A DNA stretch of 64,000 nucleotides from Bradyrhizobium barranii subsp. barranii (GTDB taxonomy: Bacteria > Pseudomonadota > Alphaproteobacteria > Rhizobiales > Xanthobacteraceae): positions 8,291,501 through 8,355,500 of the forward strand of contig NZ_CP086136.1 of the NCBI RefSeq assembly GCF_017565645.3, given 5' to 3'. Each line of letters starts with the position of its first letter. Positions within the stretch are counted from its first letter, which is position 1. The position numbers and the translations under genes were made by a program. Of the stretch, positions 1 to 64,000 are shown one piece after another. The notes beneath the pieces are model-generated. The model saw only the letters and a program-made list of their open reading frames with translations, made no database searches and was not told the origin of the DNA.

Positions 1-622
1 GTCGCTCCGCGGGCCAGCAGGTGTACTCGTGCGGCTGTAGCCAGCCCACGCTCGTCGCGAGCTGCATCAGGCCGCGCAGCGGCTCCGCCTCTGCGTGCAG
101 ACCAAGGACCTCGCGGAGATAGTCATAAGCGCCAAGCCACGACAGATCGTGCGGCCCCGCTGCGCAGGTCGAAAAGCCCCGCGGAGCAGCGAGCGCCTGT
201 AACACGCCGGAGAACGACAGGCCGGTTCAGCGCAGCTGGCCCAGCATGGACAGATTTTGCTCCGGCACGCTGCGTATCACCGCGTCGGCCGCAGCGGCGA
301 CCAGCAGGTCGGCGGGATCGACTGCGCTGTCGACTGCGGCAAGCACCTTCCGGTGAACCCGCGCTTCAACCTGCGAAGCTATGCGCCGGCGCAGGCGATC
401 GAGGAGACGAAAGCGCACATTGCCGCCGTCGCCCTGCGACATCCGGCCGGCAAGCCCGGACAGCGCCAGCGGGCTGTCGCACCATACGATGCGGGCCGGC
501 GGCTCCAGTCCTGCGGCCTCATAGGCAAGACGCACGCCCTGCTCCGCGGTGTCGCGATCGGCAGGCGCCGTCGAGCGTCGGATGGCTCTCCACCGCGCGC
601 GGTAATCGCCCAACGCCGCCAT
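1..622 (-). pseudogene. DUF6745-family protein, interrupted by an in-frame stop and cut by the window edge
   Basis: The 131 residues read from 622 down to the TGA at 227 resemble the N-terminal part of DUF6745 proteins, a family of unknown function. Beyond the TGA the same frame stays open to base 1 and reads plausible protein (SWLGAYDYLREVLGL, then WLQPHEYTCW), which fits the conserved C-terminal part of the family. So one gene appears to be split by a single in-frame stop, with its 3' end outside the window. It lies just downstream of the gene at 644-988, which often accompanies it. The family assignment is from memory of homologues; the continuing frame is seen directly. Confidence 0.6.
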
Positions 623-643
623 CTGCCCGCAGACAGCGCCTGC

Positions 644-988
644 TCAGTCGGCGAGGACGCGCGCATCCCGAGGCCCCAGTTCACGCTGGCGGCGCACCCC
701 ATAGGTCCCTCGCGGCAGCGTCAGCGGCGCATGCTCCTGATGCGTCACCCGCGCATAGGCCGAGGCGATCTGGAGATGCCCGAGATAGAGCCCGGCCGGA
801 ATGTCGCGCGCCAGATCGTCGTCGCGAAACAGCGTCACGCGCTCGTGGATCGCATGACAATGTCCCGTGGCCTCGCCCTCCAGCAGGACCAGAGGCGCAC
901 CTTCGGCGATTTCGGCGAGCGTTCCCGATGGCGCTACATCGGGTACCCGCTCGATCAGCAGGTCACCTTGCGCAAAAATCTCGGCCAT
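644..988 (-). CDS. Conserved hypothetical protein paired with a DUF6745 gene
   Basis: A 114-residue soluble protein with no signal peptide or membrane segment. It starts MAEIFAQGDLLIERV and has a His-rich centre (ATGHCHAIHERV) that could bind metal, though this is a guess from composition. I do not recognise a named domain. It is 21 bases upstream of the broken DUF6745 frame on the same strand, so the two are probably co-transcribed; the pairing recurs in rhizobial genomes as far as I recall. Function unknown. Confidence 0.65.
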   Translation of the reverse strand: MAEIFAQGDLLIERVPDVAPSGTLAEIAEGAPLVLLEGEATGHCHAIHERVTLFRDDDLARDIPAGLYLGHLQIASAYARVTHQEHAPLTLPRGTYGVRRQRELGPRDARVLAD

Positions 989-1062
989 CGTGCCTTCTCC
1001 CGTGCCGGCGCATCCGCGGGGAACGCGGATGGCCGGATTCGTTCAACATTGCCGTCGGCGAT

Positions 1063-2454
1063 CTAGTGCACGACCTCGCCATGCAGTGCGAGGTCGAGAC
1101 CGTCGCGCTCCATATCCTCCGACACCCGCAAACCGATAAACAGCTTGATCACGTACAGGATGATCAGGCTGACGACGGCATCGTAGACAAAGACCGTGGC
1201 GACGCCGATGCACTGGTTGATGAACTGGCCCGGGTTTCCCTCCAGAGCCCCCGCGGTGCCGCCATATTGCTCGACGGCGAAGACGCCGGTGAGCAATGCG
1301 CCGACGATGCCGCCGACGGCGTGGACGCCGAAGCAATCGAGCGCGTCGTCATAGCTGAACATGTTCTTGAGCCCGGTGCATCCCCAGTAGCAGAGGACGC
1401 CGGCCGCGATGCCGATCACGAAGGCGCCGATCGGGCCGACGAAACCGGACGCGGGCGTGATGGCGACGAGGCCTGCCACCGCGCCCGAGCAGATGCCGAC
1501 GACCGTCGGCTTGCCCTTGAGCGACCACTCGACCAGCATCCAGGTGAAGCCGGCGACCGCGGTCGCGATCTGCGTCACCAGCATCGCCATGCCGGCCTGC
1601 ATGCCTGCCGTCACCGCGGAGCCCGCGTTGAAGCCGAACCAGCCGACCCACAGCAGCGAGGCGCCGATGAAGGTCAGCACCATGTTGTGGGCCGGTCCCG
1701 CCTCCTTGCGCTTGCCGAGCATGATGGCGCACATCAGGCCTGCCACGCCGGCATTGATATGCACGACAGTCCCGCCGGCGAAGTCGAGCACCTTGACCCA
1801 GGCGGCGTCGTTGCCGGAGGCGAAGATGCCGTCAGGGCCCCACACCCAATGCGCGACCGGCGCGTAGACGAAGATCGCCCACAGGCCGATGAACCAGAGC
1901 ATCGCGGAGAACTTCATCCGCTCGGCGAAGGCCCCTGCAATCAGCGCGGGCGTGATGATCGCGAACGTCATCTGGAAGCAGATGTAGACGCTTTCGGGGA
2001 TCGTCGCCGCGAGCGGATTGGGATTGCCGATCCCGCCCTTGCCGATGTCGCTGAGGATGTCCTTCAGGAACATGCGGTCCAGCCCGCCGATGAACGGCGT
2101 GCCGGCGCGGAAGGCCAGGCTATAGGTCAGGATCGCGAACAGAATCGTAACTAGGCAAGTCACCGCAAAACTCGTCATCACGGTGTCGCCCACGTTCTTC
2201 TTGCGCACCATACCGCCATAGAACAGCCCGAGCCCCGGGACCGTCATCATCAGCACCAGCGCAACGGAGGTGAGCATCCAGGCGGTGTCGCCGGGATTGG
2301 GCGTGCACTTCTCGAGGATCTTGCCGCCGCAGGCTGGCGGGCCCGCATCCTCCGCGAGCGCAACGTCGCCGAGGGCGAGGTAGAGCAGTGCAATTCCCAG
2401 CAACGCGACCACCAATGTCACGAGCCTTTGGCGCGTGGATGTTCTTGATTCCAT
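1063..2454 (-). CDS. amtB: Ammonium transporter AmtB
   Basis: Inner-membrane channel for ammonium/ammonia of the Amt/Mep/Rh family. A cleavable hydrophobic leader (about residues 10-35, ending ALAEDAG) is followed by about 11 membrane segments. Family hallmarks include the twin pore histidines in VVHINAG and FGVHAVGG and the conserved APVAHWVWGPDG segment. The mature length (about 430) is normal. A longer in-frame start at 2475 would lie on the ribosome site GGGAGGA, which sits just before ATGATG; the second ATG (2454) has the better spacing. No glnK is adjacent in the window, although amtB is commonly paired with it, so PII regulation cannot be read from context. Confidence 0.95.
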   Translation of the reverse strand: MESRTSTRQRLVTLVVALLGIALLYLALGDVALAEDAGPPACGGKILEKCTPNPGDTAWMLTSVALVLMMTVPGLGLFYGGMVRKKNVGDTVMTSFAVTCLVTILFAILTYSLAFRAGTPFIGGLDRMFLKDILSDIGKGGIGNPNPLAATIPESVYICFQMTFAIITPALIAGAFAERMKFSAMLWFIGLWAIFVYAPVAHWVWGPDGIFASGNDAAWVKVLDFAGGTVVHINAGVAGLMCAIMLGKRKEAGPAHNMVLTFIGASLLWVGWFGFNAGSAVTAGMQAGMAMLVTQIATAVAGFTWMLVEWSLKGKPTVVGICSGAVAGLVAITPASGFVGPIGAFVIGIAAGVLCYWGCTGLKNMFSYDDALDCFGVHAVGGIVGALLTGVFAVEQYGGTAGALEGNPGQFINQCIGVATVFVYDAVVSLIILYVIKLFIGLRVSEDMERDGLDLALHGEVVH

Positions 2455-2749
2455 CATCGTCCTCCCAAGTCGCAAGAGATGTCTTCTGGGCCCTGTTTGA
2501 GTGGAACCGCAGAGATGATCATGCGCGCCGGCGCGACGACGCCAGCGAGATCAGCTCGGATTTTCGGGACACAATGAGCGCGGCTCGGCGCGATGAGGTC
2601 GTCGAGCGTCGATGGCTGGAGACTGGCACCGACCAGCCTCATGGCTTATCGGCCTTTCCCTTGTCGCCAGATCGGAAAGCGTCAGAGACGGTTCCAATTC
2701 TTGGTCAAAGGACGAGCAAGATTCGCACCATCGACACGATTCATTCAAG

Positions 2750-3370
2750 CTACTGAATGCGCTTCGATTCCGGTTTGCTGCTTTGCGGCAACCGCGCCAC
2801 GCGCTGCTTCACGCAGCAGCCCATCGCCCAACGAATGAGCAGTGGCTTGACGATGCCTTTGGTTCGCATCAAGGGCGGCGCGGTCGGCTTGATCAGCGCA
2901 AACGCGATCTCGACGATGCCGGCGGCGAGCCCCACCGCCACGCCGATGCGCCAGGCCATGTTGTAGGAACCGAGCGCGTCGTAGATCAGCCCGCCGCCAT
3001 AGGTGTAGTCGACCGGCCGCCGCTGCCGCTCCGTCGCCGGGTCGAGCGGGTCTTTGGCCGCCAGCACGTTCAACAACATCGCCGCGTCGCGCACCGTCCG
3101 CGTCATCGGCCCTGCAGTGTCCTGGCTGTGCGCGATCGGCACGATCCCGGCCCGGCTGACCAGCCCAACGGTCGGCTTCACAGTGACGAGGCCGTTTTGG
3201 CTCGCGGGATACAGCAGCGAGCCCGACGTCTCGGTGCCGATCGAGGCTGCGCACAGGCCGGCCGCCACCGCGACAGCCGAGCCCGCGCTCGATCCGCCCG
3301 GCGGCACGACTGGGATGCCGCGATCATCCATCAGCGCCGGCGCGTAAGGGTTCTTCACTTGACCGCCCAT
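2750..3370 (-). pseudogene. Chimeric relic: amidase middle part fused to an MFS transporter C-terminus
   Basis: Residues 1 to about 122 are an amidase-signature core: [14 protein letters not shown] holds the cis-serine and [13 protein letters not shown] the nucleophile region, but the upstream catalytic lysine segment is absent. From about residue 123 ([20 protein letters not shown]) the protein looks like the last membrane segment of a major facilitator transporter. The start codon lies inside what should be amidase sequence and no ribosome site is evident. I read this as a deletion that joined two genes in frame, leaving a non-functional open frame. Confidence 0.7.
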
Positions 3371-3439
3371 TGCGTGGCACTACGCCAACTGAAGCGATGG
3401 GCCAACTGCAGACATGCTCGAGTATGCAAGGTTGGCTAA

Positions 3440-3886
3440 CTACTCGGGCAATCCGGCCGTCTGCAATGCCGCGCCGAGCTTCGTGGCGAGCGCCGGCGCG
3501 CAGTCAACATCGCTAAACTGCTGACTGATCCTAAAATTGGGCTGCAATTCAATTACGCGCGCAGCGGCTGCCTTCGCCTCGTCGAACCGGCGGAGCGTGA
3601 CCAGGGGCCCGATCAGGATGACATAGTTGATGCTGTGCCCTGGATTGGACTGCACCGCCCGGTAAGCCGCCTTTGCCGCCTCATCCGGTCGCTCCAAAAG
3701 AAAGTGTCCGAGCGCCTGCGAGCCAAACGCCGCGAACGACCAGGAATCGAACGGAGACAGCCGCAGCGCGCGCTCGCCCCACGCAATTTCTGGTTCCGCT
3801 TCGGCGGCCCACATGAACACATGCCTTCCGGGATATCCCTGAATGCGGACATCGCTCGGTGCAGTTGGATGTCTCGGACGGGCCAT
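3440..3886 (-). pseudogene. C-terminal TPR fragment, as in adenylate/guanylate cyclase-like proteins
   Basis: The 148-residue frame contains tetratricopeptide-like helices (about residues 32-120, with ALRLSPFDSWSFAAFGSQAL and EAAKAAYRAVQSNPG) and a tail CAPALATKLGAALQTAGLPE. Rhizobial cyclase-TPR or toll-type regulators end this way. The N-terminal catalytic or DNA-binding domain is missing, and the first 20 or so residues do not fit the repeat, so this is a 5'-truncated remnant. It sits between the amidase relic and an intact gene on the opposite strand. Confidence 0.6.
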
Positions 3887-3993
3887 ATCCGGACCAATAC
3901 CCGTGCCGTTTCGAAGGATGAAAATTCACTGGCTTTCGGCTATTTTGCGTTGAGCCGCAGTTCTGTGGCGGCGATCTCGAATCGAGGTTCGCC

Positions 3994-4740
3994 ATGACCT
4001 CCAGGTCCTCGATCAGGCGGCTCGTCGCGCCGCTCGTCGCTTTTTTTCTGACCATCTGGCCGTTGGTTTCGCCGGTACATGCTGTTGAGGACGCCGGAAA
4101 GGTTGGCGTGGTGTCCTTTGGCCTGTTCGGCGATCAAGGCGTGTTTAGATCCGAGGCGACCGGCGCAGCTCAGGTCGTAGCCGGCCGTTTCGAGACTGGC
4201 CCGATCAACGTGGAGTACAATTCCAAGAAAGGCGGAAATGCAACGATCGAAGCTCTGACCAGGTCGTTGCAGGCGGCAGCCAACCGCTTGGATACCGAGA
4301 AGGATGTTCTCTTTTTGATTCTCACCTCGCATGGCTCTCCTGACGGCCTTGCAATCAAGGCGGGGCGGCTCACAGAAACGCTCACGCCATCTCGTCTCGG
4401 CGACATGCTCGCGAAAACAGGTGTGCGGCACAAGGTGGTGGTCATCTCGGCTTGTTATTCGGGGGTTTTTATCCCGCGTCTGGCGAATCCCGACGTGCTG
4501 GTCATCACCGCGGCCGATGCCAACCATCCGTCGTTCGGCTGTCAGGACAAGGCCAAGTGGACCTATTTCGGCGACGCTTTTTTCAATGTCGCGCTCCGGA
4601 AAGCGGTCAGCCTGAAGGATGCGTTTCTCGATGCGCGCTCACTCGTCCGGAAGCGAGAATTGCGGGAGCATTTCGAGCCGTCGAATCCCCTCATGGCAGG
4701 CGGCGCAGACGTGCTGCCATTGCTTGTCGCACGCCCTTGA
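3994..4740 (+). CDS. Secreted C13-family (legumain/caspase-like) cysteine peptidase
   Basis: A 248-residue protein with an N-terminal export signal (about residues 8-30, ending PVHAVED). The peptidase dyad is visible: His in LILTSHGSPDG (about 113) and Cys in VVVISACYSGVF (about 152), the arrangement of the C13 family, which cleaves after Asn/Asp in eukaryotic members. The length fits bacterial C13 proteins. It is followed at 4948 by a Cys/Gly-rich peptide gene in the same direction; a processing role for that peptide is possible but only inferred from adjacency. Substrate unknown. Confidence 0.8.
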   Translation: MTSRSSIRRLVAPLVAFFLTIWPLVSPVHAVEDAGKVGVVSFGLFGDQGVFRSEATGAAQVVAGRFETGPINVEYNSKKGGNATIEALTRSLQAAANRLDTEKDVLFLILTSHGSPDGLAIKAGRLTETLTPSRLGDMLAKTGVRHKVVVISACYSGVFIPRLANPDVLVITAADANHPSFGCQDKAKWTYFGDAFFNVALRKAVSLKDAFLDARSLVRKRELREHFEPSNPLMAGGADVLPLLVARP

Positions 4741-4787
4741 ACAACCGGCCGCGAGCGCAGAAGCTATTGCTCGCGGGCGCAACGCCG

Positions 4788-4839
4788 TTTCCGGTCTACC
4801 CCGATAAGCAGACTGTTTGGCGGCCCGCTTAGACTTCGC
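4788..4839. repeat. Dispersed intergenic repeat, copy 1
   Basis: About 50 bases starting TTCCGGTCTACCCCGATAAG and ending near ACTTCGC. Diverged copies occur at 49069-49120, 33188-33239 and, partly, 5861-5905 and about 37096. All lie between genes. Confidence 0.65.
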
Positions 4840-4947
4840 ATTCGGGCCAGGGGCCTGACATGCAGGTCCATGCTGCTGCATGTGCGCAGATGGCTCAACC
4901 AAAAGTGGTTATGTCTCGATCTCGCTCATGAAGATGAATGGAGCTCG

Positions 4948-5502
4948 ATGAGATGTTTCGCATTTTATGGCACAGGTAACCCTTGCGCGCCGGTTTCGCC
5001 GAGCGCACTCTTGCCGAGCGTTTTCACAAGAACTGCGGAGGGTGCGACCACGCCACGGGTCAAGCAAGCTTCGAAGCAGAAACGCACAGCCAAAGCCACC
5101 ACCGTGAAGGCGCTAGGTGCCGCCGGACTGGGTCTTTCGCTGGCGGGTAGTGCATCCGCATCCACGATGCCCGCTGCCGATATCCCGCAATCCAATACCT
5201 CGCCAAATCAGCGCTTCTTTCTTGGCGAAGAGGAAATGGCCGACGTCAGTCTGGCCACGTTCCATCTTTTCGATAGAGAAAACTTTGGCAGCGGCGTGCA
5301 GCTAGCGCGCGGGTGCGGTGGTTGCGGGTGCGGCCATGGTGGCGCGGGGTGCGGCGGCGGCCGGGGTTGCGGTGGTGGTGGGTTTGTTGGCATCCGAGGT
5401 TGCGGTGGTAGCGGGTTTGTTGGCGTTCGTGGTTGCGGTGGCTTCCGTGGTTGCCGTGGCTTCCGTGGTTGCGGTTGCGGCGGCCAGCATCGGGTTCTAT
5501 GA
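4948..5502 (+). CDS. Cys/Gly-rich secreted peptide precursor (RiPP-like), C-terminus shifted out of frame
   Basis: From ATG 4948 (ribosome site TGGAGC before it) the protein has a basic N-terminus, a hydrophobic export-like segment (ALGAAGLGLSLAGSASA), an acidic leader-like block (FFLGEEEMADVSLATFHLF), then a tail of repeated GCGG, GGCGCG and FRGCRGF units with about 17 cysteines. Such a leader plus Cys/Gly core resembles ribosomally made, modified peptides, and related proteins occur in other bradyrhizobia as I recall. No maturase (radical SAM, YcaO, lanthionine synthase) is visible nearby. The frame leaves the expected tail at about 5490 (next entry). A longer start at 4870 is possible. Function unknown. 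Confidence 0.6.
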   Translation: MRCFAFYGTGNPCAPVSPSALLPSVFTRTAEGATTPRVKQASKQKRTAKATTVKALGAAGLGLSLAGSASASTMPAADIPQSNTSPNQRFFLGEEEMADVSLATFHLFDRENFGSGVQLARGCGGCGCGHGGAGCGGGRGCGGGGFVGIRGCGGSGFVGVRGCGGFRGCRGFRGCGCGGQHRVL

Positions 5503-5596
5503 CGACATCGGGTTCGATGACTGGGGGTATGGTGGCTAGGGGTTCGGTGGTTGCGCGGGTTGCTGCGGATCCTGGGGAGCGTGCCGCTTGTGCTAA
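5503..5596 (+). pseudogene. Out-of-frame native tail of the Cys/Gly-rich peptide
   Basis: In the +2 frame relative to the preceding gene the sequence reads GFYDDIGFDDWGYGG, a TAG at 5537, then GFGGCAGCCGSWGACRLC and a TAA at 5594. The composition and the Cys-X-X-Cys ending fit the natural C-terminus of the 4948 gene. Two lesions, a frameshift at about 5485-5500 and one stop, separate it from the body. Seen directly; the claim that it is the ancestral tail is inference. Confidence 0.5.
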
Positions 5597-6006
5597 GTCC
5601 CACCAAGGACTCTGCTAAGCTGCGATCAGCCTCTCGCTGGTTACAAGTTTAAGGTCGCCTTCGGGTCTTGGTTGTGTGAAAACGCCAGGACGTTTGGCGG
5701 CGATAGAACAAGGTATTCGTTCAAGACCGTCTTAGCGGTCAAACTCGCAAGCGCGTTCAACTTAGAGAACGAGCTGAAGAATGTAATTCTTGCCATGTTT
5801 TGATCTTCGCGTTTTTACACGGCCAGGGTCATAAGCGGTCTTGAAACAACCCGCTGTGCCTAGTCCGGTCTACCCCTTGGAGCAGACATCACAGTTGCCC
5901 GACAGAAGGACGGCTACAGGCCAATAGGGCGCATGACCATCATTTATCACCTGCTACCCGTCGCAGTCAGGTTTGTGGGCGCCGACTGTCTGTGGCAGAC
6001 GCGAAT
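5597..6006. other. Intergenic, no gene seen
   Basis: No convincing coding frame or RNA gene. It holds a partial copy of the dispersed repeat at 5861-5905 (CCGGTCTACCCC followed by AGCAGACATC). Confidence 0.5.
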
Positions 6007-6447
6007 TTATTCTTTAACAAAGATATGAGATTTTATCTTCCACTGCCCGTCGGGTTGGCGTTCAAGCAGTCTCACAGTGCTGCCGGAAACTGGCGCCGCC
6101 TTCTCATTCACCACTAACGTGGCCGTGAAATGGGACGTGGTATAGGCATAGTTCCCGATGGGTAGCACGTCCACAAGCTCAAGCTTATGATCTCTGACGC
6201 TTCTTCCCCGCCCAGCAAAGAAATCACGGATTGCGAGAGGGCCAGTGACGGGCTGCGCGCCAGGCGGCAACAATCTGCCGTCATCGGTATACAATGGTAA
6301 TAGAGCATCGAAGTCCGCGTTGTTAATGGCAGCATCCCATTGGGCGTTCATCGACGTCAGCTTATCTGCGAGCGGATCTGCCAATCCTTGACTGGCAGGG
6401 CTGACGATCAGAATAAGCGCGAATGAAGCGAGTGATATGCGAGTCAT
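6007..6447 (-). CDS. Secreted SnoaL-like / NTF2-fold protein
   Basis: A 146-residue protein with a cleavable signal (about 1-23, ending SQGLADP), then an NTF2-like fold of the SnoaL/DUF4440 type: an N-terminal helix with LADKLTSMNAQWDAAINNAD, a central YTDDGRLLPPGAQPVTG turn and a C-terminal strand with DGQWKIKSHIF. Members are small ligand-binding or enzyme-like domains and the specific role here is unknown. ATG at 6447 is preceded by GGAGG at good spacing; the ATG 12 bases upstream overlaps that ribosome site and is unlikely. The gene stands alone. Confidence 0.75.
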   Translation of the reverse strand: MTRISLASFALILIVSPASQGLADPLADKLTSMNAQWDAAINNADFDALLPLYTDDGRLLPPGAQPVTGPLAIRDFFAGRGRSVRDHKLELVDVLPIGNYAYTTSHFTATLVVNEKAAPVSGSTVRLLERQPDGQWKIKSHIFVKE

Positions 6448-6624
6448 CTTTGCCTCCATTAGCTGAGATACTCAGCGCGTGAGCGTATTCGCAGCTACTG
6501 CTGGGGGAAGCGCTAGTCCAAAAAGTGGACTGGAGATGGTGTTCTCAGCTGGCTAAGACTTGATCTGCGGCCCGCAGGCGCCTCACGGCATATTTGCTGC
6601 GCGGGAACCAAGCCGGCATGCTCT

Positions 6625-7356
6625 TCACAAGATGGTTAGGACCGTCGATCTCAATCTTGCCGAGCTCAGCCGCCACAGCACATCGCGAATGATATTAAGC
6701 CGCGCATGTTCCTTGTCACCGCCGCGGACCACGGTCCAGGGCGAGGTGACGGTGTGCGTCCGCTCCAGCATCTTGTCCCGTGCTTCGGAATAAGCTTTCC
6801 AAAGCTTCTGCGCCTTGGCATCGATGGGGCTCATCTTCCATTGCTTCAGGGGATCCCTTTGGCGGTCGGCGAGCCGTCGCTTCTGCTCCTGTTTCGAAAT
6901 ATTAAGATAGTACTTGAGCAGGGTGATCCCCGAACGCTCAATCATAGCTTCGAAACCCGGCACGGTCTCGAGGAATTCCTCGGTTTCCTCCTTGGTGCAA
7001 AAGCCCATGACACGCTCAACTCCAGCACGGTTGTACCAACTGCGATTGAACAGCACGATCTCTCCCGCCGCGGGCAAGTGCGAAACGTGACGCTGGAAGT
7101 ACCATGAACACCGTTCCCGATTGCTCGGCGGCCCCAGCGCTACGACGCGGGTATCACGCGGGCTTAGATGTTCGACAATCGACTTGATTGTGCCATCCTT
7201 GCCGGCGGCGTCGCGACCCTCGACGATGACAAGGATACGCTGGCCGCGCTCAATCACGCAGCGCTGCAGCTTGACGAGCTCGATTTGCAGCCGGACCAGC
7301 AGCGCGTGATACCTATGGCGACTCAAATGTTGCGGAAGTGGTGGCCGGTTCTTCAT
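6625..7356 (-). CDS. ppk2: Polyphosphate kinase 2 (PPK2)
   Basis: A cytoplasmic P-loop kinase that transfers phosphate between polyphosphate and nucleotides. The 243-residue protein has Walker A (EGRDAAGKDGTI, about 46-57), a Walker B region with catalytic Asn/Arg (VLFNRSWYNRAGVERVMGF) and the lid region (RDPLKQWKMSPID). The length fits the one-domain PPK2 class. ATG 7356 follows AGGAGGG; the frame stays open 78 bases upstream without a better start. Polyphosphate metabolism suits a stress or phosphate-storage role. The preferred direction (NDP or NMP) cannot be read from sequence. Confidence 0.92.
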   Translation of the reverse strand: MKNRPPLPQHLSRHRYHALLVRLQIELVKLQRCVIERGQRILVIVEGRDAAGKDGTIKSIVEHLSPRDTRVVALGPPSNRERCSWYFQRHVSHLPAAGEIVLFNRSWYNRAGVERVMGFCTKEETEEFLETVPGFEAMIERSGITLLKYYLNISKQEQKRRLADRQRDPLKQWKMSPIDAKAQKLWKAYSEARDKMLERTHTVTSPWTVVRGGDKEHARLNIIRDVLWRLSSARLRSTVLTIL

Positions 7357-7660
7357 GGTTCGATCCCTCCTAGTCGCCTCACTATCCAGGAATGTCGCGC
7401 GACACGAGGCTGTCCACACATTGCAGCACGTCACACTTGTCGAATCCTATCGCACCGCGAACTGATGTTGTGCTTGCACATCGACACCCGTTAACATGCC
7501 CGTATGAATGAATCTCAGCGTTCTTGCACGGTGCCTCGTCCGGTTTCGGTCGTCTGGATCGACATTTGCATGGGCATCTTCAACTCGGCCATACTTCCCG
7601 AGGGGACCACCGGATAAGGGGCCTGGCCAGAGGCCGCCCCGATCGGAGCTTTCGTTGATT

Positions 7661-8518
7661 ATGCTGAAGGTTCTTCACACGACGACTTATCGATTCAACG
7701 AACACGTGCACCTGTTGCCGCACCGCTTGATGCTTCGTCCGCGCGAAAGCCGCGAGCTCCGCTTGATTTCGAGCAACGTCACGATGACGCCGCATGCGGC
7801 CTTGACCTGGGCGCACGATGTGTTTGGCAATGCAATCGCGACGGCCACGTTTCAGATGACAGCCTCCAACCTGGTGATCGCCAGCCTCGCGGAGCTTCAG
7901 CTCGACGCGGTTGCATGGCCGGTGTTCGATATCGCTGTCTCGGCCATGTCTTACCCATTCCGCTATTCGGATGACGATTGGACCGATCTCGGCGCCCTGG
8001 CTCTCCCCCAGTACTCGGACACGGCGGGGGTCCTACGAAATTGGGCACAAATGTTCATTCGAGGAGGTCGGACTGATACGCTGTCGCTGCTAAAGGACCT
8101 GAGCGTCGGCGTTTCGGAAGCTGTCCGGTACCAGAGCCGTGAGGATGAGGGTACCCAAACGCCGGTAGAAACATTAAATCGTGGCTGGGGATCATGCCGG
8201 GATTTGGCGGTGCTGTTCACCGAAGCAGCACGCATGCTCGGGTTTGGAGCCAGGATCGTCTCCGGCTATCTTTACAATCCAGAGCAACAGAGCGTCGGAT
8301 CGAGCGATGCGGGATCAACCCATGCGTGGGCCGAGGTCTTCGTACCGGGCGCCGGCTGGATCACTTTCGACCCGACGAATCGTAGCCTCGGCGGCTTCAA
8401 TCTGATCCCGGTCGCGGTCGCGCGCGACATCCGGCAGACGATTCCGGTGTCCGGCAGCTTCGTCGGCAGCATCGGCGCCTTCGCCGGGATGTCCGTAGAA
8501 GTTCTTGTCACATCATAG
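7661..8518 (+). CDS. Transglutaminase-like cysteine protease/amidase family protein
   Basis: A 285-residue cytoplasmic protein: N-terminal bacterial transglutaminase-associated beta domain (LHTTTYRF, LRPRESREL, TWAHDVFGNAIA; 1-100) and a C-terminal transglutaminase core with the triad Cys in GWGSCRDLAVLF (about 178), His in STHAWAEVFVPGAGW (about 221) and Asp in FDPTNRSLGG (about 237). Bacterial members are usually peptidases or amide hydrolases. ATG 7661 follows CGGAGC; 51 upstream in-frame codons look non-coding. Divergent from ppk2. Confidence 0.88.
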   Translation: MLKVLHTTTYRFNEHVHLLPHRLMLRPRESRELRLISSNVTMTPHAALTWAHDVFGNAIATATFQMTASNLVIASLAELQLDAVAWPVFDIAVSAMSYPFRYSDDDWTDLGALALPQYSDTAGVLRNWAQMFIRGGRTDTLSLLKDLSVGVSEAVRYQSREDEGTQTPVETLNRGWGSCRDLAVLFTEAARMLGFGARIVSGYLYNPEQQSVGSSDAGSTHAWAEVFVPGAGWITFDPTNRSLGGFNLIPVAVARDIRQTIPVSGSFVGSIGAFAGMSVEVLVTS

Positions 8519-9056
8519 ATCGACGCATTGGACCTTCGGCAGCCTTTCTGATCAGTCGTTCAGCTTCAAGGCCCTCACGTTTTCTAGAAAGGCCTTCAGG
8601 CTCCTGCTCATGATGGGCATCGCCGATTGCGCCTACTCGTCAGTGGGGCTTGGGCCAAAGAGTGACATTGCGATGAATGATGCCGTCCTAATCTGATGGC
8701 AAATTCCCTTTCGTTAAATTTTCTTGAATGAGCAATTTTGACCATGAGCTCGCGCGGCGTTGCGGCACAATACTTCTTGCCGCCCTGCTCTCGGCATCCA
8801 TCGGTGATTGAGAGAATGTTTGCGAGGGCCGCGGCTATAGCCAATTGATTCCCGCTAACGGCAACACCCGCTGAAGGATCGCCGCTAGGCAGAATGGAAT
8901 TGGGCGATTGGCACAACCTGTCGACAGACTTTCGGGGCTGTCACTGATCCACGCGGATCCACACGCAACAAACAAATCGGCGATAGCTGGAACTCTTGTC
9001 GGCTTGCCCTGTTCATTCTTTGTCCGATTCCGGACGCATAAGAATTGGTGGATACT
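8519..9056. other. Intergenic region with a weak EcfG-like promoter
   Basis: No supported gene. GGAAC at 8989 is followed after 16 bases by TGTT, one base off the EcfG stress-promoter consensus GGAAC-N16-CGTT, upstream of the small gene at 9057. A weak minus-strand frame near 8608-8916 was not accepted. Confidence 0.35.
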
Positions 9057-9308
9057 ATGAAAAGAATTCTATTAACGACAGTCGCCGTTCTCGCATTCGC
9101 TTCTCCGTCATTCGCGGCGGAGACTGGCAAAACCGTTGGCCAATCGCCCTCCTCGTTCTATCTGGCTCAGGATGCTGCGACCATGAAGTGTCAGATTGTC
9201 GAGAGCCAGCCTGCTACCGGCGGCAGCATGAAGGTTGTCGGTGCCGCCCACACGACAAAGGCCTCGGCAGAAGCCGCTTTGAAGGCGGACAAAACTTGCG
9301 CCAAGTAA
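9057..9308 (+). CDS. Small secreted protein, conserved hypothetical
   Basis: An 83-residue protein with a clear signal peptide (MKRILLTTVAVLAFASPSFA) and a short mature part containing YLAQDAATMKCQIVE and a final KADKTCAK; the two cysteines may form a disulfide in the periplasm. Similar short repeat-type proteins are frequent in bradyrhizobia. ATG 9057 is preferred over the upstream 9045 because the signal peptide begins there. Role unknown; a weak stress promoter upstream suggests stress induction. Confidence 0.7.
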   Translation: MKRILLTTVAVLAFASPSFAAETGKTVGQSPSSFYLAQDAATMKCQIVESQPATGGSMKVVGAAHTTKASAEAALKADKTCAK

Positions 9309-9482
9309 TCGGCTAAGTCGCGGCGCGAGTACAGAGGCGGGTCAGTGAGTTCGCTTAGAACCACGAATCCTCGGATCCGCCCCCACCAGCGCTTCGAGCA
9401 CTCTGGGTCGAGGTTCTTTATCGGCCAGCGGCACGCAATCGACTTCCCGCTTGAGATGCTCCAAGTTCGAGAGGATACGACC

Positions 9483-9830
9483 ATGAACCAGCAGACAATG
9501 AAATACGCGATTGCGGTCGCGCTCTTCGGTGCGGCGATGCTCGGCTCGGTGCTGCCTTCGGGGGCAGCTCCGATCTCGCCGAGCACGACTCTTCTGACAC
9601 AAGCGGCTTCTTCGTCCGGGGTGACAGAAATCTACTACCGACGCCACTACCGCGGTCGCGGCTACTACGGCGCTCCGGGGGCCGCAATTGGTCTTGGCAT
9701 CCTGGGTGCCGCGGCTGGAGCCGCCGCTTATGGAGCCTACGGTGGTAGCTATTACGGGCCGGGCTACTATGCGCCAGGCTACTACGGCGGCCCGTATCCC
9801 TATCGCCGCCAATACTACGCCCCGTATTGA
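9483..9830 (+). CDS. Secreted Gly/Tyr-rich protein
   Basis: A 115-residue protein: signal peptide (about 1-28, ending PSGAAPI), a Ser/Thr spacer, then a tail of Tyr, Gly and Arg (YYRRHYRGRGYYG, YYGPGYYAPGYYGG) with one glycine/alanine-rich hydrophobic stretch in the middle (AAIGLGILGAAAGAAAYGAY). Such tails are common in surface or cell-wall-associated proteins of rhizobia, function unknown. ATG 9483 follows GAGAGG. Confidence 0.65.
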   Translation: MNQQTMKYAIAVALFGAAMLGSVLPSGAAPISPSTTLLTQAASSSGVTEIYYRRHYRGRGYYGAPGAAIGLGILGAAAGAAAYGAYGGSYYGPGYYAPGYYGGPYPYRRQYYAPY

Positions 9831-10340
9831 GCGCACGAGCGACGCTGTTTGGGCGTGGCAACCTCTGTCACAGACCATGCCCACTCAACGCGCGCTCAAG
9901 CGCACTGGAGCGCGATGGCGCGGCTGCGCCCCTGTGATCCGGTCGACTGCATCGGCCCCTCCCATCCGGGGTCGCCTGCGGACTTTTGCAGGAGTCGGCG
10001 AATCGCAAGACAGACAAAACTTGCGCCAGGGAGCTAAAGGCGCGAGCGCGGGGCGGGTCTATCGGCTCGACCAGCAATCCCGAAGCGACTGACTCGTCCC
10101 GGCAACGCCACGGGCACCGCCGACCACGAGCCAAACAATACCAAGGCTGCCTCTCTCAAGCTCAAACTGCCTCCTGCTCCGCGTCCGCCGCGCTGGGTGG
10201 CATTTCAATCGAGAAGAAGTAGCGCAGCACTTGCCCAGTGATGCCGCCGACAGTCGTCGCCGGAAGCTTGAAGATCGCGCACTCAACTCGGACTACCGTG
10301 AGACCCAATATCCACAAGGTCCCACCAAAGGAGTCGGACA
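9831..10340. other. Intergenic, no gene seen
   Basis: No convincing coding frame or RNA. A short echo of the 9057 gene end (GACAAAACTTGCGCCA) recurs at about 10013, suggesting a small duplication of that gene's 3' end. Confidence 0.4.
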
Positions 10341-10505
10341 ATGTCGATCGGACTTATCCTCATCATCCTCCTCATCATCTTCCTGCTTGGTGGCTTCAGC
10401 GGCCGCTTCGGCGGCTACGGCTACGGCTATGGCCACGGTGGGATGGGGGTCATCGGTACCATCCTGGTCATCCTCGTCGTATTGCTACTTCTGGGTCGGC
10501 TCTGA
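10341..10505 (+). CDS. DUF3309-family small membrane protein
   Basis: A 54-residue protein with two hydrophobic stretches (MSIGLILIILLIIFLLGG and the C-terminal VIGTILVILVVLLLL) separated by a Gly/Tyr loop (GGYGYGYGHGGMG). This is the DUF3309 pattern; function unknown. ATG 10341 has AAAGGAG seven bases upstream. Confidence 0.8.
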   Translation: MSIGLILIILLIIFLLGGFSGRFGGYGYGYGHGGMGVIGTILVILVVLLLLGRL

Positions 10506-10600
10506 CCCTCGCAGGGTCGGCTGTGTCGACCCGGCGCCTCCCAAAATATCCTTTCCCCGGCGTACCGGGTCCCAACGAGCTCGACCAGCTGAAGCCGACA

Positions 10601-10818
10601 ATGCCCGCCGATGAAGGGGTGTTTGTGCCTGCCTCGGTCCTGCTGCAGCGGCTGCACGGCACCGGCAAGATCGCTTTACCCTGGGCTGGCTGATGGGTCG
10701 CCTACACAAGCGCTCCTTCGGCCCTATTATGCCGCTGCTCGCTGTGGTCGCTATTGCACCGGGTGTCTCGACCGTAGCCGGCCTGCTACTCATGATCCCC
10801 GCGTCCCAGATGATCGCG
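10601..10818 (+). pseudogene. ExoD-like exopolysaccharide protein, frameshifted N-terminal relic
   Basis: From ATG 10601 one frame reads MPADEGVFVPASVLLQRL; about 25 codons later the sense moves to another frame giving FTLGWLMGRLHKRSFG and a hydrophobic VVAIAPGVSTVAGLLLMIPA. This is the N-terminal half of ExoD-family membrane proteins, which affect exopolysaccharide production. The rest of the protein is missing after about 10818. One frameshift plus truncation makes it non-functional. Confidence 0.6.
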
Positions 10819-11129
10819 GTCTTCGGTCTAATCACGGGGACGACCAACCAGGGCGGAGCTATGCACTTCCCAAAATCCAGTAACGGTGGGGTGCGTCCTG
10901 ACTGGTTTGGTAACAATTCTCACCCGCCACCCGGCTGCATCGGCGGCTAAGGATCCGGTGAAGGCCAGCTGTGTGGTGCGAAAGTCGTTGGACGCCGCGT
11001 CATCAAATTTAAGAAAGCTTCCCATCGCGCAGGGGCATTGCGTTGTTCTCGACGTGCGCCAGAATACGCCGGACGTCGGTCGCTTCTTGTGCAGCCATTC
11101 AGCGGTGCTTGTCGAGATCGAGTGGCTCG

Positions 11130-11399
11130 TCACTCACGAGGCGCGTCGGCATCAATGCGCTGAGCGTCAGCCAAATCGACCGGGTTGATGGAAATCCTCT
11201 CCACCGTTGAAGTGCGCGGCGGCGCCGCCGGCACCGTGATCATAGTGGCAACGCGGCGAAACGCCTCGAACGACAATCCTTCGATCATCTCCTCATCGGT
11301 AATGACCTCGTAGGCACCCGGAGGCAGGAGGCGGTCGATGCCCTTGATCCGGAAGGGATGCTTGAAGGTGACCGTTTCGCGTCGGGAGCGCATGGTCAT
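11130..11399 (-). CDS. Conserved hypothetical protein
   Basis: An 89-residue soluble protein (HPFRIKGIDRLLPPGAYEVITDEEMIEGLSF). Rhizobial homologues of this length are common as I recall, with no known function; the middle looks like a small beta fold. ATG 11399 has AAGGAT upstream. Stands alone. Confidence 0.7.
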   Translation of the reverse strand: MTMRSRRETVTFKHPFRIKGIDRLLPPGAYEVITDEEMIEGLSFEAFRRVATMITVPAAPPRTSTVERISINPVDLADAQRIDADAPRE

Positions 11400-11952
11400 G
11401 ATCGGCTATCCTTCAGAAACGGCTTTGCATCGGCGCGATAGTGAAGCAATCCGTTTACAGTGCTCTCTGTGCCGAGATTAGCTATCTCTTTATCATAAGA
11501 TGGCTGCGAAGTCACCAAACACAAGGCAATACACATCGCGGATTTGTTATAGATGCCGGCGGACGAAATGCTTGCTGATGCCAAGTGAAAAAATGCGAGT
11601 TGGCGATCGGCAAGCATCGCGACTCGGAGAGAAGAAATGCTATCTCGCAAATCTACCAGCCGAGATAGACTTGCGGCGGTTGGCTACAACCGTCATGGCG
11701 CGATGGGACGGTTCTGGCACGGTCTTCATCGTCACGCTCTTATGACGATGATTGCTTACGCCTTCTTGCAGCACTTCCGCATTGCCAAGACGGGGCGCAA
11801 AAATGAATCGACGGCCACCACCTCAGCCCAACCTGCCAGCCGCGCGTCCCGTCATCGTCGCTCTCATTCTTCAGCCATCAGATCCGCGATACGGATACTG
11901 CAGAACACAGGTCAGCGAAGAGCAAGGCGTGAACAAATCAGCCAAAGTCGTG
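11400..11952. other. Intergenic, no gene seen
   Basis: Lower-GC stretch near 11460-11560. Short frames exist but show no recognisable protein and no ribosome site. Nothing else noted. Confidence 0.4.
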
Positions 11953-12228
11953 TTAGCGCCCACCCGAAGCGCCTTTATGATCGTGCAGGAAACGGGCGAT
12001 CCGCGTCTTCAACACGGTGGCGTCGTGCGATTTGCCCGAGGCCGCGTGCTCGAAGAGCCTGCGCTGGACGTCAGTAGGCAGATCATTCCATTCGCTGACA
12101 AGGGCGGCACCCAGACATTCCAGGACTCTGCGCTCCACATCGCGCAAATCGCTGGCTTCATAGGGTAAAGGCCACGCCAACTCCTGCGCTCCGCCTTCCT
12201 CGTCCCAACGGTCGAGAGCGGTTGCCAT
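11953..12228 (-). CDS. Conserved hypothetical protein
   Basis: A 91-residue mainly helical protein starting MATALDRWDEEGG, with LECLGAALVSEWNDLPTDVQRRLFEHA and a basic C-terminus. Homologues of the same size occur in Bradyrhizobium as I recall; function unknown. ATG 12228 follows GGGAGAAG, which makes the upstream ATG at 12285 unlikely. Confidence 0.7.
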   Translation of the reverse strand: MATALDRWDEEGGAQELAWPLPYEASDLRDVERRVLECLGAALVSEWNDLPTDVQRRLFEHAASGKSHDATVLKTRIARFLHDHKGASGGR

Positions 12229-12437
12229 TTCTTCTCCCGACGTTGGCCTTCGACCTTTCTTTTTGACCATTCTATATAGTCGCACATGTCGGCATTAAGC
12301 GCCATTCGCTCGATCGCGGGGCGATCCGAAGCGCCAATCCTTCCAGTACCGAGAATGCCGCGGCCGCGGAACTCGGTAGTTCGCCCATCGGTTATTGCAA
12401 CGGTTTGTTCGCGCGGCGTACAGACTCAAGGTTCACC

Positions 12438-12686
12438 ATGGATGTGATCGTTACACCCGCAGAGGGAGGCACGGTTTGGCAGCTGACGGACCTGCTCGGC
12501 CGCTCGATGGGGCGCATCACGGCAAGCGCTCCCCGTCAATTCATGATCTATCCGGGGGGCCACGCCTCGGAAACTATGGCCGGCATACAGCAAGGGCCGC
12601 ACGCCTCGCTCGACGCCGCACTGGCTGAGATCGAAAGGCACACCCGGGGCGTCTGCCGACGCAATCCTGGTGAAGATCAGCTTTAG
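12438..12686 (+). CDS. Small conserved hypothetical protein
   Basis: An 82-residue protein (MDVIVTPAEGGTVWQLTDLLGRSMGRI), probably a small beta-rich domain followed by a helix with LDAALAEIERHTRG. Not recognised. ATG 12438 has AAGG upstream. A GGAAC at 12368 followed at 17 bases by GGTT resembles an EcfG stress promoter imperfectly. Confidence 0.55.
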   Translation: MDVIVTPAEGGTVWQLTDLLGRSMGRITASAPRQFMIYPGGHASETMAGIQQGPHASLDAALAEIERHTRGVCRRNPGEDQL

Positions 12687-12987
12687 ACAGCGCCCAACAA
12701 TCCAGCTCGTCGCTAGAGTATCTACTGCGAGAGGATTTATGTATTTTACAAGTAACACCCTGATCTTGCAGCTCAATGTCCATGCGTCGCGCCCGACCTC
12801 AAGCGCCCAGATTGCCTGATGACGGGACCATCGGTTCCGGTAGAAGGACTTGTGGATTTTCGCGTGAGGACCGAGGCGAATGTGGGCTCCGGCGGATGTC
12901 ACCGCTCGATCATTTGCGGTGCCGTGTTCGCCGAGATCTTTTGGCGGCTGGGCTTGACGCAACCCTGACAGTGCGGAGGGAACCCGC

Positions 12988-14352
12988 TTGAGCCGCTTGG
13001 TCATCGTCTCCAACCGTGTCGCCTTGCCGGGGGAAGCTGCGCAGCGCAGCGGCGGGCTTGTGACCGGCCTCGTCGACGCTCTGCATCAGGCTGGAGGCTT
13101 ATGGTTCGGGTGGAGTGGCAAGCTTGGAGAAACAACACCAGAGCCGAACGTTTTTGAGACCGAGGAAGTGACGTACGCTACCGTCGATCTTACCCGCGCG
13201 GACCATGACGGCTACTACAGCGGCTTCTCCAACGCGGCACTGTGGCCCTTATTCCACTATCGCCTTGACCTCATGAACTTTACCCGCCGGGACTTGGCCG
13301 CCTATCGACGGGTGAACGCCCTGCTCGCCGACGCCCTCGCGCCGCTGCTCAGGCCGAGTGACCTCGTGTGGGTGCATGACTACCATCTGATCCCGATGGC
13401 CGAGGAACTTCGCCGCGCCGGGGCCACACAACGGATCGGGTTCTTCTTGCATACGCCGTTTCCGTCGTTGGGGGTGCTGGCGACCCTTCCTCACTACAGC
13501 GACCTGCTGAAATCACTGTGCGCTTACGATCTCGTCGGCTTCCAGACGGTGGAGGATTTGACCGCCTTCCATGACGCCATCCTTCGCCGCGCAGGCGGCA
13601 AGGTTTCGTCCGATGGCCACGTTCACGCCTTCGATCGGGATCTACGCGCCGGCGCCTTCCCGATTGGTATCGATACTGAAGCCATCGCCGACATGGCCGG
13701 TCGCGCTGTGAAATCCCGAACGGCACGCCGGCTGCAGGAGAGTCTCCGGGGGCGCAAGCTCATCATTGGGGTTGACCGGCTCGATTACAGTAAGGGACTC
13801 GAGCACCGGTTCAAAGCGTTCGCCGCCTTTCTCGACGGCTATCCCGCGTACCGCAACCACGTCCGCTTCCTGCAGATCGCCACCGCAACGCGCAGCGACG
13901 TTCCTGAATACCGTGCGCTGCGGCAGAGGCTCGGTGCGCTGGCAGGCGACGTGGCCGGTCGCTTCGCGGAACTCGATTGGGCACCGATCCAGTATTTGAA
14001 CAGGAGCTTTTCGCAGCGCTCGCTCGCTGGCTTCTTTCGGCTCAGTCACGTCGCTCTTGTCACTCCGTTGCGCGACGGAATGAACCTGGTTGCCAAGGAG
14101 TATGTCGCTGCACAGGACCCCGATGACCCCGGCGTGCTCATTCTCTCACCCTTCGCCGGCGCGGCCTATGAACTCGACGCTGCCGTGATCGCCAACCCGT
14201 ATGACCCCGACGCCGTCGCCGAAGCATTGCAGACAGCGCTGGGGATGCCACTTGGGGAGCGATGCGAGCGTTGGCGGACCATGATGGCGGTACTACGCCG
14301 CAATAGCATTGCGGCGTGGCGCGAGAATTTTCTTGGCGCTCTCAGCCGCTAA
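12988..14352 (+). CDS. otsA: Trehalose-6-phosphate synthase (OtsA, GT20)
   Basis: Makes trehalose-6-phosphate from UDP-glucose and glucose-6-phosphate in the cytoplasm, for osmotic and desiccation protection. The 454-residue protein has family hallmarks in order: GGLWFGWSG, VWVHDYHLIPM, FFLHTPFPS, LVGFQT, GVDRLDYSKGLEHR and LRDGMNLVAKEYVAAQ. The start is TTG 12988, with GGAGGG eight bases before it. No otsB is adjacent, so the phosphatase must be encoded elsewhere or be replaced by another. Confidence 0.95.
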   Translation: MSRLVIVSNRVALPGEAAQRSGGLVTGLVDALHQAGGLWFGWSGKLGETTPEPNVFETEEVTYATVDLTRADHDGYYSGFSNAALWPLFHYRLDLMNFTRRDLAAYRRVNALLADALAPLLRPSDLVWVHDYHLIPMAEELRRAGATQRIGFFLHTPFPSLGVLATLPHYSDLLKSLCAYDLVGFQTVEDLTAFHDAILRRAGGKVSSDGHVHAFDRDLRAGAFPIGIDTEAIADMAGRAVKSRTARRLQESLRGRKLIIGVDRLDYSKGLEHRFKAFAAFLDGYPAYRNHVRFLQIATATRSDVPEYRALRQRLGALAGDVAGRFAELDWAPIQYLNRSFSQRSLAGFFRLSHVALVTPLRDGMNLVAKEYVAAQDPDDPGVLILSPFAGAAYELDAAVIANPYDPDAVAEALQTALGMPLGERCERWRTMMAVLRRNSIAAWRENFLGALSR

Positions 14353-14641
14353 CTTGGGATGTCGTCCGGAACGTAGCATCGGTGCAGCAAGTCGCGATAA
14401 TCTCGTTCGTCAACGAGGTTGCCCCAGTCCGCCGATAAGGTGTTACTTCGAAATCATCTCCCCGGCGGAAATGATCCACGAGTGACGGGACCACTTGCAT
14501 CCGCTTCATCGTCGCGCTGAACCAGATAGACCAAAGGCAAGTCGTCCACAGTTCTCCGCTTTCGCGTCAACGTAGTACACTTCTCCTGCTTCCCATCCCA
14601 AAGCGGCCTGTACCGGATCGTCACACCCCTCTTAACTGTGG

Positions 14642-15181
14642 ATGCAACGAATGACCAACGAGCAAAGCCACAAAGTGCACCTAGGTCCCGAAGATCAGGA
14701 GCGGTTGCGAGAACTTCGGGCGCAAAAGCCAGCCCGCAACGTACCCAAGCTCGCACTGACGCCGGGCGCGATGCTTGCCGACCGGGTTGCTGAAACAGTT
14801 GGTTCTTGGCGCTTCATCATCATCCAAAGCGTCCTTCTTGGCATTTGGATCATTCTGAACATGATAGCATTCATCAACCATTGGGACCCCTATCCCTTCA
14901 TTTTGCTGAACTTGGTCCTTTCTTTCCAGGCAGCCTACGCAGCGCCCATCATCATGATGAGCCAGAACCGCCAATCTGAGATTGACCGCAGGCACGCAGA
15001 ACACGACTACCGAATAAATGTGAAGGCTGAACTCGAGATCGAATTGCTGCACAACAAGATTGACGCCTTGCGCGAGCAAGAAATCTTGCAGCTACTCAAC
15101 ATCATTCAGCGTTTGTCCGCGCACCTTGCGCCCGAGCTTGTCGCGGCTATCGAGGCCGAAGCGGTGCCGGGTAAGACCTAG
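14642..15181 (+). CDS. DUF1003-family membrane protein
   Basis: A 179-residue protein with a soluble N-terminus, two membrane helices (about 57-77 FIIIQSVLLGIWIILNMIAF and 85-104 LLNLVLSFQAAYAAPIIMM) and a C-terminal coiled-coil (ELEIELLHNKIDALREQEI). The DUF1003 core GSWRFII and MMSQNRQ is visible. Function unknown. Start may be ATG 14642 or 14651; neither has a strong ribosome site. Confidence 0.85.
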   Translation: MQRMTNEQSHKVHLGPEDQERLRELRAQKPARNVPKLALTPGAMLADRVAETVGSWRFIIIQSVLLGIWIILNMIAFINHWDPYPFILLNLVLSFQAAYAAPIIMMSQNRQSEIDRRHAEHDYRINVKAELEIELLHNKIDALREQEILQLLNIIQRLSAHLAPELVAAIEAEAVPGKT

Positions 15182-15462
15182 GCGGTGACGACCTTGTCTG
15201 TCATGGACCAGAAGGGAAGCGGGAAGCACTGATGTTTATCGGGCACGAGATTTTCATTCCCGCTCTATCGTCGAGGTTGTCAGTTAGAGGGCACTTGTAG
15301 CGCTGACACCTTCGAGGCGACGCCAAGTTCGACCGGATCCGCTAGTCAAGGCACAGGCTGCTCGCGATGTTCCTGAAGCAGTTCGTCAAGTCGTTTTTCA
15401 CACCACGTGAACACCTTCGCCTCGGCCAAGGCAACGGCCTCAGTGCGGGGGCATCTGAGGCC

Positions 15463-15607
15463 GCTAACCCGTCTTATTCGCGAGAGGGCGCCTGAGAGGC
15501 TGGCGAGCGTGGTGTAAAGCGCTGATGCGGCGTAGGATTCGGTTGCGAAGCCACCCCATCACCTTCAACCGCGAACGCCACGCCCGCCATGACCGATGAT
15601 ACGATTT
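15463..15607 (+). repeat. Truncated left end of a second IS1380 copy
   Basis: The region repeats, with few changes, the left terminus and transposase start found at 15812-15945 (CCCGTCTTATTCG, AAGCGCTGATGCGGCG, the ATGACCGA start), then diverges. It is a solo left-end fragment lying about 350 bases before the fuller copy in the same orientation. Confidence 0.75.
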
Positions 15608-15811
15608 CAGACCACTATCGAGAAGCAAGAATTCAACACAAATAAAACCTCTGCCTCGCGCTCGATCTCTTCATGCTTGATAGTCTCGTTTCGGAGGCTG
15701 ATCACCTACCGCGTCTAATAGGCCGCTCGCGCCGGTTTCTTTGGACGCGGCACGACCGCGACTCCACGTTTCGGCACAGAAATGATCGGGAGTCACTCAA
15801 TCTTTCTTCAA

Positions 15812-17437
15812 CTTAACCCGTCTTATTCGTAAGAGTGCGCCTGAGGGGTAAAGCGCTGATGCGGCGTAGGATTCGGTTGCGAAGCCAACCCCATCACCTC
15901 CAACCGCGAACGCCACGCCCGCCATGACCGACGATACGATTCCGCCCTTCTCGTTTCCAGCCGTTCACGCCAAGAAAGTCACAGCTGCCTTCGATGGTGG
16001 GCGCCTAACCTCGAACGGGGGCGTGATGCTTCTGGCGATGGCCGAGCGGCGTCTCGGTTTGGCCAACAATCTGGCCCGGGTGTTCCCGGATCGGCGCGAT
16101 CCGACGCGGGTCGTGCACAGCCTGGTCGATATGCTCCGCGCTCGCATGTTCGCGATCTGCTGCGGCTACGAGGACGCCGACGACCTCGATCATCTGAGGT
16201 CCGATCCGGCATTCAAACTGGCCTGCGGACGGCTGCCGGACACGGGCCGGGATTTGTGTTCCCAGCCGACGCTGTCGCGGCTGGAGAATGCTCCGCGCCT
16301 GCGCGACGTGATCCGGCTGACCTACATTTTGGTCGACGCATGGATGGATAGCTACCCCCACGAGCCGGCATCCGTCACGCTCGACATCGATGATACCTGC
16401 GACGTCGTCCACGGCCATCAGCAGCTCTCGCTGTTCAACGCTCATTATGACGAACGCTGCTTCCTGCCGATCCACGTCTACGACACGGAGAAGAGCCGGC
16501 CCGTGGCCGTCGTGCTGCGGCCCGGCAAGACGCCGGGCGGCGTCGAGGTGCGTGCCCATCTGCGCCGCCTGGTACGGCATATCCGGACGCGATGGCACAA
16601 CACGCAAATTACGTTCCGTGGCGACGGGCACTATGCCCGGCCGGAGGCCATGGCGTGGTGCGAGACCAACGGCATCGACTACATCTTCGGTCTGTCCGGC
16701 ACCAAGCCTCTCGCCAGAAAAGTCGACGAGGTCGCCGACGACATCCGCACGCGACGCGCCATCGAGAACCTGCCGGTTCTGCGTGGCTATACCGAGACGC
16801 GCCACAAGGCAAAGTCCTGGGATCGCGAACGGCGCACTGTCGCCCGTATTGAGGCGACGAGCTCGGCCTCGACATCCGCTTCGTCGTCACCAGCCTCGAT
16901 GTCGGCTCGGCCGAGTGGATCTACGACAGCCTGTATTGCGCGCGCGGCCAAGCCGAGAATCTGATCAAGCTGCATAAGACGCAGCTCGCCTCCGATCGCA
17001 CCAGCTGCCGTTCGGCGCTCGCCAACCAGGTCCGTCTCGTGCTCCATACGGCCGCTTATTGGCTGATGCTGACCGTGCGCGACGCCATTCCCAAAGCCCG
17101 GGAATTGGCCGCTGCCGAGTTCGCGACGCTGCGTCTTCGGCTCTTGAAAATCGCCGCCCGTGTCGTCGAGACCACGAGCCGCATTCGCCTTGCGTTTGCC
17201 GCGGCATGTCCCGAAGCCGACCTGATCTGCGGCTTGCCCGGCGCGCTGCTGCCGCTCGGTCCTTGACCGGCGGGGCGTCCGCCCCCGTTCGCCCAACCCA
17301 TCCCTCAAGCGCGTTGCAAAGTACCGGTCGTCAGGCGGCGAAAAGCCGAAGGCAATCCTGTGCGCCTCGTCAGACAAGATGTGCGGCCGCATCAATCGGG
17401 CCCAAAAGCCGCACTCTCACGAATAGGACGGGCTAAG
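15812..17437 (+). mobile_element. IS1380-family element, transposase frameshifted
   Basis: About 1.63 kb bounded by imperfect inverted repeats: left CTTAACCCGTCTTATTCG at 15812, right complement CTTAGCCCGTCCTATTCG ending at 17437. It contains one transposase gene. A clear target duplication was not identified. Confidence 0.8.
15924..17266 (+). pseudogene. IS1380-family transposase with a -1 frameshift
   Basis: The first frame runs from ATG 15924 with the family N-terminus (VTAAFDGGRLTSNGG), first catalytic acid in LDIDDTCD, and GDGHYARPEAMAWCE. At about 16855 one base is missing: the family sequence ELGLDIRFVVTSL continues in the next frame to the TGA at 17266, including the last acid region YCARGQAENLIK. 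Repairing one base would give about 446 residues, the usual length. As it stands it is inactive unless the base is an assembly error. Confidence 0.85.
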
Positions 17438-17863
17438 CCTTCCGCCGGGCATTGGGGCAAAATGTCGACCGGTCAGTGGGCTTGGTTCTCGAAGATAAGA
17501 TCTCCGATTGCGGAGGACCAAGAAGTCCCAAGATCAATCGTTCCAGCCGTTTGAGAATATTGCCTGTCCTAACTTGGGCAATATTCGAAAGACTCAGGAC
17601 GTGCCCCTCCGCCCTCGGGGCTCACCGCCGGCACTGACTTGCCATTTGGCGGAAGCGATGACTTCGGTGCGTCGCCGTCTTTGGGTAGCGCTCGGACAAG
17701 CAATCCGCTCGAGCATGCCAGCACGCTACGCCGATTCTGCACCTGATGAATAACTCCCGCTAGACTGTATGTCCCCTCCACAAAATGAGGCGACTCACCC
17801 TCGATGTTGCGACGAGGGTTGCCTGGATGGACCGGGCAGAGCCTCAAACAAGGAGGGCGAGTC
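17438..17863. other. IS-flanking region, no gene seen
   Basis: Between the IS1380 right end and the IS110 transposase. Contains a short inverted repeat (GAATATTGCC at 17551 and GGGCAATATTC at 17577) and AAGGAGGG just before 17864 as ribosome site. Probably includes the left end of the IS110 element, which has no terminal repeats to mark it. Confidence 0.4.
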
Positions 17864-18982
17864 GTGGGTCATCATACCGAGGTCTTTGTCGGAATCGATA
17901 CGTCAAAATCGCGCAATGCAATAGCCATTGCCGATGGCGGCCGTGGCGGCGAGGTACGATATCTCGGGGAGTTTCCTGCCACGGAGGCAGCGATCCGAAA
18001 GCTGGTGGCAAAGCTTGCAGCGAAATGCTGTCATCTGACGTTTTGCTACGAAGCAGGGCCGACAGGCTATGGCCTCTACAGACTGCTCAAGAGCCTCGGC
18101 CATGACTGCCTGGTGGTGGCCCCCTCGCTCGTTCCGAAGAAGGCCGGCGATCGAGTGAAGACGAACCGGCGCGATGCGGTAAGCCTCGCCAAGCTGTTGC
18201 GCGCGGGCGAGCTCACTGCAGTGTGGGTGCCGGACGAGCGCCATGAGGCGATGCGCGATCTCTCGCGCGCCCGTCAGGCAGTGAAGAAGGACCTCCAGGG
18301 CAAGCGTCAGCAGATCTCGTCATTGATGCTGCGGCTGGGACGCATCTATCCGGGCAAGACAACGTGGGGACCCGCCCACATGAGATGGCTGATGTCGCAG
18401 AAGCTCGAGCATCGCGAGCAGCGCATCGCATTCGAAGAGTTACTTGAGGGGATACGCCAGGAAAGTGAGCGAATGGAGCGTTTGGAAGATGCCATCCGCG
18501 AGGTAGTACCCGAGTGGTCGCTTGCCGAGGTTGTCGCGGCCCTACAGGCGATGCGGGGGATTGATCTCATCGCGGCTGTGGGGGTGCTGGCCGAGATCGG
18601 TGATCTCTCCCGCTTTCAAAATCCGCGCGAGCTGATGAGCTATCTGGGTCTGGTGCCCAGGGAAAACTCGACTGGCGACAAGGTCAAGCGAGGCGGCATC
18701 ACCAAAGCCGGTAATGGGCGGGCGCGACGTATTCTTGTGGAGGCGGCCTGGAGCTATCGATATCCGCCGCGCGTAAGCCGAGATAAGCAGCCAAAGGTGG
18801 AGGCCGCACCGAGACGCGCGCGAGAGATTGCGTGGAAAGCGCAAACCAGATTGTGCGGACGCTTCCGCTCACTCGAGCGGAAGGGCAAGCGGCGAACCGT
18901 AATCGTCACGGCGATTGCCCGAGAGCTATCCGCCTTCATTTGGGCAATCAATCGCGAGCTCATGCCACCTCGACAGGCGTAA
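17864..18982 (+). CDS. IS110-family transposase, intact
   Basis: A 372-residue DEDD transposase. N-terminal RuvC-like domain: GIDTSKSRNAIAI (first Asp), FCYEAGPTGYGLYR (Glu), RVKTNRRDAVSLAKLL (Asp pair). C-terminal Tnp20 domain with the AMRGIDLIAAVGVLAEIG hairpin, YLGLVPRENSTG (the conserved serine) and GGITKAGNGRARRIL. Start GTG 17864 follows AAGGAGGG; an upstream ATG at 17804 lacks a site. The length is normal, so it may be active. Confidence 0.9.
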   Translation: MGHHTEVFVGIDTSKSRNAIAIADGGRGGEVRYLGEFPATEAAIRKLVAKLAAKCCHLTFCYEAGPTGYGLYRLLKSLGHDCLVVAPSLVPKKAGDRVKTNRRDAVSLAKLLRAGELTAVWVPDERHEAMRDLSRARQAVKKDLQGKRQQISSLMLRLGRIYPGKTTWGPAHMRWLMSQKLEHREQRIAFEELLEGIRQESERMERLEDAIREVVPEWSLAEVVAALQAMRGIDLIAAVGVLAEIGDLSRFQNPRELMSYLGLVPRENSTGDKVKRGGITKAGNGRARRILVEAAWSYRYPPRVSRDKQPKVEAAPRRAREIAWKAQTRLCGRFRSLERKGKRRTVIVTAIARELSAFIWAINRELMPPRQA

Positions 18983-18989
18983 CGTCGCT

Positions 18990-19047
18990 GGGGGCTGTGG
19001 ACCGCTCGAGTCGTGAGGTGCGCTCGACCGGCCCACAGCCCCCTTTG
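18990..19047 (+). terminator. Probable intrinsic terminator after the IS110 transposase
   Basis: Stem GGGGGCTGTGG (18990) pairs with CCACAGCCCCC (19033), followed by TTTGTT. The loop is long (about 32 bases), so it may instead be an element-end structure. Confidence 0.5.
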
Positions 19048-19425
19048 TTGCAATCAGGATCAGGGTAGTCGCAGACATCAATCGTGCAGAGGTGAAGGTG
19101 GGACCACGGCAGGGGAAATCCTGAAACCCATTATGTGGCCGATCATCCGATCGACGCCCGACGCTAGACCAGGGACAGCCCCAGACGAAAAAACGGAAAT
19201 GCGGTATCCAACCCGCGCATCAGAGCCTGTTCACCGACGTCTTTGGGTTCCGCCTTCTCCTCTGCACGATCCATCGGCGCAAGAACTTCACGATGAGTCC
19301 TCGTGGAGATGGAAAACCGTGCGTTGTGTGCTTGACTGGGGACATCAGAATGGAATGGTCCGGCCGTGCTCCGGCCCTGCCGGTACGAGAAGCTGGCAAG
19401 GGGTGTTCAAGACAAGGAGCACGCC

Positions 19426-20136
19426 ATGTCTCAGAAACTCAACGCTGCGATCGCCATAATCGGCATCGATATTGGCAAGAACTCGTTCCACATCATTGGC
19501 CAGAATCAGCGCGGCGCCATCGTGCTGCGGCAGAAGTGGTCGCGCGGCCAGGTGGAAACGCGGCTCGCCAACCTGCCGCCGTGCTTGATCGGTATGGAGG
19601 CCTGCGTTGGCGCACATCATCTCAGTCGCAGGCTCCAAATGCTTGACTGGCGTCGGCTGGATGCGCGGATCGAGGGGCTGTCGAGCGAGATCGAGACGCT
19701 GGCCCGTCAAGATCAGGCCTGCGAGCGACTGATGACAGTGCCCGGCATTGGCCCGCTTATCTCGAGCGCAATGGTGGCCGCGATCGGCACTGGAGACGTG
19801 TTCTCGAAAGGCCGCGACTTCGGCGCCTGGCTTGGGCTGGTGCCGAAGCAGATCTCGACCGGCGACCGCACGATCCTCGGCAAGATATCAAGGCATGGCA
19901 ATCGCTACCTGCGCGCGCTGTTCGTGCAAGCCGCGTGGGTCGTGCTGGTCAAGGTCAAGTGTTGGGAGCGCTATGGCCTCAAATCTTGGATCGAAGCCGC
20001 CAAGAAACGATTGCACCACAACGTGCTGGCGATTGCGCTCGCCAACAAGCTCGCCCGGATCGCGTGGGCGGTTCTCAACAAGGGACGCGCCTTCGAATGC
20101 GTCAAGACGGAGGAGATGGCGTCCCGACCTGCCTGA
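19426..20136 (+). pseudogene. IS110-family transposase with an internal in-frame deletion
   Basis: From ATG 19426 the protein begins like a full IS110 transposase (AIIGIDIGKNSFHIIGQ, IGMEACVGAHHLSR), then jumps after RRLQML to DWRRLDARIEGLSSEIE, skipping the roughly 100 residues that hold the second half of the catalytic domain. The Tnp20 part follows (CERLMTVPGIGPLISSAMV, WLGLVPKQISTGD). It is a different IS110 lineage from its neighbour at 17864. The open frame survives but catalysis should be lost. Confidence 0.8.
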
Positions 20137-21694
20137 TCCTCGCGCCGTGCTCGGGGCCGTCAAGGCGCAGCCTCGCCGCGGTCGAGCAAGACGTCAGGAC
20201 AGCACGACGGCCGGCCTTGACGGCCCTTGCGCGCGGCGCGTCTGCGCGCGCAGGCCGGGACAAAGGAACGACCGCCAGGCACGAACGAAGGAACGGCGCA
20301 AAGTGAGGTGCGATCGATGACGTAACCAACATCCCTTAAGCGGCTTCGCATAGCACACGATATGAAATCTCCTCGAGCAAACGCGAAAAGCATACGAGCA
20401 GCAACTCGTCCCAGGCGAGTATCTCGCGACGAAACCCGTCAGGCCTATGTGACCGGCGCATTCGCACTATCGATGCTCATCGCCCGGTTCATTTCGGTTG
20501 AGCGAGAGAGATCCAAACCGCTTGCCTGACACGCGCTTGGTCTGCCGGAAAATGCCATACTAGACCAAATCACGAGCTACTAAGATTCGGAGAAAATTCG
20601 GTTCTCCGGGCCTGTCGAACGCATAATTGGGTCGACGATGGGACTTCTCTGGCGGGAAAGACGGCCGGATTTTCGGCCTGTCTCCACATCGAAGTACGAA
20701 GTGACTTCGGGTGGCTGGCGGAGGGAGAGAAACTGGGATCGAACCTTAAGTGCCGCACTTGCTTGGCTAATGCGCCGGTGATGCGCCCCGGGCGAAGCCC
20801 TCGTCTTCTAGGCGCGGCACGCGTCCGGATGTGGGAGTGTCGCATGACGCTGAGAACTATTTTACTGGCTCTCTTCCTCTTCAACTGGAGTGGGAGAGAG
20901 CTACCGGATTGAGGAAGGCAAGTTGGTTGAGACTTGGATCACCTAGACCCGCGAACTGACAGACGTCTTACGAACTCCCTTGGGCCTTGGAACGAGCGTG
21001 AGCTACTGCGGGTCGTGAGTGTGGACAATCGGGAAGCAAAGAGGCCGCCAACTGAGGCGGCCTTACTTCTTCGGCGTCGTCCATCGTTCCTGCGGCGTAT
21101 CGGTCCATGACGTGCCGAGCGGACGCATAATTGTCCGCGACGTGGGCGAGTGGCTGGTGCGTGACTTTCAGGGATCTCCCGTCCAAGGCTGGATGATCGC
21201 GGCCGCCGTCGTCGTAGTAAGTGCTTCACTCTGTTACGGCCCATCGGATCGCTCAGCAGCCCAAGGCCGCCTTCGTCGCAGGGCTCCGACCCAGCCAGTT
21301 ACCCGGCCGAGCCACCTGCCAGCTTCCGGACCAATCGACAATTATCCGGGTGAGATCCTCCCTCACTGGTAGTTCGCGCCCTCGGGGCGCACGGTCAATC
21401 GCGTCGCTTTGACGATCGGCCAGCCACTTTCGACATTACTTCAACTCCGGACACGCGGCTGCACCGCACCAACCGACGCGAAGGGCCAGAAGCAGGCATC
21501 AGAACGTCTTGTTGCAATGCTCATGGTAAGGCGAGTGTAGCGTTGCGGGGGGAGCGCCAAACGCACAGGCGATTCTGTCAGCGTGTTTGAGGCCCTGTTG
21601 ATCGACGGTTGTCGCTGTTTTCAATCTTTGGCGGGAAATTGGCCAAGTCTTTTTGGAGTTTTGCAACACTAGTAGCCAATATGAGACGTCTGCC
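20137..21694. other. Long region without recognisable genes
   Basis: Several short frames occur on both strands but none shows a known family, ribosome site or consistent composition. At 20711-20750 the minus strand vaguely resembles a tRNA-Ser 3' end (GGTTCGATCCC, then CTCCGCCA). Probably decayed sequence next to IS110. Confidence 0.4.
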
Positions 21695-21922
21695 TTAGCT
21701 CAACAAAGTGCGGACCTTGTTGGCGGCGTCGTAGATCTCGATCTGAAGCATCGGATATATCGCCTTCAGTTTTCGACCCGATGCTTCAGCGGCCTCGACA
21801 TCGTCAAATTCTGATTTGAAATGCCCGTCGACTATTGTCACGAACCCTTCCATCGGAGGCCGATCGGCTCTTAGTATTTTCTTTGGCTCTTGCTCGTCGA
21901 TTGAGAGAACAGGTTTTTTCAC
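21695..21922 (-). CDS. Small conserved hypothetical protein
   Basis: A 75-residue soluble protein (MKKPVLSIDEQEPKKIL, then GFVTIVDGHFKSEFDD and a helix EASGRKLKAIYPMLQIEIYDA). Start is GTG 21922, with AAGGA ten bases upstream; an ATG beside that site belongs to another frame. Not recognised; a small alpha/beta fold is likely. Confidence 0.6.
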   Translation of the reverse strand: MKKPVLSIDEQEPKKILRADRPPMEGFVTIVDGHFKSEFDDVEAAEASGRKLKAIYPMLQIEIYDAANKVRTLLS

Positions 21923-22191
21923 TAGTTTTCATTCCTTCTGCGGCGTCGCGATCCTTGCGACCGCCGCCGGTTCAAAAGTTGGACGCGCCCAGATCGTAAG
22001 ACCCCCGGCTGCCGGGGACATAAATCTTAGCGGCCGCGGCGCATATTTTGTCTCGGTTGCCGTCAAAGGCATTCAGCAAGCCTGATCATCGGGACGACCC
22101 CCGGCTGGATTCGTGCCAGCGCAACTCAGAAACGCACAGCGTGCCGGGCGGCGTCATAGGAGCGACTAAGGTCGGAAAAGTCGATCATCGT

Positions 22192-22275
22192 TCACCAGTG
22201 GCCGCGCCGCCTACCCCAGTATCCCCCGCCACCGAACAGCAGCAACACGACCACAATAATTAGGATCAATTCCAT
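22192..22275 (-). CDS. Tiny membrane protein (27 residues)
   Basis: Too short for usual gene callers. It reads MELILIIVVVLLLFGGGG followed by YWGRRRGHW: one membrane helix with a basic, Gly-rich end, resembling the second half of DUF3309 proteins. GGAG lies eight bases before the ATG. Homologues of this exact type occur in bradyrhizobia as I recall. Confidence 0.65.
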   Translation of the reverse strand: MELILIIVVVLLLFGGGGYWGRRRGHW

Positions 22276-22457
22276 CGGAATTCTCCGCTGACACCGGCGA
22301 GTGTTTGCCGCGCGCCAAAGTATTCAACGCCGCCTCCAGGTGATTGTTCGCGACAACCTGTAAGCCTCGTCCAATCAAGCCGCCGCCGATCCGGCACCAC
22401 CTTATCCACTTGCGGCGATAGCGACACCTGCCTACGCGCGTCAGCCGCCCCGAAAAG

Positions 22458-22499
22458 TGGCACTCCCTAGGGGAATCGAACCCCTGTTTCAGCCTTGAG
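22458..22499 (-). other. 3' fragment of a tRNA-Glu(CTC)-like gene, probable attachment site
   Basis: The complement contains the T-arm AGGGG-TTCGATT-CCCCT, the acceptor strand AGGGAGT, G73 and an encoded CCA, preceded by CTCAAGGCTG of the anticodon arm. No matching 5' half (expected GCTCCCT) lies upstream. A 3' tRNA piece of this size is what integrases leave as an att site. The isotype is inferred from the anticodon-loop remnant. Confidence 0.55.
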
Positions 22500-22708
22500 G
22501 GGCACAGCTCATATCCTGCCGACACTCGGCGATCTGGTGGTGAGTGAATTAACAGACGATACGCTCCGGCATTGGCGCAACACGCTGGCGGCTTCCCCTT
22601 CTCAGAACCGTCCTGGCATCCTTGAAGGCATGCTTGAGTGAATGGGTCGATCAGACCGATGCTCTCGGCATCGCGCCGGGTGGATGCCCCCCTTTACAAT
22701 TTGTCGGG

Positions 22709-23172
22709 TCACCTGCGTCCGAACAGTCCGCCCACTACGCCACCAATCAGTCCACCTGGACCGCCACCGCTGCGGTGATGGTGAGCACCGCCCCCACCGT
22801 GACGACGGGCCAGACGTCCTTCATCGGATTTGTCACTGCTGCTGGAGCTAGCGTGCGCCGCTGAGACTGACTCGGTCAGTAGCGCCTGATGCTGTTGCGT
22901 GTTGAGGAAGCCAGTCTTGGGATAGCCGCGTGCCGCCTGCCAGCTGGTAATGACAGACCGGGTCGACTCGTCGAACCGTCCGTTGACCTTGGTGTCGAAG
23001 CCGAGACGGGTCAGCCGGCGCTGCACGTCTCGACGCCTTCCCTTGTCGAGGCCTACCTGATCTTCGGTTTCCTGAGTTGCCTCCTGGCCAAAGGTCGCCG
23101 GATCGACGGATGCCAACAGTTCGCGGTCGGCCGTGCTCGGGCCCGCTTTGGCAACATTTGCACCGACGAAAA
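22709..23172 (-). pseudogene. Peptidoglycan-binding-domain secreted protein, 3' part, split by IS3
   Basis: Downstream part of a gene whose first codons lie at 24537-24577. It encodes a PG_binding_1 domain (RRRDVQRRLTRLGFDTKVNG then FDESTRSVITSWQAARGYPK) followed by a Ser/His/Gly-rich tail ending GGVVGGLFGRR. Removing the IS and one copy of the 4-bp AAAA duplication restores one frame of 166 residues from TTG 24577. The intact protein would be exported and bind cell wall; its role is unknown. Confidence 0.8.
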
Positions 23173-23260
23173 AGAGCTGGCCCCGCAAATTCGGACAGTA
23201 GCTTGAGTGGATTTTCTGCCTGACAGCGGCGAGGATTCTTGCTGCGAATCAGGAGCGAAG

Positions 23261-23566
23261 ATGACGAAGAAGAGCCGCCGGACGCATTCTCCGGCATTCA
23301 AGGCGAAGGTTGCTTTGGCTGCGGTCAAAGGCGACAAGACACTGGCGGAGCTGGCGCAACTGTTTGATGTTCATCCGAACCAGATCACGATCTGGAAAAA
23401 CCAGCTCCTGGAAGGCGCCGCCGGCGTGTTTGGGCATGACAAGACATCGGCCGAGACGCCGGTCGATTTGAAGGCGTTACATGCCAAGATCGGCGAGCTG
23501 GCGTTGGAAAACGATTTTTTGTCCGGCGCGCTCACCAAGGCGGGCCTGCTGAGCGCAAAGCGATGA
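23261..23566 (+). CDS. IS3-family transposase OrfA
   Basis: A 101-residue helix-turn-helix protein (RTHSPAFKAKVALAAVKGD, then TLAELAQLFDVHPNQITIWK) with a C-terminal leucine-zipper-like region. It binds the element ends. ATG 23261 has AGGAGCGA upstream. Its TGA overlaps the orfB start by four bases (ATGA); in this family a fused OrfAB is often made by frameshifting. Confidence 0.9.
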   Translation: MTKKSRRTHSPAFKAKVALAAVKGDKTLAELAQLFDVHPNQITIWKNQLLEGAAGVFGHDKTSAETPVDLKALHAKIGELALENDFLSGALTKAGLLSAKR

Positions 23567-24390
23567 TCGACCGCGATCATGATCTTTCTATCGTGCGCCA
23601 GGCGAAGGTCCTGAAGCTGGCTCGCAGCACGGTCTACTATGAACCTCGGCCAGTTTCGGCCGAGGACCTTGCCTTGATGCGTCGGCTCGATGAGCTGCAT
23701 CTCGATTATCCCTTCGCGGGAGCGCGTATGCTGCGATCGTTGCTGCGGCGGGAGGGCGTATACGCCGGTCGCCGCCACATCGCGACGCTGATGAAGCGCA
23801 TGGGGATCGAGGCGGTCTATCGTCGCCCGAACACGAGCAAGCCGGCTCCGGGTCACAAGATCTACCCGTACCTGTTGCGCGGATTGAAGATCGAGCGGCC
23901 CGACCATGCGTGGGCAATGGACATCACCTACATTCCGATGCGGCGTGGCTTCGTCTATCTCGCGGCGGTCGTCGATGTGTTCAGCCGACGGGTCCTGGCC
24001 CATCGCGTCTCGATCACAATGGAGGCGGCCTTCTGCGTCGAAGCGGTCCAGGAGGCGTTGGCGAAGCACGGCAGGCCCGAGATTTTCAACACGGATCAGG
24101 GCAGCCAGTTCACCAGCCTCGAGTTCACCGATGTGCTGCTGGACGCGAAGATCGCCATCAGCATGGACGGCAAGGGCGCCTGGCGCGACAACGTGTTTGT
24201 CGAGCGGCTCTGGCGCACGGTCAAATACGAAGAAGTATATCTCCGCGCCTACGACAGCGTGTCCGAGGCGCGAGCGTCAATTGCCAAGTATCTGGCCTTC
24301 TACAATCAGGGACGCCCTCACTCGAGCCTTGACGGGCGCACGCCCGACGAGGCTTACTTCGGCACGCAAGCTATGGTGATGGCCGCATGA
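23563..24390 (+). CDS. IS3-family transposase OrfB (DDE integrase)
   Basis: A 275-residue catalytic subunit: HTH_21 region (LDYPFAGARMLRSLLRREG) and rve integrase core with the triad D in WAMDITYIPM, D in FNTDQGSQFTS and E in VFVERLWRTVKYEEVYL, ending with YNQGRPHSSLDGRTPDEAYF. Length and all catalytic residues are normal, so the element may be mobile. Confidence 0.92.
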   Translation: MIDRDHDLSIVRQAKVLKLARSTVYYEPRPVSAEDLALMRRLDELHLDYPFAGARMLRSLLRREGVYAGRRHIATLMKRMGIEAVYRRPNTSKPAPGHKIYPYLLRGLKIERPDHAWAMDITYIPMRRGFVYLAAVVDVFSRRVLAHRVSITMEAAFCVEAVQEALAKHGRPEIFNTDQGSQFTSLEFTDVLLDAKIAISMDGKGAWRDNVFVERLWRTVKYEEVYLRAYDSVSEARASIAKYLAFYNQGRPHSSLDGRTPDEAYFGTQAMVMAA

Positions 24391-24399
24391 CCGTCGCCG

Positions 24400-24456
24400 A
24401 CGGTTTTGTCGTCGCTCTGGTCGGGCTACGCCCTCCCGACGCAACGACAAAACCGT
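24400..24456. repeat. Perfect 13-bp inverted repeat downstream of orfB
   Basis: ACGGTTTTGTCGT at 24400 pairs with ACGACAAAACCGT at 24444 around a loop of about 31 bases that itself can fold (GGTCGGG and CCCGAC). Lies inside the IS3 element; could stop transcripts or act in element-end recognition. Confidence 0.6.
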
Positions 24457-24536
24457 AAAGCCCCGCGTTCAGCATAACCCGGCAGGAATCCACTTAAATC
24501 CAGCGGGGCGCTGTCCAAACAACCGGGGCCAGCTCT

Positions 24537-24577
24537 AAAAGTCCCAAGACTGACAATGCGATGATGAAGACACGCAA
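24537..24577 (-). pseudogene. 5' end of the peptidoglycan-binding protein gene split by IS3
   Basis: TTG start at 24577 with AGGGAAG upstream, reading LRVFIIALSVLGL before the IS boundary. Joined to 23168 it completes the signal peptide (FVGANVAKAG). See the entry at 22709. Confidence 0.7.
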
Positions 24578-25333
24578 TGGCTTATTCTTCCCTAATCCTA
24601 GAGCCTCTCAGTGATTTCGATTTTGAGAGCTGATGTCGGGCAACTGTTATCGGGGTCACTTGTTCCTTATCCCGCATCGAATGTTACACCGCATTACACT
24701 GAGACTGCCCAATAAGAGAGGGCCGATGCGCGCCCGCCTGTCCGAATTGGGTTGCCCTCAACCGGGGTGCGACCACCGTCAAAAACGGTCCTGATGCCCT
24801 TGAAATGGGATGTCTGTTTATGCTGTCTATTGGCGACGTCATCGTCTGCTACGGTCGAGTGAAGCTCACCGACAAGCACCTCGCCTCCAAGATCCATTGC
24901 GTTGACGACGAGGTCATCGGATGGCGGGAGCGCCGCAAGCAGCGCAGGCGCGACCGCCATGGCTCTGGCTCCCTTAGCTCCGACGGGAATTGGCTTCTCG
25001 TATTCTGGGTCCGCTTCAGTAAAACGTCGCGCAATGGTTCGTCTTAAAGGCGGCCTACCTCGTATCTGAGTGCAAGAGCCTCGCGGCTGACCGACCCTGA
25101 AGGGGACGTTTCTTTGCGCATATCTAGCCACACGCAAAAGCCGCCAAGGTCTCCCTCGACGGCTCGTGCCGTTGCGTTTGCGTAGAGGTACTGTGTCGAG
25201 CGGTGCTCGAACGCAGCCCGTGCTCGCTCTTATTGGACGCACGCGACCGTCAATGAGGGCCGGTGGGTGCGTTGCCAGTGTGGCGGGCCAACGATCCCCG
25301 ATCCTTATCACATGTGACTGGCGGCGATGCTCT
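24578..25333. other. Region without a recognised gene
   Basis: A minus-strand open frame spans about 24694-25431. Its last third (EYEKPIPVGAKGARAMAVAP, then NAMDLGGEVLVGEL) has coding-like composition but fits no family I know, and the first part overlaps the SIR2 fragment's junk tail. Could be a gene remnant. No RNA or IS end seen. Confidence 0.3.
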
Positions 25334-25822
25334 TCAAGCGAGCACTGCTGTCCCATTCGATGAAATGGCAAGCCCACGGATAAGCCGTTTTTTCTTCTGG
25401 TCCACGGACGCAAGCAGCTGAATGCGGCCAATAGGATGCGGCTCGGGCGCCAGTCCCATCTGCGGCTCGACGCTCAAACGCTCGTTGTGTTTCGCCGCGT
25501 ATTCAAACCCCAAGTCATAGTTCGTGGTGAACACACGCGCGCGTGGCTTCCTTGCACCGCGTCGGGCGATTTTTCTTAGGATCGCCTGATGTGCAGACAG
25601 GTCCGTTTGATCGCTCACGAAGTCGACACGAGCCGCAATAGACTTTTCGGCTGATGCGATGAATTCAGCGACGTCACGAGCCTCCTCCAGTCCGAACAGC
25701 TCCAGGTAGATTTTGCAGTGAGTTAGGAGTTTCTCGATGTTCTTTTCCGCGATATCTTGATTTGAACGAGGCATATAGCGGGCGATTACGTCAATCGAGC
25801 CTTGGATGGCTTCGTATCCCAA
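25334..25822 (-). pseudogene. SIR2-family (NADase-like defence) protein fragment
   Basis: The 162-residue frame matches the middle of SIR2-like proteins: an N-terminal helical part (EKNIEKLLTHCKIYLELFG), TDLSAHQAILRKIARRGARK and the strand RVFTTNYDLGFEYAA, where the Asn-Tyr-Asp motif is typical. After about residue 112 the sequence no longer fits and the catalytic His region is absent. Both ends of the expected 300 to 400+ residue protein are missing. Related intact proteins act in anti-phage defence by NAD depletion; this copy is a relic. Confidence 0.55.
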
Positions 25823-26053
25823 AGGTCTCTCATGCCGGGCGCCGTAATGGCGTTCGGGCCGCTATTCTTCGCACAGAAGGAGGAGCCTGCCCCTGTCAGG
25901 AGGATGCGGTTGCAGCATCTCAAACAGGCTCAAGAGTCAGCGGCTCGGACGCTCCATGATCGATCAATGATCTACAGCATGTAACAATGAGATATCCCTC
26001 TTGTTGAAGCTTCGATTGGCCATGTAAGGGACATCAAAGGGTTACGCTGGATC

Positions 26054-26100
26054 TGGTAGCGGGGGAGGACTCGGACCTCCGACCTTACGATTATGATCCC
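26054..26100 (-). other. Degenerate tRNA(CAT) 3' fragment, copy A
   Basis: The complement reads from GGGATCATAATCGTAAGG through the T-arm region GGTCGGAGGTCCGAGTCC to CCCCCGCTACCA. The CAT anticodon loop, T-arm and encoded CCA are visible but stems are weakened and no 5' half exists. It pairs with copy B 410 bases away. Confidence 0.5.
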
Positions 26101-26466
26101 CCGCTCCCCTCATTGTTACGACTAACTCCATCGAGTCGAGACGCGGCCCTACCTCGCTGATGGCGCCCTTCAGGCTGCCGGTCCACCGAGGCTTCAGCTT
26201 GCCCGTTACGCGCTTCAGACAGAGCGCTCGATTCGCTTGCTCGGTGACGTGATCCAAACGGGAATGTCCACCGGGACGGCAATCCCGAGCAAGGCGGCGC
26301 CGGCCCTTTGTTCAATCCGTGCTGCTGGGCGGACCCAACAATTTGCGCTGCTGCATTTCCAAGGAGTGCTTTTTTTGTTGCGGCAGATAGGGAACCGAAA
26401 ATGTGGTGCGAGACGTGGTGCAAAAAATTCGCAGCGAACGAAATGGAATTAAGTCATTGATTTTAC

Positions 26467-26518
26467 TGGTAGCGGGGGAGGGACTCGAACCCCCGACCCC
26501 AGGATTATGATTCCTGAG
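26467..26518 (-). other. tRNA(CAT) 3' fragment, copy B
   Basis: The complement has an intact anticodon arm CAGGA-ATCATAA-TCCTG (anticodon CAT, Met/Ile2 type), the T-arm GGGGG-TTCGAGT-CCCTC and acceptor CCCCGCT-A-CCA. The D-arm and 5' acceptor strand (expected AGCGGGG) are not found upstream. Better preserved than copy A; the two are direct repeats, as expected from integrase att sites. Confidence 0.55.
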
Positions 26519-26750
26519 GCTTAACCTGCAGCAGCCTCCTGGGCGCCACGATCATGGCCGTTCCGGCGATCCAGTGACCTTCGCCGGCAACCGCGACCGC
26601 GACCAATTTCAACGGCTCCACAGTCGCCGTCGGCACCGCCAACAAAAACAGCGATTGGTAGGGTCCGAGATTCTCGATCCGTTGTCAGAGGCTCATGAGC
26701 AGCTCCTGGGTCTAGTTCAACGACGCAACGAACGGCGACGTTCCATCGTC

Positions 26751-26775
26751 GGAACATTTGCCACTTTATCCCGTT
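26751..26775 (+). promoter_or_regulatory. EcfG-type general stress promoter
   Basis: GGAAC at 26751 and CGTT at 26772 with exactly 16 bases between, matching the alphaproteobacterial EcfG consensus GGAAC-N16/17-CGTT, 33 bases before the start of the PRC-barrel gene. Confidence 0.75.
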
Positions 26776-26808
26776 GCATGGGACCCACATAAATCGAGGA
26801 GCTCGGAT

Positions 26809-27204
26809 ATGAAGAAAGATTTCGCAATCGGATGTCTGCTGGCCGCAACGATGGCAACCGGTGCATTCGCCGCGACCACCGTGCTGACCGCGGCACCGAC
26901 CGAAAGTTGGACGGTGACGAACTACTACAAGCAGGCCGTGTACGACCCGAAGGAAAGCAAGATCGGCGATGTCGACGATGTCCTCGTCGACAAATCGGGC
27001 AAGATCACGGGACTGGTGATCGGGGTCGGCGGATTTCTCGGCGCTGGCGAGAAGGATGTCATCGTGCCGTTCACCGCGGTCAAGACCGCCAAAAAGAACG
27101 ACAAGTGGTGGCTGACCCTCGACGAAACCAAGGACGACCTGAAGGGCGCCCCAGGTTTCAGGTACGATCGAGCCAGCACCACCTGGGTGCCGGAAAAGAA
27201 ATAG
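26809..27204 (+). CDS. Secreted PRC-barrel domain protein
   Basis: A 131-residue periplasmic protein: signal peptide (1-20, ending TGAFAAT), then one PRC-barrel (about 40-110) with KIGDVDDVLVDKSGKITGLVIG and GFLGAGEKDVIVPF. PRC barrels bind partners or ligands; secreted ones are frequent in rhizobial stress regulons, function unknown. ATG 26809 has GAGGAG upstream. The perfect EcfG promoter just upstream predicts induction in the general stress response. A paralogue is at 41558. Confidence 0.85.
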   Translation: MKKDFAIGCLLAATMATGAFAATTVLTAAPTESWTVTNYYKQAVYDPKESKIGDVDDVLVDKSGKITGLVIGVGGFLGAGEKDVIVPFTAVKTAKKNDKWWLTLDETKDDLKGAPGFRYDRASTTWVPEKK

Positions 27205-27405
27205 TCAGTCGGTTCGTCGCGGAGAGCGAGCGGGACCTCGACGCTCGCTCTCCGATCTAGGAGGGGGTGCCTCGACACGTTGGCGCACCCTGCACCCCTC
27301 CGCTTCCACGCCATCTACCGACCCAGGTAATCCGATTCCGGGAGGCGTTCTGGCTTCTCGGCGCAACCAGTGATGTAGGGAAACGTGGGACGGGCAAATC
27401 CGAGC

Positions 27406-28548
27406 ATGAGCCGAAAGAAGCCGGACGAATCCAGATCGGTGGATTCCAAGGAGAAGGCCCGGGCGAAACCGGGGCATAAGCCGTTGCCGCTTGGATCGGA
27501 CGCACGCAAGAATGCGCGCGTCGTGTTCGCTTTGGCGATCGTCGCACTCTCCCTTTGGACCGCCGCGGGCTTCCTCTCCGCGTTGATATGGGCCACCATA
27601 CTGGCCATTGCTCTGTGGCCCCTGTACGTAGCATTCGCAACTCGCGTGACGTCGGGCCCGTCCGGCTGGGCCGCGTTCGCATTCACGTGCTTCGTTGCCA
27701 TCATCCTGTTCACGCCTATGGCCCTCGCGATCTATCAGGTAGCACAGCAGAGCGGGGAGATCGCGGGTTGGCTGAAGAAGGCCCGCGAGAGCGGCATCGA
27801 GGTGCCTGATTGGATCGCCCGCCTGCCGATTGCGGCGGAGATCGCGCAGCAGTGGTGGCGCGCCAACCTTTCGGATCCGCAGGCGGCCACCGGCTGGTTG
27901 AAGGCGATCAGCGCCGACAGCGCGTCGGATCTCTTCAATACTTTGGGCGGCCAGTTGCTGCATCGCATGTTCATGCTGCTCTTTTCGCTGGTCGCGCTCT
28001 TCGTTCTTCTCAGCAACGGCCGATCCGTCGCGAGCCGCTTCCTTGAGACGAGCGAACGAATCCTTGGCCATCCCGGCGAAGGCGTGGTCGAGAAGATCGT
28101 CGATTCCATTCGCGGCACGGTGAACGGCACCGTCGTGGTCGCGGTTGGCGAGGGGCTGTTGATAGGGGTCGGCTATCTCGTTGCGGGCGTGCCGAACGCC
28201 GTCATGTTCACCATTTTCACCACTGCATTCGCGATGCTTCCTTTCGGTGCCTGGGCGGCCTTCTCCGCGGCGGCGCTTGCCTTGATATCGAACGGAAACG
28301 AAGCCGCGGCGGCAGGTGTGTTCTGCTGGGGAGCGGTGATCATGCTCGCCGGCGATCATTTCGTGTGGCCGGTGCTGGTCGGGGGTTCGGCTCGCCTGCC
28401 CTTTCTGTTCGCTTTCGTCGGGATCTTCGGAGGCTTGGCGGCCTTCGGACTTATCGGCCTATTCCTCGGGCCGGTCGTGATGGCAGCCCTGTTGACGGTG
28501 TGGCGTGAATGGGTGTTCCGCCCTGTCGCAGCGACACAGTTCGATTAG
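27406..28548 (+). CDS. AI-2E family transporter
   Basis: A 380-residue inner-membrane protein of the AI-2E (PF01594) family, with a charged N-terminus, paired helices (VFALAIVALSLWTAAGFL, ALIWATILAIALWPLYVAFA), a periplasmic helical part and the C-terminal signature GDHFVWPVLVGGSARLP then GLFLGPVVMAALLTVW. Family members export various solutes; the autoinducer name does not predict substrate. ATG 27406 chosen; the upstream ATG 27385 is equally open. First of four genes in one direction. Confidence 0.85.
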   Translation: MSRKKPDESRSVDSKEKARAKPGHKPLPLGSDARKNARVVFALAIVALSLWTAAGFLSALIWATILAIALWPLYVAFATRVTSGPSGWAAFAFTCFVAIILFTPMALAIYQVAQQSGEIAGWLKKARESGIEVPDWIARLPIAAEIAQQWWRANLSDPQAATGWLKAISADSASDLFNTLGGQLLHRMFMLLFSLVALFVLLSNGRSVASRFLETSERILGHPGEGVVEKIVDSIRGTVNGTVVVAVGEGLLIGVGYLVAGVPNAVMFTIFTTAFAMLPFGAWAAFSAAALALISNGNEAAAAGVFCWGAVIMLAGDHFVWPVLVGGSARLPFLFAFVGIFGGLAAFGLIGLFLGPVVMAALLTVWREWVFRPVAATQFD

Positions 28549-28822
28549 TCGAGCGCGGATACTCTGCGTGGCGAAGGCATACGGCGGCAGCCCACGTCGG
28601 CGCCGGCAGAGCCAGATCCCATTCTCCGGGCCCGCCGACGGTCTGGCTACCCTCGTCGTCGCTCAGTGACGTGCTACTGGATGGTGGCCAACTCGCTACG
28701 CAGTCAAATTCGGCCCTTCGTGAACTCAGTCTCGCCCGTACGGAACATTCCGGTCGGACACCGGTTCGACCTAGTTCTCGGCGGCACGCCTCAGCAGGCG
28801 TTTGTTCAGGTAGGTTTTGCCG

Positions 28823-30229
28823 ATGTCACCGTCCGATTACCCGATCAGGAGCGCCCACGATCGACGCCAACAAAGGCTCTTAATCGTGTTGGCTTTGGGA
28901 TTCGTTGTTTTCGGCGCTGCTGCGGCCGCCCTGTTCTACGTCTTGCAGCCTGAGACCCTTCGGATCGCCGTCGGGCCCGCAGGCAGCGACGATCATCAGG
29001 TGGTCCAGGCGATGGCCGAAGCTTTCGGCGACGAAAGCAGGACCGTCCGGCTCTCCCCGATCACGACCGAGGGAGCGGCCGAATCCTTGGCTCTGCTGGG
29101 CGCCGGCAAAGCGGACTTGGCAATCGGTCGCGGCGACCTCGGTATGCCGGCCGACGCGCAGACACTGGCGGTCCTGCGTAAGAACTACGTCGTGCTTTGG
29201 TCGCCTACCGGGGGGCCTCGGAAGGGCCCCAAGAAAAAGGCCTCCGGGAGGATCGGAGAGATCGCCGATCTGGCGGGTCGCAAGGTCGCCATCATCGGAA
29301 GGACCGGAGCCAACCTCGAATTGCTACGCACCATTCTCGTCGCCTCCGGCGTGGAGTCGGACAAGGTTGCGACAATCCAATTTGGGACCGATGAAATCGA
29401 AAAGCTTGCGCAGGACGCGACTGTCGACGCCTACCTCGCCGTCGGCCCGCTCGACAGCCGGATCACCGCCGCCGCGATCGCCGCGACCTCGCGATCGCGC
29501 GGAGCTCCGAAGTTTCTTCCGGTCGAAACATCCGAGGCCATCGCCCTGAAGCACGCTCGCTACGAAGCCGAGGAGATTCCGGGCAGTGTTTTCAACGCGA
29601 AGCCGGCCTGGCCCAAGGACAAAGTCGACACCATCAGCGTCAACCATCTCATTCTGGCCAGGAAAGAACTGTCCGAAGCAAAGGCGGCGGCCTTCTACCG
29701 GGAGCTTTTCGCTGTCCGCGACTCGATCGCGCAACGCGTTGCCGGCGCCGCGCACATCACGAAGCCCGACACGGAGAAGGAGGCGGAGCCCGCTGTGCAC
29801 CGGGGCGCCGCGGCGGTCATCAACGGGACCGCGCGGACCTTTCTGGACAAGTACAGCGACTACTTCTGGTTTGCCTTGCTTCTTCTTTCCGGGATCGGTT
29901 CGGCCGCCGCCTGGCTGCGTCGCTATCTGAACCGGGATGACCGGGACGACACCACCGGCCACCGCAACCGCATTCTCGCCGTGGTCTCGGAGCTTCGCGA
30001 TGCCGGGTCCGAACAGGACCTTCTGCTGTCGCAACAGGAAGTCGACACGATCATCGGCGAAACCCTGAAGTGCTACGATGACGGAGCGATCGAACAAGAT
30101 GACCTGGCCGCACTCGGACTGGTCCTTGAACTGTTCGATCATGCCGTCGCCGAACGGCGAGCGACGCTGCAGAGCGCCCCCACCGATCAAGCAAAATCTC
30201 CGGGTCCAACACTTGCCTCTCGCCGGTAG
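28823..30229 (+). CDS. TAXI-type solute-binding protein, membrane anchored
   Basis: A 468-residue protein: cytoplasmic N-terminus, one membrane helix (LLIVLALGFVVFGAAAAALFY cut here to its core), a TAXI/NMT1-like binding domain (TLRIAVGPAGSDDHQVVQAM, LLGAGKADLAIGRGD, DLAGRKVAIIGRTGANLELL), then a second helix (FWFALLLLSGIGSAAAWL) and a cytoplasmic helical tail. Double-anchored TAXI proteins without transporter subunits beside them are common in bradyrhizobia. ATG 28823 chosen. A GGAAC-N16-GGTT near-match to an EcfG promoter lies at 28742. Confidence 0.8.
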   Translation: MSPSDYPIRSAHDRRQQRLLIVLALGFVVFGAAAAALFYVLQPETLRIAVGPAGSDDHQVVQAMAEAFGDESRTVRLSPITTEGAAESLALLGAGKADLAIGRGDLGMPADAQTLAVLRKNYVVLWSPTGGPRKGPKKKASGRIGEIADLAGRKVAIIGRTGANLELLRTILVASGVESDKVATIQFGTDEIEKLAQDATVDAYLAVGPLDSRITAAAIAATSRSRGAPKFLPVETSEAIALKHARYEAEEIPGSVFNAKPAWPKDKVDTISVNHLILARKELSEAKAAAFYRELFAVRDSIAQRVAGAAHITKPDTEKEAEPAVHRGAAAVINGTARTFLDKYSDYFWFALLLLSGIGSAAAWLRRYLNRDDRDDTTGHRNRILAVVSELRDAGSEQDLLLSQQEVDTIIGETLKCYDDGAIEQDDLAALGLVLELFDHAVAERRATLQSAPTDQAKSPGPTLASRR

Positions 30230-30301
30230 GCGCACCTGGCAGGACTGCCTCGCGGAACGTCTTGGCTTCTTGTGTCTTGCCTTCTCAGGTCGGAGGATAA
30301 A

Positions 30302-30466
30302 ATGGCGCGCGATCTTCGCTATCTGGCATCCAAGTTGGACAACCTGAGACGCTCGCACGAAGGGACTAGGATCTCCTACGTGACGAGCGCCGGCGTGGAG
30401 AGCACGCTGGTCGCGTTTGACGCCTCCGGGAAGATCAAGGCGCTTAGCTGCGGCCCATCGCACTGA
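30302..30466 (+). CDS. Small conserved hypothetical protein
   Basis: A 54-residue protein (MARDLRYLASKLDNLRRSHEG, then a beta strand TSAGVESTLVAFDASGKI). GGAGG sits seven bases before ATG 30302, so translation is likely. Lies between the TAXI and Cj0069-like genes in the same direction; function unknown. Confidence 0.6.
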   Translation: MARDLRYLASKLDNLRRSHEGTRISYVTSAGVESTLVAFDASGKIKALSCGPSH

Positions 30467-30599
30467 GGCCGACCGAGCTTCTCGCGCCGACTTGAAAGCA
30501 CCTTACAAGTTCGCGTAAGGTGCTCGTGAGGGGAAAAGCAGGCTCCCCGTGAGACTTCGGTCCAAGCTCTGCGCAGCACGCGACACGTGGAGCTTGCGC

Positions 30600-31634
30600 A
30601 TGGACACCGAACGACACCCCTCCCCCCGACGTACCATCGCTATCCTCTCGCGAGGAAATGCCGTCGCGCGTCGAGATGCAACTTCGAAAGGCGGCCGTTT
30701 CGCCGACGTCTTCGAGGCGCTCGCCGCCGTGGGCGTCGAAGCTCGCCCGGCGATCTACGACGAAAGCTTCGCCGACGCGGTCCGCGAGCAACTGCTCGCA
30801 GTGGACGGTGTGCTCGTCTGGGTCAATCCGATTCAAGACGGCCGAAACCGCGCCGGTCTCGACGCCCTGCTGCGCGACGTCGCCGCCCAGGGCGTGTGGG
30901 TCAGCGCCCACCCGGACGTCATTCTCAAAATGGGCACCAAGGAAGTCCTCTATCGAACCCGTTCGATGGGCTGGGGATCAGACACGGCGCTGTATCAAAC
31001 CGCCGCGGAGATGCGCGCCGAACTACCGACGCGGCTTGCCACCGGTCCACGTGTGATCAAGCGCAACCGGGGCAACGGCGGCCAGGGCGTTTGGAAGGTC
31101 GAGAGGCTGCCGACCTCCTCCATGAAAAGGGTGCTGGACGCGACCAAGGACGCGCCGGAGGAACTGACGCTGGATGATTTTCTTCGTCGCTGCGCGGAGT
31201 ATTTCGAAAACGGCAGCGTCATCGACCAACCGTTCCAGCTTCGCCTGAACGAGGGCGTGGTCCGCTGCTACATGGCCGGCGATCGCTGCGCGGGCTTCGG
31301 CCACCACAAAGTCAAAGCTTTGGTCGACTCGCCGGCCGCTCGTTCCGAGGCCGGGCCGCGGCTCTACACGTCCAACGCAGACCCGCGCTTCCAGCGGCTG
31401 CGCCGGCTGATGGAGGACGAGTGGACGCCACAGCTAACCTCGTTGCTGGAGATCGCGCGAGATGACCTGCCCATGATCTGGGACGCCGACTTCATGCTCG
31501 GCCCCGTCCACTCTGATGGGAGCGACAGCTACGTGCTCGGTGAGATCAACGTCAGCTCGGTGCATCCCTACCCGGGCGAGGCGCCGACGGAGATCGCCAG
31601 GCGGGTTGCCGATCGCCTGCAGCCTAAGCCTTGA
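30600..31634 (+). CDS. Cj0069-family, ATP-grasp-like protein
   Basis: A 344-residue cytoplasmic protein. An N-terminal Rossmann-like part (TIAILSRGNAVARRDATSKG, VLVWVNPIQDGRNRAGLDAL) precedes an ATP-grasp-type region with VSAHPDVILKMGTKEVLYRT, RVIKRNRGNGGQGVWKVER and a metal-site-like DFMLGP then VLGEINVSSVHPYP. The Cj0069 name is a family label; ligase activity is inferred from fold only. ATG 30600 follows GTGGAG. Confidence 0.8.
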   Translation: MDTERHPSPRRTIAILSRGNAVARRDATSKGGRFADVFEALAAVGVEARPAIYDESFADAVREQLLAVDGVLVWVNPIQDGRNRAGLDALLRDVAAQGVWVSAHPDVILKMGTKEVLYRTRSMGWGSDTALYQTAAEMRAELPTRLATGPRVIKRNRGNGGQGVWKVERLPTSSMKRVLDATKDAPEELTLDDFLRRCAEYFENGSVIDQPFQLRLNEGVVRCYMAGDRCAGFGHHKVKALVDSPAARSEAGPRLYTSNADPRFQRLRRLMEDEWTPQLTSLLEIARDDLPMIWDADFMLGPVHSDGSDSYVLGEINVSSVHPYPGEAPTEIARRVADRLQPKP

Positions 31635-31637
31635 CGC

Positions 31638-31730
31638 ATGCTGACGGTCAGCGGGCTCAAGCGCCTGCACATTTCGGTGTCGTTCGACTTGCAGGACGGC
31701 GAATGCGTCGCCCTGCAGGGGCCGTCTGGG
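31638..31730 (+). pseudogene. ABC transporter ATPase, N-terminal relic
   Basis: Starts MLTVSGLKRLHISVSF and reaches the Walker A start LQGPSG, where family members continue with SGKS but here the text becomes VPSLWQ. Everything after the P-loop is lost; the break abuts a DUF2946 fragment on the other strand. Confidence 0.6.
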
Positions 31731-31741
31731 GTCCCGTCACT

Positions 31742-31876
31742 GTGGCAAATGCTTGCTGATTGCAGTGGATCGGCCACCGTGATGCCCGCAGCCCAAGAGG
31801 CCGCGATCGGCGCCAGTATTTGCATCACCAGCGCAAGCACGACGATGGGAAGAAATCGTTCTAGCCGTCGACGCAT
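31742..31876 (-). pseudogene. DUF2946-like secreted protein, N-terminal relic
   Basis: The minus strand from ATG 31876 reads a signal peptide (RFLPIVVLALVMQILAPIA) and ADPLQSASICH, which resembles the N-terminus of DUF2946 proteins, some of which are copper-linked. The rest runs into the ABC relic, so the C-terminal half is missing. Confidence 0.5.
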
Positions 31877-31877
31877 C

Positions 31878-32437
31878 GGTCCACCCTACGCTGGAGGCTA
31901 CCCCAGGGAGGGAAGATGGTCGAGGTGGGCGGCCATACCGGGGTGCCGCAAGCAGGGCGGGGCTTACGATCTACTGGACGTGTGTTGTGCCCCGGCAACG
32001 GTCCATCCCAGACGTCGACCGAGCCGCGCCCTTGAGCTGGCCCACCTCCCGGGACCCAAATTTGGTTGCGTTGTGCCGTCGAGCCCAAACTAGCAGTTCC
32101 TTCGGCGGTTCATGTCAAACAGCGTGATGGATTACTCACCCGATCGAACCGTCGGCGATCAGGCTGACAGTTGCCGGTCAGTTTTCGACCTAGAGCTAAA
32201 ACCGCACAGAGCCGAAGTCGCCTATGGGTCAAAATGCCAAGAACCCAATGTGAGCAGATCCAGTCCGCTATGCCCCATTGCACGGACCTCAATGACGCGT
32301 GCCGCCACTTCGCTGCATGGGCCACATGCCGACAGCGCAGTGCGATAGACGCACGTTTCATCGCGCGTCCCGCACAGAACGGCGGGGATCAATCACTGCC
32401 GATCTTAAAAACCTATACGGACACAGAAACCGCGAGA
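31878..32437. other. Intergenic, no gene seen
   Basis: Only short, unsupported frames. A motif common between bradyrhizobial genes (TGGGTCAAAA with GTCCGCTATG) occurs near 32227-32275. Confidence 0.4.
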
Positions 32438-32985
32438 TCAGCGGACCGGCAGCATCAAATGCTCGTATTGCGTGCCAGGCCACATCACATAGGGCCTCGT
32501 TGGGTCGGCCTTCGCGTCGCGTGGATAACCATCCAACATCTTAGCGCCAGAGCCGACGATCATTACATGGGCGCCGGTTTTAATCCAATTGTTACCGGGC
32601 TCTTCTTTGGTTGCATACGGGTCGGTGTTGCTCGCACCCCCGTCCCCTCGGAGCATGTACATGAATCCTATCTTATTCACGGGCGGCTCCTTGTGGTTCA
32701 TCCAGGCCGAAGCCCACTCGATCGCATTCTTATCACCGCACATCGGGTCGGGATTGGCCGGATCAGCGTGACCTGGCATGCACGTCCACTGCCCGGTTCC
32801 TTCGCGCAATGTACGCATCTTACCATATGATCCATAGCGAGGATGGTAGCGTCTTTGGCGATGGCCTCGGGCGCGGCCGACAGCGACAGCTTAATTAGAT
32901 CTTCGTCGCTCATCTTGTGCTCTTGAGCGAAAGCGAAGCTGGAGGTAAGCGCAAACAGAGTTGCGGCATAGGCTAGCGATTTCAT
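32438..32985 (-). pseudogene. Secreted conserved hypothetical protein with a single-base frameshift
   Basis: From ATG 32985 the frame gives a signal peptide (KSLAYAATLFALTSSFAFAQ) and HKMSDEDLIKLSLSAAPEAI up to LAMDH. At about 32820 one base appears lost; the next frame carries KMRTLREGTGQWTCMPG, NPDPMCGDKNAIEWASAW and the end YVMWPGTQYEHLMLPVR at 32438. Repair would give about 182 residues, a conserved periplasmic protein of unknown function in bradyrhizobia. It is either a recent pseudogene or an assembly error. Confidence 0.8.
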
Positions 32986-33506
32986 CGCGAAATCCTCCCA
33001 TGACCTTTTGCTGATGCCAGCCGCGGAGGAGCCGCGGCGGGCGTCTCGCGCAAGTGCTTGAACGTAGTTATTTTACTCCCCCCTTAGCTAGTTGAAACGC
33101 GAAATTTGACCGCTGCGGAACGATCAGTCGCCCTGGCCGAAGCTTCCGCTCAGGGTCTATCGTGTCGGTCGGGCCGAGGGTAGGCGGCTTGCGGTCTACC
33201 CTAACAAGCCGACGTTTTCAGAGGCCCGCCGAACTTCCCAGTTGGGCCATAAGCGGACTCCCCGGACCAAACATGCAGCTGCGCTGACCTTTAGTTAAGC
33301 TGTCGTTGCGGAACCTTTGCCCGAGTTGAAGGACTCACGTCCATAAGCGCCGGGGACGAAAGTCTCCCATGACGAGGCCTCGAACGATTGTGGCTGTTGC
33401 GCCCATCACCGAGACGCAGCTGTAAGCGCCATCTTGTTTTCCGGGTTGCCAGCCTTGTCCGCATCAGGCCCGCGGATCGGGCGGTGAAGATCGCGGAGGC
33501 AAAGAG
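32986..33506. other. Intergenic with a dispersed repeat copy
   Basis: No gene seen. Positions 33188-33239 hold copy 3 of the repeat (GCGGTCTACCCTAACAAGCC then TTTTCAGAGGCCCGCCGAAC). Confidence 0.5.
33188..33239. repeat. Dispersed intergenic repeat, copy 3
   Basis: Diverged copy of the element at 4788 and 49069; it keeps GGTCTACCC, AAGC and the TTTTCAGAG and CCGCCGAACTTC segments. Confidence 0.6.
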
Positions 33507-33647
33507 ATGTTTCCAGCAATACCTGCGGCACTGTTGCTTGGACTGTTGCTTGGCTTGACGGCGCTAGTGACGCCAGCACTCGCGCACGATGGCCCGCTGA
33601 AGTCATGGTTTGAAAGCTTGCAGAGCGAATTTGGACAGTGCTGCACC
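33507..33647 (+). pseudogene. Small secreted protein gene, 5' part, split by IS66
   Basis: ATG 33507 (CGGAGG upstream) begins a signal peptide (MFPAIPAALLLGLLLGLTAL, cleaved near ALAHD) and continues KSWFESLQSEFGQCCT to the 8-bp target GCTGCACC at 33640-33647. The frame resumes after the second copy of that target at 36817. Rejoined, the protein has 114 residues with a Cys-Cys near the start of the mature part. Confidence 0.85.
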
Positions 33648-33695
33648 GTAAACGGTACGAGAGGCCCACGGAGCCACGGACTTGGTGCGGACGGC

Positions 33696-34346
33696 CTACG
33701 CACCGCGCTTGAAGCGTATAGGCATCCAGAACTGCCGGAGGGCCTCGACGGTTGCTGGAATGTTGCGCCAGGCGTTTTGGATGATGGGCTGCGTTCCCAG
33801 CGTGCGCCGGGCCGGGGGTAGCAAGGGTCGACCGGCGTCGTCGATGCAATGGACCAAGATCGGCCGCAGCATAAGGTGTTCGGTTCCATTCGGGGGGAGA
33901 AGCCGCGACCAGACGAGAAGCCGAAGCTTCATGACGGCGTAGAAGCCCATGCACCAGGGCTGCGGGTCGACTTCGCCGTCCGGTGATCGCACGAACAGCG
34001 GCTCGAAGCTCTCCGGTCTCGTCGACAGCGTCTCGCTGATAGCGTTGTGGCGCATCAGCGTGGCGGCGATTGCCGAGAACTCCTCGGTGTCGTGATTGAA
34101 GGCGTCGGGATCTACGCCGAGGAGCGGGCACACCCATTCCTCGGACGCCATCGAGACCGGCCCGGCGACGACCGCGGCCACCGCGCCATCGAGCATGGAG
34201 AGCGACGTCGCCCGCGGATGCCGAAGCGTCGGCGACCTGGCGCGCTTGCTGATCCATTGCCCGAGCCGTTCGAACGACATGGCATAGTCCGCCATCGTCG
34301 TCTTGCGTGCTTTTCGCGTTCCCCGCCCTTGCTTCGGCTTCGTCAT
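33696..34346 (-). CDS. UPF0149/YecA-like protein, IS66 passenger
   Basis: A 216-residue protein overlapping the end of tnpC by four bases (ATGA), so translationally coupled. It has a helical N-terminus (YAMSFERLGQWISKRARSP), SMLDGAVAAVVAGPVSM and DAGRPLLPPARRTLGTQ, like UPF0149 proteins carried by some IS66 elements. The usual C-terminal zinc-binding SEC-C motif is not seen. Role in transposition unknown. Confidence 0.65.
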   Translation of the reverse strand: MTKPKQGRGTRKARKTTMADYAMSFERLGQWISKRARSPTLRHPRATSLSMLDGAVAAVVAGPVSMASEEWVCPLLGVDPDAFNHDTEEFSAIAATLMRHNAISETLSTRPESFEPLFVRSPDGEVDPQPWCMGFYAVMKLRLLVWSRLLPPNGTEHLMLRPILVHCIDDAGRPLLPPARRTLGTQPIIQNAWRNIPATVEALRQFWMPIRFKRGA

Positions 34347-35893
34347 GCCACGGCCCGCTTTTCGGCTTCGCGTGCGGCCTTCCAGTTCCAGGCCAGAAGT
34401 TCGTGAAGCTGGTTGGTCTTCGTGGCGCCGCTCACCATGCGATCGAGAACGTCGACGAGATACGCCTCGGGGTCGAGGCCATTCAATTTCGCTGTGTTAA
34501 GAAGCGAAGCGAGTATCGCCCAGGTCTCGCCCCCGCCTTCGTCACCACTGAACAACGAGTTCTTTTTTCCGATCGCAATTGGCCTGATCGATCGTTCGAC
34601 CGTGTTGGTGTCCGGCTCGAGCCGCCCGTCATCCAGGAACGTCGTCAGGCCCTGCCAGCGTTCGAGCATGTAGTCGATCGCCTTGATGAGCGTCGAGCGG
34701 CGGGAGATCCCGTCCTTCACCGCGATCAGACGGGCCCTCAACGCCTCCATCAGCGGCTTCGTCTCGGCCTGTCGCGTCGCGCGGCGTTCCCCAGCATCGA
34801 GACCGCGGATCCTCTCCTCGATCGCGTAGACGGCCGCAATGCGCTCGATGACCTCCGCGGCGAAGGGTGAGTTCGTCGTCTTGTGCACCCTCACGAAGTT
34901 GCGGCGCGCGTGAACGAGACAATACGCCAGCTGGATCTGGCCCGACATCATCGCATCGCCCGCCAGCGAGGCGTAGGCGGCATAGCCGTCGACTTGCAGC
35001 ACGCCTTCGAAGCCGGCTAACTGCGCCACGATCTCCTTTTTGCCGCGACCACCTGCGAACACGTAGGCGACCGCCGGCGGCGCCGGCCCCTTCCACGCCC
35101 GATCGTCCGTCGCGTGCGCCCAGAACTGGCAGATCCTCGTGCGGCCGCGTCCCGGATCGAGCACTGGCATCGGCGTCTCGTCGCAGAACAGCCGCTCGAA
35201 GCCGTGCATAGTCTTCAGTTGCAGATCGTAGAGGCCCCTGACCAGCCACGCCGCGCTCCCCATCCAGCGCGCCAGCGTCTGACGGTCGACGACGACACCC
35301 TGACCCGCCAGGATCTGCGTCTGGCGATAGAGCGTCGATTGCCAGGCATATTTGGCCGCGGCGATATGCGCGATCAGCGCCGTCGTTGCCATGCCGCCCT
35401 CGACGAGCCGCGCCGGTGCCGGGGCCTGGACAATCGGGCCCTCACAGGAGCGGCAGGCGTATTTTGGACGGATCGTGCGGAGCACACGCAGCCACGCGGG
35501 AACCCGATCGAGCGCTTCGCTGCTCTCCTCGCCGATCCGATGCATCTGACCCGTGCAGCACGGGCACAGCGTGGACGCCGGCTCGATCACCCGCTCGACC
35601 CGAGGCAGATGCGCCGGCAGCGCGCCGATGTTGCGCTTCGCTTTGCGCCGCTCCGGCCGCGGCGCGTCCGGTTTGTCGTCATTGGCCGGGAGCTGTGAGC
35701 CGGCGGTCCGTTCCAGATCAAACGCGATCTGTTCGGCGCAGACGATCGCCGCGCGCTCCGATCGTGCGCCGAAGATCAGGCTCTTCAACGTGGCGATCTC
35801 TGCGCGCAGATCATCGTTCTCGCCTTCGAAAGCCAGCACCATCTCGGCAAGAGCCGCAGGGTCAGAGGGGAGATCTTCGGGGCGAAGCGCCAT
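34343..35893 (-). CDS. tnpC: IS66-family transposase TnpC
   Basis: A 516-residue transposase: N-terminal coiled coil (LAEMVLAFEGENDDLRAEIA), zinc fingers (CPCC, YACRSCEG), and a DDE core with D in LFCDETPMPVLDPG, D in VLQVDGYAAYASL and E in NTVERSIRPIAIGKKNSLF, then the C-terminal IS66 domain (WAILASLLNTAKLNG). Full length with all acids present. Confidence 0.93.
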   Translation of the reverse strand: MALRPEDLPSDPAALAEMVLAFEGENDDLRAEIATLKSLIFGARSERAAIVCAEQIAFDLERTAGSQLPANDDKPDAPRPERRKAKRNIGALPAHLPRVERVIEPASTLCPCCTGQMHRIGEESSEALDRVPAWLRVLRTIRPKYACRSCEGPIVQAPAPARLVEGGMATTALIAHIAAAKYAWQSTLYRQTQILAGQGVVVDRQTLARWMGSAAWLVRGLYDLQLKTMHGFERLFCDETPMPVLDPGRGRTRICQFWAHATDDRAWKGPAPPAVAYVFAGGRGKKEIVAQLAGFEGVLQVDGYAAYASLAGDAMMSGQIQLAYCLVHARRNFVRVHKTTNSPFAAEVIERIAAVYAIEERIRGLDAGERRATRQAETKPLMEALRARLIAVKDGISRRSTLIKAIDYMLERWQGLTTFLDDGRLEPDTNTVERSIRPIAIGKKNSLFSGDEGGGETWAILASLLNTAKLNGLDPEAYLVDVLDRMVSGATKTNQLHELLAWNWKAAREAEKRAVA

Positions 35894-35943
35894 ATCGCAG
35901 AGCTACACGAACGCACTCGCAATCGCCAGCAAAACAAGACGCT

Positions 35944-36300
35944 TCAGGCAACCTTCGTCGGCCGCTTCGTCACCTTCGGGACCACACGCGACCACTCCGC
36001 AAGACCTTCAATCAGCATCGCCAGTTGCGCCCCCGTCACCGGCATCGTACCCTCGCGAACAGGTGGCCAGGCAAAGCCCCCATTCTCCAGCCACTTCGTC
36101 GCTAGAACCATTCCCGAGCCGTCAAAAACCAGTAGCTTCAAACGATCCGATCGCTTCGATCGGAAGACATAAACGTCACCGCTGTAGGGCTTGCCGCCTA
36201 ATCCCTCCGCTACCAGCGCGACAAGGCCATGAACGCCTTTACGAAAGTCAATCGGCTGCGTCGCGACGAACACACGGACCATTGGACCGAAAGAGATCAT
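35944..36300 (-). CDS. tnpB: IS66 accessory protein TnpB
   Basis: A 118-residue IS66 Orf2 protein (RVFVATQPIDFRKGVHGLVA, YSGDVYVFRSKRSDRLKLL, then WPPVREGTMPVTGAQLAML). Required with TnpA for transposition in the family; biochemical role unclear. Its ATG overlaps the tnpA stop. Confidence 0.93.
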   Translation of the reverse strand: MISFGPMVRVFVATQPIDFRKGVHGLVALVAEGLGGKPYSGDVYVFRSKRSDRLKLLVFDGSGMVLATKWLENGGFAWPPVREGTMPVTGAQLAMLIEGLAEWSRVVPKVTKRPTKVA

Positions 36301-36719
36301 CGCGTCGATCTCACCGCCGCCAGCACGCGCTCCAGCGTCGCGGCGTCGACGCCGACGGGCACGCGCACCGTCGCGCCCGCGATCATCACCTCGATCCGCT
36401 CGGCCGGATCCGTCAGAACATGCGCCTTATCGATCGCGTTCGGCTGCGCCTCGACGGCGGCCTCGAGCCTGACTTGCACGAACTGCGGCGCTTCGCTCGA
36501 CGCGAGCCGCGCCTGGCGCCGCCACACACTGAGCAGTCCCCGGTTCACCCCGTTGCGTCGAGCCACCTCGGAAATGCTCGTCTCCGGATCGGCACTCTCG
36601 GCCACGATCCGCGCCTTCTCCGCATCGCTCCAACTGCGCCGTCGCCTCTCCCCTGTGATCACCTCGATCCGCTGATAGGAGGCGGCATCATGCCCGTCTT
36701 GATGTCTGTCTTGATGCAT
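36297..36719 (-). CDS. tnpA: IS66 accessory protein TnpA
   Basis: A 140-residue helix-turn-helix protein (RRRSWSDAEKARIVAESADP, then SISEVARRNGVNRGLLSVWR), probably binding the element ends. The C-terminal part (RIEVMIAGATVRVPVGVDA) is typical. First gene of the IS66 operon. Confidence 0.9.
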   Translation of the reverse strand: MHQDRHQDGHDAASYQRIEVITGERRRRSWSDAEKARIVAESADPETSISEVARRNGVNRGLLSVWRRQARLASSEAPQFVQVRLEAAVEAQPNAIDKAHVLTDPAERIEVMIAGATVRVPVGVDAATLERVLAAVRSTR

Positions 36720-36816
36720 GGAACGAGCGTCCCTCGCGTTGTCAAATCCACGCGCGAGTCTCGCTCATCCCGTCCACCTAAACGAGGTGGGGTCGTCGTA
36801 CCGCTATCGCTGCACC

Positions 36817-37020
36817 GATATTGACGGGTACATCGTTTCTGATGCCCATTGGGAGTCCAATAGCGGGCGTTACCGCGTCATCATCGACAACGAATGGGTC
36901 AACGTGCCAAACGGCGCCGTTATCAAGGAACCAAACCGTTTCGGCCGTACAATGGTCTGGAAGAATTACATCGACGGCCATCCACGCATCCGGTGCTTCA
37001 TGCCTGGCAGCATGACTTGA
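36817..37020 (+). pseudogene. Small secreted protein gene, 3' part, split by IS66
   Basis: Continues the gene begun at 33507: after the target copy it reads DIDGYIVSDAHWESNSGRYR, EWVNVPNGAVIKEPNRFG and ends IRCFMPGSMT at 37020. The frame joins exactly to QCCT at 33647. Function unknown; a conserved periplasmic protein in bradyrhizobia as I recall. Confidence 0.85.
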
Positions 37021-37484
37021 TGCAGTTCTAAAAATAGGCCGCTTAGGGTCAAAAGTTGACGGTGTGTCCGACCAAGAGACGGCTGTCTCCTGTCGCTCGA
37101 TAAGCAGACATGTAGCTTAGCTTCCAGACCTTTTCTCATTATCGCTCAGGCGCATCAGCGGGGTGCGTCTCGAGCGTTGTGGTAGCGAGAACTTCCCGAA
37201 CTGGATCCTTGCCCAGAGTGAAGCCCATTGCGACGACGTATCGCCGCTTTGGGTTTATGGTGCGCTCGGAGGGCGCTCGCATTCCCTAGTATTTCAACGA
37301 CTTAGCGATGCGAAGTGAAGCAATAGGTGCGATCAGTTCTAAAGCTACCATTGCGGGTGCCGTCTTCGTTCGTATCGAACGCGCTCACAAAGCGATTGCG
37401 TCAGCTCTGACGCGGCTCACTTGTCGTAAGGGCCACCGCGCCGACGGCAGGCTCAAACGCTCCTAGCCGGTATTCTTGCGAGGA
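37021..37484. other. Intergenic, no gene seen
   Basis: A short match to the dispersed repeat (TCGATAAGCAGACATG) lies near 37098. GGGTCAAAAGTTGACGGTG at 37057 resembles common bradyrhizobial spacer sequence. Nothing else supported. Confidence 0.4.
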
Positions 37485-37646
37485 ATTCTCGATGTCGACG
37501 CGCCAGGTTTCCAGATAGGCGCAGACCGCGCCCTTGCGCTTGCCGCCCTGGTTGACGGCGATCGCGGTGTCGTTCGCGACCTTCAGGAACCGAATGATGG
37601 CCTGGTTCTCGCCATTGGCACCCCTGATGTGCGCGCCGAGGCCACG
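37485..37646 (-). pseudogene. Ribonucleotide reductase large-subunit fragment
   Basis: The complement reads, without interruption, [20 protein letters not shown] then [20 protein letters not shown] and [11 protein letters not shown]. This is the conserved stretch around NDTA and QGGKRKGA of ribonucleoside-diphosphate reductase alpha chains. Only about 54 residues of a protein of 700 or more remain, so it is a relic of a deleted or transferred gene. Confidence 0.75.
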
Positions 37647-37672
37647 CAGAATGAGGAAGTAGCTTGGCGGCC

Positions 37673-38299
37673 TTATTCAGCCGCTTCAGCGGGCTGATTT
37701 TTCAGCTCCGCAAATTTCGCGGCCATCGTCGGATTGCCCCGGGTTAGCTTCTTGATCGTCACGTCCTGCGCCTTGTCGTTCGCAAGGCGCAGATTGCGGT
37801 CCGCGCCGATCAATGCATCCTTGGTCTTCTGCAGGTGATCAATGGATTTATCGATCTCGTTGATCGCGGTCTGGAAATGCCTGGATGCCAGATCGTAGTT
37901 CTTCGAGAATGCGTTCTTGAACGTCTCGAGTTGGCTCTCAAAATGGGTGATGTCGATATTCTGCGCCTTCACAAGCGCAAGCTCGGTCTTGTACTTCAGC
38001 GAGTTGGTCGCCGCGTTCCGCAGAAGCGTAATCATCGGCAGGAAGAACTGTGGCCGGATGACATACATTTTCGGATAGCGGTGGAAGACGTCGACGATGC
38101 CTGCGTTGTAAAGCTCGCTTTCAGGCTCAAGTAGGGAGACTAGGACAGCGTACTCGCAGCCCTTCTCTGCCCGGTCCCGATCGAGCTCCTTGAGGAAGTC
38201 CTCGTTCTTGCTTTTTGTCGCGGTTTTGTCGCCTTCGTTCTTCATCTCGAACATGATCGAAATGATCTCGGTGCCAATCCCGACGCTGAGCGCATTCAC
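37673..38299 (-). pseudogene. DUF2130 protein, C-terminal fragment
   Basis: From [19 protein letters not shown] onward the 208-residue frame matches the C-terminal half of DUF2130 proteins ([38 protein letters not shown]) followed by a coiled coil. The N-terminal coiled-coil half is absent; codons before residue 15 are the antisense of the gene at 38312, marking a junction near 38260-38300. A GTG at 38299 could start a shortened protein, but no ribosome site is seen. Confidence 0.7.
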
Positions 38300-38311
38300 G
38301 AACGGCAGGTT

Positions 38312-38732
38312 TCGTCGCTCAGCCTGCTTGCGGGGATTTCGCCGAATGACGAATTCGAGGGAATGCTAGCGGCGCAGCTTCTCGCCTCGCACAATGCGGC
38401 GATGGAGTGCTATCGGCGGGCGATGATTGCCGAGCAGACACTTGAAGGCCGTAAGGAAACTTTGGGGCAGGCTAACAAGCTGTGTCGCACGCACGCCACA
38501 TTGCTGGAAGCGTTGAACCGGCATCGCGGCAAGGGCCAGCAGAAAGTCACGGTCGAGCACGTTCACGTCGACAACGGCGGGCAAGCGATTGTCGGCCACG
38601 TTCAGGGGGGGTGGGGTGCTAACCAAATCGGAGAATCAACCCCATGCTCTTGGATATGCAGCGGGCGAAACGTTGCGGAGCGAGAACGCGAAGCGGGAAG
38701 TCGTGCCAGTCGCCGGGAATGGCAAACGGTAG
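38312..38732 (+). pseudogene. Conserved rhizobial hypothetical protein, 5'-truncated and frameshifted at a G7 run
   Basis: The frame [60 protein letters not shown] is a conserved protein of unknown function in rhizobia. At the run of seven G near 38605 the sense passes to another frame giving LTKSENQPHALGYAAGE and ending VVPVAGNGKR at the TAG 38730. Loss of one G would join them. The N-terminus is cut at the DUF2130 junction. Confidence 0.6.
38574..38727 (+). repeat. Duplicated segment, copy 1 (copy 2 at 42343-42497)
   Basis: About 150 bases around the G7 run and the start of the HGG-motif gene are repeated with about 15 differences at 42343-42497. Both copies keep seven G. Confidence 0.8.
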
Positions 38733-38889
38733 GTGCCGGATGCACGGCGGATCATCACCGGGCGCACCGAAAGGGAATCAACACGCGTACAAGCATGGGC
38801 GCTACACGGCCGAGGCGATTGCAAACCGGCGGAAATTTTCCGCGATGCTCATAGGAATGAAGTGCCTCGCCGGTTTGGTTTGCGATTAA
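38644..38889 (+). CDS. HGGxSxG-motif protein, probably 3'-truncated
   Basis: An 81-residue protein with the pattern AKRCGARTRSGKSCQSPGM, GRCRMHGGSSPGAPKGNQHA and YKHGRYTAEAIANRR: cysteines and the His-Gly-Gly-x-Ser motif typical of a rhizobial family of unknown function, sometimes phage-linked. It overlaps the end of the preceding gene in a different frame. After FSAML the sequence no longer resembles the family, so the end may be altered. Confidence 0.6.
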   Translation: MLLDMQRAKRCGARTRSGKSCQSPGMANGRCRMHGGSSPGAPKGNQHAYKHGRYTAEAIANRRKFSAMLIGMKCLAGLVCD

Positions 38890-39108
38890 ATTTCCATCGG
38901 CGTCCGATGTCGCCTATGACCCGAAGCGGTCATGGGACGATATCAAAGCGAGCGTGTTTTTGACATCATCGTTGCCGTTCATCTGCTACGTGACGGATTG
39001 GGAGACCCTGCCGAACGCAGCCGTCATCACAGAGATAGTCTCGGGACAATCGCAGCGGTCAAGTTGAACTAGGACCGTGCTGGCCACTACTGACCGGATT
39101 CCCCAAAT

Positions 39109-39801
39109 TCATTCTTCCCTTTCGGCACTCTTCCTGAGGTGAGGACCGTCGTGCAGCACCACGTTTAGCAGGGAATTATGGACCTCCAGCGTTCCGTTGT
39201 ATTTGATGAACCCAAGCCTGCGGAACTTGTTCATGAACATGCTGACGCGCGACCTCGTGGTCCCGACCATCTCCGCGAGTGTCTCCTGGCTTACCTTCGC
39301 TATGACCCGCTCGGGCTTACTCTCCTTGCCGAAGTTCGCCATCAGGAGGAGCACCCTCGCCAGACGCTTCTCACTGGAATTAAATAGTTGGTCGACCAAG
39401 TCCTCCTCGACTCGGGCGTTCCTAGACAACAGGTAAGCCATGAACATCTCGGAGAACTTCGGCTCCTCGCGGAGTGCACGCACGATAGCTGCCTTTTCGA
39501 GCCGCATGATGACGCATTCCGTCACCGTCACGACCGTCGCCACCCGCAGCGGATGCCCATTTAGGCAGCTCTCACCAAAGAAGTCCCCATTTCCGTGGAG
39601 CGCGACGACCGCCTCCTTGCCCTGCTCGGAGACGACGCAGACCTTGACCTTGCCCTCCTGAATGTAGAAGACGGCATCACCTGGGTCTCCTTGGGAGAAG
39701 ACCTTCCGATTCTTCCGATAGTTCGAAACGGTCCTCCCCCCGGCCACGGTGTTGAGGAACACCTGGACGTCGAAGGGCTGCTTCTTCCTTTCCTTGGCCA
39801 C
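39109..39801 (-). CDS. Crp/Fnr-family transcriptional regulator
   Basis: A 230-residue regulator: cyclic-nucleotide-binding-like domain (NRKVFSQGDPGDAVFYIQEG, GDFFGESCLNGHPLRVATV), a dimer helix, and a winged HTH of Crp type (VSQETLAEMVGTTRSRVSMFM, then FRRLGFIKYNG). It lacks the N-terminal cysteines of an FNR oxygen sensor. Start GTG 39801 with AGGAAG upstream. A broken paralogue is at 44590-44813. Targets unknown. Confidence 0.9.
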   Translation of the reverse strand: MAKERKKQPFDVQVFLNTVAGGRTVSNYRKNRKVFSQGDPGDAVFYIQEGKVKVCVVSEQGKEAVVALHGNGDFFGESCLNGHPLRVATVVTVTECVIMRLEKAAIVRALREEPKFSEMFMAYLLSRNARVEEDLVDQLFNSSEKRLARVLLLMANFGKESKPERVIAKVSQETLAEMVGTTRSRVSMFMNKFRRLGFIKYNGTLEVHNSLLNVVLHDGPHLRKSAEREE

Positions 39802-40013
39802 CGCTTCCTGCCTTTAATTCTCGCGAGTTTATATTCTAGGGCAAACCGAACATCGGGAAACCCCCCGAACAAGTGCTGGTCGCGGAGTAACTGGCACGTG
39901 CCCGGCCGGCGAGTGAGCAATAAAGGTCAGACTCCCGCTCCCAATGCGCCCAGACTCCCTCGTTAATGGAGATGTCGAACCAAGAGGCGTCCCATAAACA
40001 GAGGAGCTGAATT

Positions 40014-40244
40014 ATGGGTGTCATCCTTCCGTTCGTATTGGACGGCGTATTCGAGCCCAACGATATTGAGGCGATGTCCCTGGCGTGTGAGGAAGCCTGC
40101 AACTCCCTTCACATCAATGGCGACGCGCGGGCTCGCGAGACCATCGCGGCGAGAGTCATCGCGTTTGCCCGGCGCGGCGAACGTTCTCCCATGGTCTTGC
40201 GCGACCGGGTGCTTGCAGAAGCCAACGCGGACGCCGGATGCTAA
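40014..40244 (+). CDS. Small conserved hypothetical protein
   Basis: A 76-residue helical protein (GVFEPNDIEAMSLACEEACN, then ETIAARVIAFARRGERSPM). It is a distant paralogue of the protein at 45472, sharing the layout DIEAM/EMIAASEAY...ARR/KTGERN. GAGGAGC lies upstream of the ATG. Family common in bradyrhizobia; function unknown. Confidence 0.7.
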   Translation: MGVILPFVLDGVFEPNDIEAMSLACEEACNSLHINGDARARETIAARVIAFARRGERSPMVLRDRVLAEANADAGC

Positions 40245-40778
40245 TGGGCTCGGCGTCATCTAGTGATGCCCGCTAACGATGGATCATCTCAGCTGTCCGA
40301 TCTCGGCCCGTACGCAAAGTCCCGGCTGGCTCGCGGGCAGTACCGGTTTTGTGGGCAGAGCGGAAGCGGCTCGGCCGTGCGCACCCGACGCTGTTGACCC
40401 AAAGCAGAGCTACTGCGTCGTCAGCGAGCCAGAGCGCGCCGCTTGGCTCCGACTTGTCGCGGGATGGTTGAGCCTTCTCGCAAAGCGGAGCCAGTCCGCC
40501 AAGAAGGATTCGATCAACAGGTTTCCGACAACGGAACTGGGCAGGACGCAAACAAGCCATCGAATTGAGGCCGCCTCGGGCGCTCGCCGCCGTGTCCTAA
40601 GTTGGATTTGGGCGTCCTAATTCGAGTCGTTAACTATTTCGCCCAGCTGGGCTGTATTGACCAGTTATTGGCGACGGGGCATGCTAAATTATCCCTATCA
40701 CCGCTCGGCCAGTGGCTTTTATCGGTGATGAGAACGCCGTTTGCGCTCCCGCCTTCCTCACTGGAATGGAGCAGCGCC
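40245..40778. other. Intergenic, no gene seen
   Basis: Overlapping short frames on both strands without a recognisable protein or ribosome site. Confidence 0.4.
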
Positions 40779-40973
40779 ATGCGTCATCGTTTCACACAAA
40801 CCCAATCCCTTGAAGAACGTCTAGCCGAAGAAGCGGAGCGCCTGCATGAACAAGCCAGACTGCTTCCGTATGGCGCTCTGCGCGATGAAGTCGACAGGAA
40901 AGCACGACTGGCTGAGACCGGCTCACACATCAGCGAGTGGCTGCGGTCGCCCGGTCTAAGGGCCCCCACTTGA
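40779..40973 (+). CDS. Small conserved hypothetical protein
   Basis: A 64-residue helical, charged protein (TQSLEERLAEEAERLHEQAR, then RKARLAETGSHISEWLRSPG). GGAG is eight bases before ATG 40779. Homologues of the same size are frequent in bradyrhizobia as I recall. Cytoplasmic; function unknown. Confidence 0.7.
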   Translation: MRHRFTQTQSLEERLAEEAERLHEQARLLPYGALRDEVDRKARLAETGSHISEWLRSPGLRAPT

Positions 40974-41073
40974 AGGTAAGGCCGCCTCAAATTGGGCTCG
41001 CATCCAGCTTCGTTTAGAATGGCCCAAACAAGGTAACGGCGGTACACGGGCTGGGAGGGACTATACGAGCCGC

Positions 41074-41301
41074 ATGGGTGAGAACTCAGCGGCTCCTTTT
41101 CTTAGGAACGTGTGGCTTTGCAGTGCATGCGAAGGAATGCGGCACCTGACCTTCAACGTCACTGATCTAGATTCCTTTGCTTCTCCGATCACCGCTGTTT
41201 GTCTTGATGACAACGATGTCGGCACCTTCACAATCATCCTCGCCCCGGGACATGCAACTTCGTCCTTTGGAACAAGCCGAAAGACATGTAGCGCAGGGTG
41301 A
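41074..41301 (+). CDS. Possible small hypothetical protein
   Basis: A 75-residue frame with a CxxC pair (WLCSACEGMRHLTFNVTD) and a beta-like middle. No ribosome site is evident and it overlaps the next gene by 50 bases in another frame. Weakly supported. Confidence 0.3.
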   Translation: MGENSAAPFLRNVWLCSACEGMRHLTFNVTDLDSFASPITAVCLDDNDVGTFTIILAPGHATSSFGTSRKTCSAG

Positions 41302-41431
41302 GCGCCACATTGCCGAACAGGAGCAGCGTGTTGCCACTTTGGACCGAGATGGCCACGATACGATGAAGGCTCGTAAGCTGTTTGAGGCCTTCCGCGCATC
41401 CCAAGAACGCACTTGGCCCACCGCATTTTGA
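41252..41431 (+). CDS. Small conserved hypothetical coiled-coil protein
   Basis: A 59-residue protein (MQLRPLEQAERHVAQGERHI, then KARKLFEAFRASQERTW), a short amphipathic helix type found repeatedly in bradyrhizobia. ATG 41252 chosen because the family begins near there. Function unknown. Confidence 0.55.
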   Translation: MQLRPLEQAERHVAQGERHIAEQEQRVATLDRDGHDTMKARKLFEAFRASQERTWPTAF

Positions 41432-41511
41432 GAGAGCTGGATCAGTAAGCTAGAGGGGGTGGCCTTTCCACGCAACGGAGAATCCCGCGTCATCGATCCG
41501 GCCAATCAAAC

Positions 41512-41540
41512 AAAAGACCGCCCCGTTGGGGGCGGCTTTT
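41512..41540 (-). terminator. Intrinsic terminator downstream of the PRC-barrel gene
   Basis: AAAAGCCGCCCCC and GGGGCGGTCTTTT (minus strand) form a GC stem with a 4-base loop and a T run, 18 bases after the stop at 41558. The A run on the other side could let it act in both directions. Confidence 0.8.
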
Positions 41541-41557
41541 GGATTGTACGTCGAGAG

Positions 41558-42088
41558 CTAGTACTTAAACTCCGGCATGGCCTTCAATTCATCCTTGGTG
41601 GCGCTAAGCACGGCGTGATCGGGATACCAACTTTTACTAGCGCTGGTGGTGGTGGTGGTCGTGGTGGTAGTTGCGGCACCGGTGGTGGTTCGCGTGGCAC
41701 TCTCTGGAGCGGAAGTCGGTGCAGGAGCATTCGGCGGTGCGGACGTTGTCGACGCAGTTGTCGAGGTCACCGGCTGGTCAACCCACTTCAGCTTATCGAA
41801 GGCGACCGCCACGTAGTGCTCGCCCACGCCGAGAACACCGCCCACACCCAGAATGACATTGGCCACCTTGCCTGACCTATCCACAATCACGTCGTGGATG
41901 TTGCCGATCTTCTCGTTTGCTTCATTGTAGATATCGACGCCGGCGAGCTTAGACGCGCGCCATTCACCCACCTTGTGCGTGGTAGCACTGGTAGTCGTAG
42001 CCACTTGGTTTGTGGCTGTTTGCGCCGACGCCGCGCCGCTCATCGATGCGGTAGCCAGGATTGCTATTGCAAGACATTTGGAAATCAT
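41558..42088 (-). CDS. Secreted PRC-barrel protein with a Thr-rich tail
   Basis: A 176-residue periplasmic protein: signal peptide (1-23, ending GAASAQT), a PRC-barrel (about 40-100: KLAGVDIYNEANEKIGNIHD, VLGVGEHYVAVAF), a low-complexity Ser/Thr/Ala/Pro linker with a run of nine Thr, and a short C-terminal conserved block (HAVLSATKDELKAMPEFKY). ATG 42088 follows GGAG. Paralogue of 26809, which lacks the Thr linker. Role unknown. Confidence 0.85.
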   Translation of the reverse strand: MISKCLAIAILATASMSGAASAQTATNQVATTTSATTHKVGEWRASKLAGVDIYNEANEKIGNIHDVIVDRSGKVANVILGVGGVLGVGEHYVAVAFDKLKWVDQPVTSTTASTTSAPPNAPAPTSAPESATRTTTGAATTTTTTTTTSASKSWYPDHAVLSATKDELKAMPEFKY

Positions 42089-42342
42089 GATGTTTCTCCA
42101 TTGTTTAAGGGAACAATAGGGCGGCGGGATTTTGGTTCCAGCGACGGAAAAGCGAATAATTTCCGTCGCGGACACGGGGCAAATTCCCGCCGCAGGCCAA
42201 GACGTGTCCAGGTAGCCGACACCTTCAGTTAGACGATGTCATCCGAACATTCGTAAACGGCATCGCCCGCATCCGCACGCGAAGGCCGCCGCGCTGGACC
42301 GCGATCTGGACACAGATGTCGGCTGATGGCACCAACAACGCA

Positions 42343-42497
42343 CAGCTGCGGGCAAGCAATTGTCGGCAACGTCGAGGGGGGGTGGGGTGCTAACCAAATC
42401 GGAGGTTCAACCCCATGCTCTTGGATATGCAGCGGGCGAAATGTTGCGAAGCGAGAACGCGAAGCGGGTAGTCGTGCCAGTCACCCGCGATGGCGAA
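42343..42497 (+). repeat. Duplicated segment, copy 2
   Basis: Repeats 38574-38727 including the G7 run and the start of the HGG-motif gene (ATGCTCTTGGATATGCAGCG), but the gene body is not continued here. An isolated duplicated fragment. Confidence 0.75.
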
Positions 42498-42511
42498 CGG
42501 TTTTGATCAAG

Positions 42512-42694
42512 CTAACCCTGCTCTTTTGATTGACGCTCGAAATCCTGGAGCACATCCGCGAGCGGCATCTCCGGTTGGGGGATCGGCGGCGGCTTTACAT
42601 GAAGCGGGCTAGGTCTGTTCGGCAGTCGCATTCCCATCGCGAAAAGGATCACGACACTCAACACGATAAATGCAACCCCAATCAACTCACCCAT
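42512..42694 (-). CDS. Possible small membrane protein
   Basis: A 60-residue frame with one N-terminal helix (LIGVAFIVLSVVILFAMGM) and a Pro-rich cytoplasmic tail (VKPPPIPQPEMPLADVL). Composition is plausible but the ribosome site is weak. Confidence 0.45.
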   Translation of the reverse strand: MGELIGVAFIVLSVVILFAMGMRLPNRPSPLHVKPPPIPQPEMPLADVLQDFERQSKEQG

Positions 42695-43022
42695 GGCTGT
42701 AGGGCGACCACCAGCAAACTAATCGCCACTGCCACCTTGTCATCGGCGACAAACCCGAACGGGTTTCCGGGCCGTATACCTCCACTCACGCGCGAGCAAG
42801 CTGAGCTCTTTCACGCACAGGCCCCAGACTGGCAACTGGCGGCGGACGCTCACGGCATCGGGCGCGAGCTTCCGGTTTCGCAATTTCGCTGGGCGCTTAC
42901 CCTCCTTCCAAATATCTGCGAATTAACTCGCGTTTGAGATCCCTCAGGCGCATACTCAGACGCCTTCTAGGCATTACCAGTGACAGAGAGTGTTGCGCTC
43001 CCGCCTGCTCGAGGGAGGCATC
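42695..43022. other. Intergenic, no gene seen
   Basis: No supported frame; GAGGGAGG at about 43010 is the ribosome site of the next gene. Confidence 0.4.
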
Positions 43023-43397
43023 ATGCCCCAACCTCCACGCCTCTCGTCCGTCATTCCATTCGCTGCAATTGGGCGCCCCGCCTGTCCGAAGTGCAAGGCC
43101 CAGATGATGCTCGTTAGCATCGAGCCAGCACGCGTCCGGGGCGTCGACTTGCTAACGTTTGAATGCGCTGTCTGCAATCAGGTCCTTACGACCTTTGCCG
43201 CGTTTGAGGACCCCACGAAGTCCAAGGGCCCTGGACGCTGGCCTTGGACGCTGGCTTCAAGGCGATTTGCACCCACCGAAGTAAGGCCCGCCGGCGGGTC
43301 GGGCGGCGTAGGACTGGCTCGCGCCCTCGTTGTCAGATCTCCTCGGTTTCAGCCTCCGGCTGGCTGCGGTAGGCGTCTCGGAGCCACAGGCGATTGA
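43023..43397 (+). CDS. Small zinc-ribbon-like protein
   Basis: A 124-residue frame from ATG 43023 (GAGGGAGG upstream). Residues 15-60 hold two CxxC pairs (ACPKCKAQMML and FECAVCNQVLT), a zinc-ribbon arrangement seen in short rhizobial proteins. After about residue 65 (DPTKSKGPG) the sequence looks unrelated and Arg/Gly-rich, so the natural end may have been lost by a frameshift. Function unknown. Confidence 0.55.
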   Translation: MPQPPRLSSVIPFAAIGRPACPKCKAQMMLVSIEPARVRGVDLLTFECAVCNQVLTTFAAFEDPTKSKGPGRWPWTLASRRFAPTEVRPAGGSGGVGLARALVVRSPRFQPPAGCGRRLGATGD

Positions 43398-43719
43398 GGG
43401 GGGCGTCCGGGCTAAACGCGCGCGAGCCGCCGGGCTTCCCCAGCGGCTCAGGCGTTGCGTAGCGATGTGGTGCGACGTGGTGCGACGCGCAGCGTCGCGT
43501 GGTGGAACGTTGCGATGCGCCGAGGCGCGCCGCGTTGCCTACCGTGATGTCGATAAGTCCTACGCGTCTCATCGACTAAGCTAAAATGGCTGTCGTGAGG
43601 CGACCTTCAAGACAGCGCTGCTGCCGTAGTCGCGGTTTGTTTCGACCGCGCCGAAAAAGTCGCGACTGCTGGAATGGAATGCAAACAAATAGCGGTCGGT
43701 TTGGCGCTGACTACGATAC
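43398..43719. other. Intergenic, low-complexity part
   Basis: Bases 43455-43530 are built of GGTGCGAC and GCGTCGCG type units in both directions. No gene seen. Confidence 0.4.
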
Positions 43720-44001
43720 TTGCGCATGGTGCCGCTCAGCCATCGCACCTTGTCAAGGCGTGATACGCCTAGCGAAAGCAGCGGGAGACCGAGATGTCAG
43801 AAGAACCCCCTTATTGTCATAACAAGCGCCATCAAAACCGCTTTCAATGATCATCCCGGTTCTGGGCACGGCACGACGTGGAACCAAGTCACGAAAAGTG
43901 ACGAAGAAAGTATTCATCTCGCCAAGGCTGTGCTCGTTGCTCTTCGCAAAGCCGGAAATTCCGTTACCAAGGTCGAGGACCAGAATACCCCAAAGCCCTA
44001 A
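43720..44001 (+). CDS. Small hypothetical protein, start uncertain
   Basis: The part TAFNDHPGSGHGTTWNQVTK then SIHLAKAVLVALRKAGNSVT (last 55 residues) has conserved-protein character. The first 35 residues do not, so the true start may lie near 43820 or the N-terminus has been replaced. Function unknown. Confidence 0.45.
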   Translation: MRMVPLSHRTLSRRDTPSESSGRPRCQKNPLIVITSAIKTAFNDHPGSGHGTTWNQVTKSDEESIHLAKAVLVALRKAGNSVTKVEDQNTPKP

Positions 44002-44130
44002 ACCTCCTGCCGACGTCATCGGGAATGCCATTTGTCGGTGCTGCGTCTGCTTGCTCGCGCGTTTGATTGTTGTGGCTGTAAGGCAACTCTAGCGGCGAAC
44101 ATCGACGCAAGAAGCGCCATGCGAGAACCG

Positions 44131-44376
44131 TCAATCCGCCGTCCGCAGCCGCCTGATGGTGAACTCGACCCGCCCGTTGGGTTGCTCACGCCAGTGCTCG
44201 ACCTCGCTCATGTATGCCGCCTTCGGGTAGTGATCGAGGAACGCCCTCGCCGTTTGGCGGGCATCGTCACGGGGTTGGGTGAAGGACTCTCGCACGAAAC
44301 CATCGTGGGCGCGGTGCTGCGCGCGATGATCGCGCATTCGGTTCGCCAGTTCATGCGGGGTTTTGGGTTCTGCCAT
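44131..44376 (-). CDS. Small conserved hypothetical protein
   Basis: An 81-residue protein (MAEPKTPHELANRMRDHRAQ, FTQPRDDARQTARAFLDHYP, VEFTIRRLRTAD). TGGAG precedes ATG 44376. A cytoplasmic helical protein recurrent in bradyrhizobia as I recall; function unknown. Confidence 0.7.
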   Translation of the reverse strand: MAEPKTPHELANRMRDHRAQHRAHDGFVRESFTQPRDDARQTARAFLDHYPKAAYMSEVEHWREQPNGRVEFTIRRLRTAD

Positions 44377-44589
44377 CGCTGATACTCCATACAAAACGAC
44401 ACTTATTAGATCGGCGCACCAGTGCCCCTGTCGCGCTATGCTCGATAGGCTGCACGCTCATCGGGCCAGTGGATGGTGATGTGCGGTTAGGCATCAGGGA
44501 CAACTCGTTGCTCTCGAGTTCGTTCAATGGCTCTCCGACGGGACTGCCCGGCGAAAACCGCAAGCTCACCAGAGTATCCCCACGCTGCC

Positions 44590-44813
44590 TGGATCGTGGC
44601 CGGTCTCCAAAATGCCCACCACGGCTTCCTTGCCTTGCTCGGATATGACCACAACCTTGACCCGGCCTTTTTAAATATAGAAGACCGTATCCGCCACGTC
44701 GCCCTGCGAAAAGACAATCTCATCCTTGCGAAATTCAAGGATGGTCTTCCATTCGCCCACCTTGGCGAGAATTCCTTGGGATCAAGTATTGCTTGATTGG
44801 TATTGTTTGGCAT
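44590..44813 (-). pseudogene. Crp/Fnr-family regulator, decayed N-terminal part
   Basis: From ATG 44813 it reads MPNNTNQAILDPKEF, then after a lost base LAKVGEWKTILEFRKDEIVF, SQGDVADTVFYI, a TAA stop, KGRVKVVVISEQGKEAVVG. The cyclic-nucleotide-binding fold is close to the intact regulator at 39109 (SQGDPGDAVFYIQEGKVKV). The DNA-binding domain is missing. Confidence 0.75.
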
Positions 44814-45018
44814 GTCCGCTTTCATCCCCGCTTCGGGACGCCTACTTTCCATTCACGCCGCCGACGTCCGAAGTAAAAGTGCCTAGCACCGAGTTCCGAT
44901 AACATCATACGAACACACAACCACCGCCAAGGAACAAGCGGGAACTGCCTTTTCGGTGCAACCATTGGTGACGCGCAACATTGACTCACTGCTAAGCAAC
45001 CAAGGAGTTTTATTCATA

Positions 45019-45384
45019 ATGTCTAATCCAATCCAGAATAACGCAAATCGGGATTTATCACAGCTGCAGGATGATAGCAGAGAACATATCAGTTCCGCTG
45101 ATGCATCGATGAATTCCTTCCCGGGCGCCTTTCATGCGATTGCCACGGCTTACAGCGACTACACCAAGAAATCGTTTGAAGACACCAGGTCGTTTGTCGA
45201 GAAGCTTTCAGGCGTGAAGTCGATCGACAAGGCGATTGAAATTCAGACCGAATTCGCTAAGTCGGCTTTCGAGACGTTCATGGCCGAGTCGCAGAAGATT
45301 GGCGCGTTGTATCGCGATCTTGCTACGGAATCCTGCAAACCATTCGGTAGTTTTCTTGCCAAGATTACCCCGACAAATCGATAA
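45019..45384 (+). CDS. Phasin family protein
   Basis: A 121-residue helical protein coating polyhydroxyalkanoate granules in this family. The phasin domain covers about 38-112: FHAIATAYSDYTKKSFEDTR, KAIEIQTEFAKSAFETFMAE. The N-terminus is polar and Asn-rich. ATG 45019 has AAGGAG 11 bases upstream. Fits with the 3-hydroxybutyrate and acetoacetate genes further along in suggesting PHB metabolism. Confidence 0.85.
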   Translation: MSNPIQNNANRDLSQLQDDSREHISSADASMNSFPGAFHAIATAYSDYTKKSFEDTRSFVEKLSGVKSIDKAIEIQTEFAKSAFETFMAESQKIGALYRDLATESCKPFGSFLAKITPTNR

Positions 45385-45471
45385 GTCTTACCCTCGCGAT
45401 ATAAGCGCACTGCTATTCGCGGGGCCTTTGCCGCAGCCCAGAGCCTGCCTGCCGTTTCATGAGGAGACATC

Positions 45472-45717
45472 ATGTCCGATGTTAATCCGCCTTTCCAAAA
45501 TCTGTCACTCGATCCAGCGGAGATGATCGCTGCAAGCGAGGCATACGATCTCGCGTGTCGAACGCTTCAGAACATCGGCCAGTTGGAAGTGGATCGCGAA
45601 ATCATTGCCCGAGGAATTTTGCGAGCCGTAAAAACCGGTGAGCGGAACGCCAACAAACTATGCGAGCGTGCCATCCATGGATTGACCGCGTTCGATTACC
45701 GGCAGCATAACGCGTGA
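45472..45717 (+). CDS. Small conserved hypothetical protein
   Basis: An 81-residue helical protein (LDPAEMIAASEAYDLACRTL, then EIIARGILRAVKTGERNANK), distant paralogue of 40014. AGGAG lies right before the ATG. Follows the phasin gene by 87 bases and may share its transcript. Function unknown. Confidence 0.7.
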   Translation: MSDVNPPFQNLSLDPAEMIAASEAYDLACRTLQNIGQLEVDREIIARGILRAVKTGERNANKLCERAIHGLTAFDYRQHNA

Positions 45718-45858
45718 CACTTGTTTTGGCGCTGTCCACACTTTAGTTAAAGCGCCTCGATGATGTTTCGCTCAACTCTCTTGCATTGTGGGCAAGAAAC
45801 GTTCGCGAGTCTTGGCCCCGACATGCCTGGCTCAATCGTCACCAACACAAAGATCGGC

Positions 45859-46194
45859 TCAATCAACTCTGTGCCCCGGAACGTCATGCCAACTGTGTAA
45901 ATTGGCGCGTCCACGATCCTCGGCGAATTCCAGCACGCTCACGCTCTGGACGAAACTTTGTCTCAACCCCAAAGCAAGTGAGAGTGACGAGCGTACAATG
46001 GCCTCACTTCCGAGGCCATTGTCCTCAAATCCGTGGTGATGATGCCGGTGACGACCCTCGGTGAACGACCAGGACTTGTTCGACGCGCCACGATCCCAGC
46101 TGGGTCCCGACTTCCGAGGTGAGTTGTTGGACACTCGCACAACATAGGTAGAGCTGATTACCTCCGGCCGGACCAGCCGATTATTTCTGGCCAT
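45859..46194 (-). CDS. Doubtful hypothetical protein
   Basis: A 111-residue frame with GGGAGA before ATG 46194. It includes RHRHHHHGFEDNG, which could bind metal. No family recognised and the C-terminal half looks random. Confidence 0.25.
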   Translation of the reverse strand: MARNNRLVRPEVISSTYVVRVSNNSPRKSGPSWDRGASNKSWSFTEGRHRHHHHGFEDNGLGSEAIVRSSLSLALGLRQSFVQSVSVLEFAEDRGRANLHSWHDVPGHRVD

Positions 46195-46311
46195 GGCATT
46201 CTCCCGAAGTTTTCGGCAGGTGCATTCCCGAAACCACGCTGGAAAGACCGCCCAAGGTCAGGCTGAACATTTGTCACGCTCCGGCGTTTTATAGCTAGCT
46301 GGAGCGGCGTC

Positions 46312-46494
46312 ATGGATTGCCGAGGCGAACTTCAAAGGCTGCAGCATCAACTCGAACTGGCCAACCGCGCGATCTCACTGATCGGCGACGAAGCCACCGT
46401 GGAGCGGCTTGAACATTTCGCAAATGAGATCAAGCGCAAACTCGAAGAGCTTCGCGCGGCTGGTTTGCGCGACGAGACCCAAAGGCGCTCATGA
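46312..46494 (+). CDS. Small coiled-coil protein
   Basis: A 60-residue helical protein (LQRLQHQLELANRAISLIGD, then RLEHFANEIKRKLEELRAAG). TGGAGC precedes the ATG at proper spacing. Type common in bradyrhizobia; function unknown. Confidence 0.6.
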   Translation: MDCRGELQRLQHQLELANRAISLIGDEATVERLEHFANEIKRKLEELRAAGLRDETQRRS

Positions 46495-46851
46495 GCTTTG
46501 GCAAGAAGCGGGCCGACCTGAGAGGGGCGCGACCTGGAATTCTGGCTGCGCGCCCAGTGAAGAGGAGTGGAGGGGCTCGCACGCGATATCGAGGAGCGCC
46601 TGCGCCGACAAGGCGCGGCGAAATGCGCGCAACGCGTGGGAGCCGGTGCTTTGGAACTGCTAGTGCATCGATGACTTGGGTCCTCGGGACAGTTTTCCCG
46701 CCGATTGCTAGCCTGCACGGCCTTGACTCGATGACTCCTCCACGCACTCCGGCACGATGCAGCGGCTAACGCCGATCCGAGCCTCGGCGCCTTGTCTAAG
46801 TGCGATCTTCCGGAAGGCCGTTATCCGTCGGGTTCTCTAAATGCCGTTAAG
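46495..46851. other. Intergenic, no gene seen
   Basis: Several overlapping frames without recognisable content. Confidence 0.4.
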
Positions 46852-47145
46852 CTACTTCCGTCTAGACTGCGTTCGCCTGAGCGCACGTTTTCGACTCCGA
46901 CCCGAATTAAGCCCGCCCAGTCGCTTCGCATTCGCCGCGACATACCGTCGATATTGGCGGACTATTTCATCGCCCGAAGCTCCAGCTATTAAACTTGCAG
47001 AAGCTTCCAAAGCCGCATGTACCTTTTCGCTGACCATCAACTCCGCTTCGCGACGGGCAATTCTGCCGCCGCGCATCAGCTTCATCATCCGCAGCGCAAT
47101 TACGCCGTTTGCTTCGAATGCCAACAACATCAAAGAATTGACCAT
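46852..47145 (-). CDS. Conserved hypothetical protein
   Basis: A 97-residue helical protein (LMLLAFEANGVIALRMMKLM, REAELMVSEKVHAALEASAS, IVRQYRRYVAANAKRLGG) with a basic C-terminus. A recurrent bradyrhizobial family as I recall; possibly membrane-associated through the N-terminal helix. AGGGTAGG lies before the ATG. Function unknown. Confidence 0.7.
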   Translation of the reverse strand: MVNSLMLLAFEANGVIALRMMKLMRGGRIARREAELMVSEKVHAALEASASLIAGASGDEIVRQYRRYVAANAKRLGGLNSGRSRKRALRRTQSRRK

Positions 47146-47363
47146 TTCCTACCCTCTACATAGCCAAGACGAATGAGCGAAAATGGTTCCGCAAGTTCAG
47201 TCAGCTGCAAATCATGTTAGAGATTCGCCAGCGAGCATACTCCCAAAGAGAGCCGCCAGAACATGCCGCTTACTTGGCCGCGCGCTAGGCCGAAGGGAAA
47301 ACGCCTACCACCATTAGGCCGACAATAAGCTCCGCGTCGCGCGCCTCGGGTCCAGACTGTGGA

Positions 47364-47525
47364 TCATTGTCTGCCACCCTCTTGAGAATGTGGCGGCAAA
47401 TTAGTCGTTGCTACCCTTGGACCTGCGACATCTCCTGCGATCAACAGCCCAACAAGGACCACGGCAGCGCATAGGCTGGCAGCGATCAACGTGAAGAACG
47501 CAAGGTTCGGGCGGCCGTTGGGCAT
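47364..47525 (-). CDS. Small single-pass membrane protein
   Basis: A 53-residue protein with one helix (LAFFTLIAASLCAAVVLVGL) and a short hydrophilic tail. ATG 47525 has GGAGAG upstream; the longer frame to 47597 has none. Lies just downstream of mgtE on the same strand. Function unknown. Confidence 0.6.
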   Translation of the reverse strand: MPNGRPNLAFFTLIAASLCAAVVLVGLLIAGDVAGPRVATTNLPPHSQEGGRQ

Positions 47526-47649
47526 CTCACTCTCCTGGCTGACAACCCCGCGCAAGGGCAAAGGTTGCCCAAGCGCGTTCATCCAGCGAGTGACCACCGA
47601 CAGTAATAGTTCAGCCTGTGGGCCTTGCCCTTCGCTCCGCTTTGCCGAA

Positions 47650-49032
47650 CTACAGCAGCGTTCCTCGAAGGATAATGGAAGCGACAGTGAAATAGATCAC
47701 CAATCCCGTAACATCGACTAGAGTCGCGACGAACGGTGCCGAAGCGCTGGCCGGATCGAACCCGGTTCGTTGCAGGAGGAATGGGAGCATGGATCCGGTC
47801 AACGAGCCGAACATGACGATGCCGACCAGGGTGGCGCCGACCGTCAGCGCAATCAGCACCCAGTGCTCGCCGTAATTGTAGAAGCCCAGATACTGCCAGA
47901 GCGAAATGCGTACGATGCCGACAAGGCCCAGCATCGCCCCGAGAGCCAGCCCATTGGCGATTTCCCGCAGCGCCACGCGCCACCAGTCCTTGATTTCAAT
48001 TTCGCGCAAGGCCAATGCGCGTATCAGAAGGGATGTGGCTTGCGATCCGGAATTGCCCCCCGAACTCATGATCAGTGGGATGAACAGCGTCAGCACTATG
48101 GCTTTCTCGAGCTCGCCTTCGTAGCTCTGCATCGCCGACGCCGTCAGCATTTCGGACAGGAACAGCGCGCACAACCAGCCGCCGCGCTTCTTCATCATCT
48201 GCCAGAAGCGGATTTCCATATACGGCTCGTTGACGGCCGCCATGCCACCGAACTTCTGCACGTCCTCGGTGCTTTCCTGCACGATGGCGTCGATGACGTC
48301 GTCGACCGTGACGATTCCAATGACGCGACCGTGGTCAACGACCGGCACCGCGAGCAGGTCGTACTTCGAGATCAGGCGCGCGACATCTTCCCGGTCCATG
48401 AGGGGAGTGGCGGTGATCAGACGGCCAGGACGGGCTACCGAGAGCACCGGTGCTTGCGGATCTCCCGTGATGAGCCGGCGCAGGGTGATCGTCTTGACCA
48501 GCTTCTTGCTGAGGGGATCTAGCACGTAGATCGCGTAAACGGTTTCCCGGCTGCGTTCGACGTGCCGGATATAGTCGAGTGTCTGCTGGACGGTGTAGGT
48601 CGAGGGAACGCTGGCGAATTCCGTCGTCATGATCGCTCCCGCGGTGTCTTTCGGATACTCCAGGAGGCGTCGGATGTTGAGCCTGATGTCGAGGTCCAGC
48701 AGATCAAGAAGTTCGGAGCAGTGTGGCTCTTTGACCTGGTGGAAGACGTCGGCGAGGCGGTCCGCCGACACGCCGGCAAGCAGCTTTGCGGCTGCTTCCC
48801 GCGGCATCAGAGCAATGAGTTCTGGCTCGCGCTCCAACCCAGGCTGGTCGAGGACTTCAATGGCGCGATCGGGGGGTAGATGAAGCAGAACCGCGACTGC
48901 GAGTTCCGAAGGCATGTCGTTGAGGGCCTCGACAATGTCAGCGGCGCGTTCTTCGATCATGCTTGCGGCGAGGAACGCCGGATTGACCATGTTGTCGGCC
49001 TTCGCCGCATCCTGGACGTCAAGGTTGGTCAT
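47650..49032 (-). CDS. mgtE: Magnesium transporter MgtE
   Basis: A 460-residue inner-membrane Mg2+ channel. N-terminal superhelical domain (about 25-135), two CBS domains that sense Mg2+ (about 140-260, with VPVVDHGRVIGIVTVDDVID), then five membrane helices. Signature residues LIMSSGGNSGSQATSLLIRA and the late FVATLVDVTGLVIYF, which holds the pore Asp, are present. Full length. Gating by intracellular Mg2+ is known for the family. Confidence 0.95.
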   Translation of the reverse strand: MTNLDVQDAAKADNMVNPAFLAASMIEERAADIVEALNDMPSELAVAVLLHLPPDRAIEVLDQPGLEREPELIALMPREAAAKLLAGVSADRLADVFHQVKEPHCSELLDLLDLDIRLNIRRLLEYPKDTAGAIMTTEFASVPSTYTVQQTLDYIRHVERSRETVYAIYVLDPLSKKLVKTITLRRLITGDPQAPVLSVARPGRLITATPLMDREDVARLISKYDLLAVPVVDHGRVIGIVTVDDVIDAIVQESTEDVQKFGGMAAVNEPYMEIRFWQMMKKRGGWLCALFLSEMLTASAMQSYEGELEKAIVLTLFIPLIMSSGGNSGSQATSLLIRALALREIEIKDWWRVALREIANGLALGAMLGLVGIVRISLWQYLGFYNYGEHWVLIALTVGATLVGIVMFGSLTGSMLPFLLQRTGFDPASASAPFVATLVDVTGLVIYFTVASIILRGTLL

Positions 49033-49068
49033 GATTCACAGCTCGGTACAGACGACGGACGGATATCA

Positions 49069-49120
49069 CTTCCGATCTACCCCGATAAGCAGACAATTTC
49101 AGAGCCCGTCGGCACTTCGC
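49069..49120. repeat. Dispersed intergenic repeat, copy 4
   Basis: TTCCGATCTACCCCGATAAG then AGACAATTTCAGAGCCCGTC and ACTTCGC. Closest match to copy 1 at 4788. Sits upstream of mgtE. Confidence 0.65.
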
Positions 49121-49278
49121 CGATGGTAGACTACAATTTCCCGCCTATAAAACATAGGAGACCGTATCAGGAGCTCGCGCGGGATAGCACGTTCGCTACA
49201 GAAGAGACGTGCCACTTGCCGCCGCGAGCGGATTTGACGCCGCGCTCATTGAGCGCACTGGCAATGGACGCGAAGCTA

Positions 49279-50396
49279 GTACCCACTTTTCTTGGAACGT
49301 GAGTCGTGATTCAAGGTCGGGATGATACCCGAAGCAAGAGAAGTCCACCTTTCGAGGAAAGATCGCAAGGTGCTTGAGGCGTGCTGTCGCTCACCGGTGA
49401 CGTTGCAGCGCGATTTGAAGCGGGCGCGGATAGTTCTGTTGGCGGCGGATGGGCGCAGCACCCGGTCGATCGCCAAGGAAGTTGGGGTCCAGCCGCGGAT
49501 TGTCAGCCTTTGGCGGCATCGCTATGCCGACCATGGCCTTGAAGGGCTGCAAGACAAGCCGCGGCCTGGCAAGCAGCCGATCTATACGAAGACGACCGAC
49601 AAGCGGATTCTGAAGCTGCTGGATAAGCCGCCACCGCAAGGGTTTGCGCGCTGGACCGGCCCCCTGCTGGCCGAGGCGCTGGGCGATGTCGATGTCCAAT
49701 ATGTCTGGCGGTTCCTGCGCAGCCACAAGATTGACCTGGTGGCTCGCAAGTCCTGGTGCGAGAGCAACGACCCGAACTTTACGGCCAAAGCCGCCGATGT
49801 TGTCGGCCTCTATGTCGCGCCGCCGGCGAAGGCCATTGTGCTGTGCGTGGACGAGAAGCCCTCGATCCAGGCTTTGGAGCGAGCGCAGGGTTATCTGAAG
49901 TTGCCCAATGGCCGCGCCTTAACCGGCCAAAGCCACGATTACAAGCGGCATGGCACCACAACATTGTTTGCGGCGCTCGAAGTCGCCACCGGAAAGATCA
50001 TCGCGACCCATTCAAAACGCCGGCGCCGCGTCGAGTTTCTCGATTTCATGAACAGCGTCACCGCGACTTTTCCGAACCGCAAGCTTCACGTCATCCTCGA
50101 CAACCTCAACACCCATAAAAAGAACGAGGACTGGCTCAAGGCCCACCCCAACGTGCAATTTCATTTCACGCCGACAAGTGCGTCATGGCTCAATCAGGTC
50201 GAAGTATGGTTTTCCATCTTGCAGGGGCAGTCGCTCAGCGGCACCTCCTTCACGAGCCTCAAGCAGCTTCAGGAACACATCGATGCCTACGTCAACGCAT
50301 ACAACGACAGAGCCGAGCCCTTCGTCTGGACCAAGAAAAAGGTCCGTCAACGCCGTTTCAAAGGCCGCCGTATCACTCAGCTCTGATTCCGGGTAC
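49279..50396 (+). mobile_element. IS630-family element, intact
   Basis: About 1.12 kb between GTACCC at left and GGGTAC at right, each next to a TA dinucleotide inside CTAG, as expected from IS630 targeting of TA. Contains one transposase gene. Confidence 0.75.
49322..50386 (+). CDS. IS630-family transposase
   Basis: A 354-residue DDE transposase: N-terminal HTH pair (RIVLLAADGRSTRSIAKEVG, RHRYADHGLEGLQDKPRPG) and catalytic core with D in VLCVDEKPSIQALER, D in HVILDNLNTHKK and E in TSASWLNQVEVWFSIL. One uninterrupted frame of normal length; probably active. Confidence 0.92.
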   Translation: MIPEAREVHLSRKDRKVLEACCRSPVTLQRDLKRARIVLLAADGRSTRSIAKEVGVQPRIVSLWRHRYADHGLEGLQDKPRPGKQPIYTKTTDKRILKLLDKPPPQGFARWTGPLLAEALGDVDVQYVWRFLRSHKIDLVARKSWCESNDPNFTAKAADVVGLYVAPPAKAIVLCVDEKPSIQALERAQGYLKLPNGRALTGQSHDYKRHGTTTLFAALEVATGKIIATHSKRRRRVEFLDFMNSVTATFPNRKLHVILDNLNTHKKNEDWLKAHPNVQFHFTPTSASWLNQVEVWFSILQGQSLSGTSFTSLKQLQEHIDAYVNAYNDRAEPFVWTKKKVRQRRFKGRRITQL

Positions 50397-50473
50397 TAGT
50401 GCTCCCTGCTGCCTGGATAGCCGGATCACCGGCAGAATGCCTCGAGCGAACTCGTCTGCCGCCCTAACCTGGA

Positions 50474-51127
50474 TTGCGCGTCCCTGGGAGCCGGCGGCAT
50501 CAAGGTTGCGCAGGTTGCCGAGCCTTATCCCGCTTCGGCGCGCTAATTCTCGATACCAGCGTTTACCTCGACGTCTTGCAGGCACGCACGCCGGACGCCG
50601 TCGATGAATTGCTGACATATCGCGTCTGCCACCACTCGGCCGTCTGCCTAGCCGAACTAACGCATGTGTTCGGGCGGCTCGATCCGGCCCACCCCTCAAC
50701 GAGTGGGGTTCTGCAAACGGTACGGGATGTGATTGAAGACATTCCGCAGCATCGCTTGCAAGCTCCAGATACGGCAATGTGGGGCGAAGCGGGAATGCTT
50801 GCGGGCGAGCTCTTTCGTCTCAGCGGCGCGCCGAAGGGTGCGGGTCATGAGCGGAAATACCTCAACGATGCGCTCATCTATCTTCAGGCGCGGGGCATCG
50901 GTGCCAGCATATTGACAGGGAATGTCGGCGACTTCGACTTCCTGAACCAACTTGTTCCGGGCGTTCCGATCATTCTGTATCGGCAGGCGCGAGCCAATGC
51001 CAGTCGCTCAGAAAATTCCCGCGGTGCCTCAAGAACTCCGGGTAGCGAAGGATTAGAAGCTCCCACGGCAGTAAAGGCCACGACGCACGCGTCATTCCAC
51101 ACGATAATCCGGATAGCCGAAGTTTAA
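50474..51127 (+). CDS. PIN-domain protein, probably altered at both ends
   Basis: The core from about residue 23 (ALILDTSVYLDVLQART) to 170 has PIN-nuclease acids: Asp in LILDTSVYLD, Glu in VCLAELTHVF, Asp in YLNDALIYLQARG and Asp in NVGDFDFL. PIN proteins are RNases, often VapC-type toxins. Homologues have a longer N-terminus, which here is cut about 80 bases from the IS630 end, and the tail after ILYRQ looks unrelated. No antitoxin gene is visible beside it. Confidence 0.6.
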   Translation: MRVPGSRRHQGCAGCRALSRFGALILDTSVYLDVLQARTPDAVDELLTYRVCHHSAVCLAELTHVFGRLDPAHPSTSGVLQTVRDVIEDIPQHRLQAPDTAMWGEAGMLAGELFRLSGAPKGAGHERKYLNDALIYLQARGIGASILTGNVGDFDFLNQLVPGVPIILYRQARANASRSENSRGASRTPGSEGLEAPTAVKATTHASFHTIIRIAEV

Positions 51128-51345
51128 CCTCAATATTTTATCCCGGTTGAACCGAGTCTGCTGACTGGCGGCTTTGATTTGACGCTGCCGCCAGGTCGGT
51201 GCCAATTGTAGTGATGAAGCCATCGCGGCAGATCGGCGGCGCGTTCGGGTGAAGTGTTGTACGCCTGGGCATTCCCATTCGCGCAAGCTCGTCTGAATGA
51301 ATCGTTCGGCCTTGCCGTGGTCTTCGGCGAGTATCCCGGTGGTTG
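51115..51345 (-). pseudogene. IS481-family transposase, C-terminal relic
   Basis: The minus strand holds AYNTSPERAADLPRWLHHYN then WHRPGGSVKSKPPVSRLG, the conserved end of IS481-type integrases (usually WHRPHGS). Frame breaks occur on both sides and the catalytic part is missing. Confidence 0.7.
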
Positions 51346-51349
51346 CGTC

Positions 51350-51712
51350 CTAGTTGTTTCGTTGTGCGGTCCAATATCCCGAGCAGCGCCCACCTGCTGC
51401 GTGGCCGCTCCAGGTCCCGCCGCCGGCGTCTCGCGTCAGCCTTCCCGAGCCTGATGCGTATTTGTCATGGACCGTCACCGACGCGCGAACGGCGCCTGAT
51501 CTTCCGACATACCCACTGAACTTCACCAGATTGGGATGCGTCACAACGCCGTCGTCTATGTTCACTGCGAAATTGTAGGTCGGATCGCAGCTTCCGCGTT
51601 GCGTCACGAAGACGAGATTCCAGGGACCGTCGTAAGAGGTTCGGGCTTCGGCAGCAGTCGCCAGCATAAGGCAGGCACAGCCAATGACATTCGTGATCAG
51701 TCGCTTGTTCAT
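51350..51712 (-). CDS. Small secreted conserved hypothetical protein
   Basis: A 120-residue periplasmic protein: signal peptide (1-23, ending TAAEART) and a beta-rich mature part starting SYDGPWNLVFVTQRGSCDPT, with Gly-rich end GGGTWSGHAAGGRCSGYW. Two cysteines may pair. TGGAGAG precedes the ATG. A recurrent rhizobial family; function unknown. Confidence 0.75.
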   Translation of the reverse strand: MNKRLITNVIGCACLMLATAAEARTSYDGPWNLVFVTQRGSCDPTYNFAVNIDDGVVTHPNLVKFSGYVGRSGAVRASVTVHDKYASGSGRLTRDAGGGTWSGHAAGGRCSGYWTAQRNN

Positions 51713-51844
51713 GATCTTCTCTCCAGAGGAATTGGTTGATGTTCAGTAGGCAGTCGTATGTACTTGGGTTGGTCTAGTGCAGCTGTTCGTCGACCATCTT
51801 CTTTGACCGCGCGTTCCACGAGCCAGTGCGCATTTCGCGCGGGC

Positions 51845-52633
51845 CTACGCGGCCGTCCAGCCGCCGTCGATCGAGAGGTTGGCGCCGGTGATCTGCGCGG
51901 CGTCTTGGCTGCACAGGAACAGCGCCAGCGACGCCACCTGCTCGACCGTGACGAACTCCTTCGTCGGCTGGGCCGCGAGCAGGACGTCGTTGATCACCAG
52001 ATCCCTGCTCATGTTGCGCGCCTCCATTGTATTCGGGATTTGCTTCTCCACTAATGGCGTCCAGACGTAGCCGGGGCTGATGCAGTTGCAGGTGATCATA
52101 GACCGGGCGAGTTCCAGCGCCACCGTCTTGGTGAGTCCCACGATGCCGTGCTTGGCCGCGACATAGGCCGACTTGAAGGGGGACGCGACGAGCGAATGCG
52201 CCGAGGCCGTGGTGATGATACGGCCCCAGCCGCGCCTCTTCATGCCAGGAGTAACGGCACGGAACGCATGGAATGCGGAGGGGAGATTGATTGCGATGAC
52301 TGCGTCCCACTTTTCGACCGGAAAATCCTCGATTGGCGAGACATGCTGGATGCCGGCATTGTTGACGAGCACGTCCACACTGCCAAACGTCCTCTCGGCA
52401 AACGAGATCATGTTGGCGATTTCGATTGGCTCGGTCATATTCGCGGGCGAATAGATAGCCTTCACGCCAAAATCGCTCTCGATTGCAGTCCGCGTTTTTT
52501 CAACGTCGGCCGGCGCCCCAATCCCGTTGAGCACAATATTGGCGCCAGCACCTGCGAATTCCCGCGCATACGCAAGACCGATGCCGCTGGTCGAGCCAGT
52601 CACGACTGCGACTTTACCTTTCAAAATATCCAT
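51845..52633 (-). CDS. bdhA: 3-hydroxybutyrate dehydrogenase (SDR)
   Basis: Interconverts (R)-3-hydroxybutyrate and acetoacetate with NAD in the cytoplasm. A 262-residue short-chain dehydrogenase: cofactor motif TGSTSGIG (12-19), NNAG, active-site Ser in ITTASAHSLVASP, Tyr-Lys in YVAAKHG, and the BDH-type ends CNCISPGYVWTPLVEKQIP and GANLSIDGGWTAA. Last gene of the patatin-adc-bdhA operon (86 bases after adc). Links PHB breakdown to acetoacetate. Confidence 0.9.
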   Translation of the reverse strand: MDILKGKVAVVTGSTSGIGLAYAREFAGAGANIVLNGIGAPADVEKTRTAIESDFGVKAIYSPANMTEPIEIANMISFAERTFGSVDVLVNNAGIQHVSPIEDFPVEKWDAVIAINLPSAFHAFRAVTPGMKRRGWGRIITTASAHSLVASPFKSAYVAAKHGIVGLTKTVALELARSMITCNCISPGYVWTPLVEKQIPNTMEARNMSRDLVINDVLLAAQPTKEFVTVEQVASLALFLCSQDAAQITGANLSIDGGWTAA

Positions 52634-52718
52634 TTCGCCTTTCCTTGTTGATCTGTGACGGTCTTGTGGCTCAACGCCAGGCTGTTTCCGGGTTCGCGCA
52701 GCCGATCGCGGTCATCCA

Positions 52719-53510
52719 TCATGTGACCAGACTTCTCTCGTAGTTCCGGACCGGGCGTCGAACCGGCTGTTGCAGATAGTCGTGAACGACCTTGCCGAGC
52801 CCCAGGGTAAGGTCTGCACGGATGTGAACCGCGGACACGATCTCAAGAACCGGCAAGTCGGCCACGGGGGCCAGGGCGTGAGGCGTCAAGGCGAGAGCCG
52901 CGGGTCCGGTCCACGCCCCTTTCAAGACAAGCTGCTCGAGGTGATATTCGACCAGTTCGCAGATACGTGGCGTGCCGTCGACGTGCGGAATGATCTTGAG
53001 AAGGAAGTTCGGCTCCTCGAGAGCGGCTTTGACTTGCGCCAGGTCGGCTTCGCGGTGCTTGTATCCCATCGTGCCGGTTGCTACCCGCAACGGACCGTAA
53101 TCCAGAGTGCCGATGAGCGTATCGATCTCGGTCCGCAGCGTCGGCTGGGCAAGCTTTTTCGGAAAGCCCCAGAGCTCGCGGCCGCCTGCGATCGGTCCCT
53201 CATCGTTCAGGAACATGCAGTGGGTGTAGCCGCCCCTGCGACCGCGGAACGACACCGGGATGACCTGGCCGCTCTCGGTGTAGTCGCCAAAACCGTTGGA
53301 ATCCGGCATCCGGATGAATTCGTATTTGACCAGCGCTTCGCGTTCATCAAGTTCGAGCGGAGCCGGAACGACCGATCGCAGCTTCGCCGGATCGGTGCGG
53401 TAAGTGATGACCAGGTATTCGCGGTTGACGAAGCGATACGGTCCCGGAGGATAGGCCGGATTGGTGAGCGGCATCGCGAACGCCCGCCTCACGACTTCAT
53501 TCTCGTGCAT
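52719..53510 (-). CDS. adc: Acetoacetate decarboxylase
   Basis: Converts acetoacetate to acetone and CO2. A 263-residue protein of the ADC family with the Schiff-base lysine in [12 protein letters not shown] (about 118), preceded by [19 protein letters not shown] and followed by [20 protein letters not shown]. Length is typical. Lies between the patatin-like gene and bdhA on one strand, so acetoacetate made by BdhA could be removed as acetone. Family members without decarboxylase activity exist. Confidence 0.92.
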
Positions 53511-53549
53511 TCAATTTCTCCTGTGACTGGGAATAACCGGCTGGCTGGC

Positions 53550-54700
53550 CTATTCGCGACCATCCTGCTCAAGATCGAAGGTGGAGACGCCGTCCGCACT
53601 GGTCGGGCGGGCCAGCACCTCGGGATGTCGGAGGGTGCGCAACGCATCGTGATAGCCGGCGCGCCAATGATCCTGCATCGAGAGGCGGGAAAATTCGTAG
53701 TCCTTTGAGTGGCCTTCGTAGTCCCGCGCGCGATAGATCAGGTGAACGAGGCTGTGCACGTTGTGAGAGGCAGCTGTCTTGAGCAGCCTGACGTCCTCTT
53801 GCTCGCGCAGATCTTCAGGCAGCCTGCTCAAGAGAGCCGCCACCTCTCGCTGCAACCGGTGCAGGCTCTTGAACTGGTCTGTGCTCGCTCGCGTGCGGCT
53901 CGAATATTGAATCTCCTTTTGACGCGTAATGACGTCGGCCATATTGCGCGGAATCTGGCCGCGCGCGCTCCAGAGATCGACCTGAAACACAAGCGTGTCA
54001 TGACGGGCGCCACACTCGATCACCCACTGCAACGGAGTGTTGGATACGAGGCCGCCATCCCAATAGTGTTCGCCATCGATTTCGACCGCCGGAAAGCCCG
54101 GCGGCAGCGCCCCACTCGCAAGGATGTGCTCGGGCCGAATCGTATGCTTAGCCGTGTCGAAATAGACCAGATTGCCGGTCCTCACATTGACGGCACCTGC
54201 GCTGAACCGCGTCATACCGGCGTTGTGCGATCGAAATCGACAAGGCGCTCCAATGTCGTCTTTAGCGCGCTCGTGTCGTAGATGCTCGTGGCGGCAAGCG
54301 TTCCACCCGCTTGCAACCACGGCGCCAGTGGCCGCGCAGAGAAGAAACCGCTCGCGCCAAACATCGCCGCGAAGCTCGCATTCACCTGATTGAGAAAATT
54401 GCGGGTGTGATCGCTATTCATCAAATCGGTGAATGGCGCGTCCAGCGTCACCTGCGTCCAAAACTCGCGAAGCCGGTCAACCCGGGAATTGGGAGGATTG
54501 CCCGCGATGATTGCAGCGTTGATCGCTCCAATCGAAATGCCGGCAATCCAATCGGGATGGATGTTGGCTTCAGCCAGGGCCTCGTAGACGCCTCCCTGGT
54601 AAGCCCCCAAAGCGCCGCCGCCTTGCAAGAGCAACGCGATGCAATCGAATGGCAGACGCCGCTCGGCGGTCGCGAAGTGTGGGCGAGTCTGAAAGTTCAT
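53550..54700 (-). pseudogene. Patatin-like phospholipase (DUF3734 C-terminus), single-base frameshift
   Basis: The first frame (54700-54212) has the oxyanion loop LLQGGGALGAYQGGVYEAL and nucleophile elbow GISIGAINAA. At about 54226 one base is missing (LERLVDFDR, then NAGMTRFSAGAVNVRTG in the next frame), after which the catalytic Asp (YWDGGLVSNTPLQW) and DUF3734 part follow to 53550. Repair gives about 383 residues. First gene of the ketone-body operon; the natural enzyme may be an esterase or PHB-related hydrolase (inference). Confidence 0.85.
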
Positions 54701-55041
54701 GGTTCGTGTGCTCTTGGTTTGCGGTTGCTCAAGCCCGCGTTCTGTCCGGATCGCGTTCGTCGTCCGGCTTACTAAAATATACCGTATAGTTTATTTAGTG
54801 TCGCGTCAAGCGGGCGCATTCACAAGCTCGTGCTGCAACTGATTGAGTCACGTTCGCTCGACGTTGTTATCGACTGCCCAACCGGTTCGGCACGCTGGCG
54901 CAACGCCAAATTCTGCTTCGACGTCACGCCACTGTGGTGAACGAACCGGTCTTTGTTACGAGCACCAGCGATGCCCACGCGCTTACGATATCAACCGCAG
55001 TGTTCGTCGGATGAGGTCCGCCCTGCCCGATCTCGTGTTGG
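54701..55041. other. Intergenic region with operator for the patatin operon
   Basis: Holds the palindrome at 54776. Otherwise no gene; 54801-55041 is unremarkable spacer up to the end of the Pro/Gly-rich protein gene. Confidence 0.5.
54776..54795. promoter_or_regulatory. TetR-type operator, site 1 (patatin-adc-bdhA)
   Basis: AATATAC-CGTATA-GTTTATT, an inverted repeat with one mismatch, framed by ACTAAA and TTTAGT which also pair. It lies about 76 bases upstream of the patatin start at 54700. Same layout as the sites at 61037 and 63346. Confidence 0.65.
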
Positions 55042-55560
55042 CTAGTTGCAGACCAGAACGCGTCGGTGGCGACTGTAGGCATAGTAGCAGTCGCTATCGG
55101 AATAATTGCCCTCGTTCGAGCTGCTGCCATAGGCATAGCCGGCATAGGCTCCAGCGGCATAGGCTGCACCATAACCGTATCGCCGCCCGCCATAGCCATG
55201 GCTGAAGCTTCCGGAACGGCTGTCGCTGACCAATGCAGAGCGAGCCTGGACCGAGCGTGCAACCGTGGGTCCGTCGCGACCGCCGGCGTGGACGCCGCCA
55301 AGCGCCCTTAGATCGCCGCGAGGACCAACGCCGGTGCCCAACCGAGGAGCCGGACCGCCGAGGCCGGCATGGGCCGCAACGCCAGGCCCCATGGGAGGTG
55401 GACTTGCGAATGCGGGAGGACCGCCGGCCGCGATCGGCGGAGGACCGCCCGGCCCCATGGGAGGAGGACCGGGAAATTGCGCATACACCGCGGTCGGCGC
55501 CAACGAAATCGCTGCGAGCGTCGAGCTGAGCGACAACGTCAAGAGTGTCTTCCTGGACAT
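55042..55560 (-). CDS. Secreted Pro/Gly-rich protein, last gene of the efflux operon
   Basis: A 172-residue protein: signal peptide (about 1-27, ending AVYAQF), a Pro/Gly/Ala region (PGPPPMGPGGPPPIAAGGPP), then a Gly/Tyr/Ser region (YGGRRYGYGAAYAAGAYAG) and a final C-Y-Y-A-Y-S-R-H-R-R-V-L-V-C-N with two cysteines. ATG 55560 (CGGAG upstream) is 13 bases after the RND stop. Such tails occur in surface proteins of bradyrhizobia; role with the pump unknown. Confidence 0.75.
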   Translation of the reverse strand: MSRKTLLTLSLSSTLAAISLAPTAVYAQFPGPPPMGPGGPPPIAAGGPPAFASPPPMGPGVAAHAGLGGPAPRLGTGVGPRGDLRALGGVHAGGRDGPTVARSVQARSALVSDSRSGSFSHGYGGRRYGYGAAYAAGAYAGYAYGSSSNEGNYSDSDCYYAYSRHRRVLVCN

Positions 55561-55573
55561 GATAGTCTCCGTT

Positions 55574-58500
55574 TCAGATTTGCGTTTCAAGGACCGGCAC
55601 CGGCGCGGCCGGCGCAAGAGTCGGGTTCGACGAATGAGTTTCGTGCGCCGGGTCAACCGTCTCTGACATTGGCCGGCAATCGTCGTGGACAGGGTGGATC
55701 CGGAACCACGCCACATAGAGCGCCGGCAGGAACAGGAGCGTCAGCAGCGTGCCGACGATGATGCCGCCCATCATCGCGTAGGCCATCGGGCCCCAGAAAA
55801 TCTCGCGCGCGATCGGAATCAGTGCGAGACTTGCGGCGGCTGCTGTCAGCAGGATCGGCCGCATGCGATGCTCGGTCGCTTCCACGACGGCATCCCAGGC
55901 CGGGCGCCCCTCCTTCCCCAGATCCTCAATCTGCACGATCAGGATCACTGAGTTCCGGACCAGAATGCCAATCAGCGCCAGCACGCCCAGGATGGCAACG
56001 AAGCCGAGAGGAGCGCCGCTCGGCAGCAGGGCCATGACGACGCCGATCACCGCAAGCGGTGCGACCGCAAACACCAGGAACAGGCGATGGAAGCTCCGCA
56101 GCTGAATCATCAGGACCGTAGCCATGACGAACAGCATCAGCGGAACGACGGCAACGATCGGCGACTGGCTCTTGGCGCTTTCCTCCACGGAGCCGCCGAT
56201 CGCCACCGAATAACCCGCCGGCAGTTCCTTGCCGAACTCCGCCACCTTCGGCGCCAACTGGTCCATGATTGTCTTCGGCTGGACGTTGGTGACGATGCCG
56301 GCCTTCAGCGTGATCGTGGGAATCCGCGCGCGGCGCCAGATCGTCGGCTGCTCGATTTCGTAGCGCAGATTCGCCACGGCCCCGAGCGGCACCGACTGCC
56401 CGCCCTGCCCGGTCAACTGCAGATCCCGGAGCGTATCGATCGAGCCGCGATCGACCGCAGTAGCGCGTCCCGTGACATTGACGAGGTAGATGCTGTCGCG
56501 AACCTGTGTGATCGGGGTGCCCTCGAGCACCGAGTTCACTGCCGTGGCGATGTCTTCCGACGTCACGCCGAGCTGGCGCGCCTTGTCCTGGAGAACGTCG
56601 ACCTTGACGACGCGCGCGGGCTCCATCCAGTCGAACACGACGTTGCCGAGACCGGGGTTGCTCCGGACGATGCCGGCAAGTTCCTGCGAGAGATCTCTGA
56701 CCTTTGCGATATCTGGTCCGCTCACGCGGTATTGCACGGGACGTCCCACGGGTGGGCCGACCTCAAGCAATTTGACGTAGGTGTCGGTGCCTGGAAACGT
56801 CTTCCTCAGATATTCCTCGAACTGCGCCTTGACGAGATCGCGCGCCTTTATGCCACCCTTGGTCACGACCACTTGCTGGCCGAACCATGCATTGGCCGTC
56901 TGCACGTCGAACGACAGCACAAACCGCGGCGCGCCGGTGCCGACATACGTCGACCAATGCTCCACGGAGCCATTGCCCTGCAGCTGTTCACGCTCGAAGC
57001 GCGCCATCTGCGCATTGGTGTCTGCAATCGAGGCATTTTGCGGCAGATTCCAGTCGATCACCAGCTCGTCACGGTCCGACGAGGGAAAGAACTGCTGCTG
57101 CACGAAAGTCATGCCGAACAACGCCACGAATAAGGCCGCAACCGTCACGCCGACCGTGATCCAGCGGTGATGCATGCAGACGAGCAGCAGGCGGGCGAAC
57201 ATCTGCGCCAGCCGGCCCTTCTTCCCGTGGTGCCCCTTCATCTTTGCGGGCAGGATGGTGACGCCGAGCAGCGGCGTGAACAGCACTGCGACGATCCACG
57301 ACACGATCAGGGAGACCCCAATCACCACGAACAGGGTGAAGGTGAACTCACCGGCATTGCTGGCGTTCAGCCCGATCGGGATGAAACCGGCGACGGTGAC
57401 CAGCGTGCCCGTCAGCATGGGAAAGGCGGTCGACGTATAGACGTGGGTCGCCGCCTTTTCCAGAGGATCGCCGACCTCCAGCCGGGCCACCATCATTTCG
57501 ACCGCAATCATCGCGTCATCGACCAGAAGGCCCAGCGCGATGATCAATGCACCCAGCGAAATTCTCTGCAATGAAATGCCGGCATAGTTCATCACCACGA
57601 ACGTAATGGCGAGAACCAGCGGGATCGCAATTGCGACGACAAGCCCGGCGCGCATGCCCAAGCTGAGAAAGCTGATGGCGAGAACGATAACGACGGCCTC
57701 AAACAGCGCTTCAGTAAAGCCCGACACCGCATGCTCGACGACAACAGGCTGATCGGCGACCAGGTGAACGCCGACGCCGATCGGCAGGTCGGAAATGACC
57801 TTCGTCATTTGCTCTTTCAGCGCCTCGCCGAAGTGAAGCAGGTTTGCGCCGGACTTCATGCCGATGGCGAGCCCGATTGCAGGCTGGCCGTTGTACCTGA
57901 ACAAGGTCTTGGCCGGATCGGCATAACCGCGCGTGATGGTCGCGACGTCAGTGAGCGGAAAGAAGCGGTCGTTGATCCGAAGATTGACCGCGTTCAGGCT
58001 TGCCTCCGACGTGAACCGGCCGTTGACCCGCACGCTGATCCGCTCGGGCCCGTCCTGGAAGACTCCGGACGGCGCGACCGCGTTTTGTCCCTGCAAAGAG
58101 GCCATGATCGAGTGGACGTCGAGGCCAAGGGCCGCGACCTTCCGGGTAGAGAATTCGAGGTAAATTACCTCGTCCTGTGTTCCCAGAATGTCGACCTTAC
58201 CCACATCCGGCACGGTCAACACCTTGGCGCGGATACCCTCGACCTCGTCGCGCAGCTGACGCTGGGTCAAGCCGTCGCTGGTGAAGGCATAAATGTTGCC
58301 GAACACGTCGCCGAAGCGATCGTTGAAGCCCGGCCCGATCACGCCTTGCGGGAATTCGCCCTTGATATCCGCGATCATGTTGCGGACGCGGACCCAGGTT
58401 GGCTTGACGTCAGCCGCTTTTGTCGTGTCTCGCAGATAGACGAATACGGTGGTCTGGCCCGCGACCGTCACGCTCTTGGTGTAGTCTAGCGATTCCAGCT

Positions 58501-58726
58501 CCTCGAGCTTCTTTTCGATCCTGTCAGTGACCTGGCGCGTCATTTCGTCGGGCGCTGCGCCCGGCCACTGCGCCTGGATCACCATGGTCTTGATGGTGAA
58601 GTCGGGATCTTCCTGACGACCAAGCTGAAGATAGGCAAAGAGGCCTGCCGCCATGAAGGCGATCATGAAATACCAGACGAGCGAACGGTGGCGGAGCGCC
58701 CAGTCGGAAAGGTTGAACGACGTCAT
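55574..58726 (-). CDS. RND efflux pump, inner-membrane permease
   Basis: A 1050-residue proton-driven RND pump of the AcrB/MMPL superfamily: N-terminal helix after RHRSLVWYFMIAFMAAGLF, porter domain, membrane helices including the proton-relay Asp pair in LGLLVDDAMIAVEMMVARLE, a second large periplasmic domain and helices 7-12 ending FLPALYVAWFRIHPVHDD. Overlaps the upstream adaptor by four bases. Substrates cannot be read. No outer-membrane TolC-like gene is in the operon. Confidence 0.93.
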   Translation of the reverse strand: MTSFNLSDWALRHRSLVWYFMIAFMAAGLFAYLQLGRQEDPDFTIKTMVIQAQWPGAAPDEMTRQVTDRIEKKLEELESLDYTKSVTVAGQTTVFVYLRDTTKAADVKPTWVRVRNMIADIKGEFPQGVIGPGFNDRFGDVFGNIYAFTSDGLTQRQLRDEVEGIRAKVLTVPDVGKVDILGTQDEVIYLEFSTRKVAALGLDVHSIMASLQGQNAVAPSGVFQDGPERISVRVNGRFTSEASLNAVNLRINDRFFPLTDVATITRGYADPAKTLFRYNGQPAIGLAIGMKSGANLLHFGEALKEQMTKVISDLPIGVGVHLVADQPVVVEHAVSGFTEALFEAVVIVLAISFLSLGMRAGLVVAIAIPLVLAITFVVMNYAGISLQRISLGALIIALGLLVDDAMIAVEMMVARLEVGDPLEKAATHVYTSTAFPMLTGTLVTVAGFIPIGLNASNAGEFTFTLFVVIGVSLIVSWIVAVLFTPLLGVTILPAKMKGHHGKKGRLAQMFARLLLVCMHHRWITVGVTVAALFVALFGMTFVQQQFFPSSDRDELVIDWNLPQNASIADTNAQMARFEREQLQGNGSVEHWSTYVGTGAPRFVLSFDVQTANAWFGQQVVVTKGGIKARDLVKAQFEEYLRKTFPGTDTYVKLLEVGPPVGRPVQYRVSGPDIAKVRDLSQELAGIVRSNPGLGNVVFDWMEPARVVKVDVLQDKARQLGVTSEDIATAVNSVLEGTPITQVRDSIYLVNVTGRATAVDRGSIDTLRDLQLTGQGGQSVPLGAVANLRYEIEQPTIWRRARIPTITLKAGIVTNVQPKTIMDQLAPKVAEFGKELPAGYSVAIGGSVEESAKSQSPIVAVVPLMLFVMATVLMIQLRSFHRLFLVFAVAPLAVIGVVMALLPSGAPLGFVAILGVLALIGILVRNSVILIVQIEDLGKEGRPAWDAVVEATEHRMRPILLTAAAASLALIPIAREIFWGPMAYAMMGGIIVGTLLTLLFLPALYVAWFRIHPVHDDCRPMSETVDPAHETHSSNPTLAPAAPVPVLETQI

Positions 58727-59799
58727 GGCTTCTGATCCTTTTCGATACGGACGTGTTGTCCTTGTTTGAGGCTGTGGATTCCGGCGGTCACGATGCGCGC
58801 GCCGGGGGCAAGCCCACTGGCGACGCGGGCACCTGCGGGGTCCCCGGCGAGATCGACCTTGTGCAGCGACACGGTGCTCGCAGGCTGATCGACGACCCAG
58901 ACAAAATTCTCGCCATCCTTGGCGAGCACCGCCGAGGCGGGGACACGCAATGTCGGGCTTTGCGTTTTGTCGAGCGTCGCGGTGACAGTCGTGCCCAAGC
59001 GGAAGCTTTCAGGCGGATAGTTCAGGGCGATACGGACTCGCCGCAGGCGCGTCACGGGGTCTGCCTGCGGAGCGATCTCGCGAACCTTGCCGTCGCCCCG
59101 GACGGCGGGGAGCAACTGCAAGCCGACACTGAACGGCAAGCCAATTTCAAGCGGCACCGGGAAATCCTCCCCGATATCGACCACCGCCTCCCGGATGTCG
59201 GGCCTCGCAACCGTCACGACATTTTGGCCAGGAGAGACCACTTGTCCGACTTCTGCGCCCACCGCAGTGACGACACCGGCGAAATCGGCCTTGAGCTGGG
59301 CATAGCCCCGTTGCTCGATGGCCTTGATCAAGTTCGCCTGTGTGTGTGCGACCGACGCGGCGGCACCGGCTCGCGCCTGCTCGGCGTTGTCCAGTGTCTG
59401 CTTGGTGGTGGCGTCGGTTGTGATGAGGGTCCGCTGCCGCTCCTCAGTCGCCTTGGCAGTCGCCAGGAGCGCTTCGGCCTTGGTGAGCTCAGCCTTCGCC
59501 GAGCGCACCGCAAGCTCCAGAGCCATGGAATCGATGACACCGACTGTTTGTCCTTCGCTGACGACGTCACCAACGGAGACGGGACGCCCGGTCAGACGTC
59601 CCAGGACGCGGAACGCGAGATTGGTCTTATACTGCGGCTCAACAACGCCAACGGCGACGATGCCGTCCGGGCGGCTTGGCTCAAGCACCATCGACAGCAC
59701 GGGTCGCACAGGCTCGGGCGCTTTCACCTCCTGCTGGCATCCAACCAGCACCAGCGCGGATACAATCGCGCCGGCTGTAATCATAGCGCGCCTCTTCAT
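58723..59799 (-). CDS. RND periplasmic adaptor lipoprotein 2
   Basis: A 358-residue membrane-fusion protein with a lipobox (VSALVLVGCQQ), biotinyl-lipoyl half-motifs (GRLTGRPVSVGDVVSEGQT and FAGVVTAVGAEVGQVVSPGQ) around a coiled-coil hairpin, then beta-barrel and membrane-proximal domains ending ARIVTAGIHSLKQGQHVRIE. Joins the pump to an outer-membrane channel. Four-base overlap with both neighbours. Confidence 0.9.
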   Translation of the reverse strand: MKRRAMITAGAIVSALVLVGCQQEVKAPEPVRPVLSMVLEPSRPDGIVAVGVVEPQYKTNLAFRVLGRLTGRPVSVGDVVSEGQTVGVIDSMALELAVRSAKAELTKAEALLATAKATEERQRTLITTDATTKQTLDNAEQARAGAAASVAHTQANLIKAIEQRGYAQLKADFAGVVTAVGAEVGQVVSPGQNVVTVARPDIREAVVDIGEDFPVPLEIGLPFSVGLQLLPAVRGDGKVREIAPQADPVTRLRRVRIALNYPPESFRLGTTVTATLDKTQSPTLRVPASAVLAKDGENFVWVVDQPASTVSLHKVDLAGDPAGARVASGLAPGARIVTAGIHSLKQGQHVRIEKDQKP

Positions 59800-60929
59800 G
59801 ACGGATCTCCCTCATATGTCACGGCCTGGCCATTGCTCAGCAGCTTGCCGCCATCGATCACGACGCGCTCCCCCGGCTTGAGTCCCGCCTTGATCAGCAC
59901 TTCACGGGCTTCATAACCGCCGATCGTCACCGGCTTCAGCGCAGCTGTTTTGGTCGCCGGGTCGACGGTCCAAACCGCGGGCTTCGATCCCGCCGCCGCC
60001 AATGCACTCCAGGGCAATGCGATCTGCTGCTGGGCTTTCGCTTTGACGGTTCCTGCAACGGCGCTTCCAAGCGTCATCGCTGCCGATGGATCCTGAATGG
60101 CAACCTTGACGCGGATGGTCGCGCTTCTCGCGTCAATCGCGGGCGAGACTTCCCTGACATGCCCGCTCGCCATCACGCCAGCGTCGGAGACAAGCGCCAG
60201 CGATACGCTGCCGGCGTCGAGATCACCAAAGAAGAGGGATTCGTAGATGTCGAAGACGGCATCCCGTTCTCCGTCCTGCGCCAGCGAAAACACGGGTTGC
60301 GCGGCCTGTACGACCTGGCCGACTTCCAGATTGCGCGCGGTGACCACGCCTGCCGCTTCCGCGCGCAGTGCGGTATAGCCAAGGGCGTCTTTCGACGTTC
60401 CCAGCTCCGCCTTTGCTGCTTCAAGCGCACCTTCTGCGGTTCGCAATCCTTCCTGCGCCTGATCGTAGACCGTCCGCGTGGTAAAACCGCTTGCGATCAG
60501 CGCCTTCTGCCGTTCGAAGGTTACCTTGGCCACGCGCAGCTGAGATTCTGCGGCCAGCACCGCCGCGGTCGCGGCATCGACGTCGGCCTGCTGCTCCGCT
60601 GGATCGAGTACAGCCAGGATCTCACCAGCCTCGACGTGCGCGCCGACATCGACGTAGCGCGCGAGCACACGTCCACTGACGCGGAATGACTGGTCAGCGT
60701 GGAAACGGGCCTGGATTTCGCCGGTCAGCGTGACGGAGGCTTGCCGGTCGCGCGGCTGCACGATCTCCGTGCGCACGATAGCAGCGCGCATGATGGGAGC
60801 GGCAGAATGATCATTGCAACCACTCAGCGCGATTGCGGCCAGCGCGGCCGCCAGGAGGCCAGCCCCTCTCAGCCTGCCTTTGCTGGCAGTTTCAGCGTTG
60901 CCATTTTGGTTGGCTGCGTGATGTTTCAT
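59796..60929 (-). CDS. RND periplasmic adaptor lipoprotein 1
   Basis: A 377-residue membrane-fusion protein, first gene of the operon: lipobox ALAAIALSGCND, GRVLARYVDVGAHVEAGEIL and AAGVVTARNLEVGQVVQAAQ lipoyl halves, coiled-coil hairpin, and an end GLKPGERVVIDGGKLLSNGQ. It differs clearly from adaptor 2, so two distinct adaptors serve one pump. Start ATG 60929; the site at 61037 is about 110 bases upstream. Confidence 0.9.
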   Translation of the reverse strand: MKHHAANQNGNAETASKGRLRGAGLLAAALAAIALSGCNDHSAAPIMRAAIVRTEIVQPRDRQASVTLTGEIQARFHADQSFRVSGRVLARYVDVGAHVEAGEILAVLDPAEQQADVDAATAAVLAAESQLRVAKVTFERQKALIASGFTTRTVYDQAQEGLRTAEGALEAAKAELGTSKDALGYTALRAEAAGVVTARNLEVGQVVQAAQPVFSLAQDGERDAVFDIYESLFFGDLDAGSVSLALVSDAGVMASGHVREVSPAIDARSATIRVKVAIQDPSAAMTLGSAVAGTVKAKAQQQIALPWSALAAAGSKPAVWTVDPATKTAALKPVTIGGYEAREVLIKAGLKPGERVVIDGGKLLSNGQAVTYEGDPS

Positions 60930-61036
60930 GACAAGTCCATGTGGTCAGTCACGGTTATCTCCTCAGGTTGCTCCTGCCGGTCCATCCGGACGAGCTATCG
61001 CAGACCCGGCAAGCAAAGCTGTCTGCGCTGGCTTTT

Positions 61037-61056
61037 ATTACACTAAACCGTATATT
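61037..61056. promoter_or_regulatory. TetR-type operator, site 2 (efflux operon / tetR)
   Basis: Read on the minus strand: AATATAC-GGTTTA-GTGTAAT, the same half-site layout with two mismatches. It lies between the divergent tetR (61126) and efflux operon (60929), where a TetR repressor normally acts. Confidence 0.65.
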
Positions 61057-61125
61057 TTCTTTTTCTTGCATTTTCCTTCCCTGCATGTCAAGCGGGATCT
61101 GCAAACTCGTAACTAGGAGATCGTG

Positions 61126-61788
61126 ATGGCGAAGAACAAAAGCCCGAAACGCGGCAGACCGCCCAAGGACCTCGCCGGCGACGTCCAGGCGCGGATTCTC
61201 GATGCGGCCCAGCAGCTCTTTCTCGAGAAAGGGTTTCGGAGTGCCAGCATCGATGACATCTCCGAGTTGGCCCCTGCGAGCAAACCGACCATCTATGCCC
61301 ACTTCCCCGGCAAGGAGGCGCTGTTTGTGGCCGTGGTGGCACGGACCATCAACGGATTGACAGATTTCGAGGGGTTCACGCCGGCAGGCCGCACCATCCA
61401 GGAAAAACTCGCCAATCTCGGCATCGAGATCGTGGAGAGATTCGTCGAGGACACGTTGGATCTCACGCGCGCGACGATCGCCGAGGCGCGGCGATTTCCC
61501 GAGTTGAGCCGAAATGTTCACGACGCGGCGCGCGACCGCGCGGCTGGGGCAGTATCGCAGCTCTTGAACGAGGCAACGCAAAGGGTCGCGCGCTCACCTA
61601 AAGGACCTTTCAGCGCAAAGCGGAGCGTAGCGACCGCGCAGATGTTCATGGATCTCATCCTGCTTCCGATGCTTATGAGATCTCTGATGGGTGAGGACCT
61701 GAAGGATCTCCAAAAAGAACTGCCGACGTTCCTGCACGAACGGGTCAATTTCTTTCTTGCGGCTTGCGAGGCAGATTGGAGGCCGTGA
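61126..61788 (+). CDS. TetR-family repressor, divergent from the efflux operon
   Basis: A 220-residue regulator: basic N-terminus (KNKSPKRGRPPKD), HTH (ILDAAQQLFLEKGFRSASID then LAPASKPTIYAHFPGKEALF) and an all-helical ligand domain of the AcrR-C type. ATG 61126 follows AGGAGA; GTG 61123 is an alternative. Position and operator suggest it represses the pump and probably itself; ligand unknown. Confidence 0.92.
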   Translation: MAKNKSPKRGRPPKDLAGDVQARILDAAQQLFLEKGFRSASIDDISELAPASKPTIYAHFPGKEALFVAVVARTINGLTDFEGFTPAGRTIQEKLANLGIEIVERFVEDTLDLTRATIAEARRFPELSRNVHDAARDRAAGAVSQLLNEATQRVARSPKGPFSAKRSVATAQMFMDLILLPMLMRSLMGEDLKDLQKELPTFLHERVNFFLAACEADWRP

Positions 61789-61807
61789 ATCAGCCACACC
61801 CCGCCCG

Positions 61808-62461
61808 CTATCCTTGCGCCACCGCTTTGGGACGTAAGTCGGCGCCGAGGTCGATCGACTGCCCCCACGGTACGTGATGCAGGGCGCCCGCGCAGAAATC
61901 CATCACCTCGTCAAACGCGGGCCGAACGGTAGCCGACTTGATCCGCGATGGATTGAGATATCCGTCCATTGCTTCAAGCAGGCAACCAGTCATCGCCATC
62001 GGACTTCCCGGTCGCAGTTCGCCGCTCGCCTGTCCGCCAGCAATGATCGCGCGCACAAGTTCCCGGATCCGGTCTGCGTGAGACAGCGCGACTGGCCAGT
62101 TCTCGCTTACCGCCGCAGCGACCAATTCGTGTAATTTGCTGTCGTTCTCCAGCCGGTGTTCGTGCAGTTGCGAGATTGCGCTCAAAGCGGCCGTTAGACG
62201 CTCCAGAGCCGATCCGCTCAAGAGAGCCGCAAGGATTGCGGCCGCGGAGACCTGTTCGAACAAATCCGCCACGACCGCCTCTTCGATCGCCTGCTTTGAA
62301 GCGAAGAAGCGGTAGACGTTGGCGGGCGACATCGACGTTCCGCGAGCGATATCGGCGACGGTGGTCTTCCTGAACCCGATTTTGCGGTGCAATCGGATCG
62401 CGGCTTGTACGATCCGCTGACGAATGCACGGCGATCCGGCCTGAGGTACGCGTTCCTGCAT
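61808..62461 (-). CDS. TetR-family regulator, second
   Basis: A 217-residue regulator with HTH (RIVQAAIRLHRKIGFRKTTV, then IARGTSMSPANVYRFFASKQ) and a C-terminal helical domain. Convergent with the first TetR gene (20 bases apart), not close to it in sequence. It may control the genes downstream or act elsewhere; no separate operator was found. Stop codon and start are well defined; the ATG has only a weak ribosome site. Confidence 0.9.
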   Translation of the reverse strand: MQERVPQAGSPCIRQRIVQAAIRLHRKIGFRKTTVADIARGTSMSPANVYRFFASKQAIEEAVVADLFEQVSAAAILAALLSGSALERLTAALSAISQLHEHRLENDSKLHELVAAAVSENWPVALSHADRIRELVRAIIAGGQASGELRPGSPMAMTGCLLEAMDGYLNPSRIKSATVRPAFDEVMDFCAGALHHVPWGQSIDLGADLRPKAVAQG

Positions 62462-62472
62462 CGCTTGGGACC

Positions 62473-62910
62473 TCAGTGAGATGGGATCGAATGCAATTCG
62501 CGTCGGCAGGCTTCCCCGAAGCCACGCAAGGGATCCATTTCCTCCAGGAACTCAGGCAGATCGCCAAATTCGCGGTTTGGTGACAGGTAGGTTTCGATGA
62601 TCAGGCGACCTGCCCGCTCCGCGGCTTGAACCACTTGATCGCTGGACAGAATCCTCATCCGCCCTATGAGCGCATACAGATTGACCAGTTGCGGAATCTC
62701 GGATTTGTCGCTGACGAGCGCGTCGGCGTAGACTCGGGAGGCCTCCTCGATGAAGCTTCGATAGAGCCGCTCGCGCTTGGAAATCGACCGGGCATAGTGA
62801 CGCTCGCGAAGCCTGCGGCGCCGAGTCACCCATCCAGTTACGATTGTGGAGATCGCTCCGAAGGCCGAGCCCCCGAACGCAGCGAAAGCGGGCGCATAAA
62901 TCGTGTTCAT
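62473..62910 (-). CDS. Hypothetical protein with N-terminal membrane helix
   Basis: A 145-residue protein: hydrophobic N-terminus (APAFAAFGGSAFGAISTIVT), then a basic and helical cytoplasmic part (RRRLRERHYARSISKRERLY) ending LRGFGEACRRELHSI. GAGGAC precedes ATG 62910. Upstream of the second tetR on the same strand, 11 bases apart, so likely one operon. Related small proteins exist in bradyrhizobia as I recall; function unknown. Confidence 0.7.
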   Translation of the reverse strand: MNTIYAPAFAAFGGSAFGAISTIVTGWVTRRRRLRERHYARSISKRERLYRSFIEEASRVYADALVSDKSEIPQLVNLYALIGRMRILSSDQVVQAAERAGRLIIETYLSPNREFGDLPEFLEEMDPLRGFGEACRRELHSIPSH

Positions 62911-62914
62911 ACGA

Positions 62915-63202
62915 TCAGTCCTCATCTCTTGCGCCGCGGTGGCGGGGCGATCCGATGGTCCTGACCGCAGCAGTTCCCGCAGCGTGATCGAAGACGGCCC
63001 TGCAAGCATCGCTCAGGTCTGACTCTCTTTGCCTGAGACAGGCCTCCACATTCGTGGCGTCGGGGATGTAGCTAAGGCACAGCCGGAAGGCGTCAGGCGC
63101 GCATGCGGCCCTCTGTTCGGGAGTGCCGCGGTTCTCCTGCGCAAAGGCAGTCCCATTGCCGAACGTCGCCGCCAGCATGACGACTAATGTGAACTTGAAC
63201 AT
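62915..63202 (-). CDS. Small secreted Cys-containing protein
   Basis: A 95-residue periplasmic protein: signal peptide (MFKFTLVVMLAATFGNGTAF, cleaved near AFAQE) and a Cys4 domain (RAACAPDAFRLCLSYIPDA, then CLRQRESDLSDACRAVF) with regular spacing, suggesting two disulfides. AGAAGGG precedes ATG 63202. Family recurrent in rhizobia; function unknown. Confidence 0.75.
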   Translation of the reverse strand: MFKFTLVVMLAATFGNGTAFAQENRGTPEQRAACAPDAFRLCLSYIPDATNVEACLRQRESDLSDACRAVFDHAAGTAAVRTIGSPRHRGARDED

Positions 63203-63345
63203 ACCGAATCCCTTCTTCTGTTGAGCATCGCTCGTTCGAACAGGTGAACGCAGCGTCACGCTCCGAGACCCACCCTTCAAACAGTCTGAACACGCGCTTG
63301 TGACTCTTCGCTCTTGACACATCCCTCAGGCCGGGATGTATATGA

Positions 63346-63365
63346 AATATACGGTGTAGTATATT
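63346..63365. promoter_or_regulatory. TetR-type operator, site 3
   Basis: AATATAC-GGTGTA-GTATATT, a perfect 7-bp inverted repeat with a 6-base spacer, best of the three sites. It ends 13 bases before ATG 63379, so a bound repressor would block that gene's start region; the divergent 63202 gene could also respond. Confidence 0.7.
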
Positions 63366-63378
63366 TATGGAGCCGAGA

Positions 63379-63588
63379 ATGTCAACGCTTTTGTGGTCGC
63401 TCGCGAAGGAAAATCCGTGGCCGGGGCTTGCGCTCGCATCCCTGAACCTGGTCGTGGCTCTGTCTCTCGTGGGCCTGAGCCTGCTGCTGGGCGTCACGAT
63501 ATCGTTGCTTGCCGGGCTGCACGCGTTCGTCGGCGAGCGGTCTTGGATCACGCCAAAGGGACTTCAGCGCGGGAGCGGGGCGCTGTGA
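63379..63588 (+). CDS. Small membrane protein under a TetR-type operator
   Basis: A 69-residue protein with one long or two short helices (GLALASLNLVVALSLVGLSL and LLGVTISLLAGLHAF) and a polar tail. ATG 63379 has GGAG upstream; the ATG at 63367 overlaps that site. Its TGA overlaps the next gene's GTG by four bases, so the two are coupled. Function unknown. Confidence 0.65.
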   Translation: MSTLLWSLAKENPWPGLALASLNLVVALSLVGLSLLLGVTISLLAGLHAFVGERSWITPKGLQRGSGAL

Positions 63589-64000
63589 GCAGAACATCCG
63601 TCTTGTCAATGCGTGCGCGCGGCTCAGTCGATACTCAAGCTCCCGTGCTGGGTTACTTTCTGTGGGTCGGCGGAGCGTTGCTCGTGCTGCTCTTTGCAGC
63701 CAATTCCCTGTTGCCCGAGACCCCGGCGAGCAGGCTCATCGAATCGCATTCTACACTTCCGCCGATCCGAATCGCCTCCGAGCTGAAGAGATCGGAAGCA
63801 GTTGTCATCGATACCAGCCTGCCCGGTTTCCTGCCCATTCTCCCGCACAGGGAGATTGCAGTCCCCTCGCCGCTCAGCTCGGATGTGGCCGATGCTGTAC
63901 GACAGCCGTCCGCGTTATTGTCCGAGCAATCCGATGCGAGTGACGGGAGCCCCGCAATCCCGACCCGTATCCGTGAAACGTTGGCGCAGTTAGGTCCGGG
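63585..64000 (+). CDS. Hypothetical membrane-anchored protein (partial, runs off window)
   Basis: Starts GTG 63585, coupled to the previous gene, and stays open to the end (at least 138 residues). One N-terminal helix (LGYFLWVGGALLVLLFAANS) is followed by LIESHSTLPPIRIASELKRS and a Ser/Pro-rich extracytoplasmic part. A family seen in bradyrhizobia as I recall, function unknown. An internal ATG at 63609 is less likely. Confidence 0.65.
   Translation, partial: MSRTSVLSMRARGSVDTQAPVLGYFLWVGGALLVLLFAANSLLPETPASRLIESHSTLPPIRIASELKRSEAVVIDTSLPGFLPILPHREIAVPSPLSSDVADAVRQPSALLSEQSDASDGSPAIPTRIRETLAQLGP

Follow-up and report, generated by a model that had tools for sequence, protein, structure and literature searches.

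Which regulator, acting at which sites, could join an export pump to the genes of acetoacetate and 3-hydroxybutyrate metabolism in Bradyrhizobium barranii subsp. barranii? An earlier note on this DNA proposed a TetR regulon. That proposal is supported by the rarity of a strict form of the motif and its co-occurrence with one TetR, TetR1, as well as by conserved sites in diverged gaps, operators that accompany relocated genes and co-induction in strain USDA110 (PMC4070704). The three sites are putative operators of a single local repressor, encoded by tetR1, and the whole model, in which a flavonoid releases this repressor, is very likely on the comparative sequence evidence.

The locus and its counterpart in USDA110

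The window (the whole 64-kb stretch of DNA analyzed) contains the following genes:

51350..51712, - strand: small protein with a signal-like N-terminus, behind bdhA
51845..52633, - strand: 3-hydroxybutyrate dehydrogenase, bdhA (TIGR01963, 366.6 bits against a cut-off of 307)
52719..53510, - strand: acetoacetate decarboxylase, adc (PF06314; NF002614, 432.9 bits against a cut-off of 150; GFPKK motif)
53550..54700, - strand: patatin-like phospholipase, broken frame (PF01734 and DUF3734, in two pieces in different frames)
55574..58726, - strand: RND permease (PF00873)
58723..59799, - strand: periplasmic adaptor 2 (TIGR01730, above cut-off)
59796..60929, - strand: periplasmic adaptor 1 (TIGR01730, above cut-off)
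61126..61788, + strand: tetR1, proposed repressor (TetR_N and AefR-like TetR_C_7, above cut-offs; 77% identity to the blr7023 protein)
61808..62461, - strand: tetR2, probable regulon member, as bll7024 (TetR_N, TetR_C_27)
62473..63009, - strand: ORF178, counterpart of bll7025 (without Pfam family; the bll7025 primers fall in the USDA110 homolog)
62915..63202, - strand: ORFcys, small protein with a signal-like N-terminus (without Pfam family)
63379..63588, + strand: SMP, 69-residue hydrophobic protein

RND pumps of the TriABC type have two adaptors, and here, too, two adaptor genes precede one permease gene in a single operon. The GFPKK motif presumably contains the catalytic lysine pair of acetoacetate decarboxylase. 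The patatin frame is unbroken in all 42 relatives that have both pieces. Past the window end, SMP is followed by another ORF and then by a PepSY-like gene (49% identity to a PF03413 protein).

In the BjG30 locus of Bradyrhizobium japonicum USDA110 (bll7018-blr7030), genistein co-induces the genes for an export pump and two TetRs along with those for acetoacetate decarboxylase and hydroxybutyrate dehydrogenase (PMC4070704). The window has all of their orthologs in one region: RND (90% identity), ADC (88%), BDH (82%), TetR1 (77%) and TetR2 (58%). The USDA110 locus likewise has three operators of the same kind. Its gene order, however, is not that of the window: in USDA110, patatin-adc-bdhA follows SMP and blr7026, whereas in the window this unit is on the opposite strand past the pump, and its patatin is broken. 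The same paper describes induction by 5-hydroxyflavonoids within 5 min, a genistein response that precedes nodW and nodD1, and deletions that reduce nodule weight, for which complementation failed. Its authors suggest that decarboxylation uses up protons admitted by the pump; in the available part of the paper, a TetR is only suspected as the switch, and the operator is not named. Since the locus is BjG30, the link between efflux and ketone bodies is not new, being already established at the transcript level. By contrast, the literature searched yielded neither the operator nor an assignment to one of the two TetRs, nor any account of the operator moving with its genes.

The sites and their rarity

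The palindromes originally described, AATATAC-N6-GTATATT, are all present as 20-mers at 54776, 61037 and 63346, with 1, 2 and 0 mismatches, respectively. Their common register with a 6-base spacer was nevertheless shifted: the conserved element is an odd-centered 15-bp dyad, ACTATAC-S-GTATAGT, whose center lies 2.5 bases from the one first chosen. About the odd center, 8.89 of 12 paired positions match over 138 sites (chosen for dyad likeness, which biases their letter frequencies upwards), compared to 6.0–6.1 about the first center, and the N6 register was dropped on this pair matching. The site at 63346, which had been called perfect, is two positions off the conserved dyad. The operators and the promoter boxes near them are as follows:

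54776..54790: operator 1, AATATACCGTATAGT, 75 bp upstream of the patatin start (20-mer 54776-54795; 1 mismatch to the dyad)
61042..61056: operator 2, ACTAAACCGTATATT, in the tetR1/pump gap (20-mer 61037-61056; 2 mismatches to the dyad)
63346..63360: operator 3, AATATACGGTGTAGT, 19 bp before the SMP start (20-mer 63346-63365; 2 mismatches to the dyad)
54804..54809, - strand: TTGACG box before patatin, conserved in an alignment of 15 sequences
61086..61091, - strand: TTGACA box towards the pump operon, conserved in an alignment of 57 sequences
63314..63319, + strand: TTGACA box before SMP, conserved in an alignment of 55 sequences

The claim that all three sites lie in gaps with promoters holds as far as conserved TTGAC boxes upstream of each are concerned, but a consensus promoter scan gave no excess (2 matches, against 1.7 in shuffles). 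In the alignments, operators and TTGAC boxes form conserved islands in gaps that have diverged. The operators are situated at the -10/start side, and the divergent promoter of tetR1 itself has a palindromic operator.

How rare is the motif? At up to 3 mismatches, the N6 pattern has four matches in the window, where 0.15 are expected from shuffles; the fourth, at 24222, belongs to a repeat present in many copies across the genome. Genome-wide, this pattern occurs once without mismatches, once with 1 mismatch and four times with 2, and the original sites account for three of the six. At up to 3 mismatches it occurs at 87 places, against 25 for the reversed control. (Many of the 87 are copies of the repeat matched at 24222.) A strict pattern, AMTAHACSGTDTAKT, is found at exactly three places in the 11.4-Mb genome, namely the three operators, with none for the reversed control and a chance expectation of 0.10–0.14 places (assuming 62–64% G+C); it was devised after inspecting these and related sites, and is therefore circular for their presence, though not for its absence elsewhere. 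Loose matching to ACTATACNGTATAGT over the whole genome gave no enrichment, with 28 places at up to 3 mismatches (reversed control, 152) and 6 at up to 2 (reversed control, 5), three of the 6 being the operators. A match with up to 2 mismatches was present in 43 of 60 genomes, and in most the reversed control was equally or more frequent.

In relatives, 56 loci were compared (L090-L097, with TetR fragments, were excluded), with patatin found from its start in 42 and SMP in 54. Operator 1 has a counterpart in all 14 relatives that share the window arrangement, with the patatin unit on the opposite strand. Operator 2 has a best match with 1–3 mismatches in 56 of 56, although the two cases with 3 mismatches mean little, because the best match within 160 bp was taken for the tetR1 gap. 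Operator 3 has 0–2 mismatches in all 54 relatives in which SMP was found.

Which TetR binds, and to what signal?

Of 242 genomes of the genus, 69 have a TetR1 ortholog (a match at E up to 1e-70), and the strict motif is present in every one of these; among the remaining 173, it is present in 7. The Fisher value for this difference is overstated, because related genomes are not independent. At least two strict sites are found in 68 of the 69 and in none of the 173. Altogether, there are 193 sites in the former and 7 in the latter, one in each of seven genomes and perfect in G182. These counts include, in the group without TetR1, four genomes reassigned post hoc (G107, G170, G191 and G247; a TetR match about 48–52% identical, and no operator); with these four counted as having TetR1, the figures become 69 of 73 against 7 of 169. 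As a control, adc was sought in TetR1-less genomes and matched in 17 of 24; the best operator match in the 16 loci scanned, out of 30 returned (64–72% identity), had 4 mismatches, but the control is weak, because the adc genes scanned stand alone or, in 4 of 16 loci, are paired with patatin in a different order.

The TetR at 61126 fits as the binder of the putative operators, for which tetR2 appears dispensable; tetR2 itself probably lies behind site 3. TetR1 has both a TetR_N helix-turn-helix and a TetR_C_7 ligand domain, of the family named after AefR, and matches the chain of NalC (PDB 8ke8) over residues 23–205. AefR of Pseudomonas fluorescens binds flavonoids (PMC11915855). AefR and NalC, both TetR regulators, belong to other genera and go with other pumps. 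Closer to home is FrrA/freCAB of USDA110 (blr4322, bll4319-bll4321), according to PMC4070704 a genistein-linked TetR divergent to an RND operon. The gap of the likely frrA (identified by position and neighbors only) has operators of the same 15-bp geometry, but these read ACTGAAC-N-GTTYAGT instead of ACTATAC-S-GTATAGT, and the likely FrrA shares 30% identity with TetR1, whose USDA110 ortholog is the blr7023 protein. With neither operator sequence nor orthology pointing to it, FrrA is unlikely to be the regulator.

Could tetR1 then be a mere neighbor, the operators belonging to tetR2 or to an FrrA-type regulator elsewhere, or being shared by several TetRs? We consider this improbable. It is true that tetR2 adjoins, that the common geometry makes cross-binding by FrrA conceivable and that seven genomes have a strict site without TetR1. 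However, five genomes retain the operators although no TetR2 ortholog was found in them (completeness is stated for one, G014; another, L075, is a MAG), which makes tetR2 an unlikely binder, and the likely FrrA is set apart by its low identity and its own sites. Less probable still is that AT-rich promoter sequence only happens to look palindromic. The sites do overlap AT-rich -10-like sequence, and loose patterns show no excess over the reversed control, but the confinement of the strict pattern to this locus and its co-occurrence with TetR1 lead us to rule chance out, and the sites are conserved islands besides.

An alternative with more weight, but still unlikely, keeps both the operators and TetR1 and replaces the flavonoid with another signal (a different phenolic, or a metabolite from either the ketone-body or the patatin pathway), or makes TetR1 an activator. 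The locus is not limited to nodulators: when a link to nodulation was tried, a strong nodA match was found in 48 of the 69 genomes with TetR1 and in 83 of the 173 without it (Fisher 0.003, with 19 weak NodA matches excluded). On the other hand, the genome studied (G000) itself has nodA, the USDA110 ortholog of the locus is the one that responds so rapidly to 5-hydroxyflavonoids (PMC4070704), and the position of the operators is that expected for a repressor.

A regulon that moves

Under the favored model of a flavonoid-released repressor, we infer that the AefR-like TetR at 61126 (tetR1, the blr7023 ortholog) would bind the dyad, presumably as a dimer, near the -10/start regions, and would repress rather than activate. 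Three groups of genes would come under its control: tetR1 itself together with the RND pump and its two adaptors, which are divergent to it; the patatin gene with adc and bdhA, and perhaps the small gene behind them; and, taking the operons at their predicted extents, ORFcys, ORF178 and tetR2 to one side of site 3 and SMP plus the genes following it to the other. A small phenolic inducer would release the repressor, so that the pump and the ketone-body enzymes would be switched on together. By analogy with BjG30 of USDA110, a 5-hydroxyflavonoid, for instance genistein, is the most likely inducer in this strain. In USDA110, the three operators precede units containing the 12 genes reported as induced (PMC4070704), and one lies between the non-induced blr7026 and the induced blr7027. 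The gene blr7026 is awkward, being downstream of operator 3 through SMP, yet not induced there; early termination must therefore be assumed.

Relocated regulon genes often have an operator alongside; in G249, the distance to tetR1 reaches 312 kb. Where patatin follows close behind the PepSY-like gene, it is without its own operator in 22 of 22 loci; where the gap before it is at least 140 bp, an operator lies inside the gap in 5 of 6. One locus (L065) has a long gap before patatin with the operator absent there. In L187 and L089, homologs of ORFcys at other positions come with an operator of their own. A homolog of the 51350 gene (89%) has its own perfect operator in G071; another, in L080, has no operator nearby. 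(blr7030 was tried as the counterpart of this gene, and the USDA110 ORF used gave no match.)

A broader reading, offered tentatively as possible rather than probable, is that Bradyrhizobium responses to plant flavonoids outside the nod genes may run through AefR-like TetR repressors that share the operator frame AAC-NN-WAC-N-GTW-NN-GTT. The NN pair and the adjacent A/T would distinguish the operators, with TA here, TG for the likely FrrA and GA in a patatin-TetR-PepSY module. (This module is present in both G000 and USDA110.) The operator of the BjG30 branch would then be a mobile tag, a copy of which precedes most new units as the genes for the pump, the ketone-body enzymes, patatin and the small proteins join, split and move.

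The named operator and regulator are concrete candidates for the switch of BjG30, a region that soybean flavonoids are known to induce, and provide predictions for 69 genomes of the genus. If the broader reading is true, the decarboxylation of ketone bodies would be an integral partner of flavonoid export. The pairing of the pump with acetoacetate decarboxylase and hydroxybutyrate dehydrogenase has apparently been kept through rearrangements, which argues for its importance to the cell.

The operator and its co-occurrence with TetR1

The earlier note had placed AATATAC-N6-GTATATT-type palindromes at window positions 54776, 61037 and 63346 (window G000:C1:8291501-8355500, in a genome of 11.4 Mb and 4 contigs), and the sequence bears out all three positions. 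They lie, respectively, before patatin-adc-bdhA (the ketone-body unit), between tetR1 and a two-adaptor RND pump operon, and before SMP, a 69-residue hydrophobic protein. The N6 register did not hold: the sites in 56 orthologous loci (L034-L089, from named genomes; two are MAGs with the titles Tardiphaga and Afipia, and every other title is Bradyrhizobium) form an odd-centred dyad with the symmetrised consensus TAAATAAACTATACcGTATAGTTTATTTA, derived from 138 sites with no more than 2 mismatches. In these sites, matching pairs peak at 8.89 of 12 at the central base, versus 6.0-6.1 of 12 at centres 2.5 bases off, where the earlier note had its register; the N6 palindrome is apparent in the window because each dyad there is degenerate.

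A genome scan with the original 20-mer found one place at 0 mismatches, one at 1 and four at 2. The three proposed sites are the first, the second and one of the four; the other three 2-mismatch places lie elsewhere. Many 3-mismatch matches are copies of one repeated sequence. GATATACTTCTTCGTATTTG (window 24222-24241) is a recurring sequence with many copies in this genome, probably part of a mobile element. The strict pattern AMTAHACSGTDTAKT has exactly three matches in the genome, which are the three sites; loose matching to ACTATACNGTATAGT gave no comparable enrichment.

A TetR1 ortholog (E up to 1e-70) occurs in 69 of 242 genomes of the genus. The strict motif is present in all 69, versus 7 of the 173 others, and at least two strict sites are present in 68 of them, versus none of the 173 (193 strict sites in total versus 7). 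The proposal of a TetR regulon joining efflux and ketone-body genes is supported. The strict sites listed cover four of the seven TetR1-less genomes: ACTAAACSGTTTAGT in G080, G084 and G088 and a perfect dyad at G182:C11:162963-162977, which are perhaps operators of other TetRs. Neither TetR1 ortholog nor motif was found in G202, of the same species as the window. Three TetRs about 44% identical to TetR1 (L028, L030, L033) have GAACG...AC-N-GT...CGTTC-like palindromes upstream instead.

Operator conservation and relocated genes

The best match to the dyad in the tetR1/pump gap has 1 mismatch in 44 of 56 loci, 2 in 10 and 3 in 2; at the SMP promoter it has none in 3 of 54 loci, 1 in 23 and 2 in 28. 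In gap alignments, the operator and a TTGAC box upstream of it stand out as conserved islands amid variable sequence. Where patatin-adc-bdhA lies on the opposite strand, as in the window, an operator belonging to the unit is no more than 250 bp away (14/14 loci). Where patatin starts 37-75 bp after the PepSY-like gene, no operator with up to 2 mismatches was found (22/22 loci). With a gap of at least 140 bp, an operator lies within 250 bp in four of six loci (L060, L061, L063, L083) and 420 bp upstream, inside the gap, in L080; none was found in L065.

The window's patatin gene (53550-54700) is split over two frames, which may reflect a pseudogene or a sequencing error; all 42 relatives that have both pieces keep them in one unbroken frame. 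The ketone-body unit is sited elsewhere in other species, and about 1 kb past its bdhA side the window has an ORF (49322-50386) that we take to resemble an IS630-type transposase.

Extra sites were inspected at six loci or stretches. In G249, one operator stands 22 kb from tetR1, before SMP and the patatin-adc-bdhA genes that follow SMP; another precedes the small gene ORFcys, 312 kb from tetR1. G071 has a perfect operator before a lone homolog (89%) of window gene 51350; near the L080 homolog (74%) no site was found. L089 has operator copies before ORFcys-ORF178 and before tetR2. Compared by eye, L080 and L186 have in common another small protein whose N-terminus is signal-like. L189 (G025, 7098-8573) has a gene between pump and tetR1 with an operator on each side; for bll7022, the counterpart of this gene in USDA110, the only match is a sub-threshold one to a histidine-kinase ATPase. 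L043 has two tetR1 copies 4 kb apart (10001-10660 and 14196-14855; 97% and 91% identity to tetR1 of the window). It also has an additional operator, a perfect one at 2829, which precedes an 83-residue ORF.

The regulator and related modules

A TetR2 ortholog was not found in five operator-keeping genomes (G014, which carries L087, and those of L057, L058, L075 and L080), where the best matches are 37-40% identical; completeness is stated for G014 only, and L075 is from a MAG. TetR1 contains an AefR-like domain, and its match to NalC (chain 8ke8) spans residues 23-205. Ligands of AefR include phloretin, apigenin and quercetin, and they interfere with its binding to DNA (PMC11915855).

The likely gene for FrrA, a genistein-linked TetR of USDA110 (L181/L185, 4.77 Mb of G212), is transcribed away from three ORFs that, by length and N-terminus, resemble an outer-membrane factor, adaptor and RND protein; the gap between them contains ACTGAACCGTTCAGT and ACTGAACTGTTTAGT. 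The window's genome also carries a second module (L133, 2171-5289), made up of patatin, a TetR that contains TetR_C_7, and a PepSY protein. The last shares 49% identity, across 150 residues, with the PepSY-like protein behind SMP, and AACGATACAGTGTAGTT and AACGATACGGTATGGTT sites lie in front of patatin and PepSY. USDA110 has similar ORFs and AACGATACNGTRTRGTT-like sites (L190, 2001-5005). The patatin gene blr4684 of USDA110 is listed in a review as genistein-induced and NodW-independent (PMC5793154); from position, we would guess that it is the L190 patatin.

Genistein induction in USDA110 and a putative mechanism

In USDA110 (G212), 33 of 34 primers of PMC4070704 are present exactly and in order, and three operators lie in the orthologous genistein-induced locus, BjG30.

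Operators in USDA110 (G212 start positions)
7738381: bll7022/blr7023 gap
7740706: bll7025/SMP gap
7742612: perfect dyad, 89 bp upstream of the start of blr7027

BjG30 has 17 genes, induced 24.6- to 213.9-fold at 30 min except for bll7017, blr7026, blr7031, bll7032 and bll7033 (PMC4070704). All 12 induced genes lie correctly oriented within putative gene runs that each start at an operator, and the third operator separates non-induced blr7026 from induced blr7027. One misfit is that blr7026 is also downstream of the 7740706 operator, through SMP.

Judging from this anatomy and BjG30, TetR1 would repress near the -10/start region, regulate itself at the tetR1/pump operator and be released by a flavonoid-like phenolic. 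Among open-licence papers, the operator letters were not found; BjG30 gene names occurred in three, with gene-level detail only in PMC4070704, whose authors propose a role in proton balance for the ketone-body genes. The link between efflux and ketone-body genes is already known at the transcript level in USDA110; to this, sequence comparison would add the operator, the assignment of its regulator and the movement of operators with their genes.
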